From assembly GCA_016858145.1 (NCBI GenBank), contig JAEHOE010000059.1, positions 372,001-436,000 of the forward strand: a DNA stretch of 64,000 bases, written 5' to 3'. Below the pieces are notes generated by a model, which saw nothing but the letters and a program-made list of their open reading frames with translations, was not told where the DNA came from and searched no databases. The stretch comes from Edaphochlamys debaryana. Its lineage: Eukaryota; Chlorophyta; Chlorophyceae; Chlamydomonadales. A program made the position numbers and the translations under genes. This document shows positions 1-64,000 of the stretch, piece after piece; the stretch's first letter is position 1, and each line of letters opens with the position of its first letter.

Positions 1-113
1 TGGAGCATGACGCGAGTGCGTGGTGCGGCAGGGAGGGGCACCTCATCAGCCCCAAGCGGAAACACTTGTAAGGCAAGCGCCCAGCTCTCACGCCCGACCC
101 TCCCCAACCGCAG

Positions 114-225
114 GCCGCGTACGGCAGCTCCTGTACGGTATCGGCCCTGGTGTCGGGGGAGGGCACGGGGCCCCCCCGGGACCACGTGCTACACATGGCG
201 GCCTTCAAGTGCCTGGCGGACGCGG
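114..225 (+). pseudogene. Spherulin-4 (GH135-like) exon fragment
   Basis: This 112-nt exon, flanked by an AG acceptor and a GT donor, encodes the segment AAYGSSCTVSALV...KCLADAG. It matches the fourth exon of the intact gene at 33870-33981 with the same length and phase and only a handful of base differences. The intron downstream, up to about position 345, also matches the intact gene. The next expected exon (VKLYGYVHT) is absent, and unrelated sequence follows. I read it as a partial segmental duplicate; upstream exons could lie outside the window, so a gene ending abnormally here is possible. Confidence 0.7.
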
Positions 226-840
226 GTGGGGCAAGGGAGGAAGGTTGGGAGGGGGGCGTGGGGGTGACGGATGAAGTGTGCGTGTGGAAGAGGGGGACTG
301 TGGGACAGGTGGTTGCGGCAAGGGGCGAACGCAGCGGGTGGGTGTGGGGTGGATGGCAGGGCCGTGATGGAGCGTGGGGGCTAGACATGCCTGGTGGAAG
401 CGGATAGCGGGGGCCGGGCCGTTCTCACGCCGCAAGAACATGAGGCACGCGTCCAGAGTAAAAGGATGGCGCTGGGAAGGCAGGGGCCTCGAAATACACA
501 ATTGGGCGGTTGGAGGTTGGAGGCTTCGTGCCCTCCAGCGGGCCCCGAATGGGCCCTGGTGGATCCGTGAACGGGCAGGTCCGTAGATGCTGTGCACCTG
601 CCTCTGGGCTTTGACCTTTAGCCTTCCGTCTTCCATCTTCCGCCTGTGGCTGACACCTGTAGCGCTGCCTGTTTCACAAGCTTGTGGTGCCGCCCCCTCC
701 CACCACTCTCTCCCCAACCCATGTGGGCGCCCCGCCCCGCCCAGCAGCACTCGCACGTGGCCATCGCGGGCACCCAGCCACCCGCCGTGCCTGACACGAA
801 CCCACTCCCCCACCCCCCTCCATCCCCTTTCCTCCCCCCA

Positions 841-952
841 GGGCGCCGCCCAGCAACACATGCACGTGGCCATCGTGGGCACGCACGCGCTCGAGTGGCT
901 CTTCCTCATCCACATGTTCCAGCGGAAGCGGGCGGCGGCGGGGCACGTGTGA
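841..952 (+). CDS. Terminal exon of an unrecognised gene (partial)
   Basis: After a long C/T tract and a CAG acceptor, an open stretch encodes QQHMHVAIVGTHALEWLFLI-type sequence, continues with HMFQRKRAAAGHV and stops with TGA at 950-952. The first part of this exon is imperfectly duplicated about 108 bp upstream (around 733-777, QQHSHVAIAGT), which ends in a different frame. I recognise no family. It may be the true 3' end of the gene to which the fragment at 114-225 belongs, or an unrelated remnant. Confidence 0.3.
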
Positions 953-959
953 TGCATGA

Positions 960-2507
960 GGCGCGTGCTGGGCAGCAGCGGGCGCGCGGAGCGCGTCGCG
1001 TGGCGTGGGGTGCGTGCTGGGAGAGGCAGGTACTGTAGGCAGGTAGGCAGAGCGAGTGCAGGCGCAGCGTTGCCTGTATGGCTGGGGCATTTTGAGAGCT
1101 GTCGGCGTACTGGTGTTGGGCAGATATATGGCTGGTGCGTGGTACGCAGGTGGTGCGTAATGAACATGGGGCCGTGCCGTACAGGCAGGCCTGACTCCGC
1201 CCTGGGGACCAGGGGTTCGCCGAACCCGCCGAGGGGGGCCGGCGGGGTACCCGGCACTCCGCCAAACAGACCTGCGCGAACCAAATCCGGCCGGTTGCCG
1301 GCCTAGGCACTGACGTTGGGCTGCACGATTTGCTTGTTTCGTGGGTGCAGCAGGCGGGACCGGGGCGGGGGGCGCGTGAGGCAGGGCGGTGACGGCGCCG
1401 CAGTCTGGGTGTCATCACGCAAGGAATAGATGGCAGTAAGCTTCCCGCCCTTGATATCCCTCGCGACCGCTCCCGCCGGGCCCGCCCATACCTGCACAAC
1501 TGCCTGGCTGCTTCTGCTGTTCCACCGCGCGCCTTTCTTGGCTTCGCCGACGTAAATCGGCGTCGGTCTCGCTCGGCGGCGATTGGCATTCTGCCTCGAC
1601 TCGGCTCGACGCCGGGCCCAACTGGCTTCGACGTCGGCCCGCCAGGCCCAGTGGCCAGTGCGTGCGCCCCGTCGGTGGGCCCTGCCTGGGGTTTAACCCG
1701 CGCTCGCTGTGCAAATATACTTACGCTAACGCAAGAGAAACGCACGCCTCTCGCTCCTTCTTCGTAGGTAACTAATAACCCAGATACTTGGGGGGCACTG
1801 GGGGGCATCGATTGCCGTAAAGCACGCCCTGTTCCCCGCTGCAAATAATGCCCATCCACAAATTGGAACGGTAAGCTGGGAGGGGATCACGCCGCCGAAA
1901 CGGTGAGGGCTTGATGAGATGACAGGCAGGTGCCCATCCGACCCATCCCTTCCTCTCGGGTTCCAGGCGGTAGCAAGGTCGTGCTGTGTGTATGCCCCCC
2001 AAGTACCCCAAGCAAGGCATATAAACATGTATGGCGGGGCCGGGGCCGGGGCCGGGCGACGGGGGATGCCTGCTGGGGCCATGCATGCAGCAGGCGGTAG
2101 CAATGGGCAAGGGCTGAGGGCGGAAGAAGCTCGGGGTGCGCCCGGGGGAAGGGGTTGGGGGGTATACAGGCTTACTTGATGGACCCGGGGCGCCCGGGTT
2201 TGGGGGTGGGGGGCATAGAGGCAGGCTTGTTGGCCCGGGGCGCCCGGGGTTGTGACTATTGTGACTACCGCGACAGACCCGGCCCCAACAAATCGTCGAA
2301 AGGCGTCGAAGGGTTGCGGAGGTACCGGTTGTGCTCGGTTTAGCGTCCAAACCTCAACTACCGACAGACACAGTGCGTGAAACAAGCAATAGTAGACGTC
2401 GCGGCCGCTGTAAAGAGGCCATGCCACTGCCTCAATCGAGCCCAGCGGACTCTCGGCGTGGACGATCATCGAAGGGCTCGATCGGATGTACGACATCATT
2501 CTGGGCC
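960..2507. other. Intergenic region upstream of the matrix protein gene
   Basis: No gene is supported here. Several overlapping open frames are GC-driven shadows without splice-consistent domains. The stretch contains two similar G/C-rich blocks around 2177-2250 (cccggggcgcccggg-like palindromes). It should contain the distal promoter of the downstream gene. Confidence 0.5.
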
Positions 2508-2516
2508 TTTAAATAG
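2508..2516 (+). promoter_or_regulatory. TATA-like box
   Basis: TTTAAATAG lies 33 nt before the chosen ATG at 2549. This implies a very short 5' leader if it is the functional TATA element. Confidence 0.5.
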
Positions 2517-2548
2517 AGCCGCTCCCTCGCAGCTCCTTAAACCCAACA

Positions 2549-5500
2549 ATGCGCGGCAATCACCGCGCATCGCTTCTGCCGGCAGCCCTGCTGCTGGCGT
2601 TCTGCTGCCCCTTTCCGGCCGCGTTGTCGCCATGGCGACAGATTTTGGACTCAACGGCCTCCACCACGCCTGGGTTGGAGGTCGCAGCGGAAGTGAGTTC
2701 GGTTCACCCTTTTGCAATTGCGAGGTGCCTTACTTGGGGGCTGCTGCCAGCGCAGCAGTTGAATGGGCTGGATGGTTACTTCCCTCAACTCTGTACGCCC
2801 CGCAGCCGTCGCGGCTGATGACAGTCGCAGTTATCGCCGCAGCTTGCTGGCAGGTGAGAAGGCGCGGCGGGGGCGAAACTTCTCTAGGAGGCCTCGATGG
2901 GCGGCGGGATGGCTGGGGATGTCGTGTTGCACGTTGGCCGCCGCGCGTGTAGCCCAACGGATTGCCAGCAACATACCTAATCCCAACCCGGAACAAAAAG
3001 CCGGGTCAAACCTGCCCCAAACCCGCTGGGGTCGATGGGGTCGAGTTCCGGTGAGGTTCGGGTTGGCCGCCGAGGCCGGGCCCACCGGGCCTCGGCACCT
3101 ACCGGGCCCCACTCGGCACCCGCGGGCCCGAGCGCCTACGCTAGCGCGCGACACGAGCAATGCATCGTGGTGTGCCCAGTCAGAAGACAGACACAGCGTG
3201 ACCTGCAGTGCGCCTAGGCACCGGCCTGGGCACACCGGCGGGCTCGGCGGGCCTGGGCGGGCACCCGGCGCCGGCAGCACCGGGGCCCCGCTGGCACCGG
3301 GCCTCGGCGCACGGCACCTGCCTACCGCCGGGCCTTGCTCGACCAGCCCGACCGCCCCGCACTGCTGTTGTGACCTACCCCTTCGGCCGGGCGGGCGTTC
3401 CTTCTCGTTTGAGGCTGCATGTTCAGTCCCCCCTAGATGAAGCTTGCCTAACGTGCCAACAACTGCTGCCCCCCCACTCCGTCCCGTCCCGCGTGCAGCG
3501 CAAGCCAACGTCGTGTTCTCCACCGGCGGCAAGGCCATCGTCGCCTCCACGGCAAGCTGGACGCTGGCGCTGTCAGACTCGGGCGACTGCAGCTTCACCC
3601 TGGCGTCGGCTAGCGGCGGCGCCCCCAGCGTCTGGCGCTTCACGTGCCCCAACTTCCCGGTGAGCGACCAAGCCAGCACCCCGCCGGCGGTAGATAGTAG
3701 CTGCCCAAGCCGCCGGTGGGTCGCGGGGGCGGGGGCGCTGCGTGGCACAATGTAACATGTCGACGTCCCTCGTGCGTGCGCGCCGAGCCGGGGCGGGGCC
3801 GCCCCTGGCGGCGCGGTGACGCCACCTTCCTGTATATCCCGGCCCTTGCATCCCGGCCGCATGCATGTGTCAGGCCTTTGTCTTCCACCCACCCACGCAC
3901 CCCGCTCGATTCACCCTCCCCACACAGATCCCGGACAACAACGGCGTCTACCCAGTCCAGATCACTTCGGTGGCGCTGCGGCCCTACATCGGCACCACAC
4001 AGTCCGGCGTCCTCACGATGCGCTTCAACGGCCCATCAAACATGCGCTCCTCGCCTGCGTCGCCGCTGTTCATGAACATGTTCCTGCTGGGCTACGCGCT
4101 GGTCTTCCCGTCCTCGGCGCTGGTGTCTCAGCAGGGCATTGCCGCGCTGAGGTTCAACGCCGCCGCCGGCCCACCCACGCTTACGCTCGCGGGCAGGACC
4201 TCCATCCTGCCTGAACCCTCCGGCTCTGGTAGCCAGTGGGTGGTGGTCACGTCTGGCGGCGTCTCAATCAGTGAGTGGGCAATCCTATGTCTGTTGCGGC
4301 CCCACTCCCCTCCGCCCGGCCACCGGTGGTGATGACGTGTGGTAATCTCAGCTGAACTCGTCGGTCGCAACGGCCCACAGGATGCGCCACTGGCTACTCT
4401 GCCTTCCCCACGGTGGTGGGCACATGCTCAGTGTGTGCAGCCAACTCGTTCTCTGCCGGCGGCGACAACCCTTACGGCGCTCGCAGCTGCCTTGCGTGCA
4501 CGGCACCCCTGTCAACCTTCGGCCGCACTACGCAGCCTGCATGTTGTGAGTCTGGTCGTGACGGGCTGCATGCTGCTTGCCTTGCCTTCCCTTGCCTTGC
4601 CTTGTACACGCACCGCTGCTGTGAGCCCTGGACGGCCGCCTGCTGTCCCCCTCACCCGCACACACTACACACACACACACACCATGTCAACTGCCTCCCG
4701 TGTGCTCTTGCTCCATCCGCCACACGCAGGGGTCGACAAGGGCTGGCTGTACAACCCCACCACCAAGATCGCCTCGCAGTGCCCATTCGACACCTACAGC
4801 CCCGTGCAACGCATCATCACCAGCGCCGGCGTTGACACCTGCACCTCGTGCCCTTCGGGTTCAAATACGCGCACCCTGCTGGGCAGTTCTGACTGCAAGT
4901 GCCTCGCTGGGTTTGTTGGCACTGGCCCCACCGCGCCCGCGTGCACTGCCTGCGCGGCCGACACCGTTGCAGACGGCGGCGGCTCGCCCTTCACTCCCGG
5001 CACATGTACCGCCTGTGGCACCGGCCTAACGACCAAGGGACTGGCCTCTCAGACCTCATGTGGTAAGTAAGAAAGGATCTTTGGTGCGCCGCTTTTGGTG
5101 GGGGCCTTCGGGAGGGGCATGAGCCCGCCGCTTTCCCCGTGTGCCGAGAAAAGGCGGGCAGTGCATGCGGTAGGGTGTCATTGAGGTGTCATGGAGCCAC
5201 GCGCCAGCTAGCCTCCCACTCGCAAACCACGATACCAGGAGCTATAGCTGTATTATACCTTACTTGTTGCGTAGAGAACGGGGAAAGTTGTGGGCTCGCG
5301 TGCACTGCATGTTCAGAGCTCGCGGTCGCACAAACTCGCATCCCGGAGCAAGGCCGCTCATAACATAAAGGGTACTTTGCAAAGTTCGGTGAGGAGGCTT
5401 AATAACCCCGCGGGCACTTCCGATGAGATCCGCAAGGATGTCCGCGAGGATGTCCGCGACTTTTGCGAAATGCTGCGCCGCCCAAGCCCGAGCTGCTGCT

Positions 5501-8500
5501 GCTGCTATATTCCATCACCCTCACATCTGCAATACGCGAGGAAGTCCGTCGTCATCCACCTTGCGACCCTTCTCCGCAGCGACCCTCCTCCGCTCTTGCC
5601 TCCGCTTCGACCCACTCCCACCACCCGCTCCAGCCCCAGCACCTTGCACTATGCCTGCGCCCATGCCCCATTGCCCGGCCACGAGCTATAGGCTCGAAAC
5701 ACTCTCCAAGCATCCAGCTTCGGGAAGCTGCCACCATCGCTCGCTATCTTCACGCCCTGTGTTCCGGCCCGTCCCGCCCTCGAACAACACTCCCCTGCCG
5801 CTCTCCCCTGGGGGCGCAGATCCCCCGAACCCTGTGACCTCATACATCCCCTGCTTTGGATCTTGCCACTGTTGACGCCGTGTTGTGACGACTTGCTCCG
5901 CCGCTCTCAATCGGCCCGCACAGACTACGTCAAGGCTGGCTACTTTCTGGACGTCACCGGCCCGCTCGCGCTCTGCCCCAAGGGCTTCGTCTGCGCGGAC
6001 GGCTTCCTGGTGGCTACCGCGGCGCGCCCCGCCGGCATCACTGCATGCGACCCGGGCAAGACCACGACTGCGGAAGGCTCCAGCAGCGCCACAGACTGCA
6101 TCGGTAAGCTGCCGCGGCCGCCGTGTCACACTGCTGAGCCGCCTTCGACGGTTCGTTTGTTGGCTCGGCCCCGGCGACCCCCATGTTGACCCCATTCCGC
6201 TCAACAACGCTTGACCACCTGCACCAAATGTGTTGGGTGGTACTTAGATCTGCCAACGTAGTGCCGGCGGTGAAGCGTGGGAATAGCAGTCGCACAGCGA
6301 AGGCCTACTGAGGCTGCAATCTGCAGAGCCTGCTCTCGGCCCAGGCAAGGTAGCCATTAACGCTGCCTGCGTCTGCCCTGTACCCGCGCAGACGGCACTG
6401 TTGCTACCGTGGAATCGCTGGCTGCGCTGGTGACGCCCGACGCTGTTGAGCCGGTCGTGGTCACTCAAGTGGTGGCGGCCTCCTTCAACTTCGAGCCCGC
6501 GTTTCAGGAGACCTACAGCGCCCGAGTCTCCAGCGCCACCGCCACCATTCCAGGCGTGCAGGACCCGAACTACTCGACCCTGCTCCAACTCGTACTGACA
6601 TTCTCGGTAGGCAGTGCGGTCCTTGGCGCGGGCCGAGAGATAGACGGCTGACGGGGACCTTGTGTGGAGGAGTCATGGAGCATGTGCTAGGTTGCCTCCC
6701 ATTTTTGGCTCGCAGTGCCGGAGGCATGTCACTGTATTGCGCCCCTCTAAAAGGCGGGAAACCTCGTGGGGTTCATGGGAAATGGTAGAGGCCTCCACGG
6801 AGCCAGACCCGCCCGTTATTTGGAACCCGGGGGGAGCCTGTCTACAGGCACCACCCAACACCCTTGTCGGTATGCTTCCGTAGCGTGACGGTCAGATGCG
6901 TGCATGCGATGCCATCGCCGCATCTGTCTCACCTTTTGCGCTGCACCCCTGCATGCGTTCTGATCGGTTTGCGCAGGTTGCCGACATCACGAGCTTCCAG
7001 CAAGCCGGCTTTACCCAGGCCGTCGCCGGCATCGTGGAGCGGCTGCTGGGCGCAACGGAGGAACAGAAGGTCATCGTGCCTTCTTTCATGGTCAACGCCA
7101 ATGTTGCACGTCGGCATCTGCTGCAAACCCAGGGCACGGCAACCACCACCGTGGTTGTGGCGGGTGCGTGGGGACGTTCACATCATCTACGCCGTCGAGC
7201 GAGGCTCATGCAATCAGAAAGCTTGTGCAAAGCTTGAGCCCACACCGTTCTTTGCGTTCAGGTTGCTCGACTGGCCAAGTCGACCTCTCGTTCCCTTACA
7301 GCAACCTTCCGCCCAACTGTCAGTCAGCATGCTTTACTTCAGCAATGCTAACGGTACGGATGCTGCAAGCAACGAGCACCTACCTACGCCCCGTGCCCTT
7401 GCTCGCTTCAACGATCCCATTCCCATCGTTATCTGCACGCAGGCATACCCGGACAGCAGCCCAGCTCTGTACTTTGGGCCTCGGGTGGCCTACCGCTGTG
7501 CCTCCCGGGGCCGCCGGCGCTCCCTGCTCGGAGATACCTCTGCCGTCTTTGGCCACACTAGCAGCTTGAGCCATGCAATTGACTATCCTGTCAGTCGTTC
7601 GGACAGCCTTGGCCACAGCAGGCATCTTAAGCAGGTCATCTCGTACGAGCCAGACGCGCTCGCTGGTGAGGGCTTTGCGTCACCTTTGTTCAGCTACTTA
7701 GGCCAGCAGCTGCCAACGGCCACGCGAGTCCCGCGGCAGCTCATCGCCTGCTGCAAGATCCGTCTAACGTGATTGCCCTTCTCCCCATCACTCCAGGCTC
7801 CATTGCGTCGAACGTCGTCTCGACCCTGTGTGTTGTGGCAGCGGACGCAACGCCGCTAACCGCCATCGTGGGCGGCATCGCGTGTGACTTCGCCGGGGAG
7901 GTGCTGGGTCAGGGGCTGACGTCGTTATTTCAAGCGATGGGCTGGTCTCCTCTGACGCCCCCTGAACCGCCACCGCTCACGGACGACGATATGAGGGCCT
8001 TCATGGATACTGTTACCAGCTCACTGGATGATATCAAGGCGTCTCTTGATGAGATCAAGTCAAGCATCGACCAGATCGGTACCCAGCTCACTGTAAGCGT
8101 GCCCTTGAGCCCACCATGACTCCTGGGCGTGGGCTGGGCAGCGCTGAACGCTGGGGCCAAGAGACCAAGGTAGCAGGCACGGCAGAGGCTGAGACTGACC
8201 ACTCGCTAGCGTTACTTTCCCTCCCCTTGTCCTTGGGTGTGCGCAAGCGCAGAACCTGCAACTCACGGCGACGCTGAACCTGATCTTGGGCCAGAGTGAT
8301 CTCTCCCGGAGCCGCTATGTCAGTGCCCGGACAACCATTGATGCGCTTTTCACCAGGTGGGCGCTCAACCTCAGAGTATCCTCGGTGCGGCTCAGGGGGC
8401 ACTTCAGGGGGGGCAATGGCTCGCCGGTTTTCCGGAGGGCCGAGCTGCGCATGCGAGGGGTGTGATGGGGGGTGTCATGGAGCCATCAACCAGCTAGCCT

Positions 8501-11500
8501 CCCACGCCCATACTGCAATTCCAGGAGCTGTAGCTGTATCACCCCTTCCATGTTGAGTCGAGAACGGGAAAAGTTATGTGCCCGCGTGCACAACATGCTC
8601 AGAGCTCGCGGTCGCACAAACTCGCACCCCGAGCCACTCGTACAGCAGACTTCCATGTGCTGTATGTCCTTGCATATCATTACATAAGACAGGTGCTTGC
8701 TTGCGTCTTTCTGCGTGCAGCTCTTGCGCGAGATGTCCGCGACTTTTGCACAATGCCCGCCGATAAAGCTCCAGAACGAGCCAGCTGCTGTTACTTTCAA
8801 AGGGTATCTGTGATGAAAGCCGCATTTGCATGTGGACGCGGGTCCGCGCGGGCGTGTGTCATCAGCCCCGCGTCCGCCCCCAGCACCCCGCGGCGCGCGG
8901 CTCCCACTTCTTGCACTCTGTTGTGCGTCGACCGTAGAAACGGACGTATTCTGCGAACGTCTACGGTCGTGCGGCCAAGTGCGGCCGAACTCTGGTCTGA
9001 CTGTTTCTGCGACACCTGTGCGGGGGTCCGCAACACCCTCCGTCGCTCTGCACTGCTTGGGACCTGCCCCGTGGTTAAGCACCCTGCTGCACTGTGCTTT
9101 CACCACAGCGCCTGGAAGCTGTGGTGCTGTCACCGGTTAGCGTCTGACTGCATTTACGAGAGCTACAGCTGGCACGCGCCAGCTGTGCGCCTCGGAATCC
9201 CCTGCCGTTACTCCGGAAGCTACTTAGACCCGGCCTCTGGCCGCTAACCGGCATTCACTCAATGCCACGTCTAAACGGACAGGCCTCTGGGTTCTCACTT
9301 AGCTCTTACTAGCGTTCTAACAGCTCAAGCACTAGGCTGGTACAACAAGTGGTAGCGGGACCTGCCCTCACGTTCGCCGCCACCGTAACATGGCCGCTAA
9401 CAACGAGAAGACCAACTCGATGGAGGGTAGTCAGCAGGGCGACCACGACTACAGTCTTCTGTCCGGCTCCGTCGACATGGACAGCAAGGGTACTCACTGA
9501 GCTCGCTCCTGCCTGTGCCGCTTAGCTGCTTAGCTGTTTAGCGTCAGACGCTGCACGTTGCTTGCTCGCTCTCTGCTGCGTTGCTTGCTGCCGCTGCGTC
9601 TCGACTTTAGTCGTTCTGCTTTTGGCCAGGTCCGGCGTCTTCGGTTTCGGTCTGACCGGTTTCGCCGTTACTGCCCTTCCTGTAGAGAACCGCGACCCCG
9701 AGGGCAAGGCCCCGGACGTCGTCGGTAACAACATTGCTGAGACCACTGCCTGGCTCAAGAGGACGGCCGAGGACGCGGCTCGCCTGCGCGACCCCGCCGT
9801 CATTCGGGCTACCCTGGATACCATTCAGTCCGTGCGTCGCCAGTACGGTGACGGCAACGCGACCATTACGGAGTGCTGCAGTGCGGTGGAGTCTGTGCTG
9901 ACGGGCATCCTGTTCCAGCTCAACCGTGAGTCGCGATGGACGTCTGGGCTGAATGGCCGGGTTGGCAACCGCCTGGGGTCGCCGCGCCTGTGCCCAACGG
10001 GCATGGTCCTGCTGTAGATAACGGGCTGCCAGCTGGACAGGCCGGACTTGCTGCTGGCGCGGGGGCTGTAGCGGGCAACGTCGCGATAGGCAATGGCGAT
10101 AACTAGCCGCGTGCGCCTGCTCTGCCTGCTCAGCAGCCCGCACTGCTACCTCAAAATGCGCTTCCGCACCCTGCTGCGCCTCCTGCTATGCCCGGCGCTC
10201 TGGTCGCGCCTGGGCCCTGGGCCGGTTTCATGCCGCACATGCCCGCTGGGGCTATGGCGCCCGGTTACATGCCTGTGCCGTGGCCCTGGGGCCCTCCGTT
10301 CGGCATGCCGTATGGCCAGCCCGCTCCTGTTGCGGTGCCTGCGCCTGCCCAGGCCCCTGTCGCGCCTGCTGCGCCTGCGGCTCCTGCTGCCGCTGCTGTT
10401 TCTGCTAATGCTGCCTTCCGTGGCCCAATCCCTGAACGCGCCCCAGAGAACCAGCACGACCCCGAGGGTGGCGCTGCCTCTGGTGCGGCCTGCAAGGTCT
10501 CCACGCCGGTGGGTCGGGTCATTCGGGCTTCGCTGCCAGCGCCTGAGCTGGACCTGCACGGCCTGAAGGGGCCCCGCGTCCCCGCCCGCGTGCGTGCCTT
10601 TATTAGGGACGTAACTGAGTATTTCAGCTGCGTAACCGTGGGCGAAACGGACCCTGGGCGGCGCCTGTTCCTGTCCTCTGCACTTAAGGGGATCGCCAAG
10701 ACCTGGCTTGACGATTGGACCGCAGCCCGTGGCAACGAGTCATATACCTCTGATGATATGCTCGATGCCGTTCGTGCGCGGTTTGCCCCCCAACTGATGA
10801 CACGGCAAGAAGAGGCCCGCACTGAGCTGGCACGGCAGTCCTATGCCTGGATTGCTAACCGTGACACTGTAGCCGCTTACCAATCCCGGTTTAACGCCCT
10901 GTGCACTGCCATTCCCAACATGACCGATGAGGAGAAGTGCTTCTGGTTCAAAGCCGGCCTCTCTGCTGAAACTGAGCTTGCCGCTTCCTGCGCCTCCTCC
11001 CGGGAGGGCAACCCGTTCACGTCATATGCCGAGCTCTGCTCTCACGCCCTCTCTGAAGAGCGCAAAATGAAAGCTCGAGCTGACGCAATCCGTGACTCCC
11101 GTGCCCGTCTTGCTTCCGTTCGTGCCTGCCGCCCCTCCCGTCCGCAGCTGCCCAAGAAGCCCGACTCCGACGACGGCGACGGCGACAACCCCCTCCAAGA
11201 AGGCCCGGGGTGCCGACGGCTCCGCCATCAAGGCCGCTGCGGCGTTCAAGGGCAAGGGCTCGCCGGGCAACAAGGGCAACAAGCACAAGAGCCCCGGCGG
11301 CCACAAGTCCCACGGCAACGGCAAGAACGGCAACGGCAAGCCCCAGTCCGGTGGCGACGAGGGCGCTGGTCCCTCGCAGCCCCCGGTGGGCCCCCAGCGC
11401 GTGGCCTTCCTGATCCGGAACGCCCGCGCCCGGGGCGAGGACATGGCCGAGCAGATGCGCGCGTTCAACTGCAACCGCCGCACCTACTACGAGCGCAAGG

Positions 11501-14500
11501 GCTCGGGCCAGTGCCTCAACTGCGGTGCCTCCGACCACCGGGTCGCTGAGTGCCCCAGCAAGCCCGACAACTGAGGGCCTGCCCAGGCGTGTGCTGTAGG
11601 GGTTAGCCCACCTGGGTGCAAGGATAGGCCGCCTGTGGCCAAATGCGGTGCCGTTCACCTAGCGCATTCCGCACTGACTTCTGACAATCATGACGCTTCT
11701 GACACTAAAGCATCTGGCATGGTGTGGCGTGCGTGTCGTGCGGTGACTGGTTCTGTGCTGAAGGAAGTGGAGCGCAAAATTAAGCGCAAGTTTTCGTATG
11801 ACTTGTCTGCTATGCGTGCTGGCTTCTCTGCTACGTGTAACGTAGAGTGGCCTCGTTCTGCTTCTTTGGCCTCTGCGCGTCTTGGTGGTCACACCGTCTG
11901 GTTTACCCCTATCTCACTTGGTCAGCTGAAGGAGGGTCTTCGTGTCTTCAACTCGTGGCGTGCTGCTCGTCCTTTGACTTGCCTCGCCGTCCTGGTGCCC
12001 TCCTACATCGCCGCTCAAGCCAAGTCTGCTTCACTCTTCAATGGTATGGAGCGGGTTATGCGCTTTAAGGCGGGGTCTCAGCTGTTCAATGGGATTACCC
12101 TAGAGGGTCGTGTTGCGCGCCTGCCTGCCATCACGTCCTCTGCTGAGGTCTGGTACGCAGCTCCTGCTGATGGTGTTGCTGCGCCCTGTACTGCTAAGCC
12201 CCATGTGTCCTGTTTGCGAGCCAATGCCGCTTCCACAGACTCTGGGCTTCCTGTCATCGAGGTCCGTGCTGGCCGTGTGCTGACCACCGCTTTGGTCGAC
12301 ACTGGCGCTAGCCATGACTTCATTTCTTACGCTTTGGCGAAGCGTCTGGGCCTGCACATCGATCCTTCGTACCAGCAAAAGGTTACGTTGGCTGATGGTG
12401 GCACTCAAGCCATCATGGGCCGTGTATCGCTGCGCCTGGCCCTTGGGTCCCTGCACCTAACCGTTCGCCCCTTCGTGCTCTCAGGACTGCTGGACCCTGT
12501 CTCCTACGTCCTGGGTGCATCGACCATGCGTTCTCTCTTCGCCGAGGTATGCATGGGGGACGGCTGCTTGCGCCTGAACGGACACGACTCTGGGTTCTCA
12601 CTTAGCTCTTACTAGCGTTCTAACAGCTCAAGCACTAGGCTGGTACAACACACGCCCCATTGTCCAGCCATACCAGGGTCCTTGCACCGTCCATCTGATT
12701 GCAACCGCTGTGTGCCGTGCCCCGCTCCACAGATACAAGGCGTACCTGTACGCCTACGGACTCGACGCCACGTGCCTCAATTACCGTAGCAACGTGAACT
12801 CGGGCGCCGCAGCAACTGTGTTCAACATTGAGGACTTCCTGTTCAACCAGCGCTGCAAGCTTGTCCAGGCCGACACCACGTCCGGCGCTGAGAACCTGGC
12901 ACAGCTCGTCAAGATGATCTACCTCGTGCGTTGCCCATGCGTCATTGTATGCCTGTTGGGGCGCCCTTAAATCTGTGCCGATCGATCCGCCGGCACTTTC
13001 GTTTTGCGCAGTCGATGGTGGGCAACGACAACCCAGCCCTGGGAGAGAAGAGCCTCAAGTCCATGTGGGAGTACTCCATCACTGGCACCAGCGTCCCGTC
13101 AGCCGGCCCCAACCCCTGGGTTCGCGCCCACTACTGGCTGCCCGGCACTGGGTGGCCGGCGGGCATGAGTGCCGTGGCTCACCTGGCCGGGGAGGCCGCC
13201 TGGTAGGTCCCGGGCAGGGGGGGGGCACGCGCGGGGTTGCATTCGCCGGTACCTCGCGATACCCCCGTGCGTACATAAGCGGAGCCCCAAACAACCTGAC
13301 CTGCCCCCTGCCGCGCCTGCAAAGGTACCAGCTGCTGGGGAGCTCCATGCTGGCGGCGGTGTGCAAGGCCTACCAGCTCGCCGACTTCACAGAGTGCTCG
13401 AACGCAGGCTTCGGCGACTACACAATGCTACAGCTGAGGAAGGTGCGTGCTGCGAGACCCGCATGCTGAGATAGCTGAGACCTGCATGCACGCAGGGGTG
13501 GTGCTATGGGACAAACCGGTCCTGGGCGCGGATTGCTAGGTTTGCTGGTCCGTAGCACGCGCTGCTGCATGCATGCCCATCGGTTGGTCTTGTCTACACA
13601 GAGCGGTGGTTGAATGACTGGGTGTTTGCGACTTGCTAGGCTTGCCAAACCGCCGCGGCCTTTCACATCCCACCTGTCCCAGGCCCAAGAGCTTGGGGTG
13701 TGCCCCAGTGGTACAGCGCGGCGGACGTACGACATCGCGTGTGAGCCCACCAATAACAATGAGGCCTGCGGCGAGCTGGAGTGAGTGGCTGCTGCTGTGC
13801 GTGCGGCGCTAGGCAAGCCTCCAATCAAAGATGCTGAGGAGCCTCAGCCTGCTGCCCCCATCTTACTACCCAGGAATGCTAGATAGACAGCGGGTCAACC
13901 GGGTCCAACCGGTCCAACCGGGTCCAACTGCCAATCTGTGCACCCGCACTACCCTTGCACCCGCATTACCCTTGCAGTACGCCCTGTCCGGCTACCGATC
14001 ACTGCGAGTGGAAAGCGGCAGTACTCCTTGGTGGCGCAAGTGGGCAGTGGCGGTGCGAGGAGGGCCGCCCTGCCAACTTCTACAGCGCTGGTACGAAACG
14101 GGTTCAGACTGGTTGAGGGATACACTGGGGATACACCAGTGGCATCAACACAAACTCCCTACCTGCCATCCACCCTATGAACAGAGACGGGAGGCCTCTG
14201 CTCCATCGTTCTCGGTTCGAGCGACGGCAACTCGTAAGTCTTACAGAAAGCCTCGTTGCGATTCAGGGCTGTCGCTGTCCGGGACTGGTCGGACAGGCCT
14301 AAGCTTCCTTGCCTTCTTCATGTCCATACGCCTTGACCCGTTCATCACATCCGTCCCTGTCCAGGCCTCCCCCGTACCTTGCCCTCAAGGAGATCAAGCT
14401 GTACCGGAATGGCCAACGGCTGACATTTGACGAGGTCGATGCGCGCTTCACCACCACGGACCCTGCGTACCCCATGAGCAACTGCTTTGACAGCAACGAC

Positions 14501-17500
14501 GCCACCAGCTGCCGCACCGGCCCCTCCTCCGCCACCGGCAATCTGGTGGTGCAGTACGGCTGCGTGTCGGGAAACAACGCCGAACTGGACAGCGTTGTGG
14601 TGAGCGCATGCTGTGACTTTGGGCCGTGCCTGTTGCTGCCCTGCTCCCTCTTCCACCTCTTGCCAACCCGCGCGCACCTCTTCCCAACCCGCGCGCAGAT
14701 TGCTTTCGACACCTCAGCCGGCGACGAGGAGTTCCGGCGCCACTTCGTCAAGTTCTACAACGTGTTGGGCGAGCAGGACCGAGAGACCTTCGACTTCACT
14801 GACGGCCTTAGCGGCACGGACGCTAGTGTCTTGCGCGACGCTCTGTCGCCGACGATTCCTCTCCCGGCCGGCAGCTGCTTGACGATGAGCAGCACCATCG
14901 AGTGCCCAATCGGCCAGTTCTGTGACGGGTCCACGCTCAAGTGCACCTTGCCGCTACCCAAGGGCTCCAGCTGCCACAGCTCCTACCAGTGTGGCGACGG
15001 CTTCAGCTGCGATTCGCGCTTCTGCGGCGGACCGTTCGTGGTCATCTTTGGGACCAACCCAGGTGGGTGTCATGGGGCCTGCGCTTAAAGCCATGACTTG
15101 GACGGTGCTAAGTCCAAGTACTTGACCCGCCGGCTGTGCAGTGTGCTACGTCGTCATCACCCCCGTCAGCAGTCCCTCCACGTGAGCTGCACCTCTCAGG
15201 TCAAGGGTCAGGGGGACAGGGTTCCCATGCGGCGACGGAGCGCGGATCAAGCATGATGGCTCATGTGTGCACCCGCCCACAATAGCCCTACATGCACGGA
15301 CTCCCCCCCCCTCTCGCAGCCCCAAGCCCACGCTGTCGCTGTTCGAGGTCAGGATCTCTGGCACCTCGCCGTCGACCGTGGACGCCCGCATGTCCCTGGA
15401 TGACCCCGCCAACCCGCCGTTCGAGTGCGTGGACGGCATCGTCAACGGCATCGGCTGCCGCAGCAACACCGCCAGCACCGCGCCGGTGGCCAACCTGGTG
15501 GTGCGCTACGCCTGCCCCACAAGCGCCCTCCGGATGGAGGTCAGTACATGTGTCTGAGGTGTGGGGCGACGGCTTCTCTAGGGCTTGCAGCATACATGTC
15601 AAGCCGCACCCTGCACCCCGTGCACCCCGTTGCATGCTGAACCCACAGGTGTACGCGGACACTTCTTCCGGTTCTGGATCAAACTCATACTGGCAGTCGC
15701 TCATGAATTTCCAGGTGCCGTACAATACACCGCTCGGGCAATGCGGTCGAGCTAGGGTGTCCTCTTTGTTTCTACCTGCTCAGCTGGCATGCTTGGACGG
15801 GGCCGCGCAGGACGTGCCTGAACACCTCCAACTCCTCCCCGCGCATCAACCCCCCATACACACAGGTGCGCTTCTACGACTCCCAGCGCCGCGAGGACCG
15901 CCCGGCCTTCGTCTTCAACGACCACCCGGACCTGGACGGCCAGAAACAAGCGGTTTACAAGTTCGACGCAGACCCCAAGACGCCCACTGCCGCCGTGGCG
16001 GGCTCCTGCTTCGTTATCGGAGACCGCAGCGCCAGCGTGTGTCCCACGGGGTTCTACTGCGACGGCGGCACCCTCACCTGCAAAGCGCTGGTGCCCGTCA
16101 GCGGCTCCTGCTACGCCAGCTTTCAGTGCACCGACCAGGCTCAGGGCTGCGTCGCGGGCAAGTGCGCCGGCACGCCTGAGGTCACGGGCCCCACGTGAGT
16201 GCTTGCGGTACTGGGCGGGACAGGAGAGTACGCCCACCCGGTGCAAGTAGTGCATGCCCCGTTGTCTCCTATCTAATCCCCCCTCCTGCCTGCCCCTGCC
16301 CCTGCCAGTTCGTGCCCCACCGGCCAGACCCTCGAGGCCACTGGTACCGGCTGGGCCTGCCTTAACACGCCTTTCGGGAGCAACCCTGGTGCGTCCGAGC
16401 CAACAGTGCTTGCGCCATCACCCAACTTGCTTAAGCGATGTGGGATTAACGCCTCTTTCTGTTCCCTGCCTCCCTAGTCTGCTCCCTCGTCATCACGCCC
16501 AGAGCTTACCCTGACCCTTTTGACGACCAATTCCGGTACCAGAAGTGAGGGAGGGAGGGCGAATGGGACCATGCCACTGGCGGGGATCCTGACGTTCTGT
16601 GCCTGGCGCTGCGGCGGTGTCATCGGATTATCAGGAATCAGCGCCATGGGACGCGGACGCCATCGATCCCAGCAAACACTTGGACAGGGGAGGGACACAG
16701 GAACCTTGTTCGCTCTCTTCCAACTTTCCTCCAACTCTCTTCCTGCACACAGTGCCAAGCCACGGTTTGCATCAAACGAGACCAAGCTGTACGAGGGCCT
16801 CGGGGGCGTCATCAGCGGCGCCAACCTGGACGTGCGCATAAGCTCCACCGCGCCCGGGTAAGCAGGCATGTGCATTCGCAGACGCACAGATGGTTGCAGC
16901 TTCCGCGTAGGCTTTGGGCTTGAGCCCCCTGCAGTTACCATCAGAGAGCGTGAGGGGCCATGTGGCGGGGTGTCATGAGGGGTGTCATGGAGCCACACGC
17001 TAGCTTGCCTCGTAAGGCCACGCCGAGGTCCCAGGACTGTCAGGTGTCCAACTCCCGCGAGTTTCCGTTTGTAGCCACGCACCGGTACCGCTCATGGTTG
17101 GGTTGGGAGGCAACACTCTCACTACCACTGCTATCCTTGCCCGCAGATACCCCGCCTCCCAGTGTGTGGATGGCTTGGTGGACGGTCCTGCGGTTGGCTG
17201 CCGCACCAGCAGTGACGCCGCTGCTCCAGTCGCCAACTACGTCCTGCGCTACGCTTGCGCTGGGGGCTCGAGCCCCTACTGGACCCTGGAGGTAAGGGGG
17301 GTTGGCGCAGCACAAGGGGTAAGGGTGTCGGCCGCCGCTAGCGAGACCGGACGCCATTGTTTGGCCCCACCTGCCGTGCGCGTGGCTTGTGATACCGGCT
17401 TTGCTAGGGCTGCTGGAGTTGAAGCAAAGCACGGCAAAGGCACGCTCGGCTCCAGACCCCGCGGCGCCTGCCCTGAAAGCACCCACTCACGCCACTCATA

Positions 17501-17866
17501 CCGCGTTCAAACGTTCTATGCTCGCAGGTCTTCGCGGACGGCACCACCGCCCTTCTGGACTTCGAGCTCCGGCGCTACAACGCTGCCGGCCAGCTCGACC
17601 GCAACATAGTAACGTTTGCCAGCAACATTATCGACAGCAACTACATCCCGCGGCACTTCATGCAGGCTGACGGCATCAGCCCCGTCGCCAAGGTGGCAGG
17701 AGCCTGCTTCACCATCGGCTCCCGTACCGGCTGCGACGCGGGGCAGTACTGCGATGGGGACCTGTCGTGCAAGTCACTCAAGGTGACGGGCGCCAGCTGT
17801 TACTTGCGCTTCGAGTGCCTCAGCGCAACCTGCACCAGCGGCGCTTGCGCCACTAGCACCGGCTAG
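2549..17866 (+). CDS. Large secreted cysteine-rich modular matrix protein
   Basis: About 30 exons encode roughly 1,700 residues. The start at 2549 opens a clear signal peptide (RASLLPAALLLAFCCPFPAA). Exons at 4381-6103 carry ephrin-receptor/GCC2-GCC3-like Cys-rich repeats. Exon 7797-8092 has a hydrophobic stretch and a short heptad coil (SLDDIKASLDEIKSS). Exons 14365-17866 hold three tandem modules, each a galactose-binding-like (F5/8C-like, tentative) unit with a C-D-x-x-x-x-x-x-C-R core followed by a knot with GQFCDG or GFYCDG. Clear exons include 3928-4270, 4730-5062, 6392-6606, 7443-7665, 8253-8356, 12733-12925, 13012-13202, 14699-15062, 15865-16194 and 17528-17866. The 4.4-kb intron 8357-12732 holds a retroelement; joining its flanks restores frame (ALFTR-YKAYLYAYG). 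The second exon (near 2805-2852) is uncertain. Probable extracellular or wall protein; substrate unknown. Confidence 0.72.
4664..4682. repeat. AC dinucleotide microsatellite
   Basis: A short run of alternating C and A lies in an intron of the matrix protein gene, just before an acceptor. Confidence 0.6.
5146..5480 (+). repeat. Dispersed repeat, copy 1
   Basis: This intronic block shares ordered motifs with 8455-8790 and, inverted, with 19150-19445: GTGTCATGGAGCCA, then CCAGCTAGCCTCCCA, then GAGAACGGG-AAAGTT, then GCTCGCGGTCGCACAAACTCG, then GATGTCCGCGACTTTTGC. There is no coding capacity, and I could not identify terminal inverted repeats. It is probably a non-autonomous mobile element or decayed repeat family. 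Confidence 0.65.
8455..8790 (+). repeat. Dispersed repeat, copy 2
   Basis: It carries the same ordered motif series as copy 1, in the same orientation, in the intron that also received the retroelement immediately downstream. Confidence 0.65.
8919..9347 (+). repeat. 5' LTR of the deleted element
   Basis: It begins TGTTGTGCG and ends GGTACAACA (TG...CA termini), 429 bp. It contains an inverted repeat near its start (ACCGTAGA...TCTACGGT) and a palindrome around GCTGGCACGCGCCAGC. Confidence 0.88.
9350..9366 (+). other. Primer-binding site
   Basis: TGGTAGCGGGACCTGCC starts two bases after the LTR end. The leading TGG pairs with the CCA tail of a tRNA; I cannot name the tRNA with confidence. The same site follows the LTR at 30425. 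Confidence 0.7.
9390..11574 (+). pseudogene. gag with intron, stop and frameshift
   Basis: The ATG at 9390 opens a short first exon (9390-9489). A 196-nt intron (9490-9685, GT...TGTAG) follows, and exon 2 continues in phase with ENRDPEGKAPD. A Pro/Ala-rich linker leads into a retrotransposon gag domain (around 10560-11100: RAFIRDVTEYF, KTWLDDWTA, RQSYAWIANRDTVAAYQSRF). A basic, Gly-rich tail and a CCHC zinc knuckle CLNCGASDHRVAEC follow, and the stop is at 11572-11574. It is broken by a reading problem near 9930, an in-frame TAG near 10107 and a one-base slip in a C run near 11190. The structural polyprotein is therefore non-functional here. Confidence 0.75.
11635..12576 (+). pseudogene. Truncated pol: N-terminal extension plus retropepsin
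   Basis: A single open frame of about 190 residues of unknown function leads into an aspartic protease with the catalytic motif [13 protein letters not shown] and the second conserved block around [17 protein letters not shown]. Coding sequence ends at the deletion junction near 12576, where the frame runs into LTR sequence. The protease part matches the protease of the other element almost residue for residue over the shared stretch. Confidence 0.8.
12577..12650 (+). repeat. 3' LTR remnant
   Basis: Seventy-four bp match the end of the 5' LTR (tctgggttctcacttagctc ... tggtacaaca). Host sequence resumes at 12651. Confidence 0.85.
16965..17035 (+). repeat. Partial copy of the dispersed repeat
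   Basis: An intronic segment contains GTGTCATGGAGCCACACGCTAG and CTTGCCTCGTAAGG, matching only the first part of the repeat at 5146. A still weaker trace (GTCATGGAGCATGTGCTAGG) lies near 6673. Confidence 0.45.
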
Positions 17867-18018
17867 CATGTAAGGATTAGCGCATCAGCCGCGGCAGTGC
17901 CGTGCGCACTTGATCGTAGGGGTGGTACCAATAACTCCAATGCACTCCCTGCTGTTCAGCCTGGCCATTGAAGGCTGGAATGCGTTATAGGTTTCCTTTG
18001 CATACATATATACCCCTG

Positions 18019-18023
18019 TGTAA
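18019..18023 (+). terminator. TGTAA poly(A) signal
   Basis: TGTAA lies about 150 nt after the stop of the matrix protein gene. TGTAA is the usual polyadenylation signal of chlamydomonadalean algae. Confidence 0.55.
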
Positions 18024-19149
18024 TGCCGAGGCGGAGGCCTTGTCGCCGGTGGCAGCGGCGGCAGGCGCTGCGTACTCGTGGCCGCGATCAGGAATGCCTT
18101 TCTGTTTTGGATCTTTCTTTGGATCTTTCTTGGATCGTTCTTTTTAGAGGTTTTGGCTTGTCCCTACCTGGACCTTTTGGAATGTTTGCGCAGTGACATA
18201 TGTAGAGTCCTGGACAAGATACATAAACCGTGGTGCTTGTGTGGTCTGTGAATGCCGCGGGCATGTGCCACATGCCCCAGGGAGGTTTACCTGCCGTACC
18301 ACTCACCCGACTCTGAATCGTGTCATGAGCATGCCAGCCAGCGAAGCGTGGGGCGGTGGATTAGGGGCTTTAACGAGCTGCTGTGTGGCAGATGCAGCTG
18401 GCCAAACGCAAGAGTAGCTGTGCTGAGTGCTTCAGCGCATGAGCAGTGGAAGGCGTGGGTGGGCTCGCTCTCAAATGCTCATATGTAAATAAGGTATATA
18501 GCCCAAGCCGCGCAGCCACCATTTACTCTGAGGGAGCTCTGAGGGAGCAGTTGCGAAGTCCCCTCTTCGTGCCCTTACCCGCGGTGACGTGGACCGCCGC
18601 CCTCGCCACTTGACCCTGCACCATATGCTTGTACCTTGGGATGCAAATGAACCCTGTCGCCCTGGCTCTGCACCACAGCAAGGCTGCGCTTTGGGACGCG
18701 AGTGCAGGCAGCCCCTGCCTGGGGGACAGCAGGCGCGCGGGCGGGGCAGCAGGCAGGGGTGGCACTTCCCTCGCAGGGGCCGTGTGCCTCGCTCGGGGGC
18801 GCTAGAGCCCTGGATTGTTTTGGGCTACGGGACAACGTGCAGGCAGGGTGCAAAGCGCGGGGACGTGTGGCGCGCTCCGCGAAAAGATTCAGGGTGACAG
18901 GGGCCGAGGATGGCCGCCCCGCCCCGCGGGGCGAAACACAATGTGTCGCAGCTTCCGCTCAGACCGCACATATGAGCTTTTCGAGGTGAGAAACGTAACA
19001 ATGCGCCCGGTCCGGGCTCAAGAATGAAGGTTTGAACGAAGTCTCGCGCAAACATCCCGGAAACAGTTTCATGCAAACTTGTCCAAACGACCTCGCAGCA
19101 CCACGTGCTGTGGTATAGATACCAATGAGATAGCTGCTTAGATAGGCAG

Positions 19150-19445
19150 GCAGGTTTCGATGCGAGGACAATGCGCGGACATCCTCGCTCGCGAAAGGGC
19201 TGCACGCAACATTGTTGTAAACACCTTCCTATCCTATGTGAAAAAACAACTAGCCATACGAAACGAGTGCCTTACGAGCTCCGCTCGGGCGGGAGTTTGT
19301 GTGCCGCGAGCGCTTACCATGTTGTGCCTTCCCCGTTCTCGACGGAAACAAATACACCTAGGACAGCTTTAACCGCCGGTATCGCGCTTGGGCGTAAATA
19401 ACAAGCTGGCGCTTTGCTCCATGACACGCTGACACCCCGCCCTCT
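19150..19445 (-). repeat. Dispersed repeat, copy 3 (inverted)
   Basis: Read on the minus strand it gives GTCATGGAGCAAAGCGCCAGC, then GTCGAGAACGGGGAAGGCAC, then CGCTCGCGGCACACAAACTC and finally GATGTCCGCGCATTG. This is the same order as the copies at 5146 and 8455, but more diverged. Confidence 0.55.
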
Positions 19446-20743
19446 GGCGGCTTGCTTGCCCTGTCGGCCTGTGTCGGCCCACAAAGCCACAGGGGCTCGC
19501 TCCGCCCGTCCCATGGTTGTTAGCCCGCTGCCGCAGGCGGCGCACGTGCCAAGAGCGAAGGGTACGCCGATATCTGGTGTCGGCTGGGCATGCGGTGCAT
19601 GCGGTGCGTGACCAGTACCGACAAACCCAGATAGGCATTTGGTTGATGACGCGTTCCATGGGACCGATGGTGCTGGGGTTGTACTGCCAGCGGGCAGGCA
19701 GGTAGGCAGGTGACACGTAGGGCGGCAGGGCGTGTTCGTGAGCGTGGCAGGAGGCCTTCACGCACCGCCGCCCAAGCCAGAGCCAGCTCCAGACGACGTC
19801 ACCAGAGTAGCCGGATTCCCTAGCATTTCAATATGCGCAGGTGGAAGCCCAAAGACGGAGACCAGTCTGAGCCACGCCGTCAGGCCGCGCACTGCAGGAG
19901 TTGCGTGCTCTGCCGTCAGAGGTCGGGCTTGCAGTAAGGCTGAAAGGGGTGACGGGTTGCGTAGTGCGCACGAGCCATGGTGTCTGCCTCTCTGTCTTGG
20001 GCTGCAAACTTACAAAGGCAGCGCTAAACCACGCGCCACTTCTCCTGCCACGCTTCCCATGCCACGCACGCTTCCCGCACCCTGCTGAGTGCTGACCCAA
20101 CCCCTCTATCACAGCTCTGCTCCCACAAGGGGGCAAGCCTAAATTGCTAGTGGTTTTGCGCGCCACATCTGTCTACCAGCAGTGACAACGTGACTGCCTG
20201 CCCACGAGTTGCGCAAATCTCCCACAAGTGTCTGCCCAGCGCGTGCCCGACTTCTCAACAGGACGGACCATTCACAACTCTGGAAGCATGCTAACCACAA
20301 TACATCTGACTCAATAATTCCGCAGCATACTACTGTGCCACAGTGCCGCATGTGCGGGGGCGGCTGCGTGGGCAGCAGACGCCGGAATCGTGGCTGGGGC
20401 CCAAGCGGCGATGGCGGGGAGAGGGACATGGGGCTAATGGAGCTTGGGCCGTACAGCCCGCATGGCCACAGCCCAATGATGCCAGAGCGACCAGGGAGGC
20501 CCGAGGGCCGTGGGATGGGATGGGACTAGCTGGGGCCGGGACGCGGCGTCTGCGGCAGCCCAAGGCCGTCGGTGCCAGCAGCCGGCGGCATCATGCGTGC
20601 GGCCGAGGCGGTGGGCGGGGTGGAGGCGTTCTCGTGCGGTAGGACCACCAACGCACTCCAGGCGCGCCCGGCCTTCACCGGAGGTCATGAGGCGCATGAA
20701 GAAGATTGTAGAAGAGAGCACCAGCTCACGCCGGCCCGGCTGT

Positions 20744-22526
20744 TCAGTCCGCCACCGCCGGTCCCGTAATGAAGGGGTGCTGCAGCGCCTGCTGTGGGGT
20801 CGGTCGCAGCGCGGGGTCCTCCGCCAGCATCTGCCCAATCAGGCTTTGCAAGCTAGCAGGCACGAACGACGGCAGCTGGCGCTTGCCCTGCCGCAGCAGG
20901 TACAGCTGCGTGATGCGGCCGTGGTAGGCCGCGCACGACGCCAGGAGCAGGCCCAGAGAGTACATGTCGGCGGCGGGGCTGATGCGGGCGCACAGTTCAG
21001 GCGTCGGCTCGTCAAATGCAGCGTCCACCTCAGGGGCGCTCCAGCCAAAGGTGCCAACGACGGGGTAGTGGCCGGTCACGGGGCTTCGAGCCGAGGAGGC
21101 GCCCAGGTCTGGGGCGACAGGCAGACGGAGGCACGGGGAGCGGAATGTCAGCAACGCGAGGCAGCGTATGGTGCTGGCGCTTTGGTAGTTGGGCTGGAGC
21201 TAGCACACGGTGACCCAACCAGCCCCCGGCTCAGCTTGCCCGCGCAGTAGTCCTGGCCAACCTCTGCAACTAGCCCTCTGCCTTGGCCAACTCCTGTGCC
21301 CCTGCCCTCGCTCACCTCCCAGCATGACCCTGTCCGCCTTGAGCAGCACGTTCTCCGGCTTGAGGTCGAAGTGGCCAAAGCCCTTGTCGTGCAGGACGGC
21401 GAACGACTCCAGGACCGCGACGGCGACCTGGCGGATGCTGCACTCCGGAAGCAGCATCTTGGTATCGTTGAAGTACGGCGCAGCCAGTTTCTGCGCGGGG
21501 AGGGGAAGGGAGCACGGGGGGGGGGGGGCGTGAGGAAGCGGGCCGGGAGAGACCAGGCCAGCACAGGCGTCCACACAGGTGTTCGGCGCCCAGACCTCGC
21601 TCTGCCCCTTACTTCCCGTCAGCTCCACTCCCCGGCTGCCCTGCGTGCCTCCCTCCCTCCGCCCCCGGCCTCACCAGCTCCTCCTGCAGGGTGCCCAGCT
21701 CGCCCAGCTCCATGAGGATGCGGCAGCGGGGCTTGAACGAGTGCGCCAGCAGCTGCACGGCGCCGGGGCAGCCCTGCAGCCGCTGCATGGCCGCGACCTC
21801 GGCCCGGAGCGCGGGGCGCGCGGGGTGGGCCTTGGTGCCGGCCGTGAGCGTCTTGCGGGCGCAGCGGAAGAGCGAGCCATCGGGCAGCCGCACCGTGCCC
21901 TCCTCCACCACGCCGAAGGCGCCCATGCCCAGGACCTTGACGGGCGTGAAGAGCTCCAGGCCGTGCAGGGCGAGGAAGGCGAGGGGGTCCAGCGGGGCCT
22001 GGGGAGCGAAGGCAGGGAGGGGGAGGAAGGGACGTTGAGGAGAGGGCGGGTGCCGGTCGCAGCCCCATGCCCGAAGAGATGGATAATCCTGCCCCCCTAT
22101 GGCTCCGCATCAGCTCACCTCCTGCTCCGTATCGTTGTCGCTCTCATCCGAACTTGTGCCCGCGGCGGAGCTGCCGTCAGAGACCGAGTCCCGCGGGGAC
22201 CCGCAGCTGGAAGCCTGCACGAACGAGGCAGAGCGGGGCATGAGACGGCGTCCCAGGGCGTCACGCGACGACAGCTTTCGACTTACAGTGTCCGGGACCA
22301 AGGTGTCGAGAGCCGGGGCTTGAAGTTTAGGGATGTTGAGGTTGCAGACCGGCATCTCGGCGGGCATCGTGGCGACCGAGGCATCATCGGCACATGCGGC
22401 CTTGCCATCGGGCTGCCAGACACGTCGCTCGGCCACGCTGCTTGGCTGGAAGGCCGCAGCCTCGTCGCAAGCGCTGGTGATGCCGCGGACGACCATGCGC
22501 ACGCCGACGACGGTCAGCGCGAGCAT
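20744..22526 (-). CDS. Protein kinase, non-RD, with N-terminal hydrophobic segment
   Basis: Five exons (22526-22287, 22214-22119, 21998-21675, 21490-21316, 21108-20744) sum to exactly 400 codons, giving 399 aa. The start lies in a strong context (GCCACCATG) and begins with a hydrophobic run (MLALTVVGVRMVV) that could be a signal anchor. An acidic Ser-rich stretch precedes the kinase domain. Visible motifs: glycine loop GMGAFGVVEEG, lysine in RCARKTL, the alpha-C glutamate in LRAEVAAMQRL, catalytic loop GHFDLKPENVLL, metal motif DLG (split by an intron after the first base of its Asp codon) and SAPE. The catalytic loop has HFD instead of HRD, and DFG is DLG; both still hold the needed Asp. It is probably an active Ser/Thr kinase; substrate unknown. 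Confidence 0.82.
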
Positions 22527-22716
22527 GGTGGCGCTGGCGTTGATAGCAACAACGCAGATGCTCTTATGGCAGTCATCTTGGCGAAAGTGTTGAGCGGGGA
22601 GCTGAGATGGCTCGTTGCAAAGTGTGAAGGTCGCGGGAGGGCGTTGTAAGGTGGATAGGAGTGCAGAGTTGCTCAGAAGGTAAAGGTATATGCAGAGCGG
22701 CGCGCGGGGGGCGCTG

Positions 22717-22722
22717 TATATA
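22717..22722 (-). promoter_or_regulatory. TATA box of the kinase gene
   Basis: TATATA lies about 190 nt upstream of the chosen ATG. An out-of-frame upstream ATG near 22583 overlaps the start and ends in TGA just inside the coding sequence. Confidence 0.45.
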
Positions 22723-23728
22723 CACGGCGAAGTAGTAAGCTCATCCCGCCCAGTAGCGAACGGCGGGTTCGAGTGAACCGCGCGGTTGCACACCGGGCCA
22801 GTTGCGGAGACAGCAATGTATCGCCTTATACCATGATTCAGAGGAGGGTAGAGTTCAGTAGACGTTTAGCCAGCGGCCCCGACGCATGCACTTCTCTGAC
22901 TTGCACGAAACCACTCTGGCGCACTTCGGCTGGCCCACAGCATGAGCAGCAGTAGTATGAGTGGTTCTCACCAGGGGAGGCGCCGTGTTACCACCACGAA
23001 CTCCCCTTGCCCCGGCTTCCCGCGGGGGAATCGGCGTGCCGTCAGGTGCCATCAGGTGCCATCAGGTGCCATCCACCAAGCTTTTTCACCGCCATGGGCT
23101 GAACTAGCTTACATCGGGTCCACCCCGGCAGGACCTTCCGTTCCATACTGCGGGGGTGTGTTGGGGGCACCCCTCTCGCATGGGTCTATGGGCCGCCTAG
23201 AACTTGGCCCCTCTCCAGCCCCTCCCCGCCCTTTGCTCCGCTTAACCCGTCCTCTCACGCCCCGAAGCCCCCCCCCTTGGTGTTGCGTTCCCTACTGCCT
23301 CCCTAGCTCCGTTCCGAGAGCTCTGCGCAGCCAGAGCGCATCTGCGCCGTCTCCTGTAGGTCCAGGCCTTTGCTTGGGGACGTCCTTCGTGAGCTTGAGG
23401 CGGTCCCCGTCAGGTCTTCCCCGCAGGGCTTGAGCGCGTGGCTACGCAGCTTTAGGCAGTCAAGATATCCCGCGCAGGTGTCGGCTGGGACCCGACCCAG
23501 TTCGCGATGGCAGCTTCCACGAGATGCCGGCCTCGAGCCCGGTGCGTTCCGCCGCTTGTTTTCGTCGCACATACACGTAACTCCGCTCAAGACGCCTCAC
23601 ATTGCAGCTTCCCCCACTCAGCACCGCGCAGCGCCGCCTGCAAAGCTCGCCCAGCCGCCTTGCGCCTGGGAGGCCGCCGCTAGCGCGTCCTCGCCGCCCC
23701 CACGCCGCCGCCTGCACCCGGCGGCAGC
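22723..23728. other. Divergent intergenic region
   Basis: It separates the kinase gene (-) from the gene at 23729 (+) and must hold both promoters. A decamer TCAGGTGCCA is repeated three times in tandem at about 23042-23073. I see no further gene. Confidence 0.5.
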
Positions 23729-26700
23729 ATGGAAGGCTCTCCGCCGCGAGAGGCGCTTGGGCGGTCGCCCGAGGCGGTCTCGCGGTCGGCCGGGCCGGCG
23801 GTGGACCCCTCGCCCGCTTCGCCGGGCGCGCAGCATCAGCGCCCCGGCGACGAGGACGCCGCTACCCCCACGGCAGCCCTGCTTGCGTCGCTGGGTGCGG
23901 CGGCCGGCGGCGGCGCAGCCCCGGGAGCAAGCCCGGGAGCTGACGCGGCTGCGGTGACCCCCGGGACCGCCGCGGCGGCCCTCACGCCGGGGCTCTCCCC
24001 GCGGCTGATGCGAGTCGGGGAGGCCGTCCAGGCCGCCGCTGTTCCCCCCATGACGCCCACGGAGGAGCACGTGGCAAATTCAAATGCCTCCAGCGGGGAG
24101 GTGCAGGCAACCCTTGCCGCCCTGGAGGCTGGGCACCTGAGGTCCGGCCTGACGTTCTCCAGACGCGTTGAGGGGGGGCTGTCTGCGACCGCTGCCCACG
24201 CGTCTCAGAACCTGGCGGCGCTGCAGGGCCAGAGGCAGGCCTTAGAATCCTCCTGCAGCGTCTTCTCCGATCTCCTGGACAAGGGGATGGCGCCCAAGGT
24301 GGCCACGGCCATGACCAAGATCTTCATCTCGCACGGCGCCATCGGGGTGTTTCAAGTGAGGCGGCGGGAGGGGGTGCAGGGTGGGGGACACGGCTTGGGA
24401 GGGAGGGTCCGGCGGTTGAGGGGCGGGGCAGGGCAGGAGAGGGGAGAAGGGGATAACGGCGGCAGTGGCATGACTGTTGGTCCGGTCTGTGCCCTTCTGC
24501 CTTGCATACCTGACCCGCACCTTCCCGTCCCCGCACCCCAGCTGGCCAAGGCCTTCCACCGCGAGTTGCTGCAAGCTGTCATGCACGTCCGGAGGCACGA
24601 GGTCCTGGTGAGCGGGCCGCGTGCCAACGAGGGAGAGGTGTGGGCATGGAACCTTGTGCTCCCGGCGGGGTTACAATAACTTCAATAACATTCAGCGGGG
24701 CTCGGCCAAGCAAGCCCGTGTTCCTGCCTACCACTGCATGCCGCACATGCATGCACCACCATCCGGCTGCGCGCCTGCCTCTGCTCCCTTCACCGCTGCA
24801 CGCGGCTGCTCCCACCTAAGCACTGAGGCCCCCGTCCCTCCTTCCGCTGCCACGGCCCCTGCCCCCCCCCTGCAGCACAAGGAGGCCGGCGCCAAGCTGA
24901 CGGCCCTGCAGGGCGCCAACAACGCCTTCGAGGCGGCGCTCGATCGGGCGGAGGCGGAGGTGGAGGCGGCGCTCTGGGCGGGCCGCGGCGGCGTGTCGGG
25001 CAGCGACCGCCGCCTACTGCAGAAGTAAGGCGCGCAGGTGGAGGAGGTGGAGGAGACGCCCATGCCCCCGGACCTGCAGAAGGCGGTGCAGGACGTGCTG
25101 ACGGCGGTGCGGGGCCTGGAGGAGATGCTGGGCTCGCCTCTGGCCATGCAGGTGGGCTGCGTGCAGGTGCTGCTGCCCTACCTGGACGCCATCACGCAGC
25201 TCGCGTCCGAGTACTTCGCCACCACCCGGCGGACGGTCCAGCTGGTGAGGCGGGGGCGTGGCTGGGCAGGGGCAGTGTTGTACCAAGCCTAGCGCTTGAG
25301 CTGTTAGCACGATAGTAAGAGCTATGTGTGAACCCAGGGAGACGTCCAAGTATGAGGCGCGGTATCTACGATACCAATTGGGGCGTGGAGGCCAGATTAA
25401 GTAGCGCCCAGCGTAACGCCGGGGCGCATGGGCACACAGCTGGCGCGTGCCAGCTGTAGCGTCCACGGTAACTGCAGTCAGACTCCGACACCAATCGGTG
25501 AGACAGCACCACAGCTTCCAGGCGCTGTGGTGAAAGCACAGTGCAGCAGGGTGCTTAACCGCGGGGCAGGTCCCAAGCAGTGCAGAGCGACGGAGGGTGT
25601 TGCAGACCCCCGCACAGGTGTCGCAGAAACGGTCAGGCCAGAGTTCGGCCGCACTTGGCCGCACGACCGTAGACGTTCGCAGAATACGTCCGTTTCTACG
25701 GTCGGCGCACAACAAGTGTTCCCCCTCTAGGAGGCTGCGTCCTCGTAGCCTCACTGGCAGTTAATCAGTACGGGAAACCTGTCGGGCTTTCCAGCGGGCC
25801 CTAGCCTCATCAAGCGCAGGCTTGAGGTCAGGGGTAAAGTTAGAGGCAGGCTCCCAGGTGTTGTTCTCAGAGGAGTAACCAGCCCACTGCACAAGGTACT
25901 CACGTACGGTACGCTTGCGTTTACTTTTACCATGCACCAGCCGTTCACGGTAGTCCAGGACACGTTCCACAGTGAACATAGGCTCTCCATCTTCAAGCCA
26001 TGCGATGGGGCCAGGCTCGGTAGCAGTGCGGTCAGGGGCAGCACGGTAGGGCTTAACCAGGGAGACGTGAAACGTGGGATGAATGCGCATGTGGGAAGGC
26101 AGCTCCAACCGCACAGCAGCTTCACCCACCATCTCTTTAACACGGAATGGACCAATGAAGCGCGGCAGCAGTTTGCGCGGTCCTGTGGCCAAAGAACGGA
26201 GGTTAGTCGTGCTCAGCAAAACCATTTGCCCAGGCGCAAAGGTCACAGGCCTCTTAGACTTGTTGTAGTAGGCGGCGGCACGTTGTTGAGCAGCCTCGAT
26301 GCAAGTCCTGGCGTCCTTAATGCGTGTAGCAAAGTCGGCGATGAACTGTTTAGATGCCGGGACGACAGACTCGATCTCGCGCCACACAGGGAGCGCAGGA
26401 TTGAAGCCATAATTGAGGTAGAACGGAGAACGACCAGTATAACGGTTAACAGCGTTGTTGATGGCGAACTCTGCAGCGGTGAGGAAAGAATCCCAAGAGG
26501 TCTGCGCACGGGAGGCGAAGTTTCTTAGGGTTTCTCCAAGAACACGATTTACGCGCTCAGTCTGCCCATCCGACTGGGGATGATAAGAGGTCGACAGCTG
26601 AACCCGCAGATCACTCAAGCGACAGAGCTCTCGCCAGAAATGGCTACGCCACAGTGAGTCACGGTCACCAACTACGTTAGCGGGCATACCGTGCAGGCGT

Positions 26701-29700
26701 ACCACGTTGTCCCAGAATAACTGCGCAGCTTCAGGTACTGTACATTTAGACGTGGTTGGGGCCAGATGCACCATTTTAGTCAGCCTGTCAACGAAGACAA
26801 GTACCGTGTCCCACCCCCTTTCAGTCTTGGGCAGTGTGCACACGAAGTCCATGGAAACGGACTCCCAAGGCATGCTAGGTATGGGCAAGGGTTGCAGCAG
26901 CCCGTGGCCCTTACCAGACAGGGACTTGTTGAATTGACAGGAGTCGCAGGAAGCGACGTAGCTCTCAACATCACTCGCCATGGAGCTCCACCAGAAATGT
27001 GAGCGGACCAGAGCCAGGGTGCGTTTGCCACCAGGGTGACCACCCACGGGTCCAGCATGGTAACGAGAGATAATCTGCCGGCGTAATTCAGCATAAGCAG
27101 GCACGACAATCAGGGGTCGTTGCCCAGGTTCGTCAGCAGTGAACCATAAGCCGTTTGCAGACTGAAGCTTACTGGTGTTGGCAGAGATTTTGAACCAGGG
27201 GTCCAAAGCATAGGTTTCGTGTATGCGAGCAACCAGATCACTCGGAGCAGAGGCCTCAGGCGGCATGCCCGGTGTTGCTTCAGGCAGACCGTCAAGGTCC
27301 ATAGGCGTAGCAGCATCAGGGCTGTTGCCAGGAGCCCGTGGGTTCAAACTCAGGCCAACGTCTGGGACAGGGGACGCAGGGTCAGGCAGCATAGCAGCGT
27401 CCTGCGCTGAGGGAGAGGCACTCCCCGCAGGCGCAGAACCAACCTGCTGTGGTGACACGCCACCAGGGCGGCGCGCTGCCTGCCGTCGAGTAAGCACCTG
27501 AGCAAAGGCCACACCCATCAGCGTGATGCAAGCCAGCCGTGCCACCTTAAGCAACGGGTGCCGGCTCAACGCATCAGCCACGTTGAGCGACCCTTTCAGG
27601 TACTCCCAATGGAAGTTGAACCGTGCCACGTATTCCATCCAGCGGGCTTGGCGGCGGTTGAGGGTCGGCACACCCTGCAGATAGGTGTTGGGAGCGTGAT
27701 CAGTTTTCACAACAAATTCAGCTCCCTCGACGTAACAGCGCCACTCGCGGAGCGCAATCAACACGGCTAAGAGCTCCTGCTCGCCAGTCGTGTAGTTGCG
27801 TTCGGCGGGGCTGAATTTCTTACTGGTGAAGGCAATCGGACGCCCACCTTGTAAAATCACAGCACCCATACCGTGGTTGGACGCGTCCGTCACAATTTCG
27901 ATGCGGTAGGGCAGCTGTGGGTCTGGAAACGCCAACACCACATCCTCTGCAATGGCGCGCTTGATAGCCTCAAAGGCGGCTTGACACTCAGGGGTCCAGG
28001 AAGCCGGAGAGGTGAAAGCGCCTGCACGCGTGAGGTTGGTTAGAGGTGCAGCCAGGTTGCTGTAGCGCTCTACAAATTTGCGAAAATAATTGGTCAGGCC
28101 CAAAAATGAACGCAGCTCTTGCAGGTTGGTTGGCGTGGGCCAGTCACGTACGGCAGAAACCTTCTTGGGGTCCATACGTACACCATCAGCAGAGACGATG
28201 TGGCCCAGATACTCCACTTGCGGCTCGGCCCAATGACACTTTGACGCTTTCGCGTAAAGCTTTTGGTCACGCATGATCTGCAGCACTTGACGTAAATGAA
28301 CCAGGTGTTCTTCAAGCGTCTTGCTGTAGACCAGACCGTCACTGAGGGCAGGAGGCCGAAGGGAAATTAAAAGAGGGGAGGGCGTTGTGTGTGAGGCGCT
28401 GATCAGGCGCAGCAAGGGACGGGGATCAAGCCGGCTTGCGTTCTACAGCACACACGCACTCACTCCAGGTAGAGGGTCATAAAGCCCGCAGAAATGCAGG
28501 GAGAAAATATCTCTCCGAGCGCTGACTGGAACGTGCTAGGGGCGTTGACTAGCCCAAAGGGTAGCACCGTGTACTCGAAATGCCCAAACGGAGTGCTGAA
28601 AGCTGTTTTAGGGATATCGGATTCGTGGATCCGGATCTGGTTATACCCCTGCAGGGAGGAACGGAGCCGGTTGCAGGCACCAGCCGTGCACAGCTGCAAA
28701 CCAGCCCAAATCCCACCTGCTGGAGGTCCAGAGAGCTAAAGTATTTAGCGCCACGCAGCTTGTCGAGCAGATCATCGACGCGCGGCAGTGGGTACCGGTT
28801 CTTGACGGTTTTGGCGTTGAGGCCTACACACGTCAGAGGAAACCGGGAAGGGGGTCAGCGCTCTAAGCTAGTACGCATGTGTTTGACCTAAACCTAAACC
28901 TAAACGCGGGCCGAGCTAGAGGGGCGCTGACTGACAGAGGTACACTAAAAGAGGGCAAAACGAGGAGGCGGGCAGGCAACAGATAACCCCACCGCACACC
29001 TCGATAGTCAATACACATTCTGGATAAGAGAGAAGCACGTGAGGCCGTTAGCAGGGGCAACACGTAGCAAGCTGCACCGCTAAAGGAGCATTCACACCTG
29101 AGAGCACCGTCCTTCTTGCCAACAAAGAGGATGGGGGCGCTCCAGGGTGACGTCGACGGACGAATCATGCCCTTAGCCAGAAGGTCGGTGACTTGACGCT
29201 TGACTTCTTCTTGCTCCAGAGGACTGAGCCGGTATTGACGGCGGGCAATTGGTCGAGTACCAGGTTCCAGCTCAATTGTATGCGACACAGGGCGCCAGGG
29301 AGGGGTGTCAATAATCTCAGCAAACACCTCTTGGCCTGAACGGCAGGCTCTGGGGAGGTGGCAACAGAGGCACCAGCGTTAACAGGGACACGAGGGCATA
29401 ACAGAATGCCATGCGCACCCTTGCGGATGGCCCTAGTAGCCTCCTTTCTGCCTATGCGTTGCGGCTCGGCACCAGCACGCATAGCAGCCAGGGCTAGGTT
29501 CAGACTAGGTGCATCAGCATCAGGCTCAGATGCATCGGCTTCCTCCCCCCCGGCAGAGAGGTCAGGCAGGAAGGGGACGCGGCACCAAGCAGTGCCCTTG
29601 CGCAGGCGCAAGCAGCCGTCCCCCATGCATACCTCGGCGAAGAGAGAACGCATGGTCGATGCACCCAGGACGTAGGAGACAGGGTCCAGCAGTCCTGAGA

Positions 29701-32040
29701 GCACGAAGGGGCGAACGGTTAGGTGCAGGGACCCAAGGGCCAGGCGCAGCGATACACGGCCCATGATGGCTTGAGTGCCACCATCAGCCAACGTAACCTT
29801 TTGCTGGTACGAAGGATCGATGTGCAGGCCCAGACGCTTCGCCAAAGCGTAAGAAATGAAGTCATGGCTAGCACCAGTGTCGACCAAAGCGGTGGTCAGC
29901 ACACGGCCAGCACGGACCTCGATGACAGGAAGCCCAGAGTCTGTGGAAGCGGCATTGGCTCGCAAACAGGACACATGGGGCTTACTTGTTGTGCGCCGAC
30001 CGTAGAAACGGACGTATTCTGCGAACGTCTACGGTCGTGCGGCCAAATGCGGCCGAACTCTGGCCTGACCGTTTCTGCGACACCTGTGCGGGGGTCTGCA
30101 ACACCCTCCGTCGCTCTGCACTGCTTGGGACCTGCCCCGCGGTTAAGCACCCTGCTGCACTGTGCTTTCACCACAGCGCCTGGAAGCTGTGGTGCTGTCT
30201 CACCGATTGGTGTCGGAGTCTGACTGCAGTTACCGTGGACGCTACAGCTGGCACGCGCCAGCTGTGTGCCCATGCGCCCCGGCGTTACGCTGGGCGCTAC
30301 TTAATCTGGCCTCCGCGCCCCAATTGGTATCGTAGATACCGCGCCTCATACTTGGACGTCTCCCTGGGTTCACACATAGCTCTTACTATCGTGCTAACAG
30401 CTCAAGCGCTAGGCTTGGTACAACAAGTGGTAGCGGGACCTGCCCTCACGTTCGCCGCCCAGGAACTATGGCCGCGGACAACGAGAAGTCTAACTCCGTG
30501 GAGGGTAGCCAGGGCGAGCCTGCCGAGTACAGCCTTATGTCTGCTGGCTCCATTGACGACAACAGCAAGGGTACTCTTTGAGCTCGCTCCTGCCTGTGCC
30601 GCTTAGCTGCTTAGCTGTTTAGCGTCAGACGCTGCACGTTGCTTGCTCGCTCTCTGCTGCGTTGCTGCTGCGTCTCGACTTTAGTCGCCCTGTTCCTGAC
30701 CGGTTTCGGCGTCTCCGTTTCGGTCTGACCGGTTTCGCCGTTACTGGCCGTTCTGTAGAGAATCACCCCGACGGTGAGGAGGCCAGGCCCGAGTGCGACT
30801 CGGCCGCTCCGAGCCTGACGGCTGCAATCGAACGTGCCGCCGCCTACTACAACAGGCAGGGGCAGGGGCTGGATGCGGGCATGTATGTATGGGCGGGGCT
30901 GTTACCGCGCTGTGGGCGGCGGGTCTGCAGGGCGCGGAGGGTTTGCGGGCACACTGCCAGGGGCTCCGGAGCTTGGGTTTAACCAGCAGTGACACCTTCT
31001 TGACTTGCTTTCCAAATGATGCCCCAGACGGTGGAGCCCACGCCGCTGGCCGCGGCGGAGGGCGATGCGGCGCCGCCCGCGCCGGCGGCACCGCCGACCG
31101 CGGCGCCGCCCGCGTCCGCAGCTCCCGCGTGGTGTGGAAGTCGGTGTGGAGCAACGCCAGCCCCGCCCTGCCCGCTGCCGGCTTCATCCGGGGCGGCGGC
31201 GGCGGCGGCGGCAGCAGCATGGCGCCCCGCAAGCTGGACCTGGAGGGGGAGGAGGAGGCGACGCTGCGGAAGGACTTCGGCGGCACGGGCGGGGGCAAGC
31301 AGCGCAAGCGGATGCAGGAGCGGGAGGCCGGCGGCAAGGAGGTGGGTGTGCGGCAGGGCGGCGCAGACATAGAAAGTGTCATCTTATACGCCTGGGCGGG
31401 GTTCCGGGCCGTCACCTCACGTCCTCTCCGGGGCAGGCTTCGTCGCCTGAGGCCTGCTTTACCCTTCTCATCGGTCCATGCCTGCTCCGCTGCACACATG
31501 CCACCCTCCTGCCCCGCCCTCCCCAGGCCTCCACGCCGCCCGCCCCCCAGCCGCTCGACGTGCTGGCCAGCCTGCGCCACGTCGACCCGGTGCGCGAGCA
31601 CGCGCCTTACCGCGTGCGGTACGACCTGGTGACGCTGGAGGAGCTGGCCAAGGAGCTGCTGGCGGCGCTGGAGCGCATGCTGGCGCAGGCGGAGGAGGAG
31701 CGGAAGGAGGCGGCGGCGGCGGCGGCGGCGGGGGCGGAGGGCGAGGAGGAGGAGGAGGAGAGCGAGGAGGAGAGCGAGGTCGAGGAAAAGCAGGTGGGGG
31801 CATGCGTTAGTGAGAGAGTGTGCTGAGGCGATGTATGGGTCAGGTTTGGTTTTTGATGAAGGGGAGCGGACGGTCACTGAGAAAGCGGCACGGACGGGAA
31901 TCTTGGCTGCGGGAAGCTGGTAAGGCTGTTGTGCATGTGCTTCCTCTGGCCCTAACACGGGCTGCGCTTCACCCCACCAGGTCGAGGCCGCCGGGGCCGC
32001 GGCGGAGGTCGAGGCCGAGACGGCCGCGGGCGCCATCTGA
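23729..32040 (+). CDS. Unrecognised coiled-coil/acidic protein, split by a retroelement
   Basis: Six exons (23729-24355, 24542-24607, 24876-25244, 30931-31341, 31527-31793, 31981-32040) are all in phase 0 and sum to exactly 600 codons. The N-terminus is Ala/Pro/Gly-rich. The middle is helical ([48 protein letters not shown]). The C-terminal part has [20 protein letters not shown], then a poly-Ala/poly-Glu tail. I recognise no family. An in-frame TAA at 25026-25028 interrupts exon 3, yet the same frame continues coding-like on both sides, so this allele may be broken or the base is wrong. The 5.7-kb intron 25245-30930 contains the retroelement at 25276-30854. Confidence 0.55.
25271..25275. repeat. 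Target-site duplication, left
   Basis: GGCAG directly precedes the element. It matches GGCAG at 30855-30859. Removing the element and one copy restores an uninterrupted GGGGCA-type repeat in the host intron. Confidence 0.75.
25276..25714 (-). repeat. 3' LTR
   Basis: On the minus strand it begins TGTTGTGCGCC and ends GGTACAACA, 439 bp, directly downstream of the polypurine tract. Confidence 0.9.
25715..25728 (-). other. Polypurine tract
   Basis: On the minus strand AGAGGGGGAACACT immediately precedes the 3' LTR, the expected site for plus-strand priming. Confidence 0.75.
25761..29984 (-). CDS. pol: Retrotransposon pol (protease-RT-RNase H-integrase-chromodomain) with introns
   Basis: Order on the minus strand: retropepsin (VDTGAS, to about 29600); a spacer; reverse transcriptase in exons ending at 29098, then 29019-29000, 28823-28717, 28648-28464 and 28341 onward; RNase H ([24 protein letters not shown]); integrase with a zinc-binding HHCC region ([16 protein letters not shown]) and the D,D-35-E residues in [15 protein letters not shown] and [10 protein letters not shown]; finally a chromodomain ([18 protein letters not shown]). 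Four GT-AG introns split RT; splicing restores [32 protein letters not shown] and YLDDGLVYSK. A frame change near 29340 between protease and RT is either a fifth intron or a frameshift. The protein's N-terminus is lost at the rearrangement junction (29984/29985). Confidence 0.85.
28342..28463 (-). other. Intron d, splitting the YLDD catalytic motif
   Basis: A 122-nt intron begins GTGAGTGCG and ends CCCTCAG. Exons join as CTC TAC CTG GA + T GAC GGT, giving L-Y-L-D-D-G. Without removal the frame stops within a few codons. Confidence 0.85.
28649..28716 (-). other. Intron c in reverse transcriptase
   Basis: A 68-nt intron begins GTGGGATTT and ends CCCTGCAG. Exons join as CTC CAG CAG + GGG TAT AAC, giving LQQGYN. 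The length is not a multiple of three. Confidence 0.85.
28824..28999 (-). other. Intron b in reverse transcriptase
   Basis: A 176-nt intron begins GTGTGCGGT and ends GTGTGTAG. Exons join as CGA G + GC CTC AAC, giving DYRGLN. It contains three tandem CCTAAA hexamers (28887-28904 on the plus strand). Confidence 0.82.
29000..29019 (-). other. 20-nt microexon of reverse transcriptase
   Basis: Exon AATGTGTATTGACTATCGAG lies between introns a and b and encodes the core of MCIDYR. Both flanks have canonical splice dinucleotides, and the phases fit only with it included. Confidence 0.82.
29020..29097 (-). other. Intron a in reverse transcriptase
   Basis: A 78-nt intron begins GTGTGAATG and ends TTATCCAG. 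Exons join as CTC AG + A ATG TGT, giving KKDGALR-MCID. Its length is a multiple of three and it has no in-frame stop, so read-through would insert 26 residues in RT. Confidence 0.8.
29987..30425 (+). repeat. 5' LTR in inverted orientation
   Basis: It begins TGTTGTGCGCC and ends GGTACAACA, 439 bp. Compared with 25276-25714 I found two differences (G/A in CCAAGTGCGG and A/G in CCTCCACGCC). It sits two bases from the protease coding sequence it truncates. Confidence 0.9.
30428..30444 (+). other. Primer-binding site
   Basis: TGGTAGCGGGACCTGCC, identical to the site at 9350, starts two bases after the LTR. Confidence 0.7.
30468..30854 (+). pseudogene. gag 5' fragment with intron
   Basis: ATG at 30468 opens [18 protein letters not shown], exon end 30570. 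A 188-nt intron (30571-30758, ending TTCTGTAG) matches the intron of the other element's gag in position and phase. Exon 2 begins [12 protein letters not shown] and is cut at 30854 inside a frame reading AAAYYN. Only about 65 residues of gag remain. Confidence 0.75.
30855..30859. repeat. Target-site duplication, right
   Basis: GGCAG follows the element's terminal TACAACA and matches 25271-25275; host repeat GGGCAGGGGC continues after it. Confidence 0.72.
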
Positions 32041-33038
32041 ACCCACCCCATGTCAGCGCCTGACAGGTGGGAATGAGAGGGAGAGCAAGTAAGCGAGCAA
32101 GGAACACGTGTACGGGGGCCGGTTCTAGCGTGGGCTGGGCGGCTGGCGGGATTACTGCCGGCCTACCTGGGAGTTAAGCCACGTGGTCTGACCGCTTGCA
32201 CCCCCCCTCCCCTGCAGAGCGGTCCCGGGGTGGCACTTGAGATGGCGGCCGGGTTTGGGCCGGATTGATGGACGGAGGCTGGAGTCGCGGGAGTATGCAA
32301 TTCGGAGCAGAGGGGCTTAACGGCGACAAACACGGGCCTAGACTCCAGCCGTTAGCCGTTACAGGCTTGTGTGCAGCGGTGCGGGACAGGGGTGCAGGAG
32401 TCCTGTGGCGGGGAGTGCTTTGCCGTAGGACGGTTCCAATGCGGGTGTATCGGGTTGCGCCGGCTTACTTTGGACTGGCGAGCTGTTGACTGGTATCAGC
32501 AGCCAGGCAGCCAGGCGTGCTGAACCGTCCTCCTGTAGCGGGAGACAGGGCCTCTGTCCTCCTGTAGCGGGACTTCGAGAGACAGGGCAGGAGGGGGGAA
32601 GCAGGTGGGGGGAAGCAGGAGGGGTGAGGTGCCTCCTAGGACGCAGTCAGGGGCCGGCCGCAGGGAACGCCTGCTTTATTTGTAAGCGTGTTGTGTGGCC
32701 TACCCCTACGTGCGCTGCTGCCCCGTTTCACGTGGCTCGTGTCTGATCCGACCGTATTGAACTTTGAACTTGTGTAGCGGGAAACAGCTTACCTGAGGGC
32801 GGGCGTCGTACCTCGCTTCGAAACCGGCCGAGAGGGCCGGACGCGAAGCTGGGCCGAAGTGCAGCCGCAGTGTCCCGTCAGGTTGATGTTGAGCGGCTTT
32901 GCCTCTACCTGTCCGCAGTATGGCGACAAGCTGTAGAGGTCGCACCGCGTAGCTCTGTCCGCTGCCGGTCCGAGAGTGCTTACCCGACAGGTAGCATACG
33001 AGCGCCAGTCGGTATAAGCAACAAATAACGACGACACC
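32041..33038. other. Intergenic region with poly(A) signal
   Basis: It lies between two tandem genes. TGTAA at 32681-32685 is a candidate poly(A) signal for the upstream gene. Short G/A-rich direct repeats (CCTCCTGTAGCGGGA, twice) occur near 32530. GGTATAAGC at about 33010 is TATA-like and lies unusually close to the next ATG (33039). Confidence 0.5.
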
Positions 33039-36000
33039 ATGTATGCGGTCAACACCTTCATCGTTTCCGCGCTCATGGCGACCGTGGCCATCTCGCTGTC
33101 GGGCAAGCCTTCGCAGCGCAGGCATGACAGCGCTCATCCTGAGCCTTGTAACATAGCCTTCCCGTCTGGCTTGCAGGTTCAGCCGGCGCTGTCGACTGTC
33201 CGGCAGGTAGACATGCGAAATTGCGTTCCCTGCCGTTCGCGACGGGCATAAGGGCAAGAACACAGCCTACATATTGCACTGGTATAATGCACGCACCCTG
33301 GATGGATGTCATGTATGACCTGCACCTACCCAGCTGCTTCCCCCCTTCCCCCGCCTCCCGGTCTCCCCCAAACTCCCCGCCTGGTCACCCATACCCACCC
33401 TCCCCGACAGACCCCCGCGGCATGGGCGTCATGATCCCCCTCTACGTGGACCCGGAGGACCTGGCCTTGATAGACCGAGTGGTGGGGAGGGGCAGGGAGG
33501 AGATCGGGGGAATGGAACAGGGGGAGGGGCCCGGGGAGGACGGGGCGGGGAGGAGGGGGATGCGTGGACGGGAAGGCAGGGGATGAGGGGGGGTGGGGGG
33601 CACGGCTGGCCCTCATAGACCGAGGCCGGGGCAAGTCTAACTGAGGGCAGGGGCAAGGAGACGGGGGCCGGGGTGAGGGGAAGGAAGTGGCGGAGGGGTG
33701 CCATTGCAGCGATCACAGACCCCAGAACGGCTCTGGCCCGGAGCTAGGAATCAAGAAGGGCCATAGAGCCCATTAGAACCCCGGGCTCAACGCAGGATCT
33801 GAAGGAGACAGCCTGAAGAGGTAGGCACCCGATCCTCCCGTGCGAATGCCGCCCTCTCCCCAACCGCAGGCGGCATACGGCAGCTCCTGTACGGTATCGG
33901 CCCTGGTGTCGGGGGAGGGCACGGGGCCCCCTCAGGACCACGTGATCCACATGGCGGCCTTCAAGCGCCTGGCGGACGCGGGTGGGGCAAGGGAGGAAGG
34001 TTGGGAGGGGGGCGTGGGGGTGACGGATGGGGTGTGCGTGTGGAAGAGGGGTTATTATAGACAACGGGGCGTAGTGCCGCGGTGACTGGCGTCGCATTAT
34101 GTTGGCCGACGCACAACTGCCTGTGCCTGTGAACGGGGTACCCTTCCGCCGAAAGTGGCTTCCAGGCTGAAAGTCCCCCCCTAGAGCAACCCCGGGCTGC
34201 TCCGCGCGTCGGTGCACCAAGCGGGGCTGGCGAGCCGGCTCCACCGAAGGAAAGCCCCGAGAAAGCCCCGCTTACCTCGCCGTTTACCTGTGCGCTGCTG
34301 CTGTGCGTCCTCCGCTCCTGGCCCGCCATCGCCCGAGCCCGTTCGCGAGTAGCGCGCCCACGGAGGCCTAAGCGTCCCCACGTCCCACGGAGCCGAACCT
34401 GTGGGTGGTGAAGGTGTAGTCCCAGAGACGGAGGGGAAGAGCGTGAGCGGCCGAAGACTTGAGAGCATGCCAGCGAGGTGAACAGGCGGACGGTGAAGGC
34501 CAGCGCGGCCAGGGTCTAGCAAGTAACCTAGGGCTCGGGCTATGGCGGTGTAGCCGGTGCGGCCACCTGCGCGGCAGGAAAGGGGGGGGGCAAAAACGGC
34601 CGTACCCGGACCATGTGAAGTGCGGGTGGAACCAGTGGGGGGGGGGGCCGGTGCGGTGCGGTGCGATGCTTTGCAGGGGGGGCGGACCCAACGCAAGGGG
34701 CGTGCGTGCTGGGGTGCATCGGGACTAGGGCAGTCGGCGGGCCATGAAGCGTGGCTCCCCACCGTCCGTGGAAGAGGGGAACTGTGGGACAGGGGGTTGC
34801 TGCAAGGGGCGAACGCAGCGGGTGAGTATGGGGTGGATGGGGCGGATGAGTGTCGTTCACGCTTGGGGAGCACGCCTTCATGCCTGCCTCGAGTCCTTGA
34901 TGAGCCCCAACTCGGTCGTCTCTCCTGCCGCCCAGGCGTCAAGCTGTACGGCTACGTGCACACACTCATCGCCGCTCCCGACACTGCCGTACGGCGGGTG
35001 GCCGACGTCACGGCAGACATACGGACCTGGTGCGTGCATGGGGCCGTGCATGGGGCCGCAATTCTCTTGCATGGTCACGCTTGGTTCTGCGGGGATTATC
35101 AGGTTGGACCCCGGTGGTGCGTGTCAAGTGGACCTGCCGTGTGATGTGCTGTACGGCAGGTTCGACCACTACGGCACCGTACTCACGGGCATCTTCGTGG
35201 ACGAGGTGGAGGAGGAGCCGTCCAACGTGAGACGGGCTACGGCGGGGCTGTGCGGCGCATACTGCCCGCGTGCAGCGGCACGGGGCACGATGCACCCCGC
35301 CGCGCAGGTCACCAACCTTCACTAGATGCATGCGCCATGTTTGCAACCGGTTGCCCTGCTCCCACACGCCGCCACCCGGCACCTGCTCCACACCCTGGAG
35401 TGTGTGGGGGTGTCGAGCAGACCTCCACGTCCCCACAGCTCCTGACAACTTCTCATCCATCTTCCCACTCACCGCCCTGTTCCAGGCCAATGCGCTATCC
35501 TACTACGGCGCCCTGGCAGACGTCATCCACGCCCGCGGCGGCCGGGTGGTGTTCAACCCGGGGACCCAGATCGGCTGCCGCCTGGCAGGGCTGGCGGTGA
35601 GCACGTGGGGCTCACTGATGTAACTCACTCACTCACCTCCCCGACCCCCACCCCCCTGCCGCAAAACTCCTGACCCCTAATCCCCGCACCCCCTCCTCCC
35701 GCCCCCTCCGTTCCCCTGCCCAGGACGTGTACGTGCGGTTCGAGTCCAGCGCCGCAGATTGGCGCTCCGAGGTCCGCGACGGGGCCCGCTGCGACTGCGC
35801 CTCCAGCGCCGCCTGCGCGCTGCTGGTGTACCGCCAGGTGTGTACGGCACACCACGTGTGTACGGCACCCCTGCCCACTCCAGCTGCGTGCTCGTGCAAC
35901 CCCAAGGAACAGCGCCGCGCTAGGACCTCAGCGGCCGGGTGAAGCTCCGGGGGCCCCAGCGAAACCCGGCGGCACTTTCCCCTTCGCGTGTGATCTCGAG

Positions 36001-38836
36001 CATGGCCTCACGTGCAAGTCGAAGCTGGTGACCCAGATCGACCGCTCGCCCCCCTCTGCCTGCACCGCGCCCTGTGCCGCCAGGACGACGGCTCTGCGGG
36101 GGCGCTGCAGGGCCTGGTCGCCCAGGCCGAGGACCGGGGCTTCTCCTTCGTCTACCTCACCGACGACCGCCTGCCCAACCCCTGGGACGCGCTGCCCAGC
36201 TACTGGCCGGCCTTCATGCGCGCCGTGACGGGGGTAGGTGGGTGAGAAGGGATGGGGGATGGAGGGTGGGGCAAGGCTGGACGTCTGGGCGTCTGGGCTG
36301 CAAAAGGCTTTGAAAGGCTGCACGGCGAAGGCTTTTGGGCGGGGGTCCGGGTCACGCCGCGCCCTCACAACCGCCTCCACTACCCCCCCACAGTCTTCCG
36401 GCCCTACGCCAACCCCGTCGCCCTCGCCCTCGCCCTCGCCAAGGCCGCAGCCGCAGCCCCGCCCGCGGCCGCGGCCGCGGCGATCCAAGCCGTCCCCCAG
36501 GGCTTCCCCTCAGCCGTCCCCCAAGCCCTCCCCCAAACCATCCCCCAGCCCCTCACCCAAGCCTTCCCCCAGCCCTTCTCCCAAGCCTTCCCCCAGCCCG
36601 TCTCCCAAGCCTTCCCCCAGCCCCTCCCCCAAGCCTTCTCCCAGCCCCTCGCCCTCCCCCGCTCCCACCCCAGCCGGCATCTGGCGCCCCTCCGGCCCCC
36701 ACCGCTGGCAGTGGCAGTTGACCGGATCCAACTTCCGCCCCATGCTGATGACTAAGCCGGACGTAATCGACGTGGACGTGGACGCCGTGGAGGACATGCT
36801 GGCACAGGCCAAGCAGCTGAGCATTGCCCGCACCTCTTACAAGGTGGATAGGTCGGATCCAGGGTTGCTAACTATCTCAAAACGCAATACTCCCTTGCCG
36901 TTAGACGTGTAGTTGGTTGGATGACAGCTTGCATTGACGAAAGATGTACGCTTGCCTCCCCTCCTGACAGCTCATCTGCTACTTTAGCTCGGGCACCTTT
37001 GAGGAGTTCCGTACTGATGCTGACGCGGAGCGAGGCGTGGATTGGGCAGCCGTATACCGTACACTGGGCGGTATGGGAGGTACGGCCGCCGGCAAGGCCG
37101 TACCGGGCCCGCTGTTTCTGCAGTACATGGACTACCCCTGGGTGGACGAGATCTGGTTCGCGATCGACTCGACGGCCGCCAGGGACGTCCTCGTGCAGCA
37201 GGTGGGGCCTGGAGCGGGCCTGTGGGGGCCTGATGGGGCCTGCGGTTGAGACCGTATGGGCCTGGCTAGGTCCTCATCCGAGCCTTCTTCTGGGCTGTGT
37301 ACCGATACCACAGCTCCCCTTGCCGTACGCCGCCGCCGCACATGATATCGCCCACAGGTCATGATCCCCCGCATGCAAAGTGCCGTACGGGCCGGCTGTG
37401 ATGCCATCGAGATGGTGAGGGGGGAGGAGTTGTGTCAGAGAAGGGCTTCATGAGGGAACGAGCTAACCCGGGAAAGAGCGAAGGCGGGAGCGGGCCCCAT
37501 GCGAGCGCGTCATCCAGCAGGCTTTTAGCTGCCAGCCCCAAAGCTCCCTGTACCTGTCCTGCCGAAGCCTGCCTCATCAAGCTACCGCAAACCTTACTCT
37601 CCACCATCTCTTCATCTTCGTGACCTCAGGACAACGTCGACACCTACCAGAATGTTCCCCAGACTTCGAAAAAGCGGGGCGTGACCCTGGCCCAGAACCT
37701 GGCGTACAACCAGGCGCTGCTGGACGCCGCACACGGGCTGGGGCTGGTGAGGGCTGCTGCGGGCGCCTGAGAGGGGGGGTTGCAGTGGGGCTGGTGATGG
37801 ACGATGAGGAGTCATGGGTCGGGTAGCTGTGCGCATGAGGTGAGGCCGGTGTCAGCGCAAGCGAGCACACGCATATCATGAGCACTGCTCACGCCTCCTG
37901 TGCCTTCCTCTGTCCCCCACCCCCACCCCACCCCCACCCCCAGTCCGTGGGCCTGAAGAACGCTGTGGGCATGCTGACGGAGCGGTTCGCGGACGGGCGC
38001 CGGGTGGCGGACGCATACGACTGGTGGGGGCCTGGGGGCGGGGTCGGGGCTTGAGGTAGGGCGGGGATGGGCGGTGGGTTGAAAGCACGCCGGGGGCAAC
38101 CTGTGTGGAGTGATCTGAGTGAACGTGGGCGTAGAATGTGGGGGCGTTCATCTCTACCCTCGCTCCGCCCAACCCCCAGGTTCCTGAGCGAGGAGTGCTA
38201 CACGTACGATGAGTGCGACAGCTACCAGAAGAGCATCAAGCGGTGAGGACTGGGAGTGGCAGCACGGTCGCTCACCTTCCCGCAGCCACCAGCCTTGTCG
38301 CTTGGCGCCCCTCGTCCTCGTCCACTCCCATCCCCGCCTAACAACCCACTGTTTCTTGCCCCCAACCGCCCACCCACCCGCAGCCCCGCCTCCGTCTTTG
38401 CGGTGGAGTACTGCGATGCGATCAAGGCATTCGGCGATCCGGAGATGGTCAACCTCAAGCCGCCCTGCGTGTGCGGTATTGCCACATCCCCCGCTTGGAA
38501 TGACCCGTCCGGGGTGGGTCCGTGGGACAGTGGGGCAGCGCTACTGGGATGTGTACTGGGATATTTTCTCAAGGGGGCATTGGGGCATTGGCCTGAACCT
38601 CTGCTGTGTACCCACCCTTGCCCCCCCCCATGCCCTCTCCCTCTACCTCCACCCCCTCCTGCCAGGTGGTGATGAACCTGCTGATCAAGCACGTGAACCT
38701 GGAGACGCAGGGAGCGGACTGCAGGGACTACTGCGCACGGCCGGGGGTCACCTGCGCAGCGCCGGCAGGGTCAGACCCGGCGGCGTGCGCCGTATCCAAG
38801 TCCGCTGACATCTGTCCGTCGTACAGCATCGTGTGA
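33039..38836 (+). CDS. Secreted GH135-like (spherulin-4) + GH114 fusion glycosidase, copy A
   Basis: Seventeen exons sum to 704 codons (703 aa). A signal peptide (VSALMATVAISLSG) precedes a spherulin-4 domain (~30-271) with IPLYVDP, LYGYVHT, candidate acids D138/E139 in GIFVDEV and E190 in RFE. A linker of KPSPSPSP repeats (~272-366) follows, then GH114 (~367-640): WQWQLTGSN, DVIDVDVD, LICYFSSGTFEEFR, GCDAIEM-DNVD (D518), GLKNAVG, SEEC (E587/E588), VEYC (E612), and a Cys-rich tail. In fungi the GH135 enzyme Sph3 and the GH114 enzyme Ega3 cleave galactosaminogalactan, so a galactosamine-containing polysaccharide is the inferred substrate, acting outside the cell. Intron 1 uses a GC donor. Exon bounds: 33039-33102, 33177-33206, 33411-33481, 33870-33981, 34936-35029, 35160-35226, 35486-35596, 35724-35837, 36084-36233, 36394-36843, 36971-37201, 37358-37414, 37630-37746, 37944-38023, 38180-38242, 38384-38513, 38666-38836. 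Confidence 0.88.
34052..34779. mobile_element. Insertion with 12-bp target duplication in an intron
   Basis: The 12-mer GTGGAAGAGGGG occurs at 34040-34051 and again at 34768-34779. The duplicated intron at 1-345 has the same flanks joined without the intervening ~716 bp, so it shows the empty site. The insert has no terminal inverted repeats that I can see, no convincing open frame, and two G-runs. The long duplication suggests target-primed retroposition rather than an LTR element. Confidence 0.65.
36394..36678 (+). repeat. Ser-Pro/Lys-Pro linker repeat
   Basis: Tandem units encoding KPSPSPSP link the two enzyme domains. Such linkers are typical of volvocine hydroxyproline-rich wall proteins and are usually heavily glycosylated. 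Confidence 0.8.
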
Positions 38837-40047
38837 TCCACGCATGTGACCTGCATCCGCATGATCTGGTAGCCTGGCCTAGATCGGGAAGGAGGAATTC
38901 CGTTTAGCCTTCAGTGGTTTTAATGAACAACCGGCGGCTTCATCGAGTTACTGTGGTGGGGCCCAAGGGCTCAAGGGTGGGGCGAGCGTTTTGCCCCCGG
39001 GCGCATGCCCCCGGATAAGAAGCAAGCGCATTCGCGTTGTTGCAGCATCCGTCCCGCCTGGGATCTAGTATCATTCATGCCGTCCAGGGGATCTGGTATC
39101 ATTCATTCCGTCTGGGTGGATACGCAGAATGTGTTGTACTATCGTGCCGCCGGCGACGGCTGTGTTGCTGCCGCCTCAAAGGGCACTGAGGGTGCGGGCG
39201 AAGACGTCCTGGTGGAGACGGCCGCAGAGGATCGGTGGAAGGTAGTGGTACCGAGAGTCCGTGACCAATGGCCGTGTTGAACCGAGCCCGCGAGGCCAGC
39301 CGCTCTCTGCACTCTGCCGCGCTTCCGAGTTCCGGGTACCTCCATCCCGTGCCCCCAGACCCCGCTCTCTCAGCGGGAAGAGCGACCCAGCGCGCGCACC
39401 CTGCCATCCACTTTGCCCTCCACCTTCCACGCCCCACTCCCGGCCAGTGACCGCCGACCGATAGCACAGCCCATGGCCTCACCGGCCCCAGGGGACCTCA
39501 CCCCCGCCACTTCATCCCTAGGTCCCCACAGCTGCATGGCGCCCAAGCCCCAACGCACGGCTCTCGAGTCTCGGCTGGCCACGGAGGTGCAGCAACGGCC
39601 CCCGCCGGCCCCAGCCCTGGTCAGTGTAATCGGCGCCTGCGGTCCATCGGCCGCTCATCCTGCAACCACCGTTCCATGTTCTGCCGCCCGCCCTCCACGC
39701 TGCTCAGATGCCTCGCCGCCCCACCCCGCCGTAGCACCGGCCTGCGCCTGCGCCTGCGGTCCCTGGGGCCCGCGGCCCTCCCTCTGCCCTCGCTCTCTCG
39801 CGCTCCCGCCAAGACGCTCACAGCCCTTCCTCTTGCCTCCACCCCAGTGCTCCCGCTCAGGCTCACAGCCCTCCCCCATCCACCCTTATTAGGCCACCTG
39901 ACCCCCCACCCCCGCCTGCTGCACCTGTGGCCCCGCCCGCATCCGCTGCAACCACTCAGGCTTCACAGCCCTCCCATCCTCCCTTATTAAGCCCGCCTCA
40001 ACGCCCCCTGCAGCGCCTGCGCCCCCAGCCTTCCCATCCTCCCTGCT
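38837..40047. other. Intergenic region between convergent genes
   Basis: No gene is supported. It includes a near-tandem repeat of GATCTGGTATCATTCAT/GATCTAGTATCATTCAT around 39060-39110 and C/T-rich low-complexity sequence that likely includes the 3' untranslated region of the minus-strand gene. Confidence 0.45.
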
Positions 40048-43015
40048 CTACTCCATCTCGCCCTCCGCCGGCCCCGGCCCCGCCTGCTGCTGTGCCTGCT
40101 GTGCCTGCTGCGCCGCCGCCGCGGCCTGCATGCGCTGCAGCCGCTGGCGCTCGCGGCCCGCCTCCAGCAGGCGCTTGGTGCTGGCGGTGAGCCGCACCTG
40201 ACAAGGGGAGGGGGAGGGGTGGTGAGGCGGGGTTGGGTGGTGGCATTGCTTGACGAATCGACGGGAGTGTTGGGGTTGTACGTGCTGGCAAGGTTGCGTG
40301 ACCCCCCTACAGTGCCCCCCCCCGCCACCCCCACCTGGCGCTGTATCATGGCGGAGGCGTAGTACTCGGCCTTCTCCTGAGAAGAGTGAGAGGGTGTGAG
40401 GGAGGGAGGCATTGTATGTGAAGAGCTGCTCGCGGGTGCGTGTGAGAGTGAAAGGTTAAGATGATGACAGCTCCCGGCACTGCTGAGGCCGGCGACCGAA
40501 AGGTCCAACCCGGCCGGCCGGGGAGGGACAACCTCGTTGCCCTGAAGGGCCCACCTGCGCGCCCTGGTTGACTGCCGTACGGATCACGATGTAGGCCGTC
40601 ACGTGGTTGTACGGGATGCCACCGAGGGGCATGGCGGCGACCACCTGGGGTTGGGGGTGCGGCGTGGGATAAGGTGGGCTGGGAATGGTAGGCAGGAGTA
40701 CGGCGGCAGGGAGGCCTACGGAGGCGTGGGGAGTTCCAAGAGCATCACCCGTCCTCCAGTAACTCTCCCCCTTGATCCTCCACGCCCACCGCCTAAATCC
40801 ATCCCCACGCACGTCGTACACCCCCACCTACCACACCCACCACCCTCCCTTCCCCTTCAACCCCCAGGACCCACCTCCTCGATCCACGCCAGCTCCCCCG
40901 CGTCCCCCCACCCCCGCAGCAGCTCGTGCACCCGCGTCATGCTGAGCAGCAGGCCCAGCTCCGTGGCGCGGCGCAGAGCCTCCACCAGCACGTCCGGCGC
41001 GTCCGCGGCGCGGATCATCTGCCGTACAGATGGGGCCGTACAGATCGGGGGAGGAGGCATGGGGGGTTGCCGGCAGCCAAAAGGTAGGTGGGTGGTATAG
41101 AGCCCACGCAGACCCCACAGGCGTGTGGGGAGTCCTCACCTCGCGACCTTCACCCTCGTCTCCTCATCCCCTCCCGCCTTCCTTACCCCCTCCCTCCCTC
41201 CTTCCCTCCCCCCTCCCTTCCCTACCCGCCGCCCCTTACCCTGAGGAAGGCTACCGCCAGGTTGGGCGAGTACGGCTCCACGCGCCCCTGCCGTACAAGC
41301 GATGCCCGTACAGCCGCGAACGCCGCCAGTGCCGTACGCGCCTCCTCGGGGGATGTGGCCAGCTTACACATCATGTACAGCGCGTCGGCCCCTGACACGT
41401 GGGAGGGGGGAGGGGGAGGGTCGACGGGTGGGGGCAGGGTACACAGCAGTATGCGCATACCGTACAAAGTGCCTGGCGCCCGCCGCTGGGGCCCCGCCGG
41501 ACGACACTGCCCCCTCCCCCTCCAACCCCACCCCGGCGCCTCCCTCCCCTCTCCTCCCCCCTCACCGCACGTGTTCTTCTCGCACCGGGCCACGATCTCC
41601 TCGTACAGGGAGGCGGGGGTGTACTCGGGCTTGGCGAACCAGGCTGGGGGGGAGACGGGGGGGGGGGCAAGGGGCGGAGGGGGCAGGAGAGTGGGCCGAC
41701 GGGCAGCCGGAAGGTGACCAGGACAAGGGGGAGGGTGGGCGAGGTGAGCACATCCCGGCCGCCGCCCAGGTCCCGCCCCTCACCCCCATTCCGCCCATGC
41801 CCTCGCTGTCCCTCCGACCTTGCCTGTATCCCACCTCGTCACCCGCCTCTCCCCCACAGAACCCCCGCTACCCACCGTTGGGCAGGCGGCTCCAGTAGCC
41901 CTTGCTGTACGGCCGCCACCTGCGGGGAGGGGTTACCACGGGGGACAGGAGGTTGGTCAGGGGGAGGAGCAGAGGGCCGACAGCACCCAAGGAGCTTCGC
42001 CAGATCCGAGCCACGGGTGCAGGGACCCCAGGGGCGGGGGCCCCGCCGGCAATGGAGCCCCGCCTGTCCCTGCCCCTGTTGAGGTCCAACCTCCGAGGAT
42101 CCTGGCGCCAGGAGGCCCGGAGGTTGGACCTCAACAGCCCCCACTCGCCACACTATAGTCGCGGGGCTGTGCCGGGCTGCACAGAGGCCGCCACAGGGCC
42201 CGAGTCGAGGCGGGAGGCTGCGAGCCGGTGCAGCCCCCGTGGGAGCCCGGCTGCAGCCAGGACCGCCCGGGCCTGTCCCCTGCCCTGCCCGGCTCTTCAC
42301 CCGTTTACTTCCACAACCACACCCCTCCTTCTTTCCGCGGACTTGCACACCAGCAAGCGGGCCCCGCAGGGCACTGACGTGCACGGTGCATCACAATGCC
42401 GCTGCCCCGCGGGATGCCGATGTGCTGACTCACACTTGCTGTCCGCCCCCTGGAGGCTTGTCAGCCGTTCAAAACCCTCCCCGTCACCCTTACCGCACGA
42501 CCCCGCCCCGACCCCGCCCCGATCCCGCCCGCGGGATGCCCATGTGCACATGATGCCCAACCGCACCTTGCCGCCTGCGCCCCGCCAGCTCCCGCCGGGC
42601 CCTGCCCCCCAGCCTGCTCTCGCAACGCTGCGTTGGCGGCCTGGCGCTGGAACTCGCGGAACTCGGAGAACTGGCCGGACCCCATGGGGCCGGGCGCAGA
42701 CCCGTAGTTGACATCGCCAGCGGCGCAGGTCACGGCATGGCGCCGACCGCTGGTCGAGGCCTCGCCTGATTCCGGGAGGGAAGGGGTTGTAGCGAGGTAG
42801 GTTGAGGGAAAGCTGGGGGGAATCTAGGGAGTAAGGAGGGTGCTGCCTCGCGCGTCGTGGTGCCGACCTGGGCAGTGAGGGAAGGGCGGTCGCGCCACGA
42901 CGGGTGCCACAGCGGGGCCGACCTGCCGCCCCGAAGCTGATGCAGCGTGAACGTTGCTAGCTTGGGGCTGCCGCCAGGTGCTCGCGCCTTGCAGCGCGCT
43001 GTGGAGAGCGACCAT
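40048..43015 (-). CDS. Predicted organelle-targeted helical-repeat (PPR-like) protein
   Basis: About nine exons, all with phase-consistent canonical junctions, start at 43015. Exon order on the minus strand: 43015-42868, 42765-42567, 41919-41876, the ~41640 exon (WFAKPEYTPASLYEEI), the ~41390 exon, the ~41020 exon, the ~40647 exon, the ~40379 exon and the terminal exon ending at 40048 (TAG). The N-terminus is Ala/Ser/Arg-rich without acids for about 50 residues, like a transit peptide. The body consists of paired helices resembling degenerate PPR units (SPEEARTALAAFAAVRASLV, APDVLVEALRRATELGLLLS, IPYNHVTAYIVIRTAVNQGA). The tail is basic and Gln/Ala-rich. A role in organelle RNA metabolism or the mitoribosome is inference from this pattern only. 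Confidence 0.68.
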
Positions 43016-43313
43016 GGCTCCCGCCGGCGCTCTACGAGCCCAATTGCTCCCAAAATTGCAAAGAAATCTCAGCCTGTATGTGTGTTCCAGAGTGATTCTC
43101 CAATTGGGTGTTGCCCGACCTCCGCCCCGGGATGGGGTGCTCGTGCTGCGATGGACACCAAAGGTGGCCTGCTGTCCCTGCTGCCCTAACGCATGCATGA
43201 AACGCGTTGACGTTTATCTAGCCCACCACTGACAAGAGGTGCACGCTCAGCGGGCAGTGGCGGGAACATTGACCTCACCAACTCAGCGCGTAGACCACAC
43301 CGAGGCCTAGAGC
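43016..43313. promoter_or_regulatory. 298-bp divergent promoter
   Basis: This is the only DNA between the start codons of the PPR-like gene (-) and the SET gene (+). It must hold both leaders and core promoters. I see no clear TATA box; CCAATTG/CAATTGGG occurs twice (around 43042 and 43100). Confidence 0.55.
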
Positions 43314-46300
43314 ATGTCTGAAGAGCCGTCTCCGAAACGCCTAAAGGCGGATGAGGGCGATGTTGGCGAAGCCGGGGACGGCGCGGAGCTCGAGCAAGTC
43401 GCCGAGGAGCGGCTAGCTACTGAGCTGGACGAGGTCCAGAAGGCCCTTGACAAGGTCAGTCCTCAGGAGGGCATACCGGGACGGGTGTAGAGCCCGCACA
43501 GCTAAGCATGCAATCCGGCGCTGCACGCTCGCTGTCGAAGGGCCACCGACCTGCTGCTAGCATGCTATGCGGCCTTGGACCGATGTTAGGCACCTGGGAA
43601 TGCGGGATCGCAAGGGCCTGCGCCGAATGCCGCGCTTGGGGCCGGGCCCGCGCTTTGCCCCCTCCCCGCGCTCCCCACCCCTGGGATGCCCACCTGCACA
43701 CCCCGTCCCCCGTCCACCTGCACACCCCGTCCCCCGTCTTGGGGGCTGTCTCGAGACCTTACAGAAGCACACCGCTAGCCACCCGGGCTTGCTCGCACCC
43801 CGGCTGACCCGCCCGTTGCGCCACGCAGTTGGGCGTTGGGCTCTGGAGCCTGCCCTAGCAGCGAGGGCTCTGCAGCCAGCCCTGGCAGCACCCCCTCTGC
43901 CCTGAGCACTCGGCCGCAGCAACCCTCGGCACAGGGGACAGCATTATAATTTCATACGGTTCTCGTTTCGGGGCCTCGCTCTGGGTTACAGGGCAGCGTA
44001 ACCTCGGCCATCCTTGCTTCGTGCATGTCAGGCACTTTCGGTCACCAGAAACCAGCCAGGAGGAGAGAGGGGTGGCGCTACGTTTCCCCAATCTCACCTC
44101 TGCGAGGCACGCTCCCTCCCAACAACGGCACTCCGCACTACCAGCGCAGCCAACCTCGGTTCCAATCCCACTGCATACGGCCCTCGCATTCCCACCCCCC
44201 CACCCTGCTCGCCCCTCCCCCGTCACCCCCTCACACCCCACCCCTGATCCTCCACCCCCCCATCCCTCTCCTCCCCCCTCACCCCCTGTCAGGTCAACGA
44301 CGAGGCCAGCGACCGGGTCCTGGCCGTGGAGCAGGAGTACAACAAGAAGCGGCGGCCCATCTACACGCAGCGGGCCGACATCATCCGCCGCGTGCCGCTG
44401 TTCTGGCAGCGCACGCTGTGCTCGCACCCCTCGCTGGCGGACCAGCTCACGGACGAGGACACGCAGGTGGGGGCAATGAGGGGCTGGGGGAAGGGGGGAG
44501 GACACGCACGGCGCAGGGCACAGAGTGGACGGGGCGTACGAGGAGGAGGACACGCGGGTGGGTGGTAGGGGCCGTGGGTCGCGTAGGTGTGCATGGGTCC
44601 CCACAGGGTGGCGGGCCAGCTGGCGGAGGAGGACACGCGGGTGGGGGCGGAGTGGCATGGGGCGTGAGCCGGTAGTGCTATCCTAGTGAGATTGGCAGAT
44701 GAGGTCCCATGGTCAGGAGGGCCACCTAGCCGACGAGGTCACGCAGATGTGGAGGGCCGCGGCACTCTGGGGGCGGGCTGGGGGGGCGGAGGGCGAGGGT
44801 CCCAGCGTGGCCCGGACCGGAGAGCACAGGACCCGGGGGAGCTCGGAGGGCACGTCACGGGGGTGGTGAGCATGCGTTGGCTGCCGTGGCAGGCCTAAGC
44901 TCTCGAGACTCTGCCCACACCTCCTTGCCCCCCCTGCCTTCCGACCCTCTGTCCCACTCCTCCTTCCCTTCCCTTCCCGCCCCTCCCCTCCTAGGTGCTC
45001 GAGTTCATGACGGAGGTGCGCAGCGCTCGGGGGGGCCGGAGGAGGGGCCTTGAGAGGTGGTGGTGGCGGGGGCGAAGGCGGGGGTGGGGCGCGTAGTGGT
45101 TGGGGCGGTTGCCCGACGGCCTCGTCAGGGGGGCCATGACCGGGGCGGCAGCAGCGGGGATTCAGAGGGGGGCGGGAGCGGGGGCTTCCTACCGCTCCGG
45201 CAACGGGAACTCCTTTGGCACACCGGCTTGGCGAGAAGACGGGAGCTGCAGGGCGGGGTACAGCCATGGGGCGTCAAGGGCGGTGGTATGGGTGGGCGCA
45301 AGCCGGGGCGCTCCCGAGGGGCCAGCTGCCAAGCCGGCCTCCAGCCTCTGGGCATCGGGACTTCGGGAGAGGAGGGCGTGGGTTGACGCTGGAGGGCTGC
45401 CAGGCGGCTGGGGTCCTCTGGAGCGCAGCCCGAGCGGGGCACAGGCCGCGGAGGAGCGGCGTGCGGAACCGCACGGGGAAGCGGACGTGCGGTGTGCACC
45501 TGGCTTAGTGCGCGCTCGTGCACATGGGTCTCGCCTCGTTGCGGGAGGGTTGTGTCGATTCACCGATTCATGTCGCATGCGGGGCTCCCGAGGGTTCGAC
45601 GGGAGGGGACGGGCACCCTGAAACGCCTGGGCCTCTCCTTGCCAACCTCCCTCTCCTGACCTTCCTTCTCCCACTCCCCCAACCCTGGATCTCGAATCTA
45701 CAGCTGGACGTGGTGGATTTCGACGACATCAAGTCCGGGTTCAAGATCGTGCTCACCTTCGCGCCCACCAACCCGTACTTCTCCAACGCCTCGCTGACTA
45801 AGGCCTTCCACTACGGCGACGACGGCCGCGTCACCATCGAGCCCTGCACCATCGACTGGAAGGAGGGCATGGTGCGTTGTCGGTTGGCGGTTGGCGGTTG
45901 AAGTGCGGCTCGTAACCTTTGGCGAAGTGGAGCAGCCGAGGAGCATCACATGACCTCACGCATCCCCTCCGCGCCTGCCCCTCCCCCAGGCGCCCAACTT
46001 CGACGGCGGGGCGCCCTCGTACATCGTGAGCGGGGTAGCCGGGTGGTGCGAGGCGGGAAGAGCAGGGGCTGGGATGGGCGGGAGGGCCCGGACAGTGCAC
46101 CGGGGGCGGGAGTGCGAGGGGTGGGAAGGGCTGCGAGCGCCCCGGCCTGGCCCCCTCGAGCATACCCCCCTTGCCTCCCCCTTACCCCCCCCCCCTCCCG
46201 ACTGTGTGGCGGTATGTACCTTCTCCGGCAATCCCTCTAACAACTAGACGCTGTCCCGCTTATCAGCTTCTAACACCTCTACCCCTCCCCCCCCAGTTCT

Positions 46301-47630
46301 TCACGTGGATGACCACGGCGGAGCCCATTGGGGAGGGCACCCCGGACGAGGTAAGGGAGGCCTGGGGGGCGGGGGGCCCCGCGTGAGGGTGGCTCAGTAA
46401 CCCGTGTGTCAGGGGCAACTCGCGGAGGCCGGGCAATCCCATGCCGCCCATCCGGGACCCACGTGCCCCTTGGGGGTCGAGGTTGAAAAAGCCGGTAGTC
46501 GGTGCACTAGGGATAGGCTAGTGCAGCGATTGGGGGGCCACGAGGGGCTGTCTATAGCCGGAGCGGAAGCGTCGGAGCAGCGCGGGGAAGGGGCGGGGAA
46601 GGGACCGGGGGCGGTGCACTTCAGTGTGGCAAGGAAAAGACCGCCGGCGCGTGCAGTGGAGGAGGCGCGCAGGGAGGGGCCAGCGCCAGTGGAGCGGGGC
46701 GGGGGCCGGGCAGGTGGCAGAGGGGACTGGGGCGGGAGGGAGGCTCGAGGCGAGGGTGGCTGCTGCCCGGCGCGCGTGCCAGTGTCCGCGTCAGTGTCAG
46801 TGTCCGCCCTGCGCCTTCCCCACTAGATCAGATCGCTGAGGTGCTCAAGGACGAGATCTGGGTCCTCCTCCCACCTTACGTCTGGCCCCTGACAGGTCCC
46901 GCTGCCCCCTATTCCCCCGAAATCCCCCCCAGATCGCTGAGGTGCTCAAGGACGAGATCTGGCTCCTCCCACCTCACGTCTGGCCCCTGACAGGTCCCGC
47001 TGCCCCCTATTCCCCCGAAATGCCCCCAGATCGCTGAGGTGCTCAAGGACGAGATCTGGCTCCTCCCACCTCACGTCTGGCCCCTAACAGGTCCCGCTGC
47101 CCCCTATTCCCCCGAAATACCCCCAGATCGCTGAGGTGCTCAAGGACGAGATCTGGCTCCTCCCACCTCACGTCTGGCCCCTAACAGGTCCCGCTGCCCC
47201 CTATTCCCCCGAAATGCCCCCAGATCGCCGAGGTGCTCAAGGACGAGATCTGGCCCAACCCCGTCAAGTACTACTTCAACGACCTGCCGCCGCACGACTT
47301 CGAGGGTGGGGATGGTGGACTGAAGTGCGACCGCTGAGGTTGAAAGGGCAAAAGACGAGGAGGGCACGGGCCCCAAAGAACACACGTTTCCTTACCCCCG
47401 TCTCCCCTTCCCTTCCTCCTCCCTCCCCAGGCGCCGAGGGCGAAGAGGGCCCGGACGTGGAGTTTGTGGAGGAGGAGATGGAGGTGCTTGCCGGGGAGGA
47501 GGGTGAGGAGGGCGAGGGCGAGGAGGGGATGGACGACCCTGAGGTAGTGTACGAGGGCGAGGGGGGGGAGGGCGAGGAGGGGGCCGGGGACGGGGAGGAG
47601 GGGTTTGAGGGCGGGGAGGACGAGGCGTGA
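43314..47630 (+). CDS. SET: SET/NAP1-family histone chaperone
   Basis: Eight exons (43314-43454, 44293-44466, 44995-45015, 45704-45871, 45990-46025, 46297-46350, 47224-47305, 47431-47630) sum to 292 codons (291 aa). The start has a basic cluster (SPKRLKADEG). The dimerisation helix follows (VLAVEQEYNKKRRPIYTQR, then IPxFW-like VPLFWQRTL). The NAP core carries VVDFDDIKSGFKIVLTF, NPYFSNASLTKAF and FFTWMT, ending PNPVKYYFND. The C-terminus is a long Asp/Glu-rich tail, as in SET/TAF-I. It binds histones H3-H4 or H1 in the nucleus and can block acetylation, by family knowledge. Exon 3 is only 21 nt. The acceptor region of exon 7 is tandemly repeated. Confidence 0.9.
46830..47253 (+). repeat. Five-copy tandem array of a splice acceptor and exon start
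   Basis: Units start at 46830, 46931, 47028, 47125 and 47222 (spacing 101, 97, 97, 97). Each has a pyrimidine tract (absent in the first unit), CCCCCAG and the start of exon 7 (ATCGCTGAGGTGCTCAAGG). Only the last unit continues into the conserved NPVKYYFND sequence; the others continue into CTCCTCCCACCTCACGTCTGG. Confidence 0.9.
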
Positions 47631-49070
47631 GGGGAGATGCAAGGGCGTGGGCCGGGGCTGTGGGAGCAGCGAGGGGGAGGGTGGAGGGCGGGTGGCGGGA
47701 AGCGCTGGTGGTGCGGTTCCAGAGGCCAGGAGAGGTGTGGATGCGGCGGGAGAGGGGGGAGAGTTGGGTTGCCTGGGGCCGCCGCCGTCCTGCTTGCGTC
47801 GAGGGGGGCCTTGTCGTTGCCTTGACCGCTACTTGCAGCGGGGTTGAGCGGGGCGCGTGACGACATGGGGAGGCTGATGAGGTTGTGGGACCGCACGTGT
47901 GAGGCTCGGGTGTGCTGGGCTCGCTAGGGAGGAGATTGGGGGTCGGGCTTTCAAGCAGAAGTGCAAGATCGGGGGTCGGGGTGGGGTGGTGGGTGCATTT
48001 GGAGGACGGGGAGCGGTTGGGGGACACGTGTTCGTCTTGCAGTCTTGCGGTTGGGCAAAGGTGCTGGCTTCCGCGCAGGCTGGACAGGTGGGACCAGGGT
48101 GGCGCGTGGCCTGGGCGAGGAGCCGCCTCGCACATCCTATGACTGGCACAGAAGCACAAGACGGTAGGCGTCTCGGGCGGGATGTGCGGTGCGTACAGCG
48201 GCGAGAGGCGGATGTCGGGCGGGGTGCCGGGTGCATGGGTGCAGCCGGGCGCGGACCAACGCCGTGGGAGCGTGTGGGAGTGAGGGTGTGGGCGCTGGTG
48301 GCATGGACGGATTCTCGGCTGGCCCCCAACGGTGTTCAGAGCCCGGGAGGGAGGGACGGCGTGCGGGAGGACGGAGGAGGGGCGCTGCACGCCGGCACGT
48401 GTTGTAAAGCTTCGGAGCACCTTGCCGCCTGTTCCGCGCTACGGGATACACAGCTTCACAGGACCTCACACATTTGAAAGCCGGAGGGCCTCTGGGTGCA
48501 TAACAATGCAGCGCGGCAGGTGCTCCCCGCTCGTCGGCATGCCGGTCGGTGGGGCCCTCGAACCATCGAGCATACACCACGCGCATACACGACCCAGTCG
48601 GCCAGTCCCGGTCGAAACCCGCCCGCACAATCCGTACTTCCGCTTCGACACGGGGCCCCCTGCCCCCTCACACATCAGTATGTACGGCATGACATGTCAT
48701 TACCCAGCTACTAAGCACGTTAAACAGTACCGACGCTGCCCGAGGCAGAGCATGATGCACAATGCTTAGTGGGTTGATGGTTGATGAGTCCTCTCCCACT
48801 CCCACACAAGGCTTTGTTCGTCCTGCAAGAATGTCAGCTTATGGCAAGCAGTCGTTCCAGCTGCTGTGAACACAGAGCTAGCATAAGCTTGGCCGAAACT
48901 CCATCCCCTTGACCTGCTCGGGCACCTACTCGAGAAGAGTGTGAGGCCACGGCGTGGGGCCGGCCGTGGTGACACGGCTAGTGAGGAAGCGGGACCCGAA
49001 GTCTACCTCCTAAATACAGTAACGTTGAATTGCGAAACGTTGATCACGCACATGAATGGGCACATAAGCT
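47631..49070. other. Intergenic region between convergent genes
   Basis: It contains the 3' untranslated regions of the SET gene and copy B. TGTAA at 48413-48417 could be the SET poly(A) signal. I see no further gene; the open frames here lack splice-consistent domains. Confidence 0.5.
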
Positions 49071-52000
49071 CTAGATGATGCCGAACGAGGGGCACAGATC
49101 CGATGGCGTGCTGACGCCGCACAGGCTGGGGTCTGCCCCCGCTGGCGCCGCGCACGTGACCCCCGGCCGTGCGCAGTAGTCCCTGCAGTCCGCTCCCTGC
49201 GTCTCCAGGTTCACGTGCTTGATCAGCAGGTTCATCACCACCTGACAGGGGGGGGAGAGGTGGAGGCGGGAGGGATTGGGGGAGCAGGGGTGAGTACCCA
49301 GCAGAGCGAGGGCCAGGCGAGGTTCATATTCATGGCTCTGCCCTCTCCCGACGCCGCACGCACCCCGGACGGGTTGTTCCAGGCCGCGGCGGTGGCGATG
49401 CCGCACACGCAGGGCGGTTTAAGGTTGACCATACTGGGGTCAGCGAAAGCCTTGATCGCATCGCAGTACTCCACCGCAAACACGGAGGCGGGGCTGCGGG
49501 AGGGTGGGTGGGGGCACGTCAGGTGGTGGGGGTAAGCGAGGCGGGGAAAGGGAGAGCGGGGGCTCGCAGGGCGGGGCGGGGAAATGGCGGCGAGGGCAGG
49601 GCTGCGGGCATGTGGGAAGGTGAGCAACCGTGCTGGCACTCCCTCCCAGTCCTTACCGAGTGATTGCGGCCTTGTAGCTGTCGCACTCATCGTACGTGTA
49701 GCACTCCTCGCTCAGGAACCTGGGGTTCGGGGATGAAGCATAATTTAGGGATATGGGACCCCAGCACTCTTGACGGGATCACATGCCCACATAATGACTA
49801 TAACCCATGTGCTTCCGACCCATCCCCGCCCCCACCACCAGGCCCCCACCCCCAGCCCCAGGCACCCCCAGCCCCAGGCCCCCACCAGTCGTACGCGTCC
49901 GCCACCCGGCGCCCGTCCGCGAACCGCTCCGTCAGCATGCCCACAGCGTTCTTCAGGCCCACGGACTGGGGGTGGGGGCGGGGGGGTGGGGTGGGGTGGA
50001 AGGCACAGGAGGTGTGAGCAGTGCCCAAGAAATGCGTGTGCTCGATTGCGCTGACGCCGGGATCCCCTCATGCGCACAGCTACCGACCCAACACCCCCCT
50101 TCTCCCATCACCAGCCCCACTGCAAACCCCCCTCCCATACCCCCGCAGCAGCCCTCACCAGCCCCAGCCCGTGTGCGGCGTCCAGCAGCGCCTGGTTGTA
50201 CGCCAGGTTCTGGGCCAGGGTCACGCCCCGGGCGGTGGCGGTCTGGGGAACGTTCTGGTAGGTGTCGACGTTGTCCTGTGGGAGGGGAGGGCGGAGGGAG
50301 GGGTGGGAGGGGTGGGAGGCTAAAGTACCGCCAAAGGCTCGGCAGCCTGGAGCACATACGCATGCCCGCTACCGCCGCGACTTGGCATTCCCGCGGCATG
50401 CGCACACCCTAGAGGCCCCCACTCCTCCCCTCGCCTTCCCCACCATCTTCCCTTCCCTCCCCTTCCCCACCATTTCGATGGCATCACAGCCAGCCCACAC
50501 TGCCGTACGCATGCGGGGGATCATGACCTGCGCGGACAAGCGAGGGCGGAGCGGATGTACGACAGTGTGAGCGCGCCGCACACACCAAACGTGCCGTACA
50601 AGCCACGTGCCGAACGACGCATCCCCACAAACCCTGTGGGGCCCCCCACCCCATCCCACCCCCCCACCCCGCCCTCCACCCTCGCCCTTCCTCACCCGAT
50701 TGATAAGCATCGCGCGCGTCTGGTTGCGGTCGATCGCGAGCCACTTCTCGTCCACCCACGGGAAGTCCATGTACTTGATGAACAGGGGCCCGGGCACCGC
50801 GAGGCCCGCGGCCGCCCCCCCCGTGCCGCCCAGCGCCTCGGCGATGGACGTCCAGTTGACGCCGCGGGCGAGGTCAAAGGGCTCGCGCCACTCCTCGTAG
50901 GTCCCCGAGCTGAAGTAGCAGATGAGCTGTGGTGGGTTGGGTTGGGAGGGGGGCCAAGGAGGAAGTAGCAGATGAGCGGTTGGTGAGAGGGGGGAAGGGA
51001 GCGGAGGGGAGGGGAGAGAGGGGAGGTAGGGAAGGAGGGGTTTGGGGCGGGCGCGAGGGCGGGGGGGCGGTGTGCCCACTTCCACACCCTAATTCCCTGG
51101 AGTTGCCCCTATTAGTAAGCCCCACCTTGTAGGAGCTGCGAGCAATGCCCAGCTGCCGGGCCTGAGCCAGCATGTTTGCCACGCTGTCCACGTCGACATC
51201 GATTACGTCAGGCTTAGTCAGCAGCATTGCCGTAAAGTTGGATCCGGTCAACTGCCACTGCCAGCGGTGGGGGCCGGAAGGGCGCCAAATGGTGGAGGGG
51301 GGCGCGGGGCTGGGGGGCCGGGGGGGCCGGGGCGAGGGGCTGGGGGGCGAGGGGGGTTTCGGGGGGCTTGGCGGCTTGAATGGAGAAGGCGGCTTGGGGG
51401 CAGGAGAAGGCGGCGCGGGCGGCCGGGGGGGCTTGGGGGCCGGGGAAGGTGGCTTCGGAGGCGAGGGCGGTTTCGGGGCAGGAGAGGGCGGCTTGGGGGG
51501 AGCGGGCGGCTTGGGAGCGGGAGACGGCGGCTTGGGAGGCGAGGGCGGCTTGGGGGCGGGGGACGGCGGCTTGGGAGGTGAGGGCGGTTTTGGGGCAGGA
51601 GAGGGCGGTTTTGGGGGGCCTGGCGGCTTGGGAGGAGGCGTGGGCGGCTTAGGGGGGCCGGGAGGTGAAGGCGGCTTCGGTCGGGGGCTGGGGGGCCGGG
51701 GCGATGGCTTGGGGGGTGCCGGCGGACGCGGCTTGGGGGAGGGGCGTGGTGGAGGAGTGGGAGGGCGCGGCGAGGGCAGGGGCTTGGGCGGAGAAGGCGG
51801 GGAGGGCGGGTAGGCGGCAGTCTTCTGCAGGGTCGGTGCGAGAGAGGCGCGAGGAGGGGCAATCAGGTGCAACCACGGGTGAAGCCTCACAACCCCTCGA
51901 CCCCCCTGAGCACCCCACCCCTACCCCCACCCCCCTCCCCGGACCCACCCCCGACGCCACGTGCAGCATGGAATCCCAGTAGCTGGGCAGCGAGTCCCAG

Positions 52001-54555
52001 GGGTTGGGCAGGCCGTCGTCGGTGAAGTACACGAACGAGTAGCCCAGGCTCTCGGCGCCCGACACCAGCGTGGTCAGCAGCTGGGTGGTGGCGGTTGCGT
52101 CGGCGGCCGGAGCCTGCGCGCGCAGACGTGGGGCAAACCGGGCTGAGCGCAGGGCATATCATCACAAGGGCGATCGAGACTGAGAAGTCAGAGCTGCACC
52201 GAGAGCCACAAGCTGCATGCGTGGCCCTGCCAAGCATGAGCACACAGTGGCATGCTTTTTGCCGTGGTGTGTTTTTCGCCCCCGAACGGGACAAAGTTGG
52301 CCGCGGTGTCATGGTCAGTAGGTGCCTGTGCAGATTCATGTTCAGTGCATAAGGTGGCATGCTTTCTGCCCACCTGTGCGTAGACCAGCAGCGAGCAGGC
52401 CGACACGTTGCCGCAGTCGCAGCGGCCGCCGCCCCCCACCACCTGCCCCCGCCACACGTCGGCGTTGGACTCGAATCGCACGTAGACGTCCTGTGGAGGG
52501 GGGGTGGGGGGGGTGGAAGGGCGGGAGAAGGGTGGGAGGAGGGAAGCGGGATAAGTTGGCAAGACCGTTTGCATGTACGGCAGCCGGACCTGGAGGTCTG
52601 TGCAATAGCGGGATAGGCCGTGTATTGCCCCCCTGCTCACCGACAGCCCTGCCAGCTGGCAGCTGATTTGAGTTCCCGGGTTGAAGATCACCCGGCCGCC
52701 CTTTGAGGCGATGTGGTCCGAGATGGCCCCATAGAACGTCAGCGCCTGGGGTGTGGGGGCAGGGGGTGGGGCCACGGGGTTTCGAGGCAAGGGTTGAGAG
52801 TCAGACGGAGGTACCGTACGTGCTGTGAGTGGAGGGCTCTCGTACTGGCACTGCTTGGGGCCTGTGGCCGTCCTCCCCACCTCCGTCCAAGCCCTGAACT
52901 AGCTGTAATACCCCCCAAATCCCGCCCAGCGTTATCTTGCCCTTCCCTTCCCAACGCCCTGCCCCCCGCCTCACGCTGGGGACGGCTGACGACACCTCGT
53001 CCACAAAGATGCCCGTGAGTACGGAGGTGAAGTTGCCGTACCTGTCGTACAGCACAGCCGCCGGTGACACAGGCGGGCATCAGGGGCGGAGGTCACCCAG
53101 GTCCCTCACCAGCGGAGCCCGTCCGCCCGACTCCTTCCTACAACCTCTTCCCCCCACCCGCAGTAGCTGTTTGTGATTCCGCTCGCGCCCATCCCCTTCC
53201 GTGGAAGTGGCAGAGCATTAGTAAGAAAAACCAGCGGCACGCACCAGATGTCAATGGCCCCCTTGACGTCAGCCACGGGCCGTGGCGTGGAGGTGGCGAA
53301 GTCCGACAGCGAGTGGATGTAGCCGTACAGCTTGATGCCTGTACGGCAGTGCGGTACGGCAGTGTGGTGGTGAGGGAAGATGCGCGGCAGCATGGGGTAG
53401 ACTTGCCCTCACCTCACCCCCCTTTCCCAGGTCCTTGTACCCCTGTGTACCCTTGTACCCCACGCACGCTTCGTGCCCTGCACACACGCTCCCTGCGACC
53501 CCGCGTCCGCCAAGCGCTTCCATGAACCCCGCCACCGACCCACGCCCCCCTCACACAAACACAGGCCCCTTTCTCCCCCCCCATTCCCGCCATCCACAGC
53601 GCCCCCACTGCACACACGCCTCTCCCCTACTCTCCCCCCATCCCGCCGTCCCATCCCCCACGCTCCCCCCAGGCCCCACCCGCGTCCGCCAGGCGCTTTT
53701 GTCCCGCCATCGACTCTCCCCCACCTCCCATACACACGCGCCTTCCCAATCTTCTCCCCTCCTTTCCCCTCCACCCTCCACCCCACGCCTGGCCCCCTTC
53801 AGCTCACCCGCGTCCGCCAGGCGCTTGTACCCCGCCATCCACAGCGCCTGCTCCGTGGTGGGGGGGCCGCTGGCGGGGCCCGTGATGATGGCGGACACCG
53901 TGCAGGCAGCGCCCCAGGCCACCTGGGGAGGAAAGGGGGCAGGGGGGGGGAAAGGGGGATCGGAAGGGGGTGGGGTGGTTAGGGGGAGTGAGGGGTGGCA
54001 AGGGGGAAGGGTGCTCCACAGAGGTCAGGGGGAAAGGGCAGGAGGGTAAGCTGGAGCGGTGAGGTGTGAGCCTTTTGGAGGTGGGACACGGCTGGAGGCG
54101 AAGCGGCCCTGCTGACTGTGGAGCACTTCCTCATCACTTCCACCCCGCCGCTGCTGTCCCCCCAGCCACCTCCACCGCCCCGCCCCCTACCCCGCTCACC
54201 ATCTTGTCCACTATCTCGGGCGCATAGTATGGGTTAACGTAGAGGGGAATGAGGATTCCCATGTTGTTGGGATCTGAGGAGAAGGAGTGGAGAGGGCAGA
54301 GCAGGTGGCGGTGTGAGCACTTCAGGGGAGTGGGGAGAGACACAGCCGCAAGCATGAGCGGCCAGGCCGCATATGCTTACCAGCCGGGCAGACGATCGCA
54401 TCGACTCCACCGCTGAGTCCTACAGTGAGGAGGGGTGCAGGTTGAGTACCCCGCCCAGGTTTAGTCGCGGGCGTGCGCCATGCCGACTTGCCCGACAGAG
54501 CGATGGCGACGGCCACCACTGAGGCGACGCGAAAGCGCCACGGCTGAGTATGCAT
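49071..54555 (-). CDS. Secreted GH135-like (spherulin-4) + GH114 fusion glycosidase, copy B
   Basis: This inverted paralogue of the gene at 33039 has the same domain order and, exon for exon, the same architecture. The start at 54555 gives a signal peptide (VASVVAVAIALSG). Spherulin-4 motifs: ILIPLYVNP, KLYGYIHS, GIFVDEV and VRFES. The linker is longer and of a different type (KPPSPPKPPSPAPKPP, about 51290-51830). GH114 motifs: WQWQLTGSN, LICYFSSGTYEEWR, GCDAIEM-DNVD, SEEC and VEYC. The last exon (49071-49241) has the same Cys-rich end. Intron 1 also uses a GC donor (GCAAGT). No break was seen. The expected substrate is the same galactosamine-containing polysaccharide; the linker difference suggests independent expansion of the repeats. 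Confidence 0.86.
51290..51830 (-). repeat. Pro-rich linker repeat of copy B
   Basis: Tandem PPSPAPKPPSPPKPPSPAP-type units of about 30 nt are encoded on the minus strand. The plus strand reads as a long Gly-rich open frame, which is only a shadow. Confidence 0.8.
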
Positions 54556-56199
54556 AGCTATAAGCTTCCAGAACCTAGCACTGGGGGAAAAAAACGCGCC
54601 CGAGCTCAGGTAGAGCGCATGCTGACATTAAGCTCGGCCCTCTTGAATTGTGAAGGGCGCAGTGTGTTGTGCTGGTATGCTGGCTTTCCCCACAATATGT
54701 TCCGGCCCTGGCTGGGCCTCGGTTGTGTCCGAACGTGTGCCTTCATCGGACCTTCTCGCCTTACAGCGAAACTCCAGCGCTCGCGAGAGATGCCCGTTCC
54801 CAGACGTGGCGTGTTTCCGCTCCGTTATCAATCGAATGCTTTAGCATCCTGCTAACCTGAGACCATGGCCGCCGTTGACGCCGGCGGGCGCGAGGGCGGG
54901 GGCCCCGGGTGAAACCCTGTCAGCTCGGGCAGGCCCGGGCCCCGTGGTCGGCCTCTCCAGGCCTGCACCTGTCAAGGGCCGAGTAAGTTGCGCGAATCCG
55001 CTCGACTTCTCTCCTGCATACCGCATCTCTATCAACCTGCCCTCCCGCCCTAGCTATCCCTGCCGTCACGCGGCATGCCGCCCTCCGCCTCGGCACGGCG
55101 CCGGCATCGCGCAGAGGCATCGCTATGCTATCCTCCCCCCTCGCCAGACCCCCGCAGTTTGCCCCCCTTGGAATCGTCGCCTGCTGTGAGCTCTAGCACT
55201 TGTACCCCCGCGTGGCTGTTCCTCGCGGGGCAGACCCGTGCGGGGCTGCAGGGGAAGATAGCCTTTGCACAGGGTAATGGCACTATGGCAGGCCCTCCAA
55301 GGACTTGCCAGGCCTGGCCCCCACCGATACCGTACCGTTCGCTGCATTCGCGGGTCTCCTGGGACCGGTGCGGGGCTGCAGCGACAGAAGGAGTGGAAGG
55401 CCAAAAGAAAGCTAGAGCATGCAGCAAGGCGTAGGGTGATGGGGTCAGTGCGTCGCGGAAACGGCGGGGACACTTGCGTGGCGGGCAAGGCAAGGCCCGG
55501 CGTGGCCGCATGGCGGCAAGGTGCGGTACAATAGGGGGCGTCCACGTGGATGGGTACGGATGGGTCGCGGTGGGCCGGGCGGGGGCGGGGCGCATTGGCG
55601 GTGGCTCGTGGGCATTCGACCCGTGATTGCTACCCGTGATCGCTACCACGCCCATACGGGCCGTGGACCCAGGAGCTGGAACGCTGGGGTTGAGGCTTTG
55701 GCGGCTGCTGGGTGCTGGCACTGCTGGTTCTGCTCTCGGTTGAAGGGCAGTTGTGGTGACCACGAAGGTGAAAGGAAAGGCGGGTGCTGGCTGAGCCTGA
55801 ATGCTGGGGGATGGCAGGCTGAGCTGTTGCACACAGCGCCCAGGCAAGTCAGTATGTGTTTTGCTTGTTGCTCTTCGTTCTCGTACGTAGAACCAAGCTC
55901 GAGGAGGGCGGCGCAGTCGATGCTGCTCCTCTCCACGATGACGCGGAGGCATGCGTGCAGGCACGGCGACCAGCTGAGGACAGACAGTCCCGCAGCCCAC
56001 CTAGGCAGGCAAGAAGGCGGCCGCGGGGAGCAAGCGCACCGACCGACCGGAATGCCTGGGGCGGACCCCTGGGGGCGGCGGATGGGGCGAACTCGACCCG
56101 TGACCGCGGATTGCCTCCCACACGATTTGCCTCATGCATCTGGGCATGGCGTTACTGCCCACTGCTTGTTCGCATTTCCCGCTTGCACAACCACGCACC
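54556..56199. other. Divergent intergenic region
   Basis: It separates copy B (-) from the helicase gene (+). CTTATAGCT just upstream of the copy B ATG is TATA-like. The right half probably holds the leader of the helicase gene. No gene is supported; short open frames have no recognisable content. Confidence 0.45.
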
Positions 56200-59100
56200 A
56201 TGGATCGAGGGCCACCCAACGCCCGCGGCTCCTGCAGGGGTCGAGGCAGGGCCGGGGGGCGCGGCCGCGGAGGCGAACAGCCACAGCCACAGCCGACTCC
56301 ACAAGAACCAGCTTCGGGTGCAGAAGCGGACGTGGGCGCTCGAGGCGGCGGAGGGCAGCGGCTACCCAGGCTTCGCCGCCCACCCTTTCCTTGCAACAGC
56401 CCGGCGCGGGTCGCGGCGGCGCGCGGGCTCAGCCTCAGGCGCCACAGCAACAGCAGGGTCCTTCGGGGCGAGGAGGTGGCCGTGGGGGCGCGCGAGGTGC
56501 CCGCAAGGCGCAGGGGCAGCCGGCCAGGGTGCAACCGCCCAGCGCCCCCGCGCCTCAACCTGCCTCGACGCCCCGCGCCGACCGCGCTGACCTGCCGAAG
56601 CAGCGATCCCGATCCAGGGAGAGCCCCCTGGAGGCCCTGCTACGCCTCGGCCGCCTGCCTAAATTGTTGACACCGGAGGAGGTAGGGGGCGGGGGCGGGG
56701 CTGACCCACTGGCGTAGGCCCAAAACGCCGCCCTTGAGGCCCTAGCGCCCTTCGTGGGTAGAGGCACGGCAATGACCCACCGGTGAACGCCTTGCATCGC
56801 AGCCCCCATCCTGTCCGTTGCCCTCCTCATTCGGCATCCACCCCGCCCCGCATGCCCTCCCGCCCCCCGCCCCTCCCTGCCATGCACGCCGGCCAGTTCG
56901 GGCTGTTCCTTGGCTCCGCCCTCGCGTGCCTCTCCGACCCCGCCGCCACCGACGCAGCCCTGGACCGAGCGTTGCAGGCGGTGTGCGGCGTGCCCCCGCC
57001 ACCGCCCCGCCGCGGCACCCCCGACGGCGGTGGGGGCACCACCGCCGACCCCCCGGCGGCCCCCGCCAACGCCCGCGCGCACCTGGCCCTGATCATGCAG
57101 ACCCTGAGGGATCGCCACGCCCTGGGCAAGCTAACCGCGCAGGTGCGTGCGTGGGTTTGTCTGGGCATTCCTGTCGCTTGAGCCATGGACTCGCCACAGG
57201 CCTCCCAGGCGCGCTCACTGCGGTTGCTTGCCTTGTCCATCCAGCGTTATGCTTAGGCCTGTTAAAAATGCGCCCACGCGATAGGGTTTTAGAAAAGCGC
57301 TAAAGCCAGGCCCAAGCAGGGCCCGAGCAGACCGTCAGCACCTCTAGCCTGCCCTCTTCCGCCCTGCCTCCTCAGGTCTGGGCCGAGCGCGGCCTGCCCC
57401 TGCTGCGCCTGCTGAGCCACCCCGTGCTGCGCGGCTCGCTCAGGACGCACTGGGTCGACCCCCTGTACGACAGCGTACTGCACAGCATGGACTGGGGCGG
57501 CCTGGTCGCTGTGTACAGGGCGCTGGCGGAGGGGGCCATGCAGGCACCGCGCTTCGGGGCGGCCCCCGAGTTACAGGTGCGTTCGTCGCTGTGCATGTCA
57601 TGTGCAGAATGAAGGCGGATGTGAGAGCGCAACGCTCCGTCACACCTTACAGACGCTCACCCATGTCGGCTTGACGGCCGCGGCCCAACCGCATGCATGC
57701 AGGGCGGCGCCCTCTGCTGGGCTCCGCAGGGCTGGCTGGACGTCCTGGAGCCGCCAGCGCAGATGCTGCAGGAGCTGCTGCAGCGCTTCAGGCGCCCCAA
57801 GCAGCGCGAGCCCCTCACCGCACCCCTGCCGGAGCAGCAGCAGATGCAAGTGCAGAGCAGGCCGCAGCCAAGCGGGGACGCGGCACAGGCCGGCGGGGGC
57901 GCGGCTCAGGCGCTGGCGGCGGCGTTGGGGGCGCTGTGTGAGCTGCACGTGGGGGATGCGGAGGACGGAAGTGGAGGCGCCCCGGCGGGCAGTGGCGCCG
58001 AGGGCCAGCAGGCTGATGCTACCGTGAGGGCGAGGCGGCTGCGCGAGACTCTGCGCGCCGTGGACCAGCAGCTGCGAGGGGCACAGCAGGTGCGTGGGCT
58101 GGGCTGGGCTGGGCGGGGCGGGGCCGCCGGCGGGGCGGGGCGCGGGTAGATCTCGGTCGCTAGCGCTTTAGCTTGACCCAGCCTTGCAGATGCCTTCTCT
58201 ACATACAGACTTTCAAGCACATGCCGTTTAGCGCACCAACAACAACTGTTTTGCGGTAGCTGTCTGAGCGCATGTGAACCTCGTTCGTCCTTGACCAGCC
58301 TTACCGCAATGCTGCCACAAAGCTCTCGTTCAGATATCAGGCCCAAGTCGGCGTGGAAGCCTGCTCGCAGCCATTCTGCTGCGCGACATTATGTTGTGAT
58401 GTCGCTCGCCCTCCTCGGTCCTCCTCCAGCCCCGGCGCGAGCCAGGGCAACATGCAGAGACGGGACAGCGACGCTATGGCGAGACCGTCGGTGCAGCGGA
58501 CAGCCGGGGTGACCGGGCCGCGGAGGAGCGCCTGCGCGACCCGCACCATCTCCCAGGTGCGTTTAGGCCGGCGAGCGGGGAGGGCGAGGCGTCATGGGCG
58601 TGTGAGCGGAGGCTAGCCTGATGAGCCCTCCCCTTGCTTGCGGTAGGCCAGTATCCGGCCGGCTCGACGGACAGGCCCTCGCAAGGCGACGCCGCTAAAC
58701 CACAACCATGACCCACGCCTCGTTCCACCCCCGTCACCCGCCCGCAGGCGAGCTGCGCCCCGGCCGCCCCCGCCACGACAACGACTGCGCCGCCTTCACG
58801 GCGGTGCGGGTGGTGCCCACGGCGGGGGAGCTGCTGTGCCCCGAGCCGCCCTACCTGCCCAGCAACAGGTGGAGAGGAGGGCGGGTGATGGAAGGGGCCG
58901 GGGACACGGGCTGGTCCCAGCCGGCGCTCGCCTCCTTCCTTGCCTGCTACTCTACTCTACTCTGCTCTAGCCCCCGCGTAACCAATAAAAAGCCTACTCT
59001 CCACCCCGGTTTATCCTCCAAAGGCCCGGCTCCATGCCGCACCTCTCCCACGACCCCACCCGCGCTCGCCTCGAGGTCAACTTCCGCCTCCTTAGGCACG

Positions 59101-62100
59101 GCGTGGTGGCGCCCCTCTCCGAGGCCCTCCTGCGCCTGCTCGAGGCGGGGGGGCTGGCGCGGCTGGGGCCGACGGCGGCGGCAGCCGCGGCGGCTGGGGG
59201 GCGGTCCGGGCCGTCGGTCGGGGCGGCGGACCGGCTCCGCCTGGAGCGGGGGGTGCAGGTGTTTGCGTTCCGGGATGCGCGGTTCGAGGGGCTCGAGATG
59301 ACGCGGCAGGAGGGAGCGGTGGTCAAGGTGAGGGACGGGGCTGGGACCTGCGAGGGTGCGTCATCAGGGCATGCTCTTGTAGATGGGGGACGGAGCGGCG
59401 GTCCCGGTGCGCGGCGCTGGGCGGGCGGGGGAGATGATGACACTTGGAGCACGGAGCGCGTAGCCGTTACAGCTGGCATTCCTACGCCCCAGCTCACCCC
59501 GCTCCTCTCCGCCGCCTGCCCTCCACCCCACCCACAGGTGTCCTTCGAGCAGCCCGCCTCAGCGCTGCGCCAGGGCGGCGGCTCCAGGGCCGCCCTGGCC
59601 GACTGGTGGGAGCGCAGCAGGCGCCTGGCGCACGGCACGCTGCTGTGCTTCTGGTGGGAGCCCCGGACCGCCGCCGCCGCCACCGGCCCCGCTGGCGGCG
59701 GCCCTGATGCCCCTGCCGCCGCCGGGCTGCAGCCGGGTGCACAAGCAGCAGGAGGGGCCGGGGCTGGGGGCGCTGCTGGCCCGGGCCCGGGCCCTGCTCA
59801 GGCGCGGGATGGCCTGCCGCCCGCCCCTTGCCTGGTGGTGGGGGTGGTGGCGCAGAGGGAGGCCAGGGACCTGGCGTGCAGCCTGGCGCGGGCCGTCATC
59901 GGCATCAGGCAAGCACGGCGTGCAGGCAACGGGAGCGTTTGCGTTGATAGCTTTCTCGGTCAGCAGCTTGGGAAGGAACACCTCCCCTGCTCGCTTAGGG
60001 AACCCGCTGCCCCAGCGCTGGCATTGAGCGCGCGCCCACTCTTATCCATCCGGTCCTGCCCGGTCCCGTCCGCCCCTATCCTGTCCGGTTCGCCCCTGTC
60101 CGGTCCGGTCCGGCCAGGCTGGTCCACGCGTCCGACTACGAGCAACTGCTGGGCGCGTGGCTGGAGGCGGCGGGGGGCTCGGGGGGCGAGGTGGTGCTGG
60201 TGCAGGAGCACAACGCCTGGTTCGCCTACGAGCCGCTGCTGAGGGCGCTGCAGGCGAGTGCTGTGTGTGTGCCGTACCGTACTGCATGCGTCTCTTGGCA
60301 ACCAAGCGGTGCATGCGGCGGGGGGCGCGAGGGGCTTTCCGGACGGACCGATTTGGTGGGATAGGACGGCAAGGGTGTCGTGCTCGTACCGTGCGTTTGT
60401 ACTTCAGGCCGCAATAAGCCAGTGGCACGGCAAAGTGCAGCTATACCGCGGCTATAGCCCTCCTCCCACCCGCCCCCTGCCCCATCCCCTCCAGGGCATG
60501 ACATCCATCCCCCTCGCCCGCCACCTGGTGCCGGGCTTCGGGGAGCCCCCGCCGCCCCGCCACCCCTCCCCACCACCGCCGTCCCCGGGGCTGCAGCCCC
60601 CACCGCGTCCGGCCGCCTCCGCCCTCGCTGCCTCCCCCACCTCTCCCCCCGTCCCCACCTTCCCCGTCCTCGTCTCCACCACCCCCACCGCCCCCACCCC
60701 CACCGCCCCCTCGCTCCCCGCCTACCTGGCCGACCGCCCCCTGGTGGACCTGCGCCACGTGGCGGACCGGGACCGCGTGCTGGCACTGCCGCTGGAGGAG
60801 CGGGCCGGGTGAGCCGCGACCTGAGCTGCCCTGCCCTGAGAGCGGCCCTGAGAGCGGGGGGCGTAGAGGGAGGCCTGGGAGGGAACGCGAGACGCACAGG
60901 TTCTCATACCATTTTCTCTCCCGCCGACTTGCCTGCCAGGGTGCTGCGGGCGCTGGCCGCTGTGGACCTGTCCCCCGCAGCGGGCGCCCGCTTCCCCACT
61001 GCCCAGCTGCTGGCGGCTACCACGCTGGATCCCGCGCAGGTGTGCGCGTAACCCCTCCTGGGCTTTCACGTTGTTCCGCCACTCACCTACCCGCCGCGGC
61101 ACCTCTCCCCGCGCATTCTCTCTCCGCAGGCGGAGGCGCTGCGGGCGGCTCTGAGCCAGGAGGTGGCGGTTGTTCAGGGGCCGCCCGGCACGGGTGAGTC
61201 ACCGGGCAGCTCTCAGTCTTGCTATGTCTAGCTTTTTCTGGGCTGCGTCCGCCCTACCTACGTGCCCTTGGCCTCCGCCTACCGGCTCATTGGGTCACGT
61301 GCCCCATGCCGCCGCAGGCAAGACGTTCCTGGGCGTGGTGCTGACGCGCGCCCTGCTGTGCAACACCTGCAACTCCCGCGCCGCCGGCGGCGGCGACCAA
61401 ACCGGCGACGGAGGCGGCGGCAGCGGTGGCGGCGGCAGAGAAGGCCCCAATGACGGCCCTAGGCGCCGGCCCAGCCGCCCGGCTCCTGCTCCCCGCACAC
61501 CGCCCCCGGCCCCGGAGCTGCCCGAGTGGATTGCAAGGGAGCTGGGCGCCGACGCTGCCGCCCCGGCGCCCTCAGCAGGTGGGCTGCCTGCTAGCTGACC
61601 GCCCGCTCCTTACGCCCTGCCCTGCAGCGCCCCGTCCCCCGTCGATCTCCCCCGTGGTCCCCCCGTCGATCTCCCCCGTGCACCACCGCGTCCCTCTCCC
61701 CCGTGCACCCCTGCGTCCCGCCACATGCCTGCCTCATCTGCCCCATGTCTCCGCCCCGCTGCCCTCTTGCCCCCGCCCGCAGGCGCTGCCCGGCCGCCGC
61801 CCCCGCTGCCCGACGTGGGCCCGCTGCTGGCCGTGTGCTTCACCAACCACGCGCTCGACGCCTTCCAGAGTGGACCTGCTCGACAGCGGCGTCACGGACA
61901 GCGTGGTGCGCGTGGGCGGCAGCAGCAGGAGCGAGCGGCTGCAGGCCTACAACCTCAGGAACCTGCAGGATAAGGTGCGGGGCGCGGCTTTGAGGGGGTT
62001 GGTCTCCCGCGTCCTGGCTCGGGGTCTGTGGATTAAACCCTGCGGACTGAAGTTTACTGGAGGGGAGGAGTTGATAATGTGGACTAGCCCTTCGCCCTGC

Positions 62101-64000
62101 CTTGAACCTGCCGGCCTGTCGCGTGCGCGCCCCTGCTGCCTACGTATGTGCTATGTACCGCGCAGGTGGGCGGCCCCCGCCTGGCGCTGCTGTACCGGCG
62201 GATGGAGGAGCTGCAGGCGCGGGCGCGGAGGCTGAGCGCTGCCCTGCGGGAGCTGTGCGGCGGCGAGGTGCAGGGCTGCAGGTGGATGGCGGGTCACGGC
62301 GGGTGACTGGGCCACGCTTCGTTAACCTGTATGACTCGTGATCCCTCGAGCGCTTCCTCGCCCCCACATCTTGCACACCCTTGCCTCCCGCTCCCCAACA
62401 GGGCGCTGCGGTGGGAGGAGCTGGAGCCGCTCCTGAGGGAGCGCCACCCCCGGCTGTGGGCCTCCTTCCGCCGGGGCATGCGCCGATGGAACCGGGCCCC
62501 CAGAAAGGAGCCGAGCCAGCCGGAGGCGCCGCAGGGTGCGGGGGAGGAGGCGGCAGCCACCGACGGGAGCGCTGGCGGCGGGGCCGGCGGCGGCGGTGGC
62601 GGGGTCCCTGACGTCGGGGCCGGAGGGAGCCGTGCCACTAGCGGCGGGAGCCCTGGCGGCGGGGCCTGCGGCAGCGGCGGCAGCGGGACCGTGGTGGATG
62701 CCGACGGGTTCACGCTGGTGGGGCGGGGGGGCCGGCGGGCCCGTTTCGCGGACCTGGTGTCGCACGACTGGCTCCGGAGCAGCCCCGAGCGCGACTGGAC
62801 CGTGGGCCGCCTGCGGACGGCGGCGGGGGCAGGTGCAGGTACGGACGTGGGTACTGCGTGTGCCGTACCATACACCATGTACGAATGCTGCAGCTGGAAT
62901 CATGGCCTGCTTACGGGATCAGCCTGTCTTACGTCTGCTGCTGGCGCTGTCGATCCGCAGGTGGGCTCACTAAAGCGTGTGACGACGGTGCGGGGGAGGA
63001 GCGCTGGGGCGACAGCGAGGAGGGCAGCTGCAGCTGGAGCGGGGACGAGGAGGACGAAGAGGAGGACGAGGGGGAGGGGGCAGTGATGGGGGCGGCGGCG
63101 GCGCCCGGCCACTCGTTCGAGGAGCAGCTGGCTCGGCAGCGGGCGCTACAGGCGCAGGCGTGGGCGCGCGCCGGCGGGTGGGCCGCCGACGGCAGCTCTC
63201 CATTGGATGCGGCAGGGCCAAGTGGCGGGTGGGCGGGCATGGGGGACTCTGGTGGCGGCGGCGGCGGCAGTGGCCCAATGGCGGCGGCGGCAGGGCTCGG
63301 CGGCGCCGACGCCCAGCCGGCGCTGCCGCTGACCCCTGGCGCCACTGCGCCGGCGGAGGGAAGCGCGGGCGCCGGAACTGCCTGGGAGCGGCTCGAGCGG
63401 GAGCTGCGAGCGGCGCAGGCAGCTGAGGCAGCCGCGGCACCAAGCCCCCAGGCCCGCGATGGCGCCGGCAGAGGCGGTGGATCGTCGGCGGTGGAAGAGG
63501 CGGTGACTGGCGGCGCAGAGTCCCAACAAACTGGGCTGCGGCAGGCGGCAGGGGTTGCAGGGGCCCGGCACGGCAGCGGTAGGCCCGGGGCCGTGGCCGC
63601 CGCGGCGCCCGCCGAGGTGTGGGCCCTGTGCGAGCAGCGGCGGCCGCTGGAGGAGCTGCTGGAGTGTGGCGACGTGTGGAGCATGAGCCAGTGAGCGGCG
63701 GGCAGGAGGGGCGGGGAAGGGGCGGGAGCCGTCCCGCAAAGACAGCATTCATGCCATTTCCTCACCTGCAATCCGCAACATTCGGCGAATGACGGCAAGC
63801 GCCCTGCAGCCCGACCGAGACCTGGTCTGGGACAGGGCGGAGCGGGGCGGGGTAGGCCTGGCTGGCGAACCTCCAGGCCGTGCGCTGCCGCCCAGCCTCC
63901 TTGTATCCCCACCCAATACCCCATTCACGCACCCCCACACCCCTTGCCCCCCGCAGCCCCGAGCGGCGGCAGCTGCACGCCCACCTGCTGCGCCTGCGCT
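56200..64000 (+). CDS. ZNFX1-like: ZNFX1-type SF1 RNA helicase (5' part; runs off the window)
   Basis: ATG at 56200 (CACCATGG) begins an Arg/Gly-rich N-terminus (RGRGRAGGRGRGG), then RESPLEALLRLGRLPKLL and helical armadillo-like exons. The next segments match ZNFX1 order: NDCAAFTAVRVVPTAGELLC; ARLEVNFRLLRHGVVAPL; DRPLVDLRHV; Walker A GPPGTGKTFLGVVLTRALL (split after the first base of the second Gly codon of PGTG, 61193/61318); AVCFTNHALDAFQ; then SVVRVGG and YNLRNLQDK; and GDVWSM followed by ERRQLHAHLLRLR. The C-terminal helicase motifs and NFX1 zinc fingers lie beyond the window. Low-complexity Gly/Ala inserts enlarge it. ZNFX1 proteins act in small-RNA inheritance (worm) and dsRNA sensing (mammals). 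Introns 59909-60117 and 60254-60493 use GC donors. An apparent one-base frameshift follows the TNHALD motif at about 61870. Confidence 0.85.

What the first reader, a model, noticed from the sequence alone, without database searches (positions are those of the whole stretch)
33039..38836. One secreted protein fuses the two fungal galactosaminogalactan hydrolase families
The 703-residue model carries a spherulin-4/GH135-like domain and a GH114 domain joined by a Ser-Pro linker behind a signal peptide. In Aspergillus fumigatus, Sph3 (GH135) and Ega3 (GH114) are separate products of the galactosaminogalactan cluster and both cleave that polymer. Finding the two activities in one algal polypeptide suggests a dedicated bifunctional enzyme, either remodelling an unrecognised galactosamine polymer in the algal wall or attacking bacterial/fungal biofilm polysaccharide. 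Candidate acidic residues of both domains are intact. I do not know of a published description of this fusion in algae, but I could not search.
Basis: partly seen in the sequence, partly recalled or inferred. Interest (0 to 1): 0.88.

Follow-up and report, generated by a model that had tools for sequence, protein, structure and literature searches.

The report
Duplicated algal two-barrel galactosamine-polymer hydrolase
A green-algal protein, probably secreted, joins two enzyme domains that fungi make separately to cut galactosamine-rich slime polymers; the fusion is real, is present twice here and has relatives in other algae, bacteria and archaea, but what it cuts in the alga is untested.

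Summary

Two things change the picture. The window holds a second, intact 17-exon copy on the minus strand (54555-49071, 795 aa), which the finding does not mention, and a truncated third. And the fusion is not unique: 28 of 257 proteins examined carry both domains, in either order, nine green algal and 19 other; such ORFs lie in a Ca. Daviesbacteria and a Thaumarchaeota record. Trees indicate that the pairing arose repeatedly.

Most likely it is a secreted enzyme whose two sites cut acetylated and deacetylated stretches of galactosamine exopolysaccharides, probably made by microbes around the alga. Activity and substrate are inferred, not shown.

The parts
33039..38836 (+). Copy A, whole coding region (HYH03_010888, 703 aa, 17 exons)
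   Evidence: Exons translate to deposited P0001 letter for letter
33039..33206 (+). Exons 1-2, likely signal peptide; intron 1 has a GC donor after 33102
   Evidence: same GC donor in copy B; N-terminal helix aa 6-19 in the model. No signal-peptide predictor was run
33411..36233 (+). Exons 3-9: Spherulin4/GH135 domain (Pfam aa 38-269)
36394..36678 (+). Ser-Pro-Lys linker (95 aa, 45% Pro, net +14), first part of exon 10
   Evidence: the same exon also encodes the start of GH114 in copies A and B
36679..38836 (+). Exon 10 (rest) to exon 17: GH114 domain (Pfam aa 375-614) and a Cys-containing C-terminal tail
49071..54555 (-). Copy B: second intact fusion gene, 17 exons, 795 aa
   Evidence: PF12138 86.2 bits and PF03537 150.5 bits
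114..227 (+). Truncated third copy: exon-4 equivalent (matches of flanking intron pieces reach 356)
   Evidence: 107 of 114 nt identical to the copy A exon-4 stretch; tblastn and blastn of the window found no later exons of it

Best explanation
Both gene copies encode a secreted enzyme with two separate catalytic (beta/alpha)8 barrels on a proline-rich leash. The N-terminal GH135 barrel is inferred to cut N-acetylated stretches, and the C-terminal GH114 barrel de-N-acetylated stretches, of alpha-1,4-linked galactosamine polymers (fungal GAG, bacterial Pel and similar). One polypeptide could therefore depolymerise a partly deacetylated chain that neither barrel alone could fully cut. The most likely targets are exopolysaccharides of bacteria, archaea or fungi around the algal cell, with the proline-rich linker keeping the enzyme in the algal wall matrix. 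Shown: gene structure, domains, predicted fold, conserved catalytic acids, duplication, recurrence elsewhere. Inferred: secretion, activity, division of labour, substrate source, wall location.
For: Both domains are above curated cut-offs in both copies. Two modelled barrels have Sph3 and Ega3 as best matches. Residues aligned with Sph3 D166/E167/E222 are D/E/E, and those aligned with Ega3 D189/E247 are D/E, in all nine green algal proteins examined; the Ega3 Trp154 loop position is W in both E. debaryana copies and F in the other six volvocine proteins. In fungi GH135 acts on GalNAc-containing and GH114 on GalN-containing polymer (PMC11356417, passages). Sph3, not Ega3, disperses a GalNAc-rich Pel aggregate (PMC12345266, passages). 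The pairing arose several times: at least 8 state changes on the 111-row GH135 tree, and one clade of the 19 GH135-to-GH114 rows of a 58-row tree is rejected (p-AU 1.3e-43). Two of 80 GH135 loci, both Myxococcales, carry a separate GH114 ORF close by on the same strand. GH114 dN/dS between the copies is 0.34 (95% 0.24-0.47). All 7 exon-length differences between the copies are multiples of 3.
Against: No activity, expression or localisation data. Both volvocine domains sit on long stems (1.4-1.55 for GH135; 2.7 for GH114), so specificity may have shifted. GH135 dN/dS between the copies is high (0.75, 95% 0.55-0.995), which could mean relaxed constraint; single short exons range from 0 to 2.7. 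From general knowledge, this counting method overstates the ratio under strong codon bias. The model loop beside the GH114 catalytic Asp (aa 521-532) has pLDDT under 50. The cited listing gave no algal galactosamine polymer.
Confidence: 0.55

Rival explanations
1. Same fold, changed substrate: the volvocine enzyme now acts on another glycan, for example an algal glycoprotein glycan.
For: Very long stems to the volvocine clade in both trees. GH114 details differ from the common bacterial pattern: NERC or SEEC instead of NEQC around the catalytic Glu, and F instead of W in the substrate loop of six volvocine proteins.
Confidence: 0.2
2. It remodels an unrecognised galactosamine polymer made by the alga itself.
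For: Present in several volvocine algae and duplicated here; proline-rich linkers suit wall residence.
Against: Of ten candidate neighbouring exons scanned, out of 103 coding-like segments, Pfam named only a kinase and a NAP protein; the rest of the window was not scanned. In fungi the two enzymes are clustered with synthase, epimerase and deacetylase (PMC11356417, passages). A paper search on galactosamine with green algal walls gave three hits; by title and abstract none reports such a polymer, and the one whose passages I read lists fungi as the source of poly-galactosamine (PMC4454575).
Confidence: 0.15
3. One barrel is catalytically dead or nearly so and serves for binding; only GH114 matters.
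For: GH135 evolves much faster than GH114 between the two copies (dN/dS 0.75 against 0.34). The prokaryotic fusion P0007 has Gln at the second GH135 acid.
Against: D/E/E is kept in GH135 of all nine algal proteins examined and of 18 of 19 non-algal fusions.
Confidence: 0.1
4. Two neighbouring genes wrongly joined by prediction.
For: No RNA reads could be inspected. The C. incerta and C. reinhardtii models lack the linker.
Against: Linker and start of GH114 share exon 10 in both copies, and the reading frame is kept across all 17 exons. Six other deposited volvocine models join the halves. The annotation used stranded RNA-seq (PMC8226300, passages). By eye, the open frame before the linker shows no start with a signal peptide; no predictor was run.
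Confidence: 0.04

Closest known systems
Sph3 of Aspergillus clavatus (GH135, spherulin-4 domain; PDB 5d6t, 5c5g)
   Different: In fungi a separate protein of the GAG cluster with a TM segment near its N terminus (PMC11356417, passages), without a GH114 partner domain; activity of the algal barrel untested
Ega3 of Aspergillus fumigatus (GH114; PDB 6oj1) and F. solani GH114 (9ep6)
   Different: A separate protein in fungi; the algal GH114 has a long stem and a Cys-containing C-terminal tail
Prokaryotic-type GH135-to-GH114 fusions (P0007 and Ca. Daviesbacteria L028; P0147 and Thaumarchaeota L013; P0144; P0200)
   Same: Same two domains in the same order
   Different: 25-31% identity to copy A; separate branches in both trees; fn3 domains in P0144 and a GH114_assoc domain in P0200 between the barrels instead of a plain linker; Gln for the second GH135 acid in P0007
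Tetradesmus obliquus OEZ85_014412 (P0010) and nine other GH114-to-GH135 proteins without a named organism
   Same: Both domains in one protein
   Different: Opposite domain order. Tetradesmus GH135 groups with a Chloroflexi sequence (99/90), and its union with the volvocine clade is borderline rejected (p-AU 0.047)

Membership tests
GH135 / Spherulin4 (PF12138) | Sequence above the curated family cut-off | tested here: met
   99.7 bits (copy A) and 86.2 (copy B) against 30.2
GH135 / Spherulin4 (PF12138) | Sph3-like (beta/alpha)8 fold | tested here: met
GH135 / Spherulin4 (PF12138) | Catalytic acids (Sph3 D166/E167/E222; D166 and E167 recalled and consistent with the spacing; PMC12054363 prints Asp196/Glu222) | tested here: met
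   D/E/E in both copies
GH135 / Spherulin4 (PF12138) | Endo-alpha-1,4-N-acetylgalactosaminidase activity | not testable with these tools
   Needs purified protein
GH114 (PF03537) | Sequence above the curated family cut-off | tested here: met
   147.2 and 150.5 bits against 27
GH114 (PF03537) | Ega3-like fold | tested here: met
GH114 (PF03537) | Catalytic Asp/Glu (Ega3 D189/E247) | tested here: met
   D and E kept in both copies
GH114 (PF03537) | Endo-alpha-1,4-galactosaminidase activity | not testable with these tools
   Needs purified protein
Fungal-type GAG biosynthetic cluster | Neighbouring GAG synthase, epimerase and deacetylase | tested here: inconclusive
   Ten of 103 coding-like segments of the window scanned by Pfam; only a kinase and a NAP hit

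The most novel reading that the evidence does not exclude
Green algae, like some archaea and bacteria, have independently built a dedicated two-site enzyme that dismantles partly deacetylated galactosamine exopolysaccharides (Pel/GAG type), as an antibiofilm or phycosphere-clearing tool. The repeated fusion of GH135 with GH114 in either order is a convergent solution to one mixed substrate.
Probability: 0.3. Interest if true: 0.7.

Novelty: new variant of a known kind. Interest (0 to 1): 0.45.

Why it matters
If active, it would be a natural single-chain counterpart to Sph3, Ega3 and PelA, which are studied as separate enzymes against galactosamine biofilms. It would also suggest that algae act on, or make, a polymer class studied so far mainly in fungi and bacteria. 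The recurrent fusion makes a testable prediction: the two activities are needed together on partly deacetylated chains.

Tried and rejected
My first hand model (708 aa) used a GT donor at 33147 for exon 1. The deposited model, with the GC donor after 33102 and a 30-nt exon 2, fits homologs better. Searches used the hand model, which differs only at the N terminus.

The recalled volvocine poly(A) signal TGTAA is absent from intron 9 but was also not found after either stop codon in the stretches scanned (to 39600 for A, to 48300 for B), so it says nothing about one or two transcripts.

Fungal origin of the volvocine GH135: union with Sph3 and P0014 not shown and not rejected (p-AU 0.30). Common origin of the volvocine and Tetradesmus domains: GH114 not rejected (p-AU 0.236), GH135 borderline (0.047); left open, though the domain order differs.

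Single origin of the 19 GH135-to-GH114 rows: rejected (p-AU 1.3e-43); the group was chosen by its label. Limits of the trees: P0006 was left out of both GH135 trees because its domain is split; ten long or odd locus rows were dropped and 12 of the remaining other loci drawn at random for the 58-row tree; 28 single-domain GH114 proteins were drawn at random for the 75-row tree, whose bootstrap had not settled and which holds a very long branch, L010. Rows come from search hits (only the best 120 of 136 and 120 of 3556 listed) and from a genome scan with a single peptide pattern (80 of 88 confirmed loci kept), so counts are not frequencies. My domain profiles were seeded with some of the same proteins, but the precomputed Pfam column marks both domains on the 27 database fusions, and Pfam confirms copy B.

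Paper searches for the fusion or an algal role: GH114 with GH135 gave 18 papers; two or more of Ega3, Sph3, galactosaminidase 38, of which 20 listed; GH114 with Chlamydomonas 5; spherulin with GH114 3; Chlamydomonas with spherulin 1; Chlamydomonas with Pel polysaccharide 4, of which 3 listed; polygalactosaminidase with Chlamydomonas 0. Judged from titles and starts of abstracts, none describes it; the library lacks most subscription papers. A search for Volvox matrix chitinase/lysozyme precedents gave 0. The original Ega3 and Sph3 papers are not held. Read in passages only: PMC12345266, PMC11356417, PMC4454575, PMC8226300; PMC12054363 in passages plus all of section 3.4.

Full report
Observation. 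The 703-residue model is right. Seventeen exons between 33039 and 38836 on the plus strand translate to deposited Edaphochlamys debaryana HYH03_010888 letter for letter. The first intron uses a GC donor, and so does that of the second copy in the window. From memory, the gene finder used for this genome accepts such donors only with read support; the annotation did use stranded RNA-seq with BRAKER (PMC8226300, passages). I could not inspect reads.

Active sites. In Sph3 the motif Asp and the later Glu lie 56 residues apart, which with Glu222 gives Asp166, as I recall; PMC12054363 prints Asp196/Glu222 (section 3.4). The Ega3 pair Asp189/Glu247 fits its chain spacing. Aligned residues are D/E/E and D/E in all nine green algal proteins examined. 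The Ega3 Trp154 loop position is Trp in both E. debaryana copies and in Tetradesmus, and Phe in the six other volvocine proteins. Among the 19 non-algal fusions only P0007 has a change at these acids, Gln for the second GH135 acid.

A second copy. Searching the window with the protein shows a second whole gene on the minus strand. It has 17 exons with matching phases, 54555-49071, and encodes 795 aa without internal stops, with both Pfam domains. Seven of 17 exons differ in length between copies, all by multiples of three; all 16 introns differ, six by multiples of three. Protein identity is 143 of 268 aligned positions in signal plus GH135 and 271 of 337 in GH114. dN/dS is 0.75 (95% 0.55-0.995) for GH135 and 0.34 (0.24-0.47) for GH114, or 0.30 without exons 13-15; single exons scatter from 0 to 2.7. 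Exon 13, intron 13 and exon 14 are 86-99% identical, against 39-65% in the other introns, which suggests a gene-conversion patch. Copy B is not listed, so it is either missing from the deposited proteins or modelled outside the length range searched. A third, truncated copy at 114-227 matches the exon-4 stretch in 107 of 114 nt; deposited HYH03_010884 (P0256) joins it to a different gene.

How widespread. Of 257 proteins examined (256 database hits listed, plus copy B), 28 carry both domains: nine green algal and 19 others; 18 in the order GH135-GH114 and 10 reversed. The algal ones are E. debaryana A and B, Volvox reticuliferus, V. africanus, V. carteri, Astrephomene gubernaculifera, Chlamydomonas incerta, C. 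reinhardtii and, in reversed order, Tetradesmus obliquus. A scan of the prokaryote genome collection with one GH135 peptide pattern gave 88 confirmed loci, of which 80 were kept. Two of the 80 hold a fusion ORF: a Ca. Daviesbacteria record, and a Thaumarchaeota contig whose ORF runs off the contig end. Two others, both Myxococcales, hold a separate GH114 ORF close by on the same strand, weak in one case (E 2.7e-18, L010). The remaining 76 show no GH114 ORF within the stretch held. The pattern was narrow, so this is not a frequency.

History. The fusion state changes at least 8 times on the 111-row GH135 tree, 7 on a 58-row version with copy B and 10 on a 75-row GH114 tree. Holding the 19 GH135-to-GH114 rows as one clade is rejected (p-AU 1.3e-43). 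The volvocine proteins form one clade (100/100) on long stems in each tree, with their deeper position unresolved.

Function. In fungi GH135 acts on N-acetylated and GH114 on deacetylated galactosamine polymer (PMC11356417, passages), and Sph3 but not Ega3 disperses GalNAc-rich streptococcal Pel aggregates (PMC12345266, passages). A protein with both sites therefore suits partly deacetylated chains. That the pairing recurs, and occurs as neighbouring ORFs in two loci, supports a shared substrate. Which polymer the alga meets is open. I favour microbial exopolysaccharide because no synthetic cluster was seen in the small part of the neighbourhood scanned and no algal galactosamine polymer turned up in one paper listing. 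Proline-rich linkers of 17-186 aa in the six algal proteins measured that have one suit a wall or matrix location, as inference; the C. incerta and C. reinhardtii models have none, possibly an annotation gap.

Verdict. The fusion is real and well supported, but it is a variant of a pairing found elsewhere rather than a unique algal invention. The additions here are the second intact copy and the repeated recurrence in both domain orders.

Noticed in passing
window 49071-54555 (-): A complete second copy of the fusion gene, tail to tail with the first, absent from the protein hits.
   Followed up: yes
window 114-227 (+), with 3501-6648: Truncated third copy of GH135 exon sequence; deposited HYH03_010884 joins it to another gene, probably a chimeric model.
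   Followed up: partly
window 37630-38023 and 50275-49886: Exon 13, intron 13 and exon 14 of the two copies are 86-99% identical while other introns are 39-65%: likely gene conversion.
   Followed up: partly
L013: The Thaumarchaeota contig has a second GH135 gene without GH114 beside the GH135-GH114 fusion ORF, i.e. local paralogs there too.
   Followed up: no
P0010 (Tetradesmus obliquus): Opposite domain order, plus a partial extra GH135 match at aa 276-345.
   Followed up: partly
window 21672-22013 (-) and 45686-45874 (+): Coding-like exons matching a protein kinase (PF07714) and a nucleosome assembly protein (PF00956).
   Followed up: no
window 12734-17803 (+): Long coding-like exons with no Pfam match (four segments scanned).
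   Followed up: no
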